From: Neckera pumila
Taxonomy: Eukaryota > Streptophyta > Bryopsida > Hypnales > Neckeraceae
Length of the DNA: 64,000 nt
Assembly: GCA_963969595.1 (NCBI GenBank)
Contig: OZ018408.1
Coordinates: 50,097,022 to 50,161,021 of the forward strand
Reading direction: 5' to 3'
A program made the position numbers and the translations under genes. Position 1 is the stretch's first letter; each line of letters starts with the position of its first letter. Below are positions 1 through 64,000 of this stretch, in pieces. The notes beneath the pieces were generated by a model. That model ran no database searches and was not told where the DNA came from. It saw only the letters and a program-made list of their open reading frames with translations.

Positions 1-1956
1 CCTTAAGCACCTACAATTTTGGCAAAAAAAATCTAAATAGATGCCATGCATCTCTCAAAGTATCTACGTCTGTGCTCAAAATTTGCGGGAGCAAAAATAT
101 TTGATAGAGGCACTATTTAAAAGCATCTTTGAAGCAGAAAAGGGATTTATAATTTATATCTTTGTAAAAACATCCAAACAACCATCTTTAAATTGCAATA
201 CAGGCACGCATGTGTCAATGGTAAGCCTCAATCTTCATATAAATAATTTTGTGACTTTTATAGGGCATGTAGGACTCTAAAATGTAGCTTGTATAACATT
301 GCTGAGAACATTTTTAAGAAAGAAACAAACTTCAATATATAACATATACATATATACATGTGCACATGTGAGTATTTTATCTATATCCTTGAGATAAAGC
401 ATGCACAACCATGTTCTTTGTTGTTGACCTTTGAATTCAAAGTTGGATATTTAAGTAGTGTTCAATTGGCATTCTAAGAATCTAAGCAATGAACAAGAAT
501 TTTCTAATGATAAAGTATAAGTGGATCATGTCTTAAGTAAAATTGGTACAAACTATAAAATTAGAGGTTTGGGGTGGTTTTAGATAGTTTTAGCCAATCT
601 AGGCCAAAACTTTAGACTTCCTAATTTAAGTTGAAAAATTCAAATTTTTTATTAACTTTTGTTATAGAGCATTGCATGCCTATTCTAAAATAATAAAAAC
701 TCTAGACTTCCTAATCTAAGTTGAGAAATTCAAATTTCTTATTAACTTTTGTTGTAGAATAATGCATGCCTATTCTAAAATAATAAAAATCTTTATAATG
801 GGATATTTTTTTAGCAAAAATTATGGATGGATGAAATTTTATCTCTAATTCATCTTTCAAGACTTCATCCACATTTGCACCTAGCCTATAAGTCTAAATT
901 AATTTTTCCTTTCAAGATTGGATTCTAAATGTCACCTAAATTTTAAATATCCTTTCTAATTTGAATTAGATGAATTTTTTATATTTTTTTAGTCTACAAC
1001 TAAAACTCTTGACTATCCAATTTCATCATATTTTATCTTCCTTAATTTTTATCTATTTTTAAAATTGCGTTAAATCATGTTATTAAAATCCTCTAGAAAC
1101 TACCTAAATAATTTTGAATTCAGAGTTGAATTTTAATAAATTCTTAGAAGTGTAACTTAAACCTTTTAATTTCTAATGTAACTATGATTTCTAAAAGAAG
1201 ATAAGTACTAAAGTGCCAATTTTAAGGACATGCCTTGGAATCCGTTTCTACCACATTTTTATTCTCCAATACTCATATTGTAATTGTAAATGTATCACGA
1301 GGCTTGCACTGATCCATTTTTGTTGCATTTTTATGTCTTTGTATATACAACTTAAATGACAACTTTTATAACTAGTTGTATAAATTCTATCTATGATCTT
1401 ATTTTTTTCTTTCAACCTATTTCTTTCTAATTCTCCCTCTTGGCTTTTTCTAAATTATTTTCTATATTTTTCTTTATTTTCTTTATTTTTTCAGATATTT
1501 TGGAATTGCAATCTTTGACTTCTATTACTACTAATTAATTTCTAATTGTTCTATAAATCAAACAATTTTAATGACATAAACCTCATAAGTGCTAACTAAG
1601 TATATACTTAAGACTTTAAAACTCCATCTGATCAACTATGCGTATTATAATCAACAAAAAAAGTTGATTAATACATAGTCAAACTTCTACAAGGGGGTCA
1701 AATTAGTCTTCAAACTACGCTATAATGCCAAGTGGCAACTTGGAACCTGTAATCTACTTCAAACTCTTAGTCTCTCAATACAAATTGCACTCTTCACTTA
1801 CTCTTGCTCCATGGCCACTTGGGTATGGATTTTTTTCACACTCTTTTTTCTCCACCTGAGATTAAAGTTTTTCCAAGCTTTAAGTGTTTTTTCTAAACTC
1901 CACAACCTTCAATCTGCATTACTAGTTTAAATGCATTAGGTTTCACTTTGTATCAA
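1..1956. other. AT-rich non-coding stretch
   Basis: I see no supportable gene here. The stretch is strongly AT-rich and its short open frames have no recognisable motif. The only structure I noticed is the local tandem duplication at 606-790, listed separately. It ends exactly where a TTAA-flanked element begins. Confidence 0.6.
606..790. repeat. Two-copy tandem repeat, period 90 bp
   Basis: The words TAGACTTCCTAAT, TTAACTTTTGTT and TGCATGCCTATTCTAAAATA occur twice in the same order, 90 bp apart (starts at 613 and 703). The copies differ at a few bases. I assign no function. Confidence 0.85.
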
Positions 1957-2890
1957 TTAACCCCTAAGGGACCAAGGCCTTTTTTCTGCCAAAAAACTCT
2001 TAAAACTGCCATTTCTAGAGCAAAGAGTAAAAAAATTTGAAAAATGTTTTTTTTTCACATCTAACCATAGGATCTTATACCTAACTAGTATGAGAATGTG
2101 TGGAAAGAATTTCAGAATTTTTGACCGCACAGATTGCAAGATATCTGCGTTTGAAGTGAAAAAAAACAAGATTTTCAGCACATTGTGGGACTAGATTTTT
2201 TGAGTTTGAACATTTTTAGCTTAAATTTTTTGCACTACAGAGTTTTGAGCTTTAAATCTTTCTAGTGGAGAATTGGGTTGAGAGTCTAGGGATAAAAAAG
2301 AAATTCAAAAAAACTTAATTTTTCATTCTTAGAAAAATTGTTAAGTAGAAGTAGGTACAAGATAGAAGGAAAATCTAAAATATTAATTTCTTTTAGATGG
2401 AATTACAATGCACTAATTCCAATGGTAAGATTGTTCTAGCACAAAAACTAAACCATATGGAACTTTTTTTTTTGAAAATTTGCAAAAAATGCATTCCAAA
2501 ATGAATCCTACAAGTAATTTTTTTCAAGAAGATGCTCTAATTGCCCAAAAAACAAGATTGTCATAAATTTCTCATAAAAAATCCAAATGAAATAAATCAA
2601 AGCTTTCCAAATAGAAAAAATTATAATCTATAAAGAAAAAAAAAATTTTAAAAAGAAATTAAACTTTTTACAAAAAAAATTTGCTGCCCCTTATCCCCTG
2701 TTTTGAGAGCTTATTTGGGCATAACTTTTGTTCCCAGGCACCGATTGAAAAATATATATATTCCCACCTAGCTTATCAGTTTTTCTATCTCCAAAAAAAG
2801 TTTCAGAAAATCATGACAAAAATTCAGCCCGTAAATACCTGTCCAGAATCCCATTTGTCCCCCAACGGACAATGGTCCTCTAGGGGTTAA
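1957..2890. mobile_element. TTAA-flanked piggyBac-type MITE (family 1, copy A)
   Basis: The left end reads TTAACCCCTAAGGGACCA and the right end reads TGGTCCTCTAGGGGTTAA, so the termini are inverted copies, with TTAA at each outer edge. TTAA target duplication and CCC-type ends are typical of the piggyBac superfamily. The interior has no long ORF and matches copies at 6.9, 18.1 and 56.5 kb (for example GTTTTGAGCTTATTTGGGCA and a nearby CACCGATTGAAAAATATA). It is probably mobilised by a piggyBac transposase such as the fragment at 20.9 kb. Confidence 0.8.
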
Positions 2891-5616
2891 TCTAATTAGC
2901 TTCAATTTATCTCATCCATCACAAACAATCTACCTCAAGGCAAGTTCCAATAATGGATTAAGGCAAGTCCAGTTTCCAACTTGGGTTCTTAGGCTTGGTC
3001 CTGCCTTGGTGTTGTAGTTTGTTCATAAGCTTTAATTCCTCTCTAATTTCCTCCCTAAGTTCTAAAAAAAAATGTATTTATCTCCTATTATTAATTGCTT
3101 TATTCCTCTCTACTTCCCTTCTAAGTCCTATGAAAATTTTAAATATTTTGAATAAAATACAAACATATGCCTTTCTAAATTATTTGACACTAGTTCAATA
3201 GTTGATACAGCAGCACCAAAAAATTAATGTTTTTTTAATAGACATGAAATAAATCACATCTACACTCAAAAGAATGACTCCTATAGCCAAATTACAAGAG
3301 GGACATTCTAGATTGTTCACCTTTTTCTTAAACTGCCAAAAAAAAAAAAAAAAGGCTACCAAAAATATGGTTACAAAATATGACTGAGGCAAAAATATGA
3401 CTAAACACTCTCCAAACATGTTTCTTGTCCAACTTTTCTTTAGGCTGTCTGAAAATTTTAAATTAAATAATTAAAATATAAACATGTGCCACCCCAAATT
3501 ATTAGACACTAGTTCTATAATGCACACAGAATTCAAAAAAACATATTCTTTTTCTAATAGGCAATCAATGAAATAAAGTCACGTTTATACTTGAAAAAAT
3601 ACAAGAAAGACGTCTTAGATTGACCACCTTTTCCTTGGGTTGCCAAAAAAGAAAAAAAATTTACTAACAAAAAAATGTAACTACAAAATATGACTAACAA
3701 AAAAATATGACTGCAAAATATAATTGAGGCAAAAATATGATTGCTTGCTCAAATTTCCCTTGGCTGCCTCAAAAGAAAAAAAAATGTCACTTCCATGGAG
3801 GAATGACTACAAAATATGACTAAGGCAAAAATATGACTGCCCGCCTATATTTCACTTGGGCTGCCTTTGTAGTCAGATTTCATGTTACTTTTTAGCCGAT
3901 TGGTTGATTGGGCTATTAACTTGTGGATTTTGTCCATTGATAAAGCACTGTTACTAGTTAGTAGTGAAAGTTACCAATCGGGAATGGAATCAATTGAATT
4001 GGGATCTTAAAAGTTAGGACCGATTGGGTAGCTATGTTGTTTGGCTGGGTACTTAGGCGGGTGAGAACCAATTGGAAGTTCAGTTGACCTTCGAGCGAAG
4101 CAGGCACTCCTTCCAAGCGTAGGAAGTAAAACAATTGTGATTGTATGTTTTGTGACTTTTGTCTTTTTGAATATAGTGAGATGTTTTGCAATTGTGTGTG
4201 TTACTGTGTATGTGGGATGATGTATGTGTGTTTGAAGAATGGATGTGTGTTTGAAGAAATTAAATGGAAATTGTGGAAAAGTTTGTGATTGAAATCTATT
4301 GGAGTAACTGTGTGTAATTCAATATGAGACCAATTGGGAGTGATAACTGTGTGTTGTGTGTGTCCAAAGAATAACCAATAGGAAAGTTTGTAAATCTGGA
4401 GTGATATGATTGGAGATAAAACTATGATGTGTTAATTGCTGTGTAAGATTAATTGGAAAATGAAGAACAATTGAACAGGAGAATGTAGAGAGACTGAGAG
4501 AAATAACTTAAATTGAAAATAATGCTTGATACAATTGAGAGTTGAATTTAAGAAAATATAAAAATAGTGATTAGATAAATTGTGTAAATGAATCCAATGG
4601 GATTAGGTATAAAATAAATAAAAGAGAGATTTTATGAGTGAAATAATTAATAATAAATATCAATTGGAAAATAATTAAGGAATATGAGTGAGAGAAAAAC
4701 TAGTGTGCCGAGAGATGAATGCAAGTATTGCTGTAAAATCGATTGGAGTCGAATAAAATGCACAAGTAGAATTGGTGAGGAGCAATCGAAGTTGCAGTTG
4801 AAGTACAGCAAGAAAAATAGGAAGCAATCGGTGAAGGAGAAAGCTATGCTGGACAGTAAATCAAGTCCTATGGATTTAAGGATGAAGAATAATTGGTGTG
4901 AAGATTGAAGTCACCAACGATTGGATATTGATAAGTGGTACTAAAACCGTGAACTATTGATATTATAAAAAGGGTTAATGAAATATAAAATCATGCAATT
5001 GGGATCCTTTGGGTTACAGAAATTATGATTAAAGATAATTTACCTCCTAGAGTTTGAACTCTACCCTAGGAATTTATTTTGAAATAGAAATAAAAATCCT
5101 TCTATAGCCTTCAAAGAAAAAAGTGTCACTCCCATAGAGATATGACTGCAAAATATGACTTCAACAAAAATATGACTTGTAATATGTCTCAACGTTCTCC
5201 AAACATGTTCCATGTCATTCCCTACAAAGTACTTTGGCATTCCCAACGAGCGTATAGTATACGCCCGTGAAGTATAAGGCCAAAAAATGATTGGCAGTCA
5301 TATTTTGCAATCATGTTTTTCACCAAGGTGTTGGCCTCCAAGAATATGACTGCAAGCAGTCGCCAGTCATCTCTAGTCATATTTTTGCAGTCATAAAATA
5401 GCCGTTTCCTTGTAGTGTCTTTGTTCCATGCGAAGTTGCTTTGGTGGTTGAGAAGGCTTATATTCATCTTGTGGGCCTCCATATAGTGGTACAAGATCCA
5501 ACGACAGAATAAGTTGATCCGGTAGTTGAGACAAAGGAAATATAAACTTACTTATATAAGCTCTGGTTGAGGCTCTTCATTTTGAGACCCAGAAAACCCC
5601 TTCTAATTTGACAAAT
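2891..5616. other. Repeat-bearing non-coding stretch
   Basis: No supportable gene. There is a diverged direct duplication with a period of about 319 bp (TGAAAATTTTAAAT at 3130 and 3449, each followed by a copy of GACACTAGTTC). The word AAATATGACT is scattered many times at 3370-3840 and 5145-5400. From about 3880 to 5000 the sequence changes character and carries many variants of the word CAATTGG. I cannot say what either motif does. Confidence 0.5.
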
Positions 5617-6559
5617 TTAATCCCTAAAGGACCAACATGCATTTTTGGCTACATAGAAATTTTGGGCAGGTACATGAGACTAGAATTTTCCATATTTTTG
5701 GCCCAAATTTCAATAAAAGGTGGGGGCAAGGAATATATTTCATATGCTTTAAATTTCATGACATTTGGAAATTTGAGTCAAATGTTATGGCCTTGTATGT
5801 TACTTTTTTTTATAAATGGACAATCCAGGCAAATCAGAAAAAATCACTATTTTTAAAATAAAAATTTGAAATTGAGTGACATATTTGTGGATTATCTAGA
5901 GTGACATATTTGTGGAAAGCTTTGAATCATTCCATTTTGACCAATGAGTCAAAAGATATGAGGATTTTTTTGTTTGTGGGCAGTTATAGATTTTCTACTC
6001 TAGAATAAACTTTGAAGTCCTTTATCTTACTCATTTTTCAATTTTTTTTGAAAAAAATAAAATCATAAGATGTAGATTTTTTATTACAGCATTTCAACAT
6101 TGGGATTGGCATTTTTTAATTCCATAATTAAGTTCTTAACAGTTTAGTATTTTGAATCATTCTCTACTACTATCTACTTACTCTTTTTTTCCTATATGTT
6201 GTACAATTCCAAATGATGTGAAATTTTTCAAGCATGTAGCCAACTTGCCTTCAGTAATGAATCCAAAGAGTTACTATCATTTTGGACATATTTTTATACA
6301 AATGTGACCTTGTGAATTGCAGTTGCCTGGTTTCTTGCAAGGAAAAAAAAGAGTTTTTGTCAATTTAAATGCTTATATCTTGCAATCTACAAGGTGGAAA
6401 TTTCTGAAATATTTTCCACATCTTCTCAAACTAGTGCAATACAAGATCTTATGGCTACATGTGTCAAAAAAAAATTCAAAAAATTTGGCACTTGTTCTAA
6501 AAATGGCAACTTTTGAGCCTTTTCAATGAAAACATGAGTCATGGAACTTTAGGGATTAA
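5617..6559. mobile_element. TTAA-flanked piggyBac-type MITE (family 2, copy B)
   Basis: Left end TTAATCCCTAAAGGACCA and right end GGAACTTTAGGGATTAA are inverted copies with TTAA at both edges. The interior, starting GCATTTTTGGCTACATAGAA, recurs at 19.0 kb and inverted at 20.8 kb. There is no transposase ORF, so it is non-autonomous. Confidence 0.75.
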
Positions 6560-6910
6560 AGTCAAAATGAAAAAACAAAGAAAACTTCATCAAAGTGATG
6601 AAGCTCTCGAATGGTTCCCTCATACTATTGATGAAGCATCACCTTGAAGCCTCTCCAAGTGATCATGTCATCTTTTGTACTATATTATACGTGATATTAT
6701 AATAATAAAAATCCAATAAAAATAAATATAAACACATACTTTATATAATGCACGCATTTGCAGTGCGACACCGTCTTCAAAGCCGGATGCATTGCATTGC
6801 TCTCACAAATTGAGTTGATAGACAAATTGTATGAAACTAATTTAAGATGAATTGTCGTATTAACATTGGTTTATTGGAAGTGAGCATTGCACAATGATGT
6901 CGTTATGAGT

Positions 6911-7824
6911 TCAGCCCCCTAAAGGACCAAAGCCATTCCTCCCAAAACACTCAAAACTGCCATTTCTATTGCAAAGAATAAAAATATTTGAAATTTGTTT
7001 TTTGCACGTATAACCATAGGATCTTACACCTAATTAGTATGAAAATGTGTGGGACCAATTTAAAAAATTTTAATTGCACAAATTGCAAGATATCTACGTT
7101 TAAAGTGAAGAAAATAAGTTTTTTTGCACATTGTGAGACAAATATTTAACTTTGAACCTTCATAATTTAAATCTTTTGTACTACAGAGTTTTGAGATTTA
7201 AATCTTTATAGGGGGAATTGAATTGAGAGTCTAGAAAAAATAAAATTCCAAAAAAATTTAATTTTCATTCTTAAGAAAATTGTCAAGTAGATTTTGGTAC
7301 GAGATAGAAGGAAAATCTAAATTATTAATATCTTTAAGATGCAATTAAACATACTAATTCCAATGATGAGATTGTTCTAGCAAGCAAACAAAATCATGTA
7401 GAACTTTGTTGTTTGAAAAATTATAAAAATTGCATTTAGAAATTAATCTTATAAGATATTTTTTCAAGAAGATGTTATATTTGCCCAAAAAACAAGATTG
7501 TCCATAATTTTTACATTGCTATCCAAATGAAATGATTCAAAGCTTTCCATATATATACAAAATATAATATATGAGTAAAAAATTAAAAAACAAAAATTCA
7601 AATGTTTTAAATTTTTTTGGTGCCAAGTCTCCCCTGTTTTGAGCTTATTTGGACATAACTTTTGTTCTCAGTCACGAATTGAAAAAATATGATATTCCCA
7701 TAAAGCTAATCAATTTTTCTATCTTCAAAAAAAGTTTTCAAAAATCATGACAAAACATGAGACCATAGAAACCTGCCTAAACCTAGTTTGTCCCTCAAAG
7801 AGACATTGGTCATTTAGGGGTTAA
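6911..7824. mobile_element. piggyBac-type MITE with worn left end (family 1, copy C)
   Basis: The right end (CATTTAGGGGTTAA) is intact. The left end reads TCAGCCCCCTAAAGGACCAA, so the left TTAA has mutated. The interior matches copy A, including the TTGCAAGATATCTACGTTTAAA region near 7080. It is older than copy I by this wear. Confidence 0.65.
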
Positions 7825-7831
7825 TTATGCT

Positions 7832-8548
7832 ATGGCAAATAGATTTGAGTATAAACTATCTAAGGGTATATCAACTTCTACAAGTCAATTAATTTGCATG
7901 ATCCTGATACAAGCATTTAGAAGATATAAATTGTTAAGAAAAGTTGCAATAGAAAAATTGCCAAGTACCTTAACTCTGAAAGGATTGAGGCACATTTTGG
8001 ACACAATTTGTGAAGAATTGCCACTTATTAGGGCAATGAGAAAAAAATGAAAAAAAAAAAAGTTTTTTTTCAAAGTTCAATCTTACAGGTTTGTTCTAGA
8101 CTACTATAGAAATGTGTAGAAAAAAAGTCAAAAACTTGGACCACACAAATTGAAAGATTATAACGTTTGACGTTAGGAAAAAAAGTTTTTTTCCAACCTT
8201 GCTCAACAAAGCCAATAGACTTTAACGCCTCCTAGAATGAGATGTTTACACTATACACGATTATTTTTTTAGGCGTTTGCATCTTATATTATATAAATTA
8301 CACACATACTAAATTTCAAAATTAAAGGAGGAGTTTTATGCATGTTGTCCAAGCTGCCCCAATAGTTTTAGGCAGCATAAATTTTGATCTGGGCACCTAA
8401 TTGGAAAAAAATTAAATCCCCAATTAGGAGGTATATATTTACATCTTGTGTCAAAATTTGGAAAACATCCGTTACAAAATGACTTCATATGCACCTACCC
8501 AAGATCACCTACATATGCTCAACGGCCATTTGGTCCTTTAGGGATTAA
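7832..8548. mobile_element. Partial piggyBac-type element, possible transposase tail plus MITE right half
   Basis: The segment ends in GGTCCTTTAGGGATTAA at 8532-8548, a right terminus of the TTAA family, but I find no matching left terminus. Internal words near 8140 match the interior of family 1. At 7832-8050 an open frame of 72 codons (QAFRRYKLLRK, then STLTLKGLRHIL) follows directly after the TTAA of copy C. It is faintly like the C-terminal part of piggyBac transposases, but I would not rely on that reading. Confidence 0.35.
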
Positions 8549-10237
8549 CCTCTAAATGCCTAAGGTACCAAAAACTCGTATTTGAAAAAATTTGAAAGCA
8601 TATTGAAAGCAAAGGTTTTGATATTTTTCAGTTTCTTTTTAGAGAAGCTATGGGATGAAGTCTACTTCAATATCCAATTTAAATTTCTTATATATAACAT
8701 TCTATTTTTTTGTGACGGAGACTTGATTGCAACTTTGTTTGCTGTGCAATAAAAAATACCACTCAATTGCCTATGATGTGCTACCACAACAGATAAGTAG
8801 GTAGTGGGTTCAAAAATAGGGTGGGTGATAAAATACAAAAATCTAGTCTAACAAAAGCAATAGACCTAAATATAGTTGGAATTGGTCTAATGAGAACTTC
8901 TAAAGATATGCTTCACCTAAATATGAATTGCAATGTGTAGGATGATGGTTGTCCACCTGAATTCTCTCCAAGTCTTAGAGTTTATTGGAAAACTTTTGCA
9001 TTTCATATAAATTTTGTGTTTTGTATAAGTCTTTTATAGCAAAATATCTTGATCAAAAGCAGCAAGAATAGTGGAGAATTAGGGTAGATTTGAGCAAGGA
9101 GGTAGTAACTGACGTTCAAATTGTAGCAATTCTTAGTTGTTTGAGTAGCAACCACTTAAGAGCGCTTTCATCACCTAGAAATTGCCGTCGATTTCCTCAG
9201 CAACAAACTCCATCTATATATTGGTACTTTTTTAGTTGTCATGTGGCAACTATTTTTGGCTAAAGTGGCAAGCGTGAGGAAGACGACATTGTAGCGTTTG
9301 GTGCAGCGGTGAACAAGAAGTTGCGCTAGGTTCTCTGGCTTGATCACAATGGTTGACAAGGGGTGCAATATATGTGACATGAAGACTGAAGGAAAACATC
9401 CCACGAAGTTAGAAAAAGAAGATGGAGAACTCAAGTCTCACTATGAGGACCATCAAGGGAAGTGCTTTAGGCTGCCTAGTGCTTTCGAAAATGCACAAAA
9501 TTGGAGGTATAACACTGTAAAAGAGATAGTAGCTTGTGTCTAAGAAAAAATCTTCAAAGAAGGTACCTATAGGAGGCAGCGACTAGATTCTGACCAACTA
9601 CATCATCAACCTCACAATGGCTACAACAACATTACAAGGTACCAGGTCCCTTTTCCTTTGCCAAGTGAAAAAAAGACTGAGGCAAAGAGAAGCACAGAAG
9701 CACATATATACAATTAAAAGCAGCAAAGAACAATGGAGAAATAAAACAAGATCAATAGATGCAACAATGCAACGTTCAGATAGAGACAACTAGCATAAGA
9801 GATCAACCCCAAGATGACAAAGGTCCTACATCCCATACATTATTTGCAGTCACTACGACAACAACAAAAAAGCTCGTTGGTGGGAGGAGGAGGAAAAATG
9901 TTGCCACCATTGCCACCAACTTCACTGTTGTAGAGAAGAAACTTAAGCAAAAATAGGGCCACGGCTACAACATCAAAGAAAAAGAAAAAGAAAAAACTTA
10001 TACTGAAACACCCCTAAAACATGGCTTCACCCTTGTCAATACTTAATATTATGCTTCATTTGTGAATAACATCACTTCACAGTTTACATCACTTTTACAT
10101 CAACATAAAATTTAGCTTTGGGTAACATTTGTCTCAAACTAGATATTATCAGATAATATATTTGGTAACTATAAGTCTTGAGATTATCAAAAGTGCCATA
10201 GCCCATCCATATCTATTCACAAGTGTCAAACAAGGAA
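8549..10237. other. Non-coding stretch, nothing recognised
   Basis: Several short open frames (60-90 codons) lie at 9.1-9.95 kb on both strands, none with a recognisable motif, a long frame or splice-linked partners. I see no repeat structure worth naming. Confidence 0.5.
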
Positions 10238-12424
10238 CACTACAAAAAAAGGGCCCTAATTAACGTAGGATTAATTAATTTTTGTTGATTGTGAAAAAAA
10301 TGGATTTTTGTGTGATGATCTGGCCAATGCATTCTTTGCAAAAATAGTAATCAATACAATTGTGTTGGTTTTGACCAAAAACAAAATTTGCTTAGTTGAT
10401 TCGGCAATCCATTGAACATCCTAAAAGTAGAATTTCAGACCTCATTTTGGCATAGTAGAAAATTTGAAGATTTTCAAAAATCTTTGAACTTAAAAAGATG
10501 GAAAATCAAGCCAACTTTCATTTCCAAAAATTTGTTTGAGATTTTGAGCCTCCAATCAAAAGTTATGGACAAATTTCAACATTGGAGAAAAAATTAGCTG
10601 TCCGAAGGACCCTAAAATTTTGTTTTACGGGGCTGAAAAATGCTTTTCTTCCTATTTCCGCGCAGCAAAAACTGCAGTGACAATGGTGCAAGGACCACTT
10701 TTGCAAGTAAAAAATTTCATTAAAAAATAGTAAAAAAAAAGTAAAAAAGCTGATTGTTTTGGCGAGCAAGCTGACTGCTCACCGGGGGCCTTTTTGAGGT
10801 GATAAGCCAAGTTTGAAATAGCTTGGCATGTCAATTTGGAACAGCCCTCTAGAGGGCTGCTTTTTTTTTTTTTCTAATGAAGAGTTGAAAGGGACATTTT
10901 CTTTGACAATTTCAAACTTCCTTTCTGAAATTTGTCCATAATTTCTAATTGGAGGCTTAAAATGTCAAATGGATTTTTTGGAGATGAAATTTGGCTTGGT
11001 TTCCCAAATTTTTTTAGTTCATTTCTTTTTTAAAAAAGTTATTATATTATACAAAAATGAGGTCTAAAAATCTACTTTTACCACTACTCCTACTTTTGCA
11101 CTTAACCGTAACAACCCAAGCAACCATTTTTTGTTTGTTGCCCTTGTTTTTTGAGCTTTTTGTTCTCAGATTTTGAGTATTTTGAAGAAAAAAATTTACT
11201 TCTAAGAAATAGACCACAATAAAAATCCAATGGCAATAGTTTCATCAAATTTGAGTTAAATTCCGCCTTGTAGAATTTTTCAAGGTTATGTGGTGTAGTG
11301 CAGTTTATAGCTCATTTTTTTGTGTTTGGGTTGGACATGGACTAAAAAGTCAAAAAACCAATGTGCTTCTTGCCCACCTCATAAAGGTCAGATATACCTC
11401 AAAAAAAGCAAATCCAAGGAGTTCAAAAATAAGTGTCCCATTCTTTATTCTCTTGCAAACAGTACTCAAATTTCAGTGACTACCGTGCATTGCAAGCTTG
11501 ACCATGAATTGTAAAATTCATGGAATGTTATGAAATTTCATATCTCAATTTGTTTTCTGATAGAGCCTAGAAATTCCATAGCCACATGGGAAAAATATAG
11601 CACAAGCAAAAAAGTACATTTTCAAATCTCTTATCTTTCACTGAGCACAAAATAGGCATCATTTCAAAATATTCTCACAAAGATATGCTCCTTCAAAGTG
11701 CGCTGCCCTATATTTCTATTGACCCAAGAAAAACTTCAAAATTAAATATCTCCCAAACCATGCGGACAAATATTCTGAAACCTTTTGAAGTGCTTAGTTT
11801 CAATGTTAACTTCAAGATCCGATGGTTACATTCTATCCGATCTCAAGAAAAAATGAGCAAAAAAAATGCTCAAGTTGTTGGCAGTTTTGGCCCATTTTGA
11901 AAGAACACCTATAAGCTTACACATCCCAATTTACTTATCTCATATGGTTTGTTCTACCTCTTGTAGAAAGGGCTTGTCTTCTCATCTCTACTAACACCAT
12001 GGTAAGTGACATTTGAAGTTCAATATCTAGACATATTGAATTGCTTCAAATTTTTTGAAATTTAATTTTATATTAGATTTTTGAACTTGATTTTTAATTT
12101 TTAATTTATTTAAAATTTAAAATTTAAAATTTAAATAAATTAAGCTTTTAAATATAAATACAAGTTTGTAGTCCTACCTATGTGGTGGGTCTATTGACGT
12201 GGCACCCTTGACCACGTGGCAAATTTGGCTTATGTGATGGATTTTGCCTATGTGGCAATCTACATGGAATAAGAATAATTTTTTTGAATTTGACCACATT
12301 CAAAAATAAATCAACATAAAAGTGTTGATTATTGTCCAAATTAAAATGTCCTAATCAACTATCCAAATCAACTTATAGTTTTTGTTTTTCTTATGGATTC
12401 GGACATTGAATTTTCTTTATAGTG
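10238..12424. mobile_element. Non-autonomous CACTA-type element
   Basis: The left end reads CACTACAAAAAAAGGGCC and the right end, read inward, CACTATAAAGAAAATTC. The flanks carry the same three bases, GAA, on each side (GGAA before the left end, GAAAA after the right end). CACTA ends with a 3-bp target duplication are diagnostic of the CACTA/EnSpm superfamily. The 2.19-kb interior has no transposase ORF and contains a fold-back element (10422-11080). Confidence 0.75.
10422..11080. mobile_element. Fold-back element, copy 1, nested in the CACTA element
   Basis: The left arm (10422-10575; TAAAAGTAGAATTTCAGACC onward) returns as its reverse complement at about 10930-11080 (ends ATCTACTTTTA). The words CTCCAATCAAAAGTTATGGA and TCCATAATTTCTAATTGGAG are inverted partners near the centre. 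The loop holds a 16-bp perfect palindrome AGCCCTCTAGAGGGCT (10843-10858) followed by a T run. The same family recurs at 16.5 and 61.5 kb. Confidence 0.75.
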
Positions 12425-14577
12425 GAAAAAAAATCCAAGGGTCATTGCAAGAATGACCTTCTGTTTTGTTCCACTTTGGCAATTTTCAACCATTTTTTTG
12501 GGAGTACCATAAAAATAGAAAAACATTTTAAAAAAAATATGAAAAATATGTTAAATGTATACACCTATAAGAAGAAGGTACCCTATGAAGGAAAAGCAAA
12601 AAAAAATTCTCTAAATAGGAGAACTAAAAAAGTGCAAAATCACAATAAAATACATACTTTGACATTTAATTTGTAAAAAATAGGAGAAGTAATTTTAAAA
12701 AAACCTGATAAACAACATTTGAAAAGACTTCATTGTAAAGAGATTTAACCAAAAAAGGGATCCTAAAACCATCTTCAATGTTCAAAATTGTGTGCGCAAG
12801 GGAGCCCTCTTTGCATGGACTTAGAGGATATAAAATATAATATTTTTTAATTTCCCTTGGTAGAATTATGGCTTCCTAACTATGGGAATAGACCATAGAA
12901 ATTTCAGCTCCAAATCATTAAATTTGGAGACTCCTTACGAAGTAAAAAATCCTAAAACTCAAAATGTGACATATTAATTTAAATGATTTTTAAATATAAA
13001 ATGATTTTTGAAAATTTCAAAAAAATATGAGATATAATTAAGCTCATAAGAAAAATCTCCAATAAATAATTCAAGTTCATGCGAGTCATGCTTCAAAAGT
13101 TATTGCAAAATGAAGCTTCAACACTGCTTTTGTGACAATGTTTCAGTACCGGTCTTTCTTGCAATCACCCCCAAGTAGAATGAGTCTATGTGCATGGCAG
13201 TAAAATCTTGCACCAATTCCATGTTAGAGAAATCGGATTTGAAGGTTGAACTTCACCTGTGCCCATCTCAAGAACAAAACAATCCAATTTCCAGTCATTA
13301 ACAATGCTCGAGGTGTCTTAAGCTGTAGCCAATTGCTATCTATGTCACAAATCCATAAAACAAATAACAAAAACTAGCAAAAAAATCACAAGGTAGAAGC
13401 CATCTATGTCAAAGCAAACTTCTAAAACACTCTACAAATCAAAATACAAAGACCTTTGCCATTCTCAAGAAGCCCAAGAGTTGTCACACAAAAACTTCAC
13501 AAGGAAGTGAATTGCTATAGCCAAAGACCAAAGGTGTGAGACAAGGCGAAGTGGTGACTATTTCATACTCACACAATTGGAGGGAAAGATTTCACAAAAC
13601 TACTCATAACAAGGTAGTTGGTAATACCTACCCACTCCAGTGAATGAATTAAAAAATCAAACCCATATGCATAGTGGGAAGGGTGGGTGGGTTTTTATTC
13701 CATGAGGCCTGATTAAATTCTATTTGACTACTCCATTAGAGTTTTAGTGCTTAGATTGGGTCATAAAATTTAAATACAAAGTTGGGTTTAACAAAATTCA
13801 TAGTGTGATGCACTAGTTGTCTTCAGCTGTATCCAATTGTTATCTATGACTGTCTATGTCTCACGGGTCAACAAAAAACAAAAGAGAGCACAAGAAATTA
13901 CAAGTTAGTGAGTAAAGCACGATTCTAAGCATAGTATGGAAGCCCAAAGACCTTTGTCATTCCTGTGATGTACAAGCTTGTAGAAGCTTAAAGGTTGCAC
14001 TCAAAATAGAAAACACCACATCAAACATCGACCGTCACAGTGAGAGATGAGAACTTAAAAGCACGGAAGCCACTATATGCTCACTAATTTGAAATTTGGG
14101 AGGGAAAAGTCACAAAGATGGACTTAATTGAGAAGTTGCACCTACCCATCTTGCCCAAAGTAGTGGTTATTAATCAAATAAATGACCACCTTAGTGGATG
14201 GGTGGGTGGTATTTCCCATCAAAAAGGCTGCTAAAACTCAAATATTATTGGACAAAGCACGGGTGAATGTGCTGGGATTGTAATTTAAAACAAGGTCAAT
14301 CAAATCCATATGGATGTGAGCCTATCCCTAAGAAAATATATATATAACATGTTATAATCTAGTGGTATAAAATTTACAAACATATGGAAAAAAAAATCAA
14401 GAATTGGGCCAAAGGTAAAAAATAATTAAAATGACTATGGCCTTAAGAAATTTTTGTGGTTCTACCACAATAAAGACTATAGAAAATAAAGGACTAAATT
14501 TGCATTATTTTTTGTTTAAAGATAAACCATAGGATAAATTCAAAGGACTGAACATAAGTAACTTTTTCTAAATTATG
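12425..14577. other. Non-coding stretch with ~505-bp direct duplication
   Basis: No supportable gene. Landmarks at 13320-13690 (CCAATTGCTATCTATG, later ACCTACCCA and GGGTGGGTGGGT) recur in the same order at 13825-14210, about 505-510 bp later, with substantial divergence. This looks like an old tandem duplication. The rest is AT-rich. Confidence 0.5.
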
Positions 14578-15208
14578 GCTAAAGAAGAAAAAGACCAGCG
14601 TAAAAGAAAAGAAAAGAGGGCCACCTACAAGATGAAGTGGGCAAAGAAAGAAGTAGCAGCAGGAGTAGAAACTTTGAAGGAATTCACAGATGCTGCACCT
14701 GCACATTAGCAAGTGAAGAAGGGAGCTGGAGTGGGGGGCAAATACAGAGCTGGAGTTGCAGGAGGCAGCACTAAACTAGGGAGCGAGAGCGGAGGCACAC
14801 ACGGTGATCCTGAATGCGGTAGCTTGTATTATGGAGAGGAAGAAGCATGTCCTCCCTACCTAAGTACAAAAGATGACTCCACCAACAGCTCACCTATCCC
14901 AATGGTGCAAAACATTTAAAGTGTTGCTTCAACATGTTGGAGTGTGGATGCTCTAAGCCTTTCTTGGTTGAATCAAAGATTTGGAGTAGTAATTTAAAAT
15001 GCCAAGAGAACCCAAGGTTTTGCATGTCCTCAAATTTAGACCCTATCACTCAGAGTGTCCAGTGCACTATCAACTTGGGAGGACAAATCATAAAGAAAGC
15101 CTCATTGGATTCTTTGGAATTCATCTTAAAAAATGAAGATGGTCTAGGTCACCATACTATAGGAATTGCAAATGGTGGAAATGGTGATTGCTCAAAGGAT
15201 GCTGATAT
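14578..15208 (+). pseudogene. Unrecognised coding-like remnant cut by a MITE
   Basis: An ATG at 14578 opens a lysine-rich frame (MAKEEKDQRKRKEKRATYK) that meets a TAG at 14708 and then continues in the same frame through a glycine-rich stretch to about 14919. A second frame (14934-15208, with CGCSKPFLVESK and IGIANGGNGDCSKDADI) runs into the TTAA where element E is inserted, and its stop is formed by that TTAA. Composition is less AT-rich than the neighbours. I do not recognise the family. It may be an exon fragment or a captured piece of a gene. Confidence 0.35.
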
Positions 15209-16029
15209 TTAACCCCTAACTGCTTGAGCGACCAAATATGGTCGCTCCAAAATTTCAGGCTCATTTGGGTACGGGCAGTTAAATTCCTTTGACCGGTTAA
15301 AATTTTTTTACGAGCAATATTGAAGGTTAACTATTGAAAACTTTTATTTTTCACTAAAAAAGGTAAATATTTGATTTTTAAGAGGTCCTCAAAAGCATAT
15401 ATGTCTCATTGAAGAAGAGTAAAGCTTACAAATTTTATTTGATTTCTCGGCTTTAAGCAAAGTTTGCCAATTTTACTTGAATTGAGATCTGAAAAGTTCT
15501 ACTTATTTATTTGCTTTGAAAATGGTCCCAATAGAAAGATTAAAGTGTTTTCATGATTTTCACCATTGAAAATTTAAACATGCAAGTGTTGATTTGGAGT
15601 TATTTGCGATTTCTACTTATAAAAAAAATTGCATTTCAACAATTGCAAGGTGGATTGTGTAATGAATTTGATAGCTTTTCATGTGAAATTAAGTTTTTTG
15701 AAAGTATATTTTAGTGTGCTAAAATAATTTGTAGTTGTTCATTGTCACCTCCAATCCCCAAAATTACTTATATGCAAATTTCTCAAACATTGTGGGGAGG
15801 GGCAGCATACTAAAAATAAAAAACATACATTTCTCTTGTTATGATCTCACAACTCCTATGCAATTTTGCACTCAAATCTGGTATACATACTAATAAGCTA
15901 GCTCTTTAAACATCTATAAGGTTAGATTTTGAAGAAAAAACAATTTGCGTCATTGGGGATAACTATAAGTCCATGCTCTTTTTTCATAGGAAGAACACAC
16001 TTGGAAAGGCTTAGGCACTTAGGGGTTAA
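15209..16029. mobile_element. TTAA-flanked piggyBac-type MITE (copy E, distinct interior)
   Basis: Left end TTAACCCCTAA and right end TTAGGGGTTAA are inverted, with TTAA at each outer edge, length 821 bp. The interior differs from families 1 and 2 (it begins with the palindromic GAGCGACCAAATATGGTCGCTC). It is inserted directly after the coding-like remnant at 14.6-15.2 kb. Confidence 0.7.
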
Positions 16030-16102
16030 TGTTTTGAGTGTAGAAGAAAATTCAGTGAGGAGTTGAACAATAGTAAAGATGAGTTCCTCCCTATGACATT
16101 AC

Positions 16103-17352
16103 AGAAATTCTCAGCCCTCTGGAGGGCCGCTCCACAGTGACCAAACCAATCTATTAATTGCATGAGATTTAGTAGGGTCATATAGCCGCAATGCATTGTT
16201 AGAGTGTGTGAATTTTGCGAAAGATGTCAAGATTCCAGTAATGAGGGTGTAGTAGAAGTCTGTTTAATATTCAGCCGCGTGAATATACAAGGTGATTAAT
16301 TGGGAATTTAATCAAATTCAATGAAATTAAGAAATATGAAGTGGATTTTCAAGCTAGTTGCTAAAAAATTAGAGAACTCTTATATTTCCACTAGCTTCTA
16401 AAGCCACTTAGCTTAAGGTGTTTGAAGATGAGAAGAGAAGCTCCTTATGTACACATGGGGTGGTAGGAGGTAGAACAATCCATGTGGGATATGTAATTTA
16501 GAATTTGTAGTTTCTCAACCGCTCATAGTTAAATTTAACGTAATAATTGTGTTAAAACTAGAATTTTAGACCTCATTTAGGCATAGTAGAATGAATTTTT
16601 TTGAAAAACTTTGAACCAAAGAAAGTTGGATTATCAAGATATTTTTCATCTCCAAAAATCCGTTTGAGCTTTAGAGCCTCCCATAAAAATTTCTGGATAA
16701 AATTAGGAGAAGGTATTTTAAAATGTCAAAGAAAATCTCCCTTTCAACCCTTTTTAGAATGTTGTTTATAAATTTTTATTGGATGCTTCAAACCTCAAAC
16801 GGATTCTTGTACATGAAAATTGGCTTGATTTTCCAACTTTATCTAGTTCAAAGTTTTTTGAAAAAATTCATTCTACTATACCTAAATGAGGTCTGAAATT
16901 CTAGTTTTTACACAATTCCTGCATTGACAATGAGTGATTTCTCTAAATAACCCATACCCTTTGAAGATTCACCATGGACAATTTATTTTTCTATGAAAAT
17001 AACTTCTTCACCCTTCCTTCTCACCAATTGTCAGTGAATTAAGTCTATTATGATGCCACTAAAAAACCCCTTGATGGTAGATGTCCTTGGACTATTTTTG
17101 ACATTTGTTTTTTTATCCATAACTTGATTAGAAAACAAGGTATGCAATAATCAAGGTTAAGGTGCATTACAAGACTTGAACCCTAATTGTTTAACTATTG
17201 ATACTTGAATTTTGAACCATTGACAGTCATTGGAATTTGTGACTTTAGGTGATCAACTATAGGGGGAAAACAAATTATTAAGCAAAGTTAAATGTAATTG
17301 TGGGGTGCTTTTAGCTGCTCTAGAGTGGCCCTCTAGAGGACTGAGAATTTCT
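16103..17352. repeat. Inverted repeat pair bounding a 1.25-kb segment
   Basis: The 30-bp word at 16103-16132 (AGAAATTCTCAG, then CCCTCTGGAGGGCCGCTC) returns inverted at 17323-17352 with three substitutions. Similarity seems to extend further outward. The core CCCTCTRGAGGG is itself palindromic and also occurs at 10845. This may be an element boundary, but I could not find a clear target duplication. A fold-back element lies inside. Confidence 0.55.
16428..16930. mobile_element. Fold-back element, copy 2
   Basis: The arm at about 16543-16705 (AATTGTGTTAAAACTAGAAT, then GACCTCATTTAGGCATAGTAG) returns inverted at about 16735-16920. The left flank from 16428 (ACACATGGGGTGGTAGGAGG) matches the outer arm of the complete copy at 61.5 kb, but the right outer arm is missing here. 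No coding capacity. Confidence 0.7.
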
Positions 17353-18100
17353 CTAATGACTACTATTAAGAAGGAAAAAATCCCAAGGAATTTGGAAGTT
17401 AAGAATTTGTTCAAGATGATATATGGACAAGTGAACATAACACATATAATCTACTTCCTAAATTTTTTGTAGTCCTTCCCTTGGTCTTGTCCAATTTGTA
17501 GGTTATTCCCTTTGTCTTGAGCAATTGTGGTCACAATTTTGGCTAGATCTAACTCTAAAAAGAATAGCTACGAAAATTAACAGTTACATTAAAACCAAAT
17601 GGAACAAAGATGCTAAAAGGAAAAGGTCATTAGAAGGGATGAGAGGGAGAAAAGTGATATGATGTCACTACATCAAAGTTAAAAGCATACATGGCAATTA
17701 ATCTATATATGGGCATCAAATGCTTACAAAATGTGAGCACATTGGTAGACATCCTTCCAATTTTTTTGACTCCTACAATCTCTTCCATTATAAATAGAAA
17801 TCGATATAAAAGCACAACTTAATGTTTGCAAATCACATATCCTAAAGAAATAGTAAATGCATCTAATACTCCAAGGAACAAATTGTGGGAAATTAGGTGG
17901 TTGTTGGATAACCTAAGAGACAGGTTAGGGCTTCTTGGAATTGTGGTAAATATATAATAATTAATGAAATGATGATTATGTATAAGAAGAGGTATTGTGC
18001 TATTCATCAATATTTGCCTTCTAAACCATAAAGTGGAGAATTAAAATTTGGTGCCTTACAAATTCAGTGATGAAATATGTGTCTATCTTTAGCCCCTAAA
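17353..18100. other. Non-coding stretch, nothing recognised
   Basis: AT-rich, only short open frames without motifs. I see no repeat or RNA gene. Confidence 0.5.
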
Positions 18101-19030
18101 CTAACCCCTAAAGGACCAAGGCCTTTTTTCTGCCAAAAAACTCTCAAAACTGCCATTTCTAGAGCAAAGAGTAAAAAAGCTTAAAAACTGATTTTTTTTT
18201 GCACATCTAATTGTAGGATATTATATCTAACTAGTATGAGAATGTGTGGAAAGAATTTCAGAATTTTTGACCGCACAGATTGCAAGATATTTGCGTTTGA
18301 AGTGAAAAAAAACAAGATTTTCAACACATTGCGGGACTAGATTTTTTGACTTTGAACATTTTTAACTTAAAGTTTTTGCACTACAAAGTTTTGAGCTTTT
18401 AATCTCTCTAGTGGAGAGTTGAGGTGAGAATTTGGAAAAAAAAAAATTCAAAAAAACTTAATTTTCATTCTTAGAAACATTATTAAGTAGAAATAGGTAC
18501 AAGATAGAAGGAAAATCTAAAATATTAATATCTTTTAGATGGAATTAAAATGCACTAATTCCAATGGTGAAATTTTTCTAGCATGAAAACTAAACCATGT
18601 GGAAACTTTTTTTTTGAAAAAATGCAAAGATTGCATTCCAAAATGAATCCCACAAGTTAATTTTTTTCATGAAGATGCTCTAATTGCCCGAAAAACAAGA
18701 TTGTCCATAACTTTCTCATAAAAAATCCAAATGAAATGAATAAAAGCTTTCCAAATAGACAAAAGTATAATCTATAAGTAAAAAAAATTTAAGAAAAAAA
18801 TTATATTTTCTGCAAAAAGATTTTGCTCCCCCTCTCCCCTATTTTGAGCTTATTGGGGCATAACTTTTGTTCCTGGGCACCGATTGAAAAGATATATATA
18901 TTCCCACGAAGCTTATCAATCTTTCTATCTCCAAAAATTTTTTAGAAAATTGTGACAAAAATTCAGCCCGTAGGTACCTACCCAAAATCCCATTTGTCCC
19001 CTAAAGGAACAATGGTCCTTTAGGGGTTAA
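18101..19030. mobile_element. piggyBac-type MITE (family 1, copy F)
   Basis: The left end reads CTAACCCCTAAAGGACCAAG (one change from TTAA) and the right end GGTCCTTTAGGGGTTAA. The interior is close to copy A across its length. Its right TTAA (19027-19030) is shared with the next element, so the two abut without spacer. Confidence 0.75.
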
Positions 19031-19914
19031 AGGACCACCATGCATTTTTGGGCTACATAGAAATTTTGGGCAGATATGTGTGACTAGAGATTTTCATATT
19101 TTTGGCCCAAATTTTAATAAAAAGTGGGAATAAGCATTCTCTTTTATGTGCACTAAATTTTATGACATTTGGAACTATGAGTCAAAAATTATGGCCTAAT
19201 ATATTACCTTTAGGGACAATTTGGAAAGATTAGGAAAAATTCACTTTTTTCAAAAACAAAAAAATTTGAAATCAGTTTTCTAGTTATATATGCATGGAAA
19301 GCTTTGAACCCTTCTATTTTTATCAATGAATCAAAAGTTATGAGGATTTTTTGTTTGCGGGTAGTTATGGATTCTCTATTCAAAAATAAACTTTGAAGTC
19401 CTTTATCTCACTCAATTTTCAATATTTTGTGAAAAAAATAGAATTATAGGATGTAGATTGTTTATTACAACAATTCCACCATTAAGATTGGCATTTTTCA
19501 ATTCCATAATTAAAATTAACAATTTAGTATATTAAATCATTCTCTACTGTTGTCTACTTACTATTTTTTTCCAATATAATGTATAATTCCAAATGATCTG
19601 AAAAGTGTTAAGAATGTGGCCAACTTGTCTAGGAAAAAAAAATCCAAAGAAACACCACCATTTTGGACACTTTATTATAGAAATGTGAGCTTGTGAAGTG
19701 CAGCTGCCCTATTTTCTGCATTGAATTTGATTGCTTATATCCACGCGGTAGAAGTTTCTAAAATTTTTACTACATGTTCTCAAGTGAGCATACTACAAGA
19801 TCCTATGGTTAGATGTGTCAAAAAAAAGTTTTTTCCTAAAATTTGGTAATTGTTCTATGAATGGCAATTTTTGAGCATTTTTGGTGAAAACATAGTCATG
19901 GGACTTTAGGGAAT
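19027..19914. mobile_element. piggyBac-type MITE (family 2, copy G)
   Basis: It begins at the TTAA shared with copy F (TTAAAGGACCACCATGC, lacking the CCCTA part of the end) and runs to GGGACTTTAGGGAATA. The interior matches copy B in the same orientation. It joins copy H head-on at about 19912. Confidence 0.7.
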
Positions 19915-20860
19915 ACCCCCTAAAGTTCCTTGACTATGTTGTCACCAAAAATGCTCCAAAACTGCCATTTCTAGCACAAGTACCAAATTTTTGAAAATAT
20001 AATTTTTGGACACATGTAACCGTACAATCTTGTAGTACTCTGGTTTGAAAATGTGTGAAAAAAATTTCAGAAATTTTCCATTGTGTAGATTGGAAGATAT
20101 TAGCGTTTGAAGTGGCAAAAGTCCTTTTTGGGGCCTTGCAAAAAATCGGGCAGCTACACTTCACAAGGTCAGATTATTATGAAAAAAATTCTTAAATGGT
20201 TGTGCTTCTTTGGATTCATTCTTCAGAGCAAGTTGGCTACATGCTTGAAAATTTTCAAATTATTTGGAATTGTACAACATATAGGAAAAATAGTAAGTAG
20301 AAAGAAGTAGAGAATGGTTCAAAACACTAAATTGTTATGAACTTAATTATGGTATTGAAAAATGTCAATTCCAAAGGCTGCAATGTTGTAATAAATAATC
20401 TACATCCTACAATTTGATTTTTTTTGAAAAATATTAAAAATTGAGTGGAATAAACAACTTCAAAGTTTATTTTAGAGTAGACAATCCATAACTGCCCGTA
20501 AACTAAAAATCCTTGTAATGTTTGACTCATTGATCAAAATGGAATGATTCAAAGCTTTCTATATATGTATATATATATATATATATATAAATCTAATAAA
20601 CCAATTTCAAATTTTTATTTTTGAAAAAAGTGGTTTTCTCTGACCTGCTCGAACTGCTCAGTTACAAAAAAAAGTAATATATTAGGCTATAACTTTTGAC
20701 TCGTATTTCCAAATGTCATGAAATTTGGTGCATAGGAAAGATATTCCTTGACCCACCATCTGTAAAAATTTCAGCCCAAAATATGCAAATCTCTAGTCAC
20801 ACGTACCTGCCCAAAATTTCTATGTTGCCAAAAAATGCATGTTGGTCCTTTAGGGGTTAA
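19911..20860. mobile_element. piggyBac-type MITE (family 2, copy H), inverted
   Basis: This is the reverse complement of copies B and G. It starts CCCCCTAAAGTTCC and ends GGTCCTTTAGGGGTTAA at 20860. Together with copy G it forms an imperfect palindrome of about 1.8 kb centred near 19912, with one worn TTAA-like site (AATA) at the centre. Confidence 0.7.
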
Positions 20861-21460
20861 TGTTTATTGGAGACAGAGGGACAATTATGAGGTTTTCAAA
20901 AGACGTAATTCAAAACAAGGCAAATTTGTGGGCTTTAATTTGGTTAGAGGTTTTAAAAAGAGAGCATGTGATCTTCATAGACAATTTCTTTTCATCAATA
21001 AAATTGGTCGTAGAATTAAGGGGTGTAGATTTGAATGCAATTGGAACAATTAGGTCTAATAGAATCAGGTTACCATCCTCCCATACCGACAAGAAGACTT
21101 TGAAGAAGAATACACAAGGCAATATATTTGTGAAAAATGCATTCTTCTAGACATATTTCTTTAGTGGTTTGGATTGATAAGAAACCGGTAGTATTATTAT
21201 CAACCCATGTCCCTTCCAACATCATATTCATTAAACTGGGAGGGTGGAGCCCTCTCAAAAAAATATTGCACTTTAGAACACATATTGAGTGAATAAAAAT
21301 GGGCTCTTGTTATCTCCATAGTTACTTATTTAATTACTTCAATCTATCAATTTCCATTAAAATGAGAGTCTTGCAAAGAAATAAAAGTCTCCAAACAAAC
21401 ATTGCATCATTCAATATCAAAAACTCCATGTATTCCACAACCAAATAAAAATGAAAATAA
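20857..21460 (+). pseudogene. piggyBac transposase fragment (DDE_Tnp_1_7-like)
   Basis: Directly after the right TTAA of copy H an open frame reads KREHVIFIDNFFSSIKL, then LRGVDLNAIGTIRSNRIRLP. The block DNFF(T/S)S, about twenty residues, then GT(I/V)R.NR is the hallmark of the piggyBac transposase catalytic core, including one catalytic aspartate. Later pieces in shifted frames (KKTLKKNTQGN; VWIDKKPVVLLSTHVPSNI) match the next conserved segment (lysine-rich, then W.DNK.V..LST). The N-terminal half is absent and stops and frameshifts break the rest, so it is dead. It abuts three TTAA MITEs and is a candidate relic of their transposase source. Confidence 0.7.
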
Positions 21461-21692
21461 TATCAAATACATTAATTACTTGTACATATTCTGCACTAGA
21501 AATGTACAACTCTAATCATAAACACTTAGAAACTTAGACCTAAAACCTCATGTCTATGAGAACATAAAATATTACCCTTCTCCCACAGTCATGTAAAAGC
21601 ATACTCTAGACATCTAAAAAATAAATAGAACTCTATAACATATAACTATCAACGTAGTCAGAACTTTATAAAATACCGGTCCATTCTTGCGT

Positions 21693-24380
21693 TCAAGACG
21701 AAGGAATTGAAGCCAAACTCTCTTTGATGACATCAATTTGAGCAGCCGGAATCTTGATCATGCATTCCCTAGTATCTTTCTGGATCCTAGATTTCCACGC
21801 TGTTATAAGAGCGTCTGTGTACTGCCAAAGTGGTGGTTTGTTTTCATCAACCTTCCAACGTAGACCTCTTTCGTTGTCCCATCCAGTATAGGAATTCTGA
21901 ACATCCTCATCTCTACTAGTTGGACGGAAATATTGAATGCGAACACAATCCGGTTCTTCAGGGTTACAATTTGGATCAGATAATGTCCTTGCAATCCAGA
22001 CTGGATGACTGTCACCGTCTGCTGGATTAATTGCAATGAAGTAGCCTTCAAAGACATCTCGACCCACCCTAAAAGATGGTTGAGGGCGACCCCGTAAAGG
22101 TCCAACATAGGCGTCATCCTGCCCGAACTCTTCACGGTCTTTGCCATCTTTGTTTAGTTGATCTTCTTGAGTTGCTTCAACTCGAGTTGTCGACCAGAAT
22201 TCGTCCTTCAAAATAGTAGATGCATATACTGGTTCTTGCAATGCTGCCTTCACATCACGCCAGTAGTGCAGCACATGCTCGTAACGCCTCCGACATTCCC
22301 CAGTGGCATCTGCATTGCACAAATTCTCCCAATACTTTATAAATCCAGATACACCTTTCACAATGTCTTCCACACCTCTCATTGCCTTCTGTGTGACTAG
22401 CAAGGGTACTCCACGTGACTACATGCTTCGTCCTTCTGCATCTTCCTTTCACAACTTAATGCCCCTACCATCTTCTCCTAACCAGTCCACATCCGTACAC
22501 AATAATTTGTACTTCATGACTGGACATCCGGTTGAATCTAGATAGAACTTCACTTGTTGTGGTTTTGTGTGTCCAACAAGGATGTCATCACCATCCACCA
22601 ATGAACCTGCAATGAAATCTTTAAAATCAGGCACCTCTTCCACAAGATGAGGGATAGTGGGAATGAACTCTACATCCATGAACGACTTCATAAGCATAGA
22701 AACGGTAGGGAAGTTCTCTTTCTTCAACTACATGCTCCATCTTCCGAAGAGTGCATCAATGTTGTCGTGCGTGTGACCCACAATCATGAAGTTCACATAC
22801 ACTTCTCGGAAGATCTTTTTTGCAACAAGTAGAGACCAAAAACAGAAAACATATCTATTCTTATTGTCCCCAGTGGCACCGTCCATTTGCACATTGAGAA
22901 TGGGTGGCAATGGTGTCGCTAGAATTAAGTTCATCGGCGGTGGAGGAAGAGACGCTTCGCACATCTCTGCACCCTTCAGAACTGCCTTGAACAAATTCGT
23001 TGACCTTGATCCAACAAACAACTGCCGAGAAGAAGACTTTGGTGGAAACTCAAGATCTCGCAACAACTTCGCCATAGAACCAATGGTATAGTTTGAATTG
23101 TGCGGAAAGAGATCCAAACCATAATGCGCATAACGCACATCACCATGATCGTGTGCAATCATGCTAGTGACAGACACGGGAAATTTCACTAGGCCATCCG
23201 TGCCTTTGCTCTTATGAGAAAAGACTGGACAAGCGGTCTTGGAATGATCCATCTTGTCGTGCATGATCGTAAGACATTCGTGCAGAAAAGTGTGCGACCG
23301 GTACCGGTTCGCATAGTACAACTCTCGGTGAGCTCGAGCAACAGTAAGATGTTTGTCCAACTTCCGCGACCACATGAGAGCCGTATTCGACCCAGCAAGA
23401 GCACCCTTCCTGAGCTCTTGTAATTTGTCACAAGTAGCGCACCGAGCAAAATTGTCTCCAGGCTTTTTCACCTCGAACTCCGAGAACTTGGAAGATCTGA
23501 TCTTGCTTAAATTTGAAATTGAAATTTCAAGTAATCCAAAGGCGGCATTGACATCATTGATTTCTTTCATTTTTCCCTTCCATTGAAACGTAGATCTGCG
23601 TTGCTGACTCATCATGATCTTCTGATAGTGGAAGAACGTGGACTCAGGGACCCCTGAAATATGCATCCATGTGCGCATGCACATAGGGATCTTTTCAACT
23701 GCCACCATTTGTCTTCCACGAGAGTCGGGAAGAACTTGTCTGTGGACATCAAGCTTCATGAAGGACCTATGCTTGAAGGTGGAGTTATGGTACATGCGCT
23801 CACGGAAAGCTCAAATCTTCTCCCTTGGAAATGGCTGAACACAATTCTAAACGCAGCAAACTTTGCTAGAGACTGCGTTGATTGACTCCTGGGTGAGCAG
23901 ATATTTGGATTTGAGAGAAGTCACACGAGAGGGATTCCTAAGGATACTTGTATATGGCCTAGCAAATGTCAAAGAAGGCGGATTCAAAAGACTTGCTTGG
24001 AGGCAATTCAATTTATTCCGTGCTTCATGATCATGAAGGCTTGCCCCATGGTATTGGACAAGCTTAATAGGCCAAGCGATCAATGAGTAAATTTGCTCAG
24101 GGGAGATGTCGACTCCTAAATGAGTCCTCAAAATAAATACTGCAACATGAGTGTCGCCGAGAGGACCATTGGCACCGAGAACCAAGCCTGAATTGACACT
24201 ATGACAAGTGCCTTCACCAACAAGTACTCCATCCGCATTGTACAAGGTAACGCATTTCGTATTCCAAAGACTACGCGGAAGACCTTTGCACTTAGGAACG
24301 TCTGCATTCACTTCATCATGAATCTCAATCTCCTTGTCTGACTCGAACATACCATCAAACAAGTTTGATGAAGAAGCCAT
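21693..24380 (-). pseudogene. DUF7869/DDE-transposase-like gene, interrupted by in-frame stops
   Basis: A single minus-strand frame runs from ATG at 24380 to TGA at 21693, about 895 codons, broken by five in-frame stops: TAG 23847, TGA 23811, TAG 22728, TGA 22449, TAG 22419. I see no frameshift. The core has three acidic blocks typical of the DUF7869 family as I recall it: IMHDKMDHSK (about 23250), NVQMDGATGDNKNRY (about 22880) and VGHTHDNIDALFGRWSM (about 22760). DUF7869 proteins are widely scattered in plant and algal genomes and look like DDE-type transposases. A C-terminal block (FEGYFIAINPADGD, then PVWIARTL and RIQYFRP) suggests a small beta-rich domain, perhaps BAH- or Tudor-like (low confidence). 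The start sits just after a splice acceptor-like TGCTGTGTAG, so an upstream 5' exon and intron are likely. Confidence 0.65.
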
Positions 24381-24526
24381 GTCTCCTACACAGCAGAAGG
24401 TGCAAATACGGAATAAGAACAATTGAATAAAACTTTTTTACCCAGTACAGTACTAACGCAAAACAAGTTAGCACCACCCACGCTGACGTGCTATCCGAAT
24501 TTGTTTCAGCCTAAGGCATCAAGACA

Positions 24527-25156
24527 GCACTTCAGCGCAACTAGCGCTGAAGTGCACCTCACATTCACTCAGAGCAAATGAGACAGCAACGCAAATCAGC
24601 GCGACTAGCGCTGAAGTGTAAGACATCCCAATCCAATAGCAATAGCAATTTAATTTCATTATAATCAAATCCGATATTCATGCAGTTCAGCGCGACCAGC
24701 GGTGAGTTGCAACTCACATTCATTATGGTCAGATGCTACGGCAACGCAGTTTAGCGCGACTAGAGCTGAAGTACAATTCACATCCGCTAAGGTCAAATGT
24801 GCTAGGACCACAGTTTAGCACGACTCCTTATGAAGAGCAATACACGTTCAATATCGTCAAATATGTCAGCATTACACTTCAGCGTGGGTCGCGCTGAACT
24901 GAAGTTCCCCTAGTACAACATCTCTGCACTTCAGCGCGACCCGCGCTAAAACGCAATCTACATGCACTACCTCAGCAATGCACTTTAATGTAAGTCTGAT
25001 CTGAACGACCAACGGAATTGCACTTTAGCGCGGCTCACGCTGAAGTGCACTCCTACTATAGTGCATGTACTTACACTTCAGCGCGACTGACGCTGAAGTG
25101 TAAGATACATACACTGCAGTAGGAGTGCACTTCAGCGCAAGCCGCGCTGAAGTGCA
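24527..25156. repeat. Array of ~11 short palindromes in the 5' region of the DUF7869-like gene
   Basis: About eleven copies, spaced 44-90 bp, of a motif with arms TTCAGCGC(G) and (C)GCGCTGAA around a 3-7-base loop (usually GACTA, ACC or CGACTGA). The best copies have perfect arms: 24527-24538/24544-24555 (12 bp), 25070-25083/25091-25104 (14 bp) and 25126-25138/25144-25156 (13 bp). Copies near 24695, 24822 and 24990 are worn. On the minus strand the array lies upstream of the coding start, probably in a 5' intron or leader. The same motif is scattered at 46.4-52.9 kb and I see it nowhere else in the window. Confidence 0.85.
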
Positions 25157-26390
25157 ATTCCCTCATTTCCCTGGCTTCTACAAACAAGATCATTAAATAT
25201 TTTTATTTCATTTCATCCGGACTTGAGTAAGTAGTTCCGTGATTTCCGGAATCATACTATTGATGTCTCAAACCCTATCAATATATTATTTTTAGTAGTC
25301 CAAAATTCACGGCGGTTCAATCAGAGGCTATCAAGGAATGGGCAACAACAGGCCCGTCATGTTGTATCAACACGAAGATGGACAGAAAGGTGAGCGACAA
25401 GAGTAATGGCAGCATGAAATACATAGACAACAAGTAAATAACGAAGCATAGCAATTCAGAAGCAATTGACGTGTATGCCTACAATCTGGAAAATGAAAAT
25501 TGCTTGACAATACAAAGAGGCCGCAAGCTTACTTGCAGCCATCTGCTACATAGTGCTTCCTCTAATAGTGCGACGGGCAACAACAACGACAACAGAATCA
25601 CAGCACAATCACAGATAGAAAATCCGGGAACTCGCAACAGTACTCAACATAACAAATCTAATTCTCAAACAATGACAGCAGCGCATACAAAGGTCGATAC
25701 AATGGAAGAGAAAGGTGGGAGAGAATGTTGTGAACTGTATTGACGACTCACACCTTACTCAAAGGCAGGAACAAAAGAGCGCCAACCGACTGCGAGGTTT
25801 TGAACGTCTACATCCTATTTTCAAATGCCTCAGGGATTGTGATGGGCTTCACAGCTGTACAACGAAAAGCGTCGTTCGACGCCGCAATAAAGGAGTGCCC
25901 CAGCGGAAATTATTGAGTTAGCAATATTTCGAGGATTCCCCTCATAAAGTCCGTTGATTTCTATACCTTATCATGTCAAGTCTCCATTAGCAACAAAGTA
26001 TCATCGCAAGACAATCTTTTGAACTTGCATTTCGCGCACTTTTATAAGTATGATTAGTGGTTATTTTTGAATAGTCTAGGATCAGTTCTGTACTAAAAGC
26101 AAGTTGCCACTTTTGCATTGACGGTCACGGAATATTTTAATAGTATAGAGTAGGGATCTATCAATATTTGGAAAAAATTGCAACTTTATTGAAATAGCTT
26201 TCCGATCTTGCCGCTGTAGAAATTTCCTTTTCCATTCAAAGTGAATACATTTGTAAGTTTTTGGTTTTTTTAATAATAATTACATAATGTACGTTACAAA
26301 ATAGCATTCCATAATTAATGAATGGAATGTTCCCAGAATTTCAATTTTGGGGAGGAAATTTTGCATTTGCGGTTCAGAGATTTTACAATA
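25157..26390. other. Upstream region of the DUF7869-like gene
   Basis: No supportable ORF. Composition from 25.2 to 25.9 kb is less AT-rich than further right, which would suit the promoter and leader of the minus-strand gene at 24.4 kb, but I see no clear TATA box or start. From 26.0 kb the sequence turns AT-rich. Confidence 0.35.
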
Positions 26391-26397
26391 AAATATT

Positions 26398-26455
26398 ATA
26401 GGGTTTAGGGTTTAGGATTCAGAGTGGTTTAGGGTTTAGGATTTACGATTTACAG
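26398..26455. repeat. Short interstitial plant-type telomeric repeat
   Basis: Two perfect tandem TTTAGGG units, then after a 17-base degenerate gap two more, then decaying variants (TTTAGGATTTACGATTTAC). The unit is the Arabidopsis-type plant telomere repeat. It is short and internal, so a relic or chance seed, not a chromosome end. It supports a plant-lineage host. Confidence 0.75.
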
Positions 26456-27372
26456 TTCAAAATTCATGAACCATGATTTCCTATTTGTTCAAATGAATGA
26501 ACCTATTCGGCCAACAAGCCTGTTTTATGATATTCGATAAGTAAATAGCATCTACTTATTTCATAATTGGGAGTTTGAGATGTTGTACATGCATTTTGAA
26601 TTTGTATATGATAATTCTCATTGGGAAACTCTTAAACTTTTTTCTATTTCAATGTGAAATTGGGAAGCGGTTCAGGATATTATTTTAAGAAAAATTCTTT
26701 TATATAATGAAGATTTGTTGTCTACATTCTACTCATGCCATAGTTTTTTTAGCCAATAAAGTTCAAAATTGATTGTACATCATAGATTCATATTTCGAAT
26801 TTACTAAGAACCTTTGAACAAATGATTTTTCAAGTAATGAAGTAAAATGTTCTAAATAATTTCAATCAATGGATCATGTAAGTAGATAATGCATATGAAG
26901 ATTTCTTATGTTATATATTCTCAAAATTTTAAAATAAAAATAAAGTGCACTACTTAAACTTTATACCAAAAAATCTATGCCCATTACCTATTTTCTATAG
27001 GAATGAAAAATACGAAAAAATACTACTACTACTACTAATTATTATTATAGTACATGAAACACCCTAATAATCCAAAATCATATAGCTCATGTGTGAGTGG
27101 CTTCCCAAAAGAATATAGAAGTTCCAAATATTGTCTACTTTACGAATTCATCGAAAACGTGAAATGATAATAACTTTTTTATGAACCCGTATGTGTTTCA
27201 AAAACAATCAAAATAAATGTGATCATGTACAATAATGACCTCGTGTACCTAAAATCAAAGGCTGTGGATGTGAAAACTCTTACAACCAAAATGTAGAAGT
27301 TGTAACGAATCTAAACATTACAAATCCATGAAAACATTCTATTAGAAGTTGTCTTTTTCATTATTCATTTGC
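26456..27372. other. AT-rich non-coding stretch
   Basis: No gene. Phrases such as GTAGAAGTTGTAA, followed by ATCCATGAAAA, near 27290-27340 resemble the diverged repeats at 41.4-43.3 kb, so both may belong to the same satellite-like background on either side of the 12.9-kb element. Confidence 0.4.
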
Positions 27373-27772
27373 CAAATTTTAGTGAACCAAAAATCCATGA
27401 ATCATCAAAGAAGCGCACGTGCATGTTCCCCCCAAAATGAAGAGGTTGGAATTTATCCAAAGCCTAGTTTGAAATCCATGGGCGCACTGAATTCATCTCC
27501 AATTTTTTTTTATTTGCCACGTAACCCAAACGAAAGCATTAAATTGCTGTATTTTAGTGAACCAAAAATCCATGAGTTCTGAAAGAAGTGCACGTGCATG
27601 TTCCCAAAAAAATGAAGAAGTTGGAATTCATCCAAACCCTACCTTTGAATCTATGGGCACATTGAATTCATCTCCCATTTTTTTTTATTTGCCACGTAAC
27701 CCAAACAAAAGCATTAAATTGTTGTATTTTAGTGAACCAAAAATCCATAAATCGTGAAAGAAGTCCACGTGG
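27373..27772. repeat. 175-176-bp satellite, left block
   Basis: Two monomers, with the landmark AAGYGCACGTGCATGTTC at 27411 and 27586 and the next AAGTCCACGTGG at 27761. Each monomer contains CCATGGGC, TTTGCCACGTAACCCAAAC and TTAGTGAACCAAAAATCCAT. The block stops at CCACGTGG (27772), exactly where the 12.9-kb element begins, and resumes at 40638. Confidence 0.9.
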
Positions 27773-28290
27773 CAACGACACTAGCATGTGAGCATGTGAG
27801 CGTGAGCCTGAGAGCGGTGAGCGGGGATTGTGTGAGTCTAGAGCCTGAAAATAAAAAACTTGATGTAATTTTTAAATTTATTTGATTAAAATGTAAAAAG
27901 ATTGATTTTGTTTATTATACTTAGAAAAGATGCCCTATTACCACTAGACCTATGACCGTGGGTTTTATATCTAAAAGCCTGGGAAGTTGGCGTTATTGCA
28001 TGTTTTAGAATTTATATTACATTTATAGAGGCCGTCCAAGGGTGGACTAATTAAGTGAGAGTACATATAATTTAGAGGCAATTTCAAAGATGAGAAGAAG
28101 ATAAATGCAATGAAAATATCATAGGACGTGGAACACTGTGTACATAATAAAATATTCTTTCATTGCAGTAAGGAATACATATTGGAATATAAATATAATA
28201 TTTTGCTACTCAAATTTGGAGATTTTGAAGATAATATATCGGTACTACATATCTACTTTATATCATGCTAATATCTGTCAATTAACTTGG

Positions 28291-31200
28291 TCACTCGTAT
28301 GTCTTGATGATTCCGGCCGTAATAAGCACTTGTTTAACTTCGTCCAAGCTGAGGGTAGGAGCATGGATGAATGGATGTATCTTATGATCCAATTTGCACA
28401 AATAACAAAAGACATAATAAAGATGTTTGCAGTTAACGTACATGCCACGCTTTCCAATGGACATCCATTCATACTTCCATAATGGGGACAAGTACAAGAT
28501 GGGAAATTGCAGAGAGTAATGCTGTAAACCTTCTGGTTAGGTTCAGTCCCAGAAGAAAGCGTAATAATAGCACCAAGTCCAGGATAAGGAAGGAAGTTTA
28601 CATCAGTAATACTTGCAATAACATTCCTTGCACTTTCCCACTGATTGCGATGATTTTCAGTAGGCGCCTTACTACTCCGTCGAACTTGCTTGCCATTTCA
28701 AATGGAAGGGATTCTTTCAGCATGTGCTGGTCGAGGATGAGTCCAGAGCATAGGCTCAAATACCCTAGATGAGGTGAATAGACGTCGAGGTGACATTGGC
28801 ACACTAGATTGCAGGTGAAATCCAGCTTCTTCCAACTCTATGATTTCAGTACGAGTAAGATTGGTACTAGTAAGAACAGGCCAGACATTAGGGATCTCGG
28901 GTCGTGTAAGAACATGAGAACGTTTAGGTCCCATGACACATCGTGCAATTTGATCTGCACAAAACCAGAAATCCTTGGTCTGAACAGCCGTGCCCTTATA
29001 TTCATGCTTTTGTCCTTTGTAAGTAGGAGCAGCAGTAGGTTTACCATGTCTAACAATTAGTAGCTTGCATTTGGCTTGTGTGTACTTCTGAATGGCATGA
29101 CACTGCTTCCTTGACTTGTGTGAAATTCTTGTTATGTGCCACTCCGATGTATTACAATCTGTTTCCACCACACATTGAGTATGGGGCATGACTATATTAA
29201 ATTCCTCACTTTCAGCCCCGATTTGTACACTAGCAACGGCTGATTTAATTTGAACTCGAGGATGGGAAAAGTTCACCTTGTCAGGGCGATGAGAATCACC
29301 TTCAGAACCGATTGGAAGATCCAATTTTCTTTTGCCGGACCCAAATACCTCTTCTCCCTCCAAATGCGGAATTCGGGTGCAGATGTCTTCCGCTCCAGGC
29401 ATCTGACTTAGAGCGTCTGCAATTTTTTTCCCATCTCTAGATGCCATAGCTCTCTTTAGTTTCAAATCTTCTTTAGAGGGGCCCTTCCTAGAAGGGCCTC
29501 CGCAAAAATAAGCCCTATAATTTGTCATTTGCATAAAAGCTCGAACCCAATCATTGCAAGTGGCTACAAACAAATCAGACCCGCGTTTGCCAGAAGCTTG
29601 CATCCATTTATTATGCACTGTTTCTGCAAGGTTGCACGTTGGGATGTCTGCTAGTTCTTCAGTTGTCAGTTTCTGCAAAGATGATGATGAAGTCATTATT
29701 GGATTGGTTTGAAATGTAGAAAAAGATATGAAAAAAAGAATGAAAGTGAAGATCATACCGTTTCCATGAATCCACTCCACTGCCGATATCGAAAGTGCCA
29801 AAAGGCCAGCCAATCCTCGAGTTCACGAATTGCCGGTTCTGATGCAGCTCCGGAGGAATACCACCACTCTCTAATTTCTAGATACATCTTGTCCGCCTCG
29901 GACATTGATGTTGCATCCTTGTATTGCCTGCACAGTCAGATATGCTGGTTCTGGAACTCTTTTGCAATTAACTTCTCTGTATGCTTGTGCATGCTTATTG
30001 CCCAGTGGAATAAGCAAGTCCTTTCACGATCCACCATTGGAAGGGATGGATCCCCCGACCCATATACAATGCGAACTGCATTGAAGTTGGCTTGAGCACT
30101 ATCGCACATGAATCCCTTGAAGGTTGGATCTGACATCCCATTTTGTGCCATGACCTTATTCAGACAACGCCAAAAAATGATCTGACCTTTGGTGCCTTCA
30201 ATCTGCATATCACAGACGGCAATGGTCATGACTTTGCAGTAAGTAGAGTCATAGACGTGACAAGCAATAGTTGTCCATAATTTCACCCTCTTCACATGGT
30301 CAAACATGATGAAGCAATTTCCAAGATCGCCATTTGGTTGCATTCGTCGTACAAGATCAACATCGCTCCCAGGTCCATCCACAAGCATCTTGAACAAATA
30401 GACCTTCTCTTGTCCTTGTCCTGGAAATACACTATCATGGATATATTCCACTTTGGCACGTCCCTTCATGTCAAGAATCCGATCAATCTCACCACCTTCT
30501 TTGTTGTTGTTCCTAAAAGAAGATATCATATTCCGCACATTCGACGAGCTAAGGAGTTGGAACTTATCCATGACATTCTCTAATGCATCGCCATAGAGCA
30601 TCTCCTTTGGTTTGGGTCCATTGTGAATCAGAAATGTATCAAGGAACTCCTTGCTTGTCGCTATGGTAATGGCAAAAGTTTTAGCAGTTGGAGTCCTTGC
30701 CACTTCGTGAGCAATCAATCCGGTGATTGCTTCGAGAGACTCTCTATACTGGCCATTAGCAAATGGATGTGAATGAACACCCAAGTGGATCGTTGCACGT
30801 GACAAATTTGCAGTTCTCTGTACATAATAAATCCGCGAGTTACATAGACTGAGACAAGTAGAAGGTTGTCTACAAACTTTACAAAGCACAGTAGACTCTA
30901 GTAGAGGAATCTGGCCTATGTTGAAAGGATGCTTGGTGGTCCCAATCCACTCAGTTTCGTTACTTTTTGAAGCTCGTGTACGATAGTCACATCTCGGATT
31001 CTCACAAATCAAATGCCCAACACAATGCGACTTTCTGAACTTTAAACCGAGGTCGTTATGGATGTTAGAGGTCATAATGCGACTCCATGCATGACCATCA
31101 TACCGTTTATCTATGCCCTCCATGCCCCTAGATCCACATGTGGATCCACGACATGGCGGTAGCTCAAAAAAAACATCGCCATCAAATCTAGCTGGAAGGA

Positions 31201-31909
31201 ATTGGACGTTCTGATATTCAATGGCATCAAAATCAATTTGGGCAAGTTCATTCCGTGATCCGGGCATAGAAGACAATTTGCGTAGACACTGTAATACAGT
31301 TAGGGAATCACAATGATTGGGAGGAAGAGGAGGACGAGAAAATCCGGACAATGCGGGACTACTAAAGGAAGAACAAAAGGCAGTAGGAACAAATGACTCC
31401 ACAGTAGGTGGCAAAGCAACATTTGAAGAAGAAGGTTGACAGACTTGAATTGGTGTCTCGCCTTCAGAATCACTAGATAACTCTATGACTGGTTCTAGAG
31501 ACTCGCGTTTGACATCATTGACATTGAACATAATTATATTCTCAGACCATCCACTAGCTAGAGATTCCACTTTGACTGGACGTACAAGTGGGAGTTCAAC
31601 ATTGGAATTATCAGGAAGGGGTGTCAGTATTTTAGTTGAAGTTGGCAAAAGCTCAGGCGAGAGACCATAAACTCTGAAGCGCCCTGCAAAAAGAAGCCAA
31701 TAGAACCCTTCTTGATCACTACATTTTGATTGCAAGATTGATTCCTTAACAACGCCATAGTCATCTTGGACTTCTTCCTCTATGACAATAGAAGAAGGGG
31801 AGAACCCAAAGCGGACATGAAGGAGATGGGCGGGCACATGTACAAAACCTTGACTACCTAATGGTAAAACAAATGGGATTTCATGACCTCTTGCAACAAT
31901 AGTAGTCAT
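28291..31909 (-). pseudogene. Mutator-like (MULE) transposase with SWIM zinc finger, decayed
   Basis: ATG at 31909. Exon 1 runs to 29759, an 86-bp GT-AG intron follows (29673-29758), and exon 2 runs to about 28291; the join keeps frame (phase 0). Order of features: variable N-terminus; a cysteine/histidine-rich block around residues 300-380 (CENPRCDYR, CKVCRQPS, then GVHSHPF), like the WRKY-GCM-type fingers of MULEs; the catalytic core (FIMFDHVKRVKLWTTIACHV, then GFMCDSAQANFNAV and CLFHWAISMHKH); and a C-terminal SWIM finger (CTCPHYG, then VNCKHLYYVF). Damage: TGA at 29936, TGA at 28698, and the two halves of the SWIM finger lie in different frames, implying a small indel near 28450. This would be the transposase of the 12.9-kb element. 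Confidence 0.8.
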
Positions 31910-33482
31910 ATTGAAGTGTTACATAAAGTTGCAGGGAAGTTGCAGCATTAGGAAGCAAGCAATGATGTTTACAAATGCAAGGGGTGTGAATATAAAGAAG
32001 AATAAAAGCTTCTACGGTTGTTTGAAATGAACGGACATATATCAAAGATGCCATATAATTTGAAATTGAATTGATGATTTCAATGCTTGTTATTGCGTAT
32101 CATATCAAGATTTGCTCTAGAAGAAGATATATCAACATTTGAAATGAAGTTGGGTAAGGCGGCGTACTGCGTAGTATCAATTAGTAAATCAGAAATAATA
32201 AATGAATTATAATACTGACAATGTATCATTTTCTGTTAGACAATGTTAGTAGAATTAGAGCTGGCACTGATAGGAGACGATAGATCAAAATGCCTTATAT
32301 TGCATGATCCCTGACATACTTGCAATGATAATTGCATATCTTTAGATAGGTAAAGGTTTTTTTCATTGATGATAATATGAATAACAGACATATGAAGCCG
32401 TCACTTACTTATAAAATTGAATTCCAATTTTGTGGAGAATAGCTGTTGAAGTTCCTTAGAATATAAAAGGTTGCAGAGTGGAATAAAGCAGTATGTAGAA
32501 ACGCATGTTGCAAGAAGTGGGTGATGTAGTATGGAGGATTGGAGGATGCTGATATTGTAAGGCCCTACTAGTTTATTATTTCAGATGCAAGGATACTTGT
32601 TTTTTCCATTGTTAGCGTTGGACACTCCAGTTCAAGGTAGGAAGAAGAAGAGGAAGAAAAGTATTTTTTGTTATTCAAGTAGAAGGCAATTGTTAAGGGC
32701 TAGAATGACTAGACGGGTGCCTCTAATTAGTGTTGTTGATCTGTCTGGCACAACGAGGAATTTGACGTATGAAGGTACTGTTTCATGTGAAGCAATTGGA
32801 GAAGATAACGTGGAAGTTGAACCCGTCTCTTGCGAAGCTCAACCAGATATTGCTTCAAGCTGTAGTGATTGGGATCAAGATATTAACGGAGAAGAGGAGG
32901 AAGAATAACAACAACAAATAGCCCCAATAGTAGAATTGGAGCAGGAGGTAGGAAGCACAAACACAATGGTAAGGATATCATTATCCCAAGTGATATTGAG
33001 TTTGAATATATGTGAAATTTTTTCTTAGAGGCAGATTTTGCAACTTTGCATCATTTCATGCGCGTCGAAAGCCCGATTCCAACGGTATATAGCATGTAAA
33101 AAACGGACAAATATTGAGTATCTTATGCCCTAAAAACTAATTCAGCATCTTAGAATCTTCCCTGAAATGTTCAGTTTCTGATGATTTTTAGGCAAAATCC
33201 AGCACTTTTATTTTTAGCAATTTTTGCTGATTTTTGTAAATTCGCTCAAGTGTCCTAAAATTCTGAAAAAAATTGGAGTGAATTTGACGTGTATAATCTA
33301 TGGGTATAAAATTTTTTGGCTTGAAATCTTAAAAACTAAAGAAGTTATTTAGAAGATTCCCTTGAGCTATATCTACCAATCTCTTCCTTGGGTTTTTTTT
33401 TTTTTTTTTTTGGAGACCAGTTTCACCCTAACTCTTGTGTTGTCTTTGAACGTCGTATTTGAAGGCGCCGAGGCAACAATCA
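31910..33482. other. Divergent intergenic region of the 12.9-kb element
   Basis: This lies between the two divergent genes and should hold both promoters. One frame at 32585-32908 (107 codons; basic KKKRKK near the start, ending GEEEEE) could be an upstream exon of the plus-strand gene or a small separate protein; a donor-like ATGGTAAGG follows at about 32967. I recognise no domain in it. The remainder is AT-rich with no other long frame. Confidence 0.35.
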
Positions 33483-36400
33483 ATGAGGGAGGGACAAGAA
33501 GCGATCACCATAGAAGAGGCGGAGGTTGCGGTGGAGGTTGCAGCGGAATCTGTGCGGCAAGATGGACAAGGAAGAAATCACGAGACAAGTGCAAGCATTG
33601 AAGGAAATCTAGGTATGCGGCTTTTTTCTTGGCCTTCCTAGACCCCAGCCGTTAACGGCTGTGCTTTTTTGGGTTCCGATTTAGAATAGTGTATGCTAGG
33701 ATTCTGTCCAATGGCACAGTTTCTTTCACCTTCTCACACCCCAGCCATTAATGGCAACCATTTTCGGGAGTCAAACTTTCCTATTCTGCGCATTAGAAAT
33801 TAGGTCGCACATAGTAATTTTTCACCTTCTCACACCCCAACTGTTAACGGCAGCCCTTTTCGAGATGTAGAATTTCTTCCACCGCGGTTCAGATTTCAGA
33901 TTCATTGCTGAAATGTTTTAGCATCCTACACCCCAGCCGTTAACGGCAGCCCTTTTCGGGACGTAGAATTTCTTCCACCGCGGTTCACATTTCAGATTCA
34001 TTGATGAAATATTTTAGCATCCTAAACCCCAGCCGTTAACGGCACCCTTGTCGTACACGTAATCTAGGCGTAAGTATCCTTAACACAAAAAATGTACCAA
34101 GATAACACAAAATATCGTCCCAGGGAATTTCCGGATTTTTATGTAGTATATTCTAGATATCCGATTTTTCTATCTTTCTTTCTTCTCACCTACTTACTCT
34201 TTTTCCGGATCCTTTTACAATCCGGACCATCAACTATCCGGAATCCGGTTTACGTATCTTAACCCGGTTTTCAATACCTCTGTTTTACCTTCAGAGGGTC
34301 CACTAGTTGATCTTTTAAGGGGGTAGAGACTTCACCACCTTTGTTCTACTACAATTCTAACAAACATAAATAAAAACACCCAAGTACTCAAAAGATTGCA
34401 GCAAGACGAGAAGATCCGGATCCTCACAGCTTCTGGATGGTAACTCCGGACAACAGGTCACTCAGGAACACTTCACTCTCCCTTACTACAACAACAGATC
34501 TCAGAGTCAAGAATAAGCCTGGAGGTGTGATCTTTCTAGAAGTTAGATGGATTTCTAAAGTTGGCAGATCTTCCGGACAGGTGGGGACTTCCTCGGGCGG
34601 GCGCTTACCTCCGCACGGCTTGACAACCGGACTCGCTTCCCCGCTACTCTCAGATCGGGACTACTCTTGTAGTAATTTAAAGACACAATACGCAGCTCCT
34701 AAGTCAACAATCCAACAACATTACAATAGCACACTACCGACTTAGACCGTATTCTCCTAAATCCGGATTCCTCCTCACCCATCCTTTCCTTCCAACACTC
34801 AGACCACTGGTCAACGCAATCCGGATACACTGATAGAATGAAAATGCATACCCGAGGGCTTAGATTTCGAAAAGGGAATGAAATACAATTGAATATCAAT
34901 TAGGAGGAAATGAGAGGCAACTAACTTGCCCACCCTTAAAAACCCAAAACAAAAACAAAGTCAACACCCTAAAAGCAAAAAAAGGCTCCCCGGGAATCCG
35001 GGCAGCCAATCAGAGAACCATCCGGAACACTCGGAAAGTCCAGGCCTCAGCTATCCCTAAAAATCCGGATTTTCTAGAAATTCGGAATTCCTAGAAATCC
35101 GGAATCGGGGCCCCACGCATGGAAAACCCATTTCGGATTCAAATTCAAATCCTAATTAAAAACAACCTATTGTAACTAACTACTTCGCCTTTCGCGCCTT
35201 CTTCGCACTGCTCCCGCCTTGGCGAAGGTTGCTGCATGTTGGTGAAGTCTTTTGAATGGGTACTGATTAGATTAGTCAGGGCTCCCATCCGATCAACTAG
35301 AAACTTTTCCGGACTCCGAACTTGTCTTCAACAAGGTTCCCTTCATTTGGAACTCTCCCAGTTGCCAAATCCGGATTCCATCCGGATTCTATCCGGATTC
35401 CACACCAATCCGGATTCCATACCAATGAAGGATCCGGATTCTGAATCCTTCTTCCATGTGATGGAATAACACTGGTAACAATTTTGAGTAATTTGGAAAT
35501 TACTATTCTATAGTTTTCTATAACTGAACTGGATTCTCTATGTTTTACCACAACAATTGAAAACTTTGACTCTATTTAAATCCTATTCTAATCTATTTCT
35601 ACAATTTTGAGTTTGCGTATTCTGACAAGCCCTTTTGGGGATGTAGAATTTCTTCCACCGCGGTTCAAATTTCAGATTCATTGCTGAAATGTTTTAGCAT
35701 CCTACACCTCAGCCGTTAACGGCAGCCTCTTCTAGAACATAAATTTGTTTGCTTTGTATATTACGATTTCCTTCAATGCTAAATTTTTGGAGCCTTTCTA
35801 AGCTGCAACAGTTAACAATTGTTATGTCAAATTACATATTAATCTTTTTTTTGATGTCATTACAGAGATCATGACACAAAGAGATCCAGATGCACCGGGA
35901 TTAGATGTCGTACACCAGCCTCTTTCTAAGGATCAATTGGAGTTACAGTTGCATGACTTTTTGAAGAAAGAGACTGTCAACACATCTTCTCTTCTTGAGC
36001 GGTTGAGGTATCAACCAAAGGCAAAATCAAAAATCAACGTTCCTTTGTGTCGTATGATTTCTTTGCCAGTTGTGAGGCCCTTTTTGAAGAATGACGTTAT
36101 GAACCTTGCTGCACATTTTGTTACTTGCGGTTACATGGAAGGAAATGGAGTTTTTTATGTGGCCTTGGAGGACAATGAAGGAAAGACAGTAGATGACACG
36201 GATGATATTGTTAAATCCTGGAGTGCCAATTGGGTGAAGGCTAATGCTACATTTGAGAAAGAATTGAAGAATGATGAAGATCTCAAAGTTTTTGCGGGCA
36301 AGATGTTTATGGGATGGGATGGCAACCATCGTCTGCAAGCATGGCTGCCTATTATCAACCGCGATCATGCAGATGACTTCATCTGGCATTACGCGGTTGA

Positions 36401-39400
36401 AAATATTATTGTGGAGGTTAAGGGAGATATTGCAATTATGTTGGCAGCATTACATAAAGTGAATTGATAATCTCTTTTCTTTATTTATCAAAGTTTGGTT
36501 CATTTCACTTCTTAGTCACTAAAGGTTGTTTGGTTTGAAACATTGGAATTGTTGCTATTCTATATTTTTTTTCTTTCATGTTCACTTCACAAATTTTAAC
36601 ACAATACATCTTGTTTGTCCAGGAGAAACCAAAAATCCCATGTTTCTATAAATCTTGTTCACAAACTTTATCGCATTCAGAGTATTGCTGGCCAACCACT
36701 CTCATATTTTGAAAAACTTGTCTCCAAAGATGATCTTGTTGCAGCTGAAGCAAAGCAGAAGTCAAAACAAAGAACATGGTTCACTCTCACTCTTGAGGCT
36801 CTAAATGGAGTCTTATACCAGGTAAATTTTTAAATTTTTATTGGCCACTTCATATTTTGTTTTCAATTTTTATGTCTTCTTTTTGTTCTTATTGTTAATT
36901 TGAATTAATATCTTATGAATCATTGTATATATCATTTGTCATCGTGTGTCATTTTTCTTATTCTTATACATCAATTATCTTATACAGCAAGAGTTGGGAG
37001 AGTCTGCTGCAGCTGCTCAAAGGAAATTTTATGAGAAATATCCCAATCCAGCAGATTGGACTCCATCTGCAGTTTATGAATGGGTCTCTAAAGCTGTTGA
37101 CAAGGTCAAGATAGCTTCTCATTTTGAATTGAGGAAACAACTTCCTATTGCAGATCCAAAACACACGACTGCCTTCTTAGAGCAAGTGAAGTTTCACTAT
37201 GAAACTCACGATAAAAGTCCAGAGATGACTCAAGAGAAACTTTGGATGCTAGCAACTTCAACAATGGACACTTCTATGAAGATCAAGTGGTTAGAGAGGT
37301 GGAACAAATCTCCTTCTCTTTGCGAAGCACTCAAATTTTCTAAGTCAAAATTCAATGATATTGACTCCCCGAGTGGCTTCATAAAGCTACATGGTGGGCT
37401 CAGGTGAGTACTAGTCTTATTTTTTTTTTCATATTCTTCCTTTGAACCTTTTTGTTCAATCATAACATTCTTCTAATCTAAATTTTGTATGTCACAGTTG
37501 GCTGTTGAAACAGAAAAGCTATTTGATGCCACAGTAGCTGATCTGGGAGTGTCTATTAACTATCTTCTAGATGGTATGGATCCTTTGCCCACAATCTTTG
37601 ATTATGTGAAGTCAATGCGCATATTGTTGTGGGATGCTACATTTTTCCGTGAATTTGATGTGGATAAGGGGATCCACAAGAACCATAAGATTGATAAACA
37701 ACTGAACTTCAAACCAGCTATGCAAAGGGTGCTTTACAGATACTTCAAGTATGTCCTTTTTCCTGCTAAAGCCATTTCCAAATGTCCTGCTTTCTTTGCA
37801 AATTACTTGGACAAAAAAAGTGAAGATTGCATGTTCACAGAGGGGATTATGAGTTCTTGGGATCCCTTGCATTGGGAAAGGTGTGGGTGGTATTTGGATT
37901 GTCCTCTCAAAAGACCTCCCACTTTTGACATTGTCTTTCGAGATTCCATTGAACTTGCACTCAAAGGTACAATCGTAGTTACAACGGTGGATAAGGATGC
38001 AACCAAGAAGACAAGGAAGACAAAGGCTAAGCCAAAGAAAGAAATAGTTCATCTTGATGATTCCAATGAAGATGTGCCAGTTGAAGATAGTCTCAAGGAC
38101 CTTCTTGTTACTGGACCTTCTTCTTCAAATGTTGAGGCTACCCTCCCCCCTTCAAAGCGACAAAAGACTATTTCTACTCCTGAGGTTTTGGTGCCAACTT
38201 CTTCTCCTATCTTTGAGCTTCCTCCCCAACTTAAAGGTATGATGGGTACTTTGGCTCCTTTGTCGTCCCCTCGTACATCCTTGGAGTTGATCTTAAATGA
38301 TTCTTTTGTTAGAATTATCGAGGAGAAAAAGAAGACTGGTACATTTGGCGCGCCATATGACGACATTGTATCTTTTCTATCAAAGGTGAGTTCATTCTTT
38401 TTATTGGTTTTCTTTGCTATTTCATATTTCATTGTTATGAAATCTTACATGTTCTACAAAATCCATCTCTTCGAATTCATAATGTTTTATGCCTTTAACA
38501 TCTTCAATTATGAACTAACATTCTATAAACTTGTCTTTGTAGGTTGGTGAAGGAAGGGAGTTCTTTTTTTATGGCAAAGTTCAAAAGAAATTTGCAGTGG
38601 ATCTCACCATTGCGGATTATCCAGATGGTTTTCCAGTTCCAGGGGTTTCAAATCCACCATCTCAAATTCTCCATTGGAATGCCAACATTCCAGGTTTTCT
38701 CCAAATAATGATGGCATTTTGTCTCACCTATCTTCATGATGATGGAGCATTCCTTCTATTTTATCCTGATAGTTTGACGGTGAAGAAAAAAGTGACAGGA
38801 TTCTTCAAAAACTACAAGTTGAAGGTCAAGGATGAGTGCACTATTATTAACTGTTTGCACTTGGCTAATCCTATGAATCTAACTAAAAAAGTAGGTTGCA
38901 ATTTCAAACTTTCATTTTTGTCATTGATTCATTTTTTATTGTATTTCCTTTGATTTTATGCACACTTTCTAATTTCATTTGATTTTCATTCCAGACTATG
39001 AAGTTCAAGGCTTTATTGTTGGTTCGATCATTTGCTTCTCCCATTACAAGGCAGCCTCGGGAATTTGTGATTACTAATGATCCTTCTATTCCCGAAGTTG
39101 ATTTAGCCACAAACGACGTCCTCTTCAATTCTGTTACTATAGCAAGTCAATTATGTAGAAAGGAAGATGGTAAGCCATGGAGGGGTGCAAAAGAAAAGTC
39201 TGAGGTTCTAATGAAGCTTTTTGTTCATGGCTTGAGTCCTGTAGGTGGCATTGTAGCAGACATGACTGCCTCTACAGGTATTGTAATCTACAATATTGAC
39301 TTACTTCTTTCTCTATTTTTTGTTTGATTTTTAATTCTATTCTTCAATTTTGATGTTTCATAATTCATATATTGTGTTTCACTCAGGTTCTTCTATTAAA

Positions 39401-39937
39401 GCGGCACATTCTTCTAATTGCTATATCCTTGTACTAGAAAGTGATGTCAAACTCTTTGATGAGATACTGAAGCCTCTAAAAATACCTATAACCATCTCCA
39501 AAAATCTAGATTCTACTACCACACGTGATGGTATGGACATTGATGATGACTCTCCAATTGAAGACGTTGCACTACTTGACTTATGTAAGTAAGTTCTTAT
39601 ATTATTCTACTTATATTATTTCTTTTCAACAACTTCAATTATAAATCCTATACCTTGTATTTTAATTTGTTACTCCATTTTTGATATATGGTTTATTGTT
39701 TGCAGTTGGATGACTCCATTGCCAAGGCAAACCTTGCCTTTTTATCAGCACCCTGGATTTTTTAGAAGTCCCTCTCTTAGTCCTCGTGGCCTCCCTGTTT
39801 ATGCTGAAGATTTAGCATTAGCTTATGTTAATGATTCATCTTATTCATCTTCAATTTCTCAATCTCCTCGTAGATCTTATGATCCTAGAGTATGTTCTTA
39901 TTTTGAACTCAGTGCATCTGAGTCAGACGAAATCTAA
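33483..39937 (+). CDS. ParB/Srx-like plus permuted DNA methyltransferase-like protein (spliced gene)
   Basis: Exons as I read them: 33483-33612; 35866 to about 36440-36458; 36623-36821; 36988 to about 37403; 37498 (or 37514)-38385; 38543-38890; 38995-39277; 39387-39588; 39706-39937. Joins 1-2, 3-4 and 5 through 9 keep frame with GT-AG sites; joins 2-3 and 4-5 are unsettled. Exon 2 has WDGNHRLQAW (about 36320), like the DG(N/H)HR box of ParB/sulfiredoxin-fold domains. The middle is helical and lysine-rich (TKKTRKTKAKPKK near 38000). Exons 6-8 read like a beta-class (permuted) N4/N6 DNA methyltransferase: AVDLTIADYPDGF where the catalytic (D/S)PPY motif IV belongs, FLLFYPDS, then PWRGAKEKSEVLMKLFV, GGIVADMTASTGSS (motif I position) and VLESD. 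Motif IV is degenerate, so activity is doubtful. There is no in-frame stop in exons 5-9. It is divergent from the transposase, so probably its accessory gene. Homology is by eye. Confidence 0.6.
33646..35816. repeat. 96-bp tandem repeat with GTTAAC-centred palindromes, in intron 1
   Basis: Cores start at 33651, 33747, 33843, 33939 and 34035, exactly 96 bp apart, then at 35715 and 35811 after an inserted element of 1580 bp. The best palindrome is CAGCCGTTAACGGCTG (33646-33661). The copy at 33744-33755 is GCCATTAATGGC, in which both halves changed together and symmetry was kept. Copies at 33936-33947, 34032-34043 and 35712-35723 are GCCGTTAACGGC. The rest of the unit includes GTAGAATTTCTTCCACCGCG. 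All lie within intron 1 (33613-35865) of the ParB/methyltransferase-like gene. Confidence 0.9.
34050..35629. mobile_element. 1.58-kb insertion in the 96-bp array, related to the element at 53.6 kb
   Basis: It splits a 96-bp repeat unit. CCCTT lies on both sides (34045-34049 and 35630-35634), a 5-bp target duplication, and removing 1580+5 bp restores the 96-bp spacing to within one base. It begins GTCGTACACGTAATCTAGGC and ends TTCTGACAAG. The first ~950 bp match 53605-54560 in the same orientation. It is rich in TCCGGA and carries no ORF of note. It may be a solo LTR or an internally deleted copy of that family; the TG...CA-like ends leave both open. Confidence 0.7.
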
Positions 39938-40637
39938 GTTTATTTTCATAATTTGATATTTTATTCCTATTGTCTTGTTTTTCAAATTGAATTTGCCTGT
40001 ACATGATGTAGCAATTTGCAATTTGAACATAGCAATGATGTAGCAGTGTAGCAATTCGAATCCCATTTGCTGCCCTAAAACTTCACCTTGTGCCTAAATT
40101 GCCAATACTTTATGAGCCTTGATTTATACTCCACCACTAAACTATATGAAATTTTAGGAAGTTGAATTTAACTTGGAATTCAATGAAACTACTACCATTA
40201 GATTAATTATGTAATCAATTAAAAATAGTTCCCCCCAAAAGGGCATCAACTAGAAAAATAGTGGTTTAGGTCATTTGAGATTTACACATTCATTTGGTAT
40301 ATAAAATATGACTACTATGTTTATTTTATGTATTACATGTTCAAGATATTTTTAAAATTTTAAAGCATAGTTATAAAAATAAAATAAAATAGGTGGACCA
40401 TTTTCATTCTTTAAATTTACATGAAGGCCTATAGATCAATTTTTGGTACAAAATCACATAGTGGCATATTCATTTGTTATTCATTTGGATTGTAGATCCT
40501 TTCATATAATTCCACTGTCATAGGTCTTTAACAAATTTACAAATCCTAAATTTCCAAAAAAAAATTGAAGGCTCACAGGCTCATAGGCTCACACGCTCAC
40601 AGGCTCATGCTCATAGGCTCACATACTAGCATCCCCG
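39938..40637. other. 3' region of the gene and right end of the 12.9-kb element
   Basis: AT-rich untranslated or non-coding DNA, then from about 40570 a minisatellite of GCTCA(C/T)AGG units, which is the inverted counterpart of the GTGAGC repeats at the left end. It ends CACATACTAGCATCCCCGG next to the target duplication. No ORF. Confidence 0.6.
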
Positions 40638-41400
40638 GTCCACATGGATGTTCAAAAGAAAAATGAAGAAGTTGGAATTCATCCAAACCTTACCTTCAAA
40701 TCCATGGGCGCATTGAATTCATCTCCCATTTTTATTTATTTGGCCCGTAACTCAAACAAAAGCATTAAATTGTTGTATTTTAGTGAACCAAAAATCATGA
40801 ATCGAGAAAGAAGTCCACGTCGATGTTTAAAAGAAAAATGAAGAAGTTGGAATTCATCCAAACCCTACCTTCAAATCCATGGGCGCATTGAATTCATCTC
40901 CCATTTTTTTTTTTTTTCCACGTAACCCAAACAAAAGCATTAAATTGCTGTATTTTAGTGAACCAAAAATCCATGAATCGTGAAAGAAGTCCACGTGGAT
41001 GTTCAAAAGAAAAATGAAGAAGTTGGAATTCATACAAACCCTACCTTCAAATCCATGGGCGCATTAAATTCATCTCCCATTTTTTTTTATTTGCCACGTA
41101 ACCCAAACGAAAGCATTAAATTGTTGTATTTTAGTGAACCAAAAATCCATGAGTCCTGAAAGAAGTGCACGTGCATGTTCCCAAAAAAATGAAGAAGTTG
41201 GAATTCATCCAAACCCTACCTTCAAATCCATGGGCACATTGAATTCATCTCCCATTTTTTTTTATTTGCCACGTAACCCAAACGAAAGCATTAAATTGTT
41301 GTATATTAATGAACCAAAAATCCATGAATCATAAATGAAGTCCACGTGGATGTTTAAAAAAATAATGTAGAAGATGGAATTCATCCAAACCTTGGTTTCA
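40638..41400. repeat. 175-176-bp satellite, right block
   Basis: Four monomers with AAGTCCACGT-type landmarks at 40636 (truncated by the element), 40811, 40987, 41163 and 41338. The sequence matches the left block at 27.4-27.8 kb in the same orientation, so the two blocks were one array before the 12.9-kb insertion. Each monomer carries one or two CACGTG or CACGTA words. Confidence 0.9.
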
Positions 41401-44370
41401 ATCTGCCCATTTCTAATCAATCCTTATGTGAATTACAATATATACATAGAAATTTTACGTTGTGCTTAATCACCACAAATATCCAAAGTCATGGAATTAT
41501 GACGTGGAAGTCTGAACTACAAAGTTATAGAAGTTGAAAACATTTTGGAGATTATAATTCCATGATAGTATTCCATTAAATTTATTTACAAATTGTTGAA
41601 TCCAAAGTTTGTGCTATTTTGAAATTATTTCAGGAAGTTCAACAAAATGGAAAATAATACTAATTAATGGCCTAATAGGAATTCAATTTGTTGTACATTA
41701 TATCTTTGTTGAACATTATAAACTCGGTGGAGTATATCATTTTGTAAATTGACATATGAATGACGTGCCAATTTATCATGAACCTGAACATGATTAAATA
41801 AAAAATAAATGGAAATCAATTGGTAGAAGCCTTAATCCAAAAAAAGGTAGAAGTTTTATAATAATCTCAAGGTACCTAATTCATGACAATATGATATTTG
41901 TGCCCATTTCTAATGAACCCTTTCAGTAGAAATAAATGGGAATAAGTTAAGCCCTACATTTTAATGACCACAAAATGGATAAGTCATTAGATATGTACAT
42001 GCAAGGCCTAACAAGAGAAAATTGGACTTCTGAATATTTTAAACTATTTTAATGTATGCACATGTTTAATTTCTATGCATTTGTAAGGAACTGTGACATG
42101 GAAAAAAAAGGGGGGGAATCAAGTGGGCCCTGCACGTTAATGACCACAATTAACAATAGTCACATAAATTGTACGTGCAACGCATAAGCAAATAAATGTA
42201 GGAGTTGCAAATTTTATACAGATTTAGAATCCATGAAAATATTTGATGTGTGACCATTTGTAATCAACCCCTATTTACATTAAATATATATACGCATTTT
42301 CCATGTCATGCACTTTATTGACCATTGACATTCGAAATTATGGATTTCTTACATGAAAGTCTTAACAAAAAATTTGTGGAAGTTGTAAGTATTCAAAGGG
42401 TTCAAAATCCATTAGGTTATTCAATTATTGTTCATTTTTAATAAAACCCAACTTTTAGTTGATATGGGAATTACTTTGGAATTGTAGTTCAATGTTTACA
42501 ATTTCCATGATTCTTAGAAGTCGCTTGTGGAAGGCCTACTACCAAAGTTGTAGAAGTTGTACATATTGTCAAAACTTGAAATCCATTACAATATTCAATT
42601 GGTGGTCATTTTTTATGAAACCATACATGAGTAAAAAAGTTATAAAGAAACCGCATCGAGAACTTTTATGACCCGGAACACCAGTACTTTTGGAATTCAT
42701 GTACAAGTTTAACTCTAGAAATTCTAAGAATTCTACATATTTTCAACATTTACAATTTTAGACAATATTGAATTTGACTTTGCCAACAACAAAACTCATA
42801 AAACAAATATAATGGAGTGAGTCTACAATAAAAGATACATTCAATATAATTTGAATTGAACTGTAAGATTCCAATTTATGAACCAGAAGTTCTTGCTTTT
42901 TCTTTGAAGTTGTATGCTATTTAAGAAATTGGAAATAAATTGGGCCCTTTAGTTCAGTATTCACGAATATACAAAATCATGGTAGTCATGCGTGAAAGAC
43001 CAAACGAAAAAAATGTGGAATTTCTAAATGTGGTCACTATATTACATGCATGACAATTTCAGATCTGTGCTCATTTGTAATGAAGTCCAATATAAACAAA
43101 AACTTCATCTCATAAATCAAGCTCTGTATTTTATTCACCACTAATACTCGAAGTTCTGGTATGTAGACTAATGTGAAATGCTTAACCAAATATATTGTAG
43201 AAGTTGTAAACATTAAAAAACTTTTACATCCATGAGAATATATTCTTGAATTCCATGATTTTTTGAAGTGCGTTTCTGTAAAGCACATGAATTATTTCAT
43301 TCATCTGCAGGATTTAAAGTAGGTAGTGTTCACATAAACTCCTCATGATTACAACAAAATAATGACTTTCATTCAATTCAATTCATGATTTGAATTAGGC
43401 AATAAGGTGTTAGTAATTCTAAAGTTGATAGAAGTAATAAAAGTGAAACACTTCATTCATAATTTCTTTTCCTTTACACGGTTTACAAATATTTGATTTC
43501 TTCTAAAAGAAAATTTGAATAAATACAAATACCAACATTAACGCCTTTCAAAATTAGAAAAATAATTCTCAATCCACGTACTAAAGACTTTGAAAAATAT
43601 TCTTATTTTTTGAAGACCTACTTTTCATCTTACTACTCGAAACCAACACATTTGGTTTTTATTTGAAAATAAATATTTTCAGAATAGGTTGAACAGGCTT
43701 TTTATTTTGTGTGGCATATTTGACCACAACTACCACTGAATGACAAACAATTTTTCTCAATACGCCAGAAACCCCAAAATCTTCAATCTTCAAAATTTTA
43801 TGATAGACGGCAAAACATGAAAAAAAATTTAATTGAGAAAGTGTAATTACAAATCAATAGAAATAGTTATGTGATGTCACCTATTATCAGGAGGGATGAT
43901 TTACACGACAGCACCTACATGTTTCACTTGAAGAAGATGGATTATTTTTTAACTCATGAATCATCCATTCTGAGATTCTATGAATTGTGCATCTCAAAAA
44001 ATATGGAAGTCCTTAACGGTCGAAAAGTTTTAATAGTACAGTGAACTTCCGCTTTTGATACAGAAATTTCCAAAAAGATAGTTGCGCTCATTTAACACAC
44101 GGATGGATGAAAATATGCAATCGATAATAATTTGCATGAACAAAAGTACCAATATCAAGTAAAGGATTACTTTAAACAGCCAAAAACACTGCTACAACAT
44201 GGCATTAACTATGGAAGAAGGTTACTTCAAATATGAACTAGATATGAAGGCTTTCCGGTTTAGAAGTTTGGTTTCGGAAATGAAACGCATGGTTCGCAAC
44301 AGGAAGGATATCGACTGCGAGGTTTGGATACGGGATCAAATATGAGACTCATTATTAAATTAGGGTATGT
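41401..44370. repeat. Diverged satellite-like background, no gene
   Basis: The phrase GTAGAAGTTGTAAACATT, then ATCCATGA-AATATT, then a CATTTGTAATGAA-type phrase returns irregularly (for example near 41528, 42376, 42552 and 43195), suggesting very old repeats. I find no ORF with a motif. From 43.4 kb it is plain AT-rich DNA. Confidence 0.45.
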
Positions 44371-44379
44371 ACCACGTAT

Positions 44380-45120
44380 CCGGTCTTGAAAGTACGGGTA
44401 TGTAAGCACAGGTACTGTACCTATGTGTTGGACATGTATGTAAACACGACTACTGTACCTATGTACTGGACGGGTATGTAAGTACGGGTATGGGAGGACA
44501 GGTTATTGAATGGGTATAGCACGGGGTAAGGGGTATCGATGTACCGCGTTAGGGTTTTGCACCCTCCCTGTAGGGTTTGGCACCTTTACTTTTTCTTGCT
44601 TTCTCGACTTCTTGTTTCGGCGCAATTGCTGTCGCAATCTCCTCTTTCCCACTTTCGGAGAGTTCAGGGTTCCTTCTCCTGCTGTCCGCTGAGTTCTACT
44701 TGCTGTTCGCTTGAATTCTACTTGCTTCAATTCTACTTGCTTGTTCGCTGAGTTCGACTGCGCTAGGTTATTGCTGCTGTGCGAGGTGAGATCGAGGTGC
44801 TCTTCTTAATTTCGGGTCGACTGCGCTAGGTTATCGCTGCTGTGCGAGGTGATATCTGTTGCGGGAGGTGATCGCTGCTGCGCAAGGTGATCACTGCTGC
44901 ACGAGGTGATTGCTGCGTGCGTTAGGTCAATTGGAGGTGTTGCGCACTTGAGTTTGTCAGCAAATTCAGAGTTAGAATACACTTTTGCAGTTTGTTGGAG
45001 CGGACGGGGGAGTCGATAGCTTCTGGTGGTTGCCGGAGGGGTTTATTGGAGCAGACGGGGAGTCGCTGAGCTGCTCGTGGTTGCCGGAGACTTTGTTTCA
45101 GAGTTGTGGTCTTCTTGCAT
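44380..45120 (+). promoter_or_regulatory. Possible promoter/leader region with minisatellites, upstream of the 47.0-kb gene
   Basis: Composition rises sharply in GC. Three local repeats follow one another: GGTATGTAAG and ACTGTACCTATGT words (44.38-44.49 kb); two copies of CTGCGCTAGGTTATYGCTGC, then several AGGTGATCRCTGCTGC units (44.76-44.93 kb); and a ~50-bp direct repeat with GACGGGG, GAGTCG and GTGGTTGCCGGAG (44.99-45.09 kb). A leader or promoter of the plus-strand gene is the simplest reading, but I see no certain TATA box. Confidence 0.35.
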
Positions 45121-46463
45121 CAGGTATGGATTCTTCTCCTCTCTCGTACAGCGTTGTTTTTGTTGCCTTTGAAAATTTGGGGGAGTTTGGTCAACAGAGG
45201 GTTATAGTGCAGGTTCAATCTACGTACTGTATTGATGCCATTTTAGGAGAGAAACCAGAAGTCATTCTCCTGTATAAACGACTCTCTATGTTTCTGCAAA
45301 GCATACAACCGTAGCTTGTCAATCCAACATAGCAAGCAAAGGACAACCGAAGAAAAAACATTCTCCCCAGTAGGAAACCCTGCCGATGGTAACACCCTTT
45401 TAGTGGGTTTCTAAGCTTGCAATGCACGGACTTTGTTCTATTGAGATTAATATTCTCAAGAGGTGAATTATATTGAGAGTACAGTACAAGCTGCGGGTTT
45501 CTACTATCAAGCGAGTGAAGAAGGTTCGAGTAGGACAGAGGTGTCGGGGTTTTGGTTTAGGGTCGCGATGTGGCTCTCCGTGTGTGGATTCAGTTTTGGA
45601 TGTTGGTGCATCTCAATTTTGTACAGTAACTATTGAATTTTTTTGGTGGTGGATGAGAGAAAAGTGCCGTGTAGCCGCAAATACTTTAGTAGGTCCCTGT
45701 ACTGGTCCTATTTAGCATTCTGGTCTGCAGGTGCATTCTAGGGTTTCCGGGTGTGGTATTTGCTGTTCACTTCTGTTTGATTCTTGTTGTGGAACGGTTT
45801 GGATTGCTTGTCCTTTTTCTTTGGTGTGATCCAAATTCTTGTTCTTTCCTTATCACTGTTGTTTTTTATTGTGTTAATATGGATTTGTTGTTCAAAGTTT
45901 TTGTTCCACAATTGTGAAAGAATTTAGGGCGCAATTTCTGTTTTCGTTAGGAGATCCAATTTGGACATTTCTTTATGTTGTTGTTGGTGTTCTTTCTGTC
46001 ACTGTTTGTAATTTAGGGTTGTTATTGCTCTTCTGATTTCAATGCAAGTAATGTTCGTTGTGCCTTTAGTGTTTTAGGATACTTGCGGATGTTCTTCATA
46101 AATTGTTTGTGTCTTCTTTTATTTCTGTTTGACCTAAACATGTTTCCTGAGATTAATTGCTGTTAGTTTTGAAGTTAGAGTTTCTGACTCAATGGAATAT
46201 TAGTCGTTTGATGTGTTACACGCAATATGTTTTCAGGGTTGCACATTCAAACCGTAAACCAGGCAAGTAGAGGTCCAGAAAGGAATTGGTGTGCAATTCA
46301 ACTGCAAATTTCCCCCGACAACATACTGGTACGCAGTCGAAGCCTCAATAGTTCTCCGTGTATTTAGTTATTTTGAAACCCTAATTATGAATGCCCAAAT
46401 CTGTCAAGGAACTCTGGCAATGTAGTAGGAGGCGCACTAAATTGGCTAATGTACGCCTGTCCA
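45121..46463 (+). other. Leader or intron-like region
   Basis: No frame with a recognisable motif. The T-rich 45.7-46.2 kb stretch, ending in TTTTCAGGG near 46236, looks like a plant intron with an acceptor. It probably belongs to the untranslated 5' part of the gene that starts at 47021. Confidence 0.3.
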
Positions 46464-46885
46464 GCAGTGTCACCCATGTCATTTCAGCGCGACTCACGCT
46501 GAAATGACATGAGTGACACTGCCAAATCTCATGAACAAGTCCCCTAAACTAAACTACCCAAACCCACGTATAACCTCTGAAATAAGAACTAGAAATCAAA
46601 TCCATGCTACGCGCTTAAACATATAAGACCATCTATCTGTCGCACACTCGCCACATCAGTGCGACCCGCGCTAAATCGACAGAAGTGCTAATGCCCATTA
46701 CGGATATCATTCAACTAAAGGCCGAGCAGGATTACCAGATATAAAGTCAGAACACCTCGACGGTTCAGCGCGACTCGCGCTGAAATAGCAATATAGTAAA
46801 TTGAATGCCTATGCAAAATTCAAGTTCATGTCGCTTCATTAAGTACAAAACTAGGAAATGACTAATTAGCTCGAGTCGCGCTAAA
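46464..46885. repeat. Long hairpin and three more palindromes upstream of the 47.0-kb gene
   Basis: At 46464-46522 two 26-base arms (46464-46489 and 46497-46522) pair with one mismatch (46474/46512) around a 7-base loop CGACTCA. The inner part is the common motif ending TTTCAGCG. A perfect core copy lies at 46764-46784 (arms TTCAGCGCG and CGCGCTGAA, loop ACT). Worn copies are near 46660 and 46866. The family is the same as at 24.5-25.2 kb. Confidence 0.85.
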
Positions 46886-48480
46886 ACGACATGCTCGTCT
46901 TACTCTGCCGCACAAATCCTAAAGCATATTGCACCCCTGAAGAGAATACAAAGTCATGCTCGATCAGCTCTTCAAAGAAAGCATCAATAGACTAAATCAA
47001 GACAATGTACTATTTGCAGAATGGAGAACCAAATGGAAGCCCTCGAAATGTACTTCAAGAAATGCGAAGTGCAAATCGCAGAGGAGGATGCCGGAGGGGA
47101 CGACTCTCTTATTGAAGGGGTCTATTGGGAATTCAAGGATCCAGATAGAGTGGAGGCCTGGGGTTTTATCATGCTACCATTCACCAATCAATTCTGCTTT
47201 TCGTATAGATTTAAGAACGCCCAAATCTTTTTACAGCTTTTGTTCGATGAGAGAGTGAAAGACGTGGAAGCAGATACCCATCCCACCATAAAAATCAAAT
47301 GTGTTACAACAATTCCTGGAGTCCCAAAGAATGACCAATACCACTTCACAATCTGCCTAGACTCAGTGCTCATTCCGTTTCACATGACCCCTTTGCTAAG
47401 CAGCCTTGAAACAACGCCCTTCAGCATGGAAATCAAGGAGCTTGAGAGAAAATTAGACAATAACGAGTGGTTGAATGCAAACGGGACGCCGCTGGCCTGG
47501 AGGCGCCTCTGCAGTAAAATACGAGTATTGTTCGGAGACTTCAATACTCTAAAGGGGAAGATTGAACATCAGAGCATGCAGAACCGACCCCGCTCTGTGT
47601 CAATGGACCTTCAGAAGCAGGGCACAAGCCAGAGCGCATGGCAGACCGTGGCTAAGGAGACGGGAGGAATCCGCGGACAAAAAACTCAGGAGCAACCCCC
47701 CTAGAAAACACCTCCAAAGAAGGGGAAGAAAGTTGCTGCCACCACGTCCAGAGCTGTAGCACCGCCAAGGGCGTCAGAGCAATCTGAAATCGCAGAGGGC
47801 AGTTACGTGGACGAGATGGAGAACATCCCACACTCGCAGGCGACTGAGAAGAAGCCCGACTATGAGCATATTAGCAAAGTTTACCAGAAGTTTTGGGCGA
47901 CATGTGAGGATGCCTACATCCTCGCAGTTGATGAGAAGAAGGAGATAGACATCTCGCAGCTCATTATGCCCCCCGCGACATACAATATTCGTTCCAGGCA
48001 GGACGACATCGTCGACGGCATGGTGAAGTACCTCTTGAATATCCCAGACAAGAGCACCAAACAAACGTTGTGCGTCATGCCAGTAGGGCACACGACTAAA
48101 CCTAAGAAGTGGGAGGACATCGAGGGAGGGCAGTTCTACATCATCAACAGTCAGCACAGTGTTTTGGCCAGCAATTTCATGTTCGACGACGCCAACAACG
48201 TGAATAAGGAAGAGAGGGAGCATTTTTGAAAATGGAATTGCTTCCTCGTGTGGTCAAACAATGCGGAGAAGCTGCGAAGCATTTCGGCATATTATAACCG
48301 CACAAACCACTTCGTAGCAGTTCAGCCTTCCTGGGCAACAAATATACTGGGAGCGCGATCGGTATGGGAGGACATGGGCAGGCCAAGGAATCCAACTCAG
48401 GCGCACTCAGTGAGAACCGTGTCGATAACAAGACGGACGGTAGAGAATCAGCGCAACAAAGACAAGTTTCAGGTATGCAA

Positions 48481-48501
48481 TTCAGCACGAGTCAAGCTGA
48501 A
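48481..48501. repeat. Palindrome in intron 1 of the fusion gene
   Basis: TTCAGC and GCTGAA flank ACGAGTCAA, eight bases after the splice donor at 48473. It is the common motif read in reverse orientation, with worn inner arms. The intron (48473-48655) is 183 bp. Confidence 0.7.
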
Positions 48502-49954
48502 CTGTTGGACTGGTCCTTTAATCCATGCCATGATGTTCTCTGTATGTGATTATATTTATGATTCAGCTATCATATGCTTGTCACAAGAATTTGAAAAGGC
48601 TATATACGTTCGCTTCTCCATGATTGATGTGAACAAGAATCTGAAGATTGCCTAGACGAGTAAGAAGGAGGAGAAGTTGAAGCTTACAAACGAACTGAAG
48701 CTCATCACTGCCCCCGACGATGTGTACAAGCTATGGAGCGAGGTGATCTCTTCCGCCGCGCATGGCAAGCTCGTGAACCCCAATACGGAGAATAAGTTCA
48801 ACCACAGAAAGGACTGGAACCTCGATAACTGCAGTCTCACCCGCGAGTTCTTCAAGCATTTGGGCAATTTGAGCTACGATGAACTAGCCAAACTTGCCAA
48901 GCACCTGCTTAACCAGACGGGTCTCAAGCGCCCATTCTCTTACCTGAAAGTTACAATTAGAGTGATATCATATGTGCTCGAAAGTTGCTACACGACAAAG
49001 GAATGGGTAGAGAGGTGGAAGCGGAAGCACTTGGTGAAGAAACAGCTGCACCATATAGACCCAGAGCTGGGGTTGCTGAACTCGGGGAACGAGGTAATTT
49101 CCGAAAATTGGAAAGCGTTCAAGAATGAGAAGTTACTCTCTAGAGCCACCATGGACGTCCTCCTTGACAGACCTGGAGAGGCGTACTTCGGGAAGGCAAA
49201 GCAGGTCAAGTCAAAAAACAAGACCTGTGCTGAGCTTTCAGAAGAGGCATATCAGTTCTTCAAGGCCTTCTTCAAGCATAAATCAAAATTTATGAAGGCC
49301 ACCGCAACAGGTCATTACCGGCCCTACGACTTGGTCCGAAACTATCATAACGACTGGCCAGCTAAGTCCTGGACCGAGGAGACCACAAAAAGGCTATTGC
49401 TCGGGGTGATTGACTTCAGGGCGTTGCCCGGGATTGAGAAGAAAGACAGCTCCACTGTCGACAGCCTCTATTTTTGTGGAGATCATGACATCGCTACGCA
49501 AGAAGAAGAATCCAACACTTGAGGAAGTTCCTTCATGGCTTTTTATTTGTGGAGACAAGAAGGAGCTAATGCAGGTTCTGAAACTTGTTGAGTCCAATGA
49601 GGTTCTATCTTCCTACGCCATCGACTTCTCTACCTACTCCGCGGGGAAGAACAATCTCCTTGGAGATCAAGCAGCATCGAAGACTCCAAAGAAGGTGTCG
49701 TTGATGTTTCTTCAGAGCACTCAGAACAGTGTGAAGGTAGAAATTCCTCCCGAATTCCAATGCCCAGAAACAGCAAGGTACATGAAGGCCCGCGCGTACA
49801 GTGAGCTTGAGTACCGGATATACAACACTAAATTGCGGATGGAATTCTACTTGTGGCTCGTCAAGAATTTCTGCAATTCCGGGAAGTGTGTCTTCTCCGG
49901 ATTCGCTGGAGGAAAACTGACGTGCGCTACCATGGTGAATACTGTCGATGCAGA

Positions 49955-50210
49955 TTAGCTCGAGTCGCACTGATATGCTCTGCTCCAGCCAGATCAGTTT
50001 AATGATAACAAATTCACCCATCTCTTGCTGTGGAAATAGTCGTAGGTGATTGTAGTGGTCGGTTTAGCTCGACTCGCGCTGAAGTGTACTAGTACTAATC
50101 AGTAACAAAAGTCCCTCCTGTTGTTTTAGCGTGGGTTGCTCTGAAGTGCGGGATAGCATTAGGTACTTTGAAGCAATCCTCTTGTTGTATTAGCGCGGGT
50201 CGCGCTGATC
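49955..50210. repeat. Four palindromes in intron 2 of the fusion gene
   Basis: Copies at about 49955-49975, 50063-50083 (TTTAGCTCG, ACT, CGCGCTGAA), 50125-50147 and 50189-50209 (TATTAGCGCG, GGT, CGCGCTGAT). They fill most of the 318-bp intron 49935-50252. None extends into an exon. Confidence 0.75.
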
Positions 50211-51327
50211 TGCCATTACTTGCTTCTGATGTCTCCTATCTATCTCCTGCAGATGAGTTGCGTGGACGTCTATGCAAGCGGTCCGTCGGATCATTCCTTC
50301 TGGTGGGAGGAAATCTGCGCAAAGGCCATGACACTCGACAAGGCGGATTTCCTTGACGATGCGTACTCCGCGGATGGAGCTACAGGTCCAAGTTCGACAC
50401 CCTCCTCGTCAAAGAGAAAACTGAGGTCCAGTCAGGATTCTCCGGCTAGCCAGCGCACAAGACAGCCACCTCCCATCGTCGACGATGAAGATGATCTGAC
50501 CGAAGAGGAGGAGGACGAGGAGGAGGAGGATGTTGACCCCATTGAGCTCGGTGGGTTGGATGAGTTCCCAACGCCGACCAGTCGTCCATTAGGAGATGTT
50601 TCGGGGTCCTCCGCAAGCTCTATACTACCGCCGTTGTCCCAGACGCCAAGGACTCCTACTCCGGCTGCCCGACCTCAGAAAAAGAGGAAACGGGACACAA
50701 TCACAAGTGTGGTCAAACAGTTGGCAGATATTCAAAAGCAAAATGCAGAGTCGTTGGCGAATATGGCAAGGCAGAACGAGTTGGCGCAGAAGCAGCAAGA
50801 GCTTGCGTTGACGTAGCTGAGGATAGACATGGAACGGGAAAGGCTATAGAACCAGGAAATGGTGAGGCTAAACCAGGAGTGGATGAAGGAGGAGTCCAAG
50901 CGTAGCAGAGAAATGATGCAGCTCATGATGAACAGAGTGCGAATTGAATCAATGGCAGCTTTGCCACCTACATCTCACTCTCCGCCATTGCTACTGCAAA
51001 GCCAGCCTTTTGGTTTGAACATCAGCAATGCATCGTCAGAGGCAAGGAGAGGGCCGCCTCTTCTTCCCTCCGTGGAACCAGTCCCTAACCCTCTTCCTCC
51101 GGCAGACGACGTCCCCACCCAACCTGCTTCAGCTGCAGTGCAACAGGAAGGACCTCTGCAGCACGGAGTTGTTGGCGTCGTAACGGCATCGACAGAGACA
51201 GTAGAGATCGTGGTTGGACACAACCTGTCTCTGGATGCCTCTGAGGTGGAACCTGAAAGTGATGACCTACCCACCGGAGATCCACCAGCAGGTTGTGCCC
51301 AATAATCATTCGATGTTGTTGTGTAGT

Positions 51328-51348
51328 TTTAGCTCGACTCGAGCTAAA
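51328..51348. repeat. Palindrome in intron 3 with compensated arms
   Basis: Arms TTTAGCTCG (51328-51336) and CGAGCTAAA (51340-51348) are perfect around ACT. Relative to the copy at 46764 two base pairs differ (C:G to T:A and G:C to T:A), and both sides changed together. The intron spans 51292-51497. Confidence 0.85.
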
Positions 51349-52670
51349 CTATTTGCTAGAGTTTTCCTGCCCATGTCATTGTATATAGAATAGTCTTAGT
51401 ATTTGAACTTGGAAAACGCAATTTTATAATCTGTGAACTCAAATTTATAATATATGGATCTCTCACAGAGAATGTTTTCCTCAATCATGAATCTCAGGCT
51501 CTGTAAATCTCCAAATGTTGCCCGAAGTATGTCAATTTCCTTCCGCTGAATCTGATCCGCTATCGACGGCGGGCACTTCCGACAAGGATGACATTTGGCC
51601 AGGTCCGGTCCAATCCATAGAGGTAGGTGAGGATGTGTCAGTCCCGAATGTGGCACCATCAACTCGTGAGGATGATGATCAACTTTCAAGACGCACTCGG
51701 GCAAAGGTACAATACACTCTTATGTTGTGAGATTTCTGCTGAATTTGCACGTTGCACGTTTGACATTGAATTCAGATGATTTTGCGTGATTGGCATCCGC
51801 ATTCAACCAGTTTCACAATCGTCACTGGCAACGCATTCATCCGTTTGATAGCAGGAATTGAATCCTCCAGTAGATCTTGAGGGATCGTCCGAGGGCGTGC
51901 ATCGGCCATTGAGGTCCGGGGTGGCAAAGAAGTGGATCAATGTTGTCCTGGACCTCAATGGCATTCTTTGTGTCTGCGAGGACTGGAAGTCCAAGGAGTC
52001 CTCGAGAGAATTCAACCGGCAGTCGGAGCCACACTCTGCCACGACTGGTGCAATCGTGGGGCCTAAGGTTGTGTATGTCCGGCCCAATTGCTCCACGTTT
52101 CTGATAGAGTTAGAAAAAATAGCCATCGTTTCAGTGTGGAGCTCCATGAAGAAGTCCTCCACGGAGGACATTTGCGCTTACCTGTTTCGGGAAGGGGAAT
52201 TGCCTTTCCTGGTCCTTGGACAAGACTCCTGTAGAACCATTAAGTGCAGGGATAGAGCCGGCAAGTTAAGCTCATATAAAGAGCCTGGAACTAATAAAGA
52301 GTTGTTTCTTAAGGACTTGGATTTGCTTTTCGGTGGCTCCAAAGGAAGTTTTACACCTGAAAATACTGTCATAGTTGACGACAGCCCTCGCAAGCACATC
52401 ACGAATAAGCCGGAAAACGTTATATTGTCAGACTCCTGGACTAGCCGAGGAAATGGAGACAAGGACACGTACCTCCTTACGGTCCTGCTTCCTTGGTTCC
52501 AGCAATTGCACGTCAACCACAACGTGGGGCTGAAGTCCTTCCGAGAAGATAAGAAATGGAGAATTGGAAGGCAAATGCTCAGCGAGGAAAGGGGCCATCG
52601 TGAGTACGACAAACTCATGGAGGTGGTCCGCGGGTTAGCTAATGTTAGTTAGACCTGCTTATGGAGGTAT

Positions 52671-52910
52671 GTAGTTCAGTTGTGGTCGGGCTGATATGTA
52701 GCAACTACTGGCTTATAAGTCAGATGCTTTCACTTCGTTGCGGTTCAGCTCGAGTCGCGCTCATATGTACCATCTCCTGGCTTAATAGTCAGAACTTTTC
52801 AGTCCCTTGCGTATTCAGCTCGAGTCGCGCTGATATGTAGCTACCACTGGCTTAGTTGTCAGTGCTTATTGGTCAATTCCGTTTCAGCTTGACTCGCGCT
52901 AATATGTAAG
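52671..52910. repeat. Four palindromes downstream of the fusion gene
   Basis: Imperfect copies centred near 52687, 52753, 52823 and 52892, spaced 66-70 bp, within a loose tandem repeat that also contains CTGGCTTA-GTCAG and ATATGTA. They lie just after the TAG stop at 52650-52652, in a probable 3' untranslated region. Two copies are in each orientation or nearly so. Confidence 0.7.
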
Positions 52911-53604
52911 GCCAGCCAACCTTCTTCTTCTAGACCAAGGACTCCTAAAATGTGGACCACTATGAATGTCTGCTAACTTGGTTCTTTATCCTTTCAGGTG
53001 AGGGATAGATCAACGTCTCCAAGATCGGATGCTGCTCTGCCATGCTAGGCTTCGGCAGACTCCGTCCTCAACTATGGGCAGTACGTGATACTTAGTACGG
53101 GGAACTTCTTGTGCTCGGCGCCGACGTTGTCGTGTTGCAAATGCAAACATTATGTAGATTATGTATATATATATATGATTTAGATAGATTTTAATGTTTG
53201 TTGCATCATAAAGAAGTTGAAGTCATTTGAGGTAGCTTCATCTCATTTGATATTCTTTTTCTTTGTGTTTTATTTAGATTATACTATGTCGAACTAGAGG
53301 GGTTTTTTTTCTGAGTCTCAAGAAATTAGAGCTCTAGTTTTTTTTTACCTCTACTAGATATATGTGGATTTTAGTTCTTTATTTCGTAGATAGAGTGGAT
53401 AGAGTGAAGTTAGAGATAAGATAAGGTGAAGATAGAATGGAAAAGTAAAAGATAAAGAGATAGAGTGAAGTTAGAGTGGAGATAGGTGATAAAAAAAGAG
53501 GACTTTTCATCTTCTCTCTTGTTGGGAGTTAAGAGGGGAAACCAATTGTTTTAGGAGAGAGTTTTTTTTTTGTGTTGTTGTGTTATGTTTTGGAGAGGAG
53601 GATT
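52911..53604. other. 3' flank of the fusion gene, non-coding
   Basis: An acceptor-like CCTTTCAG at 52991-52998 may begin a last untranslated exon. After 53150 the sequence is AT-rich, with (TA)n at 53165 and GATAGAGTGAAGTTAGA-type purine repeats at 53390-53490. No gene. Confidence 0.45.
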
Positions 53605-54700
53605 TGTCGTACGCGCAATCTAGGCGTAAGTATCCTTAACACAAAAATGTGCCAAGATAACACGAAATATCGTCCCAAGGAATTTCCGGATTCTATGTAG
53701 TATGTTCTAGCTATCCGGCTTTTCTATCTTTCTTTTCTTCTCACTTACTTTCTCTCTTTCCGGCTTCCTTTACAATCCGGATCATGAACTATCCGGAATC
53801 CGGTTTACGTCTCTACTTCTAATTCGGTTTTCTATACCTCTGTTTTACCATCAGAGGGTCCACTATTGGTCTTGTAGAGGGGTAGGGACTCACCACTCGT
53901 TGTTCTTCTACAATTCTAACAAACACAAATCAAAACACCCCAAGTACTCAAAGGGTTGTAGCAAGACGAGAAGATCCGGATCCTCACAGCTCCCGGATGG
54001 TAATTCCGGAAAGCAGGTCACTCAGGAACACTTCACTCTCCCTAACTACAACGACAGATCTCAGAGTCAAGTATAAGGGGGTGTGATCTTTCTAGAGGTT
54101 GGATGAATTCTAAGGTTGGCAGATCTTCCGGACAGGTGGGAACTTCCTTGGGCGGGCGCTTACCTCCGCACGGCTTGACAACCGGACTCGCTTCCCCGCT
54201 ACTCAGATCCGGACTACTTTAGTAGTAATTTAAAGACACAGTGCACAACTCCTAAGTCAACAATCCAACAACATTACAATAGCACACTCTCGACTTAGAC
54301 CATATTCTCCTAAATCCGGATTCCTCTTCACCCGTCCTTTCCTTCCAACACCCAGACCACAAGTCCACGCAATCCGGATACACTGATAAAGCCAAACTGC
54401 ATACCCGAGGGCTTAGATTTCGAAAAGGGAATGAAATACAAATGAATATCAACTAGGAGGGAATGAGGGGCAACTAACTTGCCCGCCCTTAAAAACCCAA
54501 ATCAAAACCAAAGTCAACACCCTAAAAACAACAAAGGGCAGCCCAAAACCAGGGCAACCTCACACACACACCAAGGAAATCCCGATTTAACCGGAAAGTC
54601 CTTATCCCTAAACTTCCGGAACCCGGACCTACACTAGGATTCCGGTTCCGGACCTAACTCACTAAATTCTAATCCACCACTACAAGTAATCCCCTTTGAA

Positions 54701-57337
54701 CTACTTGGTCATCCGAGACTTCTTTGAACTCCCGGCTCCCTGCTTGATTAATTTACCGGAACCCTTGGCTGGCGTCATCTTGGCAGCCCGAGGCGGATTC
54801 TGCCGGGTCGCAGGAGACGTCTCCTCTTCATCCGTATCCTCCTCAGAATCAGTAGCGGATTCAAACTCACCGGATTCAGAGTCCTCGATCTCTTGCTTTG
54901 CTGGCTTCTTTCCTTCTGGCTTCCGCTTCTCCAACTTCCGGAGTTTGAGTTGCTTCCCAGGCTCTACCATCTCTAGTTCTTCTTCCGGATCCGAGAATTC
55001 GACCTCCACTATTTCCTTCTTCGTGTTCTTCCGGGTTTTCGGCCTGAGTTCCGGTCTCGCCTCTGGAGCCGGATCTCCCAAATCGATCAACTGTGTCCCC
55101 CGTGCTGGTGATGGTTCCGCCATGTGGGGGAATTTCTCCGGATGCTCCCTTGCCGGATTTATTGTTCCCATACCTTCTAAGAGGTCCCTCCGGATTGGCA
55201 ATCTCTGCCCTGTCTTTCCGGATCCCGCCGGAGACTGTGAGGAAGGACTAAAATTACTCACGGTTCCCCACTTCTGGAATTGACCTGAGGGAGGTACCTG
55301 GGGCAGCTTGAAGAGAGACTTCAAACCCGGGTCTTCTTTTGTTCCGGAAGTTCCGGCTCCGTACTTGACTGGTGACTCCATGAAGATATCCGGAAGCGGC
55401 CCGAACTCGTCCTTGGCCACATCCAGAGGTCTCAGCAGCTGCCTCATCTCGTCCAAAACGGTCTTCATCTTGGCCTCGTAATCGACCAAGACCTGCAACA
55501 CTCAAGATCCGGTGACTATGCCATCGGTATCTAATTTCTTCGTGAAGAGCGCGGACCGGATGATCAAATGTTCCGGTTGTTCTACCAACCCCTTCAAATC
55601 TCGGACGAGCTTCAGGGCATCCGTCTCCTTCTTCTGGACTGAGATCGACTGCCCCTCCGTCCAGTGAAACTTGTTCTTGTAGTTATCCCGTTCCGCCTTC
55701 AGCAGTGCAATATCCTTGTCCTTCTCTTGGAGTAGTGCCGGATCAGGTCTCTTCCGGATTTCGTTGAAGATCTGATCCGTTTCAACGTTCAATTCGCTGG
55801 CGACGCCCGTGATCACCCCTACCATCTCGGCGTGCATCTTTCGACACTGTGCCATCCACCGGGCTCCGGCATCATAGAAGTCGGAGACATCGGTATACTC
55901 CGGCGACGGTTGGTTCAGGGCCGGATTCAATTCCGGCACGTCCATACTTGCTCTTCGTGAATCCGGATTGGTTAACTTATGCCATTTCTTCTTCTCCAAC
56001 GGCTTCGGTTCCGGATGCTCCTCTTCTTCTTCTTCTTCTTCGGTCGCTTCCCCCGTTGGCTTCAATTCCTCTGTGAATCCGTATTTCAGGATCTGCATTC
56101 CGGTCTCATACGCAACTTGTTCCGGCAGGGTCATGTAATCATAATAATGATACAAATGGAACAAGTACGTACTGACGGGACTGTGCTTGGCCTTCTCGAC
56201 CGCCATCGCCATCTTCTTGACCTTCTGGTGAATTAGGCCTGCCCAATTCACGACCCGGCCTTCCAGCGCCCTGAAAATTGTATTCGCGACTGTGACCGTA
56301 ACTCTCGTGGGCTTTTCCGGATATACTATGGGGATCAGGAAATTCAGTAACCTCCTATGACGCTCATTGCTACAGTCACTCACGGAGAAACCCTCCTTGT
56401 GGTGTGGTGGCTTCTTGAATTTCCCCTCATGAAACTTATCCGTCCGGGTTGCGCTTCCGGATTCGGACTGCGTTAACCCCTAAAGTCCCAAGGCCATTTT
56501 TCTGTCAAAAATCACTCAAAATTGCTACTTTTGTTGTGTTCATCTAAAAGATCAGAAAAAATGTTTTTTTTTAGAAACTAATCGTAGGATCTTATACTAC
56601 ACTTTTTACAGACCATGTAGTAAAAATTTTGTGATGTTTGACCATATGGATTGAAAGATATCAACATTCAAAGTGAAAGAAAAAGTTTTTTTCAAGAAGA
56701 TGCTCTAATTGCCCGAAAAACAAGATTGTCCATAACTTTCTCATATAAAGTCCAAATGAAATGAATCAAAGCTTCCCAAATAGGCCAAAATATAATCTAT
56801 AAGGAAAAAAAATTAAAAAAATTAAATTAAATTTTTTGCAAAATTTTTTTGCTGCCCCCTCTCCCCTGTTTTGAGCTTATTTGGGCATAACTTTTGCCCC
56901 CGGGCACCGATTGAAATAAAAATTACATTCCCCAAAAGCTAATAAGTTTTTCTATTTTATGGAAAAGTTTCAGAAAGTTTCATTAAAAATTGAGCTCATA
57001 GGAACCTGCCCAAAATCCATTTTGTCCCCCGTAGGGACAATGGGACTTTAGGGGTTAACCCGTAAGTTTCCGCCCACATCCCTTCCGTCCAGGACGATAA
57101 CCGCCCCCTTGGCGTCGGCTCGAACTGGTTTGGCGCCCCAAAAACTAACTCCTGAAGAAAGTCCTCACTCCTCACCGTCCAGGGTTTCCGGATGAACCCT
57201 ATACACCCTAGTGTGGACAGATCTTCCTCTAACTCTAAACGTTCACCGGGATCAGATCGGGTATAAGAGTTTGACAGACGGAACTGTCTTCTATCCCTGC
57301 CCTGACGTTTCCGCCATTGAACTCTAATCCGGTGCAA
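54701..57337 (-). pseudogene. gag-like or plant-mobile-domain-like ORF, split by a MITE and one stop
   Basis: One minus-strand frame runs 57337 to 57059, is interrupted by MITE copy I (56473-57058), and continues on the other side in the same phase down to 54701. It meets a single in-frame TGA at 55502. The first part (EDFLQELVFG, LSSWTEGMWAETYG) and the part after the MITE (LLNFLIPIVYPEKPTRVT, VANTIFRALEG, VSTYLFHLYHYYDYM) look like the conserved core of plant transposon-associated proteins, though I cannot name the family. A coiled-coil follows (residues encoded at about 55700-55550), then a lysine/glutamate-rich C-terminus. I see no zinc knuckle, protease or polymerase. Confidence 0.55.
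56473..57058. mobile_element. Young piggyBac-type MITE (family 1, copy I) inside the gag-like ORF
   Basis: TTAACCCCTAAAGTCCCA at the left and TGGGACTTTAGGGGTTAA at the right are perfect 18-base inverted ends including TTAA. The interior matches copies A and F but is internally deleted (586 bp). It sits in a coding frame whose two sides are in the same phase if one TTAA is kept. It has the cleanest ends of the group, so likely the most recent insertion. Confidence 0.9.
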
Positions 57338-57866
57338 TCGGCACCCTCCTTTCCTTCTCTCCCTATCCGGCCTAACTCACCACTCTTTCACTCTTCTACG
57401 AGAAAATGCGCTCCAAACCTGCAAACACACACCTCCTCGAGCGGAAGAAAGAGGGAGAAGAATGAGAAGATGATCCGTTTAAGTACCCGGCCAGTGACCG
57501 ACACTCGTTGGTTTGGTTATTTAATGCGCCGCCTTTTTCAAACGGATCCCTATTTTCCGTAGGCTGGACCCCTAGTTCGTAGGTTTGCCGGAATCCGGAT
57601 CTCCTTCCGGTTTCCGGATCCGGTAAAAGTCCGTCCCTTACTCCTTCTACAAGTTTTTGTGAGTCGGAACTTTCCGGCTACCTAGTTTCTACTAAGAGTT
57701 CCGTTTCAAGGTTCCACTACTACAAAATTTCGAAAATATTTACGGAATTGATCCTAAACTAATCCGGATTTCTAAATAATGACATTGCGTGCTCCCACAG
57801 GGTTTTTCAATGAAAATTGGAGGAGTTGTGTATTATGATGTGGTGATTGGAAGAGGTCTTTTCTTG

Positions 57867-58250
57867 CTTGAATTGAAGTTGTGAGTGGAGATTTGTGCTA
57901 GTTTGAGTGGAGGAAGGTCTACTGCCTCCCAATTGAAGGGGCTGAGACTTTGACCAACCATAGAAGATGGACAGATTTTTATTTTGCAATGAAATTTTGA
58001 GAAGTTGTAGAGAATTTTGTTAGCTTTTCAAATAGCTATCATTTGTTGTATTTGGAGCATTTATGAGTGAGTTGTGAGTGTTGAAGTGAAGGAGGGTCTG
58101 TTGCTTTCACTTTTAGAGGCCGAAACTTTGGGCAATCATAGATATTGGAGAGAGTATTTGAATGAGTTGAAATTTGGTGAAAGTATAGGAAATTGTATTA
58201 GCTTTACAAAGAGCCATCATTCATTCTATTTGGAGTTGTGGAGCATTGGT
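57867..58250. repeat. Diverged two-copy direct repeat, ~195-bp unit
   Basis: GAAGTTGTGAGTGGAG, GGTCTACTGCCTCCCAATTG, GAGACTTTGACCAACCATAG and TAGCTTTTCAAATAGC-ATCAT recur in the same order as GAAGTGAAGGAGGGTCTGTTG, GAAACTTTGGGCAATCATAG and TAGCTTTACAAAGAGCCATCAT about 195 bp later. The function is unknown. Confidence 0.55.
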
Positions 58251-58781
58251 GGCATTCATTCAAAGTTTAGCTTTGAAATTGAAGTTGGAGTTGGAGGAGA
58301 ATTTGTGTGTTGTGGCTTGTGGCTTGTCTTTTATTGTAAACTTTTGTTGTTGCGGGCGGCTTGGGTTAAACCAATGCTTAGCCTCGTTTTTTGTTTGTGG
58401 AGACGGTGGGATTTAATCACCCACATGGTCGAATCTGTTTGTTCTCACGGTGAAAGCTAAAAGCCTAGTTAGAGCTGGTCACCGGGAGTTTGAATTTTAG
58501 GAGCCCATCATCCGGACGGCATCTCGTGTTATGCTGTCCTTTTTTACCCGACCGAGGCCCGTGGTTCTTATTACCTACCTGACCAAATCCTGACCCGTTT
58601 AGAGCCAATACAGGATAGGCCAACAAGGAGGAGTTTGAAGGCTGAAGAACGAAGAGAAGATTGAAGACTAGAAGACTTGAAGATTATTTGAAGTCAATGA
58701 CTAACTAGTGCCAGTTGCAGCCAGATACTTTGCGTATTCCCAAAGCGCGCTCCTCTCAACACGACAACGCTCAATTCTACC

Positions 58782-59279
58782 ATGGACTTTTCTGTGAAGT
58801 CAATCAAGGACGGGGTGGTAGACAGCCCTCTCGAGCGCAAACCGCGCCTGCCTGCTTCGTGCTCGCCATCTGCTTTGCGCTCCAGGGGAGATCGACATTC
58901 ATCAGGGTTACCAACTGCCTCCGATAGAGGGACGCAAAGGAAGCTCTATGGAGATGCCAATTATCCAATGTCTGCACCGGAAGTGAAGTTGGATGTCCCA
59001 GAACCACACCCAAAAATTGTTCTCCAGTCAGTTCTTCCGCTGTTGGTTCCGCAGCAACGTGCATCGACTCAAAGGAAGACTTTGAAGAGAAGACGTGATG
59101 GGCCATCCTGTAGTCAATCCTCGGCTCGAAGTTGGGACTCGTGGGAGCGGAGGTCATTACTAGCACAGCAAAGGGAACACTTGCGCCAAGACGAGACGAT
59201 CGCCAAGGGGGGATACAGTCGTGGACCCAAAATTTTGAAGGCCTTGGAAAAGCTAAAGGACACAGCGCATAGTTCATAG
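58782..59279 (+). CDS. Hypothetical 165-codon ORF, uncertain
   Basis: ATG at 58782, TAG at 59277. The product is basic and rich in Arg/Ser/Pro (QRKTLKRRRDGPS near residue 108, RSLLAQQREHLRQDE near 135) with no recognised domain. The stretch is GC-richer than its surroundings, and the opposite strand is also open for 157 codons, so the open frame may just reflect composition. No splice partners or promoter seen. It could be a fragment of a larger spliced gene or nothing. Confidence 0.25.
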   Translation: MDFSVKSIKDGVVDSPLERKPRLPASCSPSALRSRGDRHSSGLPTASDRGTQRKLYGDANYPMSAPEVKLDVPEPHPKIVLQSVLPLLVPQQRASTQRKTLKRRRDGPSCSQSSARSWDSWERRSLLAQQREHLRQDETIAKGGYSRGPKILKALEKLKDTAHSS

Positions 59280-59472
59280 TGGATTACATTAGATTTTCTA
59301 GAGATGTAGATAGCAGGTAGGAATGTATAGAGTTCTTGGAGAACTATTCGGCATGGCATATCTTACACAAGGCTCTTCCGTACATTGTGAGCAATGCAAG
59401 CCGGGAAAATGTTACAAACCGGGTTGTCAAAATATCATATCTTCATTGCTCGTGATAGTCATGCAACTAGAA

Positions 59473-59746
59473 GCTTGGGAAGATGAGGTCATAGTAACTA
59501 AACAATGAAGTGGATGCTGAATTTTGACCTGGATCAGGATACAAGTAATATAGGAACAAAACCTCTAGGCGTCGCTCTAAGCACATTCATAAATGACACT
59601 CCAAACGGTAGCGCGTGGGGTGCGATTTCTGAGAGTGCTAGAGTGGCATCTGGAGGACTTGTTTCTATAATGTTTGTGCCTTGAATCAGGTCAAGAGTTC
59701 AGCATCCACTTCATTCTCCAGTTACCATGGCCTCATCTTCTCAAGC
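59473..59746. mobile_element. Hairpin MITE with 66-bp arms
   Basis: Left arm 59473-59538 (GCTTGGGAAGATGAGGTCAT onward to ACCTGGATCAGG) returns inverted at 59681-59746 with a modest number of mismatches. The loop of about 140 bp includes GCGTCGCTCTAAGCAC and GAGAGTGCTAGAGTGG. It has no coding capacity; the structure is that of a small fold-back element. Confidence 0.75.
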
Positions 59747-61488
59747 AATCTATTTGTAGTGCCTAACACGAGCGGTGGTGATGTGATATTTTGCTGCCAG
59801 GAGTGTAATGGTACAAAAGTGAATGCTTAATTTTGACTAGGTTGTGAGTATGGAAATTACAAAAACTAATTATTTCCGGATCCACTCTAAACACTTGCAT
59901 GGACAACACTTGATTCTCTTGGAAGCGCTTAAATAACAAGTGCGGCTTGTGCAAGTGTTTACAGTGGACCTACGAATGGTGTTATTTGTAATTTCTTTGC
60001 TTAAGTCTCGGATTTGGATAGTGAAAATGTGACAAATACGTGTACATTTGATGACTTTTTCAATTTAATAGTAATGCACACTGCAAATTCTGCACATCAT
60101 TTGTGGATTATTCATTTCCAAACTCGTTTTGGGTGCCGTGCATTCCATTTTAGGTGTTGTTTAGTTGAAATTCTTCTTTCTTTCCCACTTATATGTCTCC
60201 AGAGATTCCCATGTCATTGGCAAAAGACTCCCATTTCACTGGAAAACTCCCAAAATAGTGAATATGAGGTTTTCCCCGCCCCTTCCTTTGCCTGCCATTG
60301 GAATGAAGATAACCGTTCCCTGTCAATAGGGCTTAGTGAAGGTTGATGTTGACACATCACCGGTGCATTTGGAATACACAACCTATATGCAAAAAATAGA
60401 CTTGGCGGACCAACTCTAGAGTACTTATACGTGCCAAGTTTGTACTCTAACTTTTCTTTTTCTTGTAAGATACCACTTGTGTGAATATGTGGATATTGTA
60501 TAAACAAGAATGTAGTTGGAGGTGTGTGTCTTGGAGTATACATCTTGACCACCATATGGCAATAGCATCTATGTTAGAATCAGGGTATTTGCACATGAAG
60601 GGATCTTCATCATATAGAGTGTTAGGGTCCCTCCAACTTTTATGTTTTATGGGTTAGTAAAGAGTACTACAAGGAGGAATTGTGAGTGACAATGTAGGAC
60701 AATGTGATGCAAGTTTATGTGCAGAGAGTTTTATTAGCTTTGCTTTGGTGACTGCTATTTTTCATTCCCTGAGGTCCTTCACAAGTGACAGCATGCATGT
60801 GAGGTAGGACATAACTTCGTGTACCTGACTGAATTTGCAGACAGAGCAGTAACGTACATACTTGAGGGCAAAATAGTGTGGTTCACTTTTATGCTTTAGT
60901 GGTTGGAATTTCACTGTCTTCTGAGAGACTCACAAAAGAGTTCCTTCAGTTGGACATGGGCCATGAGGTCATTTCTGTGGTAGACTGGTACAGTAGGTGA
61001 GATGTCAATGAATTGATGGGATAGTTAAGATGTGTCCACAACTGATTTGCTGGGGAGGAGTCACGCTAGTCTGTCATGACTCATGACATTGATGAAACCT
61101 GGCTCTCATTCAGTTATTTGTTCTCCAAAACTTAAGCTTAGTGAAATTGGCTGGAACTTAAGCTTAGCCAAAGGGTATTTCAATCATGGTAAGTTGAGAG
61201 CTTCAGGTTACCATTCAATCCCATTGATTTCCTCAAATCCGAGCTCAGCTCAGCTCAGCTCAGCTATTGTAGCTGATTCAGTTACCCACATTGTGACCAT
61301 GTGGAGTTTGAACTGTCTGATATTCGTCAGTCTTGAGGAGTCCATCCACTGGGAGCCAGTGTGCTCAGAGCATTGCCAATTCACATTGCTTGAAAATGAG
61401 ACAAGTAACAACTCAACTTATAATTCTCCGAGAACTACCTCGCACTGACTACTTCAAAATCATTTCTAACTTCTTTTGAGTTTTCAAT
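59747..61488. other. Non-coding stretch, nothing recognised
   Basis: Open frames of 60-120 codons on both strands lack recognisable motifs. A short microsatellite of AGCTC units (61241-61265) is present. A second small hairpin-like segment near 59830-59970 shares words with the hairpin element before it. Confidence 0.45.
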
Positions 61489-62096
61489 GGAGAAAAGAAA
61501 CTCCTCATACACACATGGGGTGGTAGGAGGTAGAACAACCAATGTGGGATATGTAAATTGGAATTAATAGGAGTTCAACAGCTCATACTTAAGTCAAAAG
61601 TAGGAATTGTGTCTGAAGTATAGTTTTAAACTTGATCTAGATATAGTATAATAAAAAAATTCAGAAAGCTTTTGAACCAAAAAAAGTTGATAAATCAAGA
61701 TAAATTTCATCTCCAAAAAAGCCTCCAATCAAAAGCTATGGAAAGTTTTCAAAAAGGGATTGGAAGGGAATTTCTTTTTATATTTTCAAACATTGTCTCT
61801 GAAATTTGTCCATAACTTTTGATTGGAGGCTCTAAATCTCAAACAAAGTTTTGGAGATGAAATTTATCATTCTTCATATGCTACCTTTTTTTGGTTCAAA
61901 GTATTCTAGAAAAAGTTATTATGCTATGCCTAAATCAGGTCTAAAATTCTACTTCCAACACAGTTCCTATTTTAATTTGACCTAACTATGAGTGGTTGAG
62001 CTCCTAGTAATTCTAATTTGCATGTCCCACATGGATTGCTCTACCTCCTACCACCCCATGAGTATATAGTGAACTTTTCTTCTCACTTGAAAATCT
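61489..62096. mobile_element. Fold-back element, copy 3, most complete
   Basis: Arms of roughly 280 bp: 61489-61775 and 61790-62096, inverted, with ACACATGGGGTGGTAGGAGG near the left edge and CCTCCTACCACCCCATG near the right. Inner words (GATCTAGATATAGTATAAT; ATGCTATGCCTAAATCAGGT) match copies 1 and 2. This copy defines the full family. Fragments of the outer arm also occur near 11940 and 62930. Confidence 0.75.
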
Positions 62097-64000
62097 TAAA
62101 AGAAGTTGAAAATCCATTCTTTTTTTTGACACAAACAAAGGAAACTTTATTGTAGTTGAAAATGCTTCTAAGCAAAATTTTAAAAAAAAATAATCTAACT
62201 TCATTTAAAGACCAGTTGGAAGATCGGTACTTTGACTCACCAAATTTGGCTGTGACTGACCATTTTTTAGCCCTCACCGTACCTATCATAGGGTAGTGAA
62301 GCTGGCATCATACGGCCAGTCACCAAGTCCCCTACTTGAAGTGTTGTCGTGTGCAAGTTCTTAGCATCTGTTTTATCTCAGCAATAGTATTCAATTCAAT
62401 TAAAAATTAGTTGGAGAGGACTTAATAGTGAATGGAGCTATGATGCAATTAGTAAGAATTAAGTTAGTAGTAATTAAACTTTGTTGTTTTATATATTTTT
62501 TAAGAGCATCTGCAATGCATACTTTGTAAAGAAGCCTTATAACGACAAATGTAGGGCCAGATTTGAAGCTTGCACAGTGAAGGGCAAGATGTTGAATGGT
62601 CCATTCGAAATAGGCCCATACTAACATGGTGTACGGGTTGGACCATGGGGCCCGGTTGAGCACATAAGTGATTGGGTGCAGCCGCAGGATCATGATCTCG
62701 ACGAAGTTCAGGACAACAATGACCAGCCATGTTTATCGGCAAATCTTGTACTTCACGGCAAAGTGTAATTATTCCATTGTTACACTTAAGAATTTCATTG
62801 TTCTATGACACCTACATAGAATGGACTTTAGTTGTTTTAAGGTTTATAGTGGCAAGTTCAGGTTTGAATGTCTTCTTTTTGCTACACAATTTGATCTAAC
62901 TAAGAGATGTTGAATTCTACATATCCTACATGGGTTGTTTTACCTCCTATCACTCATTATGTATCTAAAGAGCTTGTCTACTCAATTCTAAATACAAATG
63001 GCTTTTAAAGCAAAGTGAAATAGATGTTGAATTTAGTAAGTAGTATGAACAAAATTCTATAAGTGTTATGAATTTTTTTTTGAAAACCTCAGATTGACTT
63101 TTCTATTGAAAATTGTGAGCACTTCCCAAAGTGGGGATGGAAGTGAGTTTGGTGAAGAACACAAGACAATATGAAGGACATGATGAAGGGGATGTCAAGT
63201 GTGACGTTGTTGTTGAAGGACCAAAATCCATTTGTACTGCATAGAATTATACAAAAGTATATTTGAGTTTAGATTGCAACATATGCAGTCCTTCCATAAT
63301 GGTTGCATTGGAGTACAAACTTAATTACAAACTACTCTGTGAACGGTACAATATCAAAATTGTCTTTGCTGCTAGGAGCATTGCAATGCTCTAAGGCCAT
63401 TCTGCTAGCAACTAAACCTGTACCAATTATACAACTACTACACTAATGTAGTAGTTGGATAGCACTATTGCAATGGATAGTTGGAGAGCACTAGTAGTGG
63501 TTTTCTAGTAATAACAATCTATACCTTAAATTTGGCTGTTTGTTTGTTTGTTTTGTTTGTTTGTTTTGTTTGTTACGTTGAGATCTCCCGGACCGTGCAT
63601 CCCCCGGCCGCGTGCTTGGTACCATCGGAAAGGGCTCGGCGAGGAGGGGTGCATGGGCTTGGTTTTGTGGCGTTTGGAGCGGTGGTGCAAAAGTTATTGA
63701 ATTTCAAAGTATTTATTGATTAAAAAATCAGAAAATTACTTTTACTTTGATTTTGGTGGCGTTCTTGCTACTGGGAGTGGAACCGGGAGTGGAACTAGAA
63801 GTGGATGAAAATTGGGCCAACGGCATAGGGCCACACTAGTTTGTACTAAATCATCATAGTCAATTTTCCCCCAATTTTCAACCTAAAGACTACCATTTTA
63901 GCATTAGAAGTTTCGTGCACCTAAAAAAACCTAAAAAATACTTCGTCATCCACATTCAATAAGAAATATCTCAACATCCTTGCAACTGTGAGTTCTTGAA
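62097..64000. other. Non-coding stretch with small repeats
   Basis: No supportable gene. It contains a fold-back arm fragment near 62930, a perfect hairpin at 63432-63457 (arms CAACTACTACA and TGTAGTAGTTG, loop CTAA), a TTTG-type microsatellite at 63537-63574, and a short GC-rich patch at 63585-63650 (CCCCCGGCCGCGTGC) of unknown origin. Confidence 0.5.

What the first reader, a model, noticed from the sequence alone, without database searches (positions are those of the whole stretch)
27763..40647. A 12.9-kb two-gene Mutator-like element with the ParB/methyltransferase-like gene as its second gene
Seen: the satellite monomer is split with GTCCACGTGG/GTCCACATGG on the two sides, related inverted GTGAGC-rich ends, a MULE transposase on one strand and the ParB/methyltransferase-like gene divergent on the other. 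Known: autonomous Mutator elements can carry a second, accessory gene, and some MULE accessory proteins counter host silencing. Inference: the methyltransferase-like protein could be an anti-silencing or end-binding factor of the element.
Basis: partly seen in the sequence, partly recalled or inferred. Interest (0 to 1): 0.9.

Follow-up and report, generated by a model that had tools for sequence, protein, structure and literature searches.

The report
Jumping gene with self-recognition protein
This is an old copy of a two-gene jumping element whose second gene looks like a fusion of a bacterial DNA-clamp protein and a DNA-methylating enzyme; in the related families looked at, the stretch between the two genes carries repeated mirror-image DNA sites, a different set in each family, that the protein may use to recognise its own element.

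Summary
The element is 27773-40637, inserted in a satellite monomer with a 10-bp target duplication. The unnamed 339.5-Mb genome has many copies with the same ends. All 20 fetched copies carry both genes; 14 of 20 have a perfect 10-bp duplication. The window copy is dead: the transposase has in-frame stops, the second gene a lost splice site and a 1-bp deletion, and a solo LTR lies inside.

The second gene is spliced and encodes 1054 aa in the one fully open copy of 21. Its N-terminus models as a ParB/sulfiredoxin-like fold; its C-terminus matches N6/N4 DNA methyltransferases (best E 1.9e-7), but motif IV reads D[YV]P[DE] in three families. It is under purifying selection and also sits divergently beside distant relatives of the transposase.

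Between the two genes, three families each have their own palindromes (GCCGTTAACGGC; TCTCGGYRCCGAGA; CCTCGGCGCCGAGG); a fourth is unclear. This resembles the target arrays of VANC anti-silencing proteins in Arabidopsis. Best reading: a ParB-type self-recognition factor, probably anti-silencing; binding and function are untested.

ParB-methyltransferase accessory genes are already reported in algal transposons, so this is a variant, not a new kind. "Mutator-like" rests on anatomy; Pfam's MULE model does not match.

The parts
27763..27772 (.). left copy of 10-bp target-site duplication (GTCCACGTGG)
   Evidence: perfect 10-bp duplications in 14 of 20 other copies
27773..40637 (.). whole element (12,865 bp including a later 1.58-kb solo LTR)
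27773..27793 (+). left terminal inverted repeat, followed by TGAGC-rich subterminal DNA
29759..31909 (-). transposase exon 1; in-frame TGA at 29936-29938
   Evidence: relatives
28278..29672 (-). transposase exon 2; in-frame TGA at 28698-28700; C-terminal zinc-finger part out of frame by eye
   Evidence: compare P0002
33648..34043 (.). GCCGTTAACGGC-type palindromes at 96-bp spacing (33648, 33744, 33840, 33936, 34032; two of them with 2 mismatches)
34049..35627 (.). solo LTR (TG...CA, ends by eye) inserted later into the array; about 940 bp of it 90% identical to 53604-54539
35712..35723 (.). sixth palindrome, beyond the solo LTR
35871..36466 (+). second gene exon 1: ParB/sulfiredoxin-like domain (DGNHR); its splice donor is lost in this copy
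36623..36821 (+). second gene exon 2
36988..37403 (+). second gene exon 3; 1-bp deletion seen only in this copy of 21
37498..38385 (+). second gene exon 4
38543..38890 (+). second gene exon 5: methyltransferase motif IV region, here DYPDG
38995..39277 (+). second gene exon 6: start of the methyltransferase motif I / SAM-pocket region
39387..39588 (+). second gene exon 7: rest of the methyltransferase-like region
39706..39936 (+). second gene exon 8, C-terminal tail
40617..40637 (-). right terminal inverted repeat, preceded by TGAGC-rich subterminal DNA
40638..40647 (.). right copy of target-site duplication (GTCCACATGG)

Best explanation
A decayed copy of a DNA transposon that encodes, divergently, a transposase and a ParB-type protein fused to a methyltransferase-derived domain. 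Most likely mechanism: the ParB-type protein recognises the palindromes placed between the two genes, which differ from family to family, and thereby marks its own element. The methyltransferase-derived part has lost the canonical catalytic motif and probably acts as a DNA- or cofactor-binding module. The bound protein keeps the promoter region of its own family open against host silencing (and may autoregulate). Shown: the two-gene unit, its co-inheritance, domain likeness, selection, and the palindromes. Inferred: binding to the palindromes (about 0.55), and anti-silencing as the outcome (about 0.4).
Confidence: 0.5

Rival explanations
1. The second protein is an active N6-adenine or N4-cytosine methyltransferase that writes a protective or activating mark on its own element, as proposed for the Ectocarpus Sola1 protein.
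For: Likeness of the motif I / SAM-pocket region to N6/N4 methyltransferases; purifying selection on this part, dN/dS 0.18; proposal in PMC12477816 (passages).
Against: The canonical motif IV (D/N/S-P-P-Y/F/W, recalled) reads DYPD, DVPE and DVPE in three families; motif I reads DMTASTG, DCTAATG, DWQCGLG.
Confidence: 0.17
2. The second protein is a co-factor of transposition or an autoregulator: it binds the intergenic palindromes to set expression of both genes or to assemble the transposase complex, without opposing silencing.
For: The sites lie between two divergent genes, a usual place for autoregulation; other Mutator elements have accessory genes of such proposed roles (mudrB for integration; PMC6446971 passages).
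Against: No direct evidence; faster divergence than the transposase (32% against 58% identity) fits an arms race better, though not uniquely.
Confidence: 0.25
3. The second gene is a host gene picked up by chance, as in Pack-MULEs.
For: Mutator-like elements often carry host fragments (PMC6446971 passages).
Against: Same partner gene and orientation in distant families, with purifying selection; 150 scored of 477 candidate places in this genome.
Confidence: 0.03
4. The palindromes are only by-products of tandem duplication or hairpin-prone repeats and have no role.
For: In the window's family the units are plain 96-bp tandem repeats, and in L050 five sites lie in weakly alike 47-nt stretches.
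Against: In L056 the likeness is centred on the palindrome and no tandem array is found there; spacing in L050 and L056 is irregular, 75-673 bp; in the window's family the best-conserved unanchored stretch is the palindrome with its neighbours, even when units are picked by other columns.
Confidence: 0.15

Closest known systems
ParB-methyltransferase accessory gene of the Sola1-1_Ec32 transposon (Ectocarpus; PMC12477816)
   Same: About 1,100 aa, ParB-like plus N4/N6 methyltransferase, opposite strand to the transposase, inside a DNA transposon; [quoted passage not shown]
   Different: Host transposon there is Sola1; here the element makes 10-bp duplications with Mutator-like anatomy; here motif IV is degenerate and family-specific palindromes are seen. 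Sequence not held, so no alignment was possible, and its motif IV is not known to me
VANDAL elements with VANC (Arabidopsis)
   Same: Extra gene besides the transposase; noncoding arrays whose motif differs between families and whose length varies (passages)
   Different: Protein type: ParB/methyltransferase-like here. VANDALs are described as non-TIR elements (PMC6446971 passage); this element has short inverted ends. No homology test with VANC was made
MuDR / Mutator superfamily
   Same: 9-10-bp duplication, inverted ends, transposase plus a second gene
   Different: Pfam MULE model not matched; second gene not compared with mudrB
Bacterial ParB-parS
   Same: ParB-like N-terminal fold; clustered palindromic sites beside the gene (parS recalled)
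   Different: In a eukaryotic transposon, fused to a methyltransferase-like part; nucleotide binding untested

Membership tests
Mutator (MULE) superfamily | 8-11-bp target-site duplication (range recalled; the rows of the PMC6446971 table that I saw give 8 to 11 bp) | tested here: met
   10 bp perfect in 14 of 20, one mismatch in 1, 9 bp in 3, none in 2
Mutator (MULE) superfamily | terminal inverted repeats | tested here: met
   about 21 bp, imperfect, plus TGAGC repeats; published range 14-500 bp, and some groups have none (PMC6446971)
Mutator (MULE) superfamily | MULE transposase domain recognisable by Pfam PF10551 | tested here: not met
   0 families for the window protein, no MULE among hits of 15 relatives; PF10551 matches 23 other places in this genome and none of the 67 listed transposase places
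Mutator (MULE) superfamily | profile likeness to MULE catalytic core | tested here: inconclusive
   hhalign with 4 PF10551-matching pieces of the same genome aligns the second D and CxxH in register, but E 0.31, probability 0.2%
Mutator (MULE) superfamily | C-terminal SWIM zinc finger | tested here: inconclusive
   CxC..CxH seen by eye in P0002; no Pfam SWIM hit
ParB/sulfiredoxin fold | fold of the N-terminal domain | tested here: met
ParB/sulfiredoxin fold | CTP binding and clamp closing | not testable with these tools
   needs biochemistry
Beta-class N6/N4 DNA methyltransferase | sequence likeness of the SAM-pocket region | tested here: met
   PHROG_3008 E 1.9e-7 / 3.2e-5; PF01555 E 2.7e-4 for L050 and 0.086 for the window's family, both below the curated cut-off
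Beta-class N6/N4 DNA methyltransferase | catalytic motif IV (D/N/S)PP(Y/F/W) (recalled) | tested here: not met
   DYPD, DVPE, DVPE in three families
Algal transposon ParB-methyltransferase accessory genes | both domains, in a DNA transposon, opposite strand to the transposase | tested here: met
   against the description in PMC12477816
Algal transposon ParB-methyltransferase accessory genes | sequence homology to the Ectocarpus protein | not testable with these tools
   sequence not held; Petroll 2025 not held
VANC anti-silencing systems | family-specific motif arrays in noncoding parts | tested here: met
   three families, fourth inconclusive; description in PMC10398659
VANC anti-silencing systems | protein lowers methylation of its own family | not testable with these tools
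   needs expression and methylation data
VANC anti-silencing systems | homology to VANC proteins | not tested
   no VANC sequence was compared

The most novel reading that the evidence does not exclude
A large clade of eukaryotic transposons uses a ParB-type clamp that loads at parS-like palindromes inside the element and, with a catalytically dead methyltransferase module, coats its own family to hold off DNA methylation: a self/non-self system built from bacterial partition and modification parts, convergent with VANC.
Probability: 0.25. Interest if true: 0.92.

Novelty: new variant of a known kind. Interest (0 to 1): 0.72.

Why it matters
How transposons escape silencing without harming the host is an open question; VANC is the example of sequence-specific escape that I met in the papers read. 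A second, different protein type with its own sets of target sites would show convergence and makes the question directly testable: the candidate protein, its candidate target sequences and natural negative controls (the other families' palindromes) are all at hand. It would also be a case of bacterial partition machinery reused inside eukaryotic mobile DNA.

Tried and rejected
Early gene model with three out-of-frame junctions: rejected after comparing 20 copies; one is a lost donor, one a 1-bp deletion seen only in this copy, one my choice of the wrong GTAAGT. Read-through protein of the window's second gene as a search query found nothing, probably because single exons in the database are shorter than its length limit; exon 1 as a 4-sequence profile found 607 among 7997 scored candidates. 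Viral-contig scans for both genes found no relative. The transposase model is poor (pLDDT 53.4) and was not searched. Transposase alignment A4 against solved structures: 0 hits. PDB search with A1 gave only two weak DpnA hits, E 0.05 and 0.06. SspE and free serine kinase rows rank below ParB and were not followed. The first palindrome conservation test was circular, since units were picked by the palindrome; repeated with units picked by other columns, where the palindrome has 0.95 and 0.94 against 0.74 and 0.73 in the other unanchored half, and the very best windows start up to 4 bases beside it. Whether motif IV is degenerate in many more families could not be tested.

Results against my reading: 24 of 32 distant transposases show no divergent partner in the truncated list and one of these has a same-strand neighbour; one of the 24, beside L050, does have the gene in its DNA. 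2 of 11 at 74-87% show none either. L057 palindromes barely exceed shuffles. L050 sites lie partly in wider weak repeats. 12-mer control pieces of the window reach 6 with an A/T-rich word, though 14-mer controls stay at 2 and GC-rich 12-mer controls at 3; the 31 control pieces are the same DNA cut in two ways (20 and 11 pieces). The chance figure used rough lengths for contigs C4, C10 and C11.
Full report
WHAT WAS CHECKED. The finding claims a 12.9-kb two-gene transposon in a split satellite monomer. I read the DNA and compared it with the genome in which the window lies, an unnamed 339.5-Mb assembly in 18 contigs. Queries from the left end, the right end and the transposase each return many copies. 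For the transposase: 23 other copies at 96-97%, one more in two pieces at 95-96%, and about 12 at 88-91% identity. These are lower bounds because only the best candidates are scored. I fetched 20 copies with flanks. 14 of 20 have a perfect 10-bp duplication, 1 a single mismatch, 3 a 9-bp one, 2 none. Joining the window's flanks gives an ordinary satellite monomer, 116 of 120 bases identical.

BOTH GENES TRAVEL TOGETHER. All 20 fetched copies hold the transposase and all eight exons of the second gene; one of them lacks parts of exon 3 (83% covered) and of the transposase (98%). The 1.58-kb solo LTR between the genes is absent from 20 of 20. Among 67 listed transposase relatives (the window copy included), a second-gene exon 1 lies upstream in divergent orientation within 16 kb for 23 of 24 at 88-100% identity; the 24th has one 23 kb away, with a right end beyond it. 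The numbers are 9 of 11 at 74-87% and 8 of 32 at 48-64%, with about 0.17 of 32 expected by chance. The last figure is a floor, since only 150 of 477 second-gene candidates were scored: the second gene in L050, beside a transposase 58% identical, was not in that list, yet its DNA holds the gene nearly complete, with two stops.

THE WINDOW COPY IS DEAD. The transposase (two exons, clean splice junction) has two in-frame TGA codons; the relative P0001 has arginine at the first. By eye its zinc-finger end is out of frame compared with P0002. The second gene has lost the donor of exon 1 and one base of exon 3; the other 20 copies keep both. One of 21 copies has the second gene fully open with all splice sites canonical, giving 1054 aa; a second is open but has one altered splice site.

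PALINDROMES BETWEEN THE GENES. All 21 copies (20 plus the window) carry GCCGTTAACGGC or near forms (up to 2 mismatches), 5 to 16 times, mostly at 96-97-bp spacing. The palindrome with its neighbours is the best-conserved unanchored stretch of the unit also when units are chosen by other columns: 0.95 and 0.94 against 0.74 and 0.73 in the other unanchored half. In L050 the same region has TCTCGGYRCCGAGA-type sites 7 times, and in L056, beside a transposase 54% identical, CCTCGGCGCCGAGG-type sites 5 times (9 and 11 with up to 3 mismatches). 60 shuffles each reach 2, 1 and 2 for 14-mers and 3 for 12-mers, and window control pieces reach 2 for 14-mers; for 12-mers one A/T-rich control word reaches 6. 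No tandem array covers the sites in L050 or L056. In L056 the largest repeat family is 8 copies of 25 nt centred on the palindrome; in L050 five sites show weak likeness over 47 nt. L057, upstream of another relative (L051), read for only 2 kb, gives 3 against a maximum of 2 and is inconclusive. The L050 and L056 palindromes share the core CTCGGNNCCGAG, so these two are related, while that of the window's family is different.

HOW IT MAY WORK. ParB proteins bind clustered palindromes (recalled). Family-specific palindromes beside the gene of a ParB-like protein suggest that the protein reads them. VANC proteins of Arabidopsis bind noncoding parts of their own elements, which form tandem repeats with family-specific short motifs, and remove silent marks; the repeats expand and contract often (PMC10398659, passages). 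The anatomy is alike, the protein is different. I therefore favour self-recognition leading to anti-silencing, and rate binding at about 0.55 and anti-silencing at about 0.4. Active methylation of its own DNA and a role in transposition or autoregulation are the main rivals; the confidences given are not exclusive of each other.

WHAT IS KNOWN. [quoted passage not shown] the cited Bostrychia paper is not held; the cited Iyer 2011 chapter was not read). So the kind is known. A search for ParB, Mutator-like and methyltransferase together found 0 papers, and one for ParB-like, transposable element and plant genome found only the Ectocarpus paper; the library holds open-licence papers only. I saw no mention of palindrome arrays for these elements in the passages read. 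The transposase's superfamily is open: the 10-bp duplication and inverted ends fit Mutator, but PF10551 matches 23 other places in this genome and none of the 67 listed ones, and a profile comparison is not significant (E 0.31). I therefore call it Mutator-like in anatomy and do not file it as a member.

Noticed in passing
window 34049-35627 and 53604-54539: Solo LTR inside the element and a 90%-identical stretch (about 940 bp) of the same repeat at 53.6-54.5 kb; long ORFs that look gag-like by eye follow on the minus strand at 54.7-56.5 kb.
   Followed up: partly
window 46941-51305, plus strand: Another spliced-looking gene with a possibly ParB-like stretch (GGQFYIINSQHSVLASNF), seen by eye only; the one ORF tested there (47705-48226) had no significant Pfam hit.
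   Followed up: no
window 51852-52649, plus strand: NLI-interacting-factor-like phosphatase domain (Pfam E 7.3e-17).
   Followed up: no
window 22731-23810, minus strand: DUF7869 protein (Pfam E 6.5e-28).
   Followed up: no
G000 C10:7218965, C7:816422, C2:31033923 and others: A group of second-gene relatives with an open 192-aa exon 1 at about 35% identity and often no stops: probably a younger family; one gene was read (L051), its transposase was not.
   Followed up: partly
window 27376-27771 and 40638-41391: 175-bp satellite with GTCCACGTGG-like sites; the element sits in such a site.
   Followed up: partly
G000, 23 places: PF10551-matching transposase pieces coexist in this genome and are distinct from the 67 listed places of this transposase family.
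   Followed up: partly
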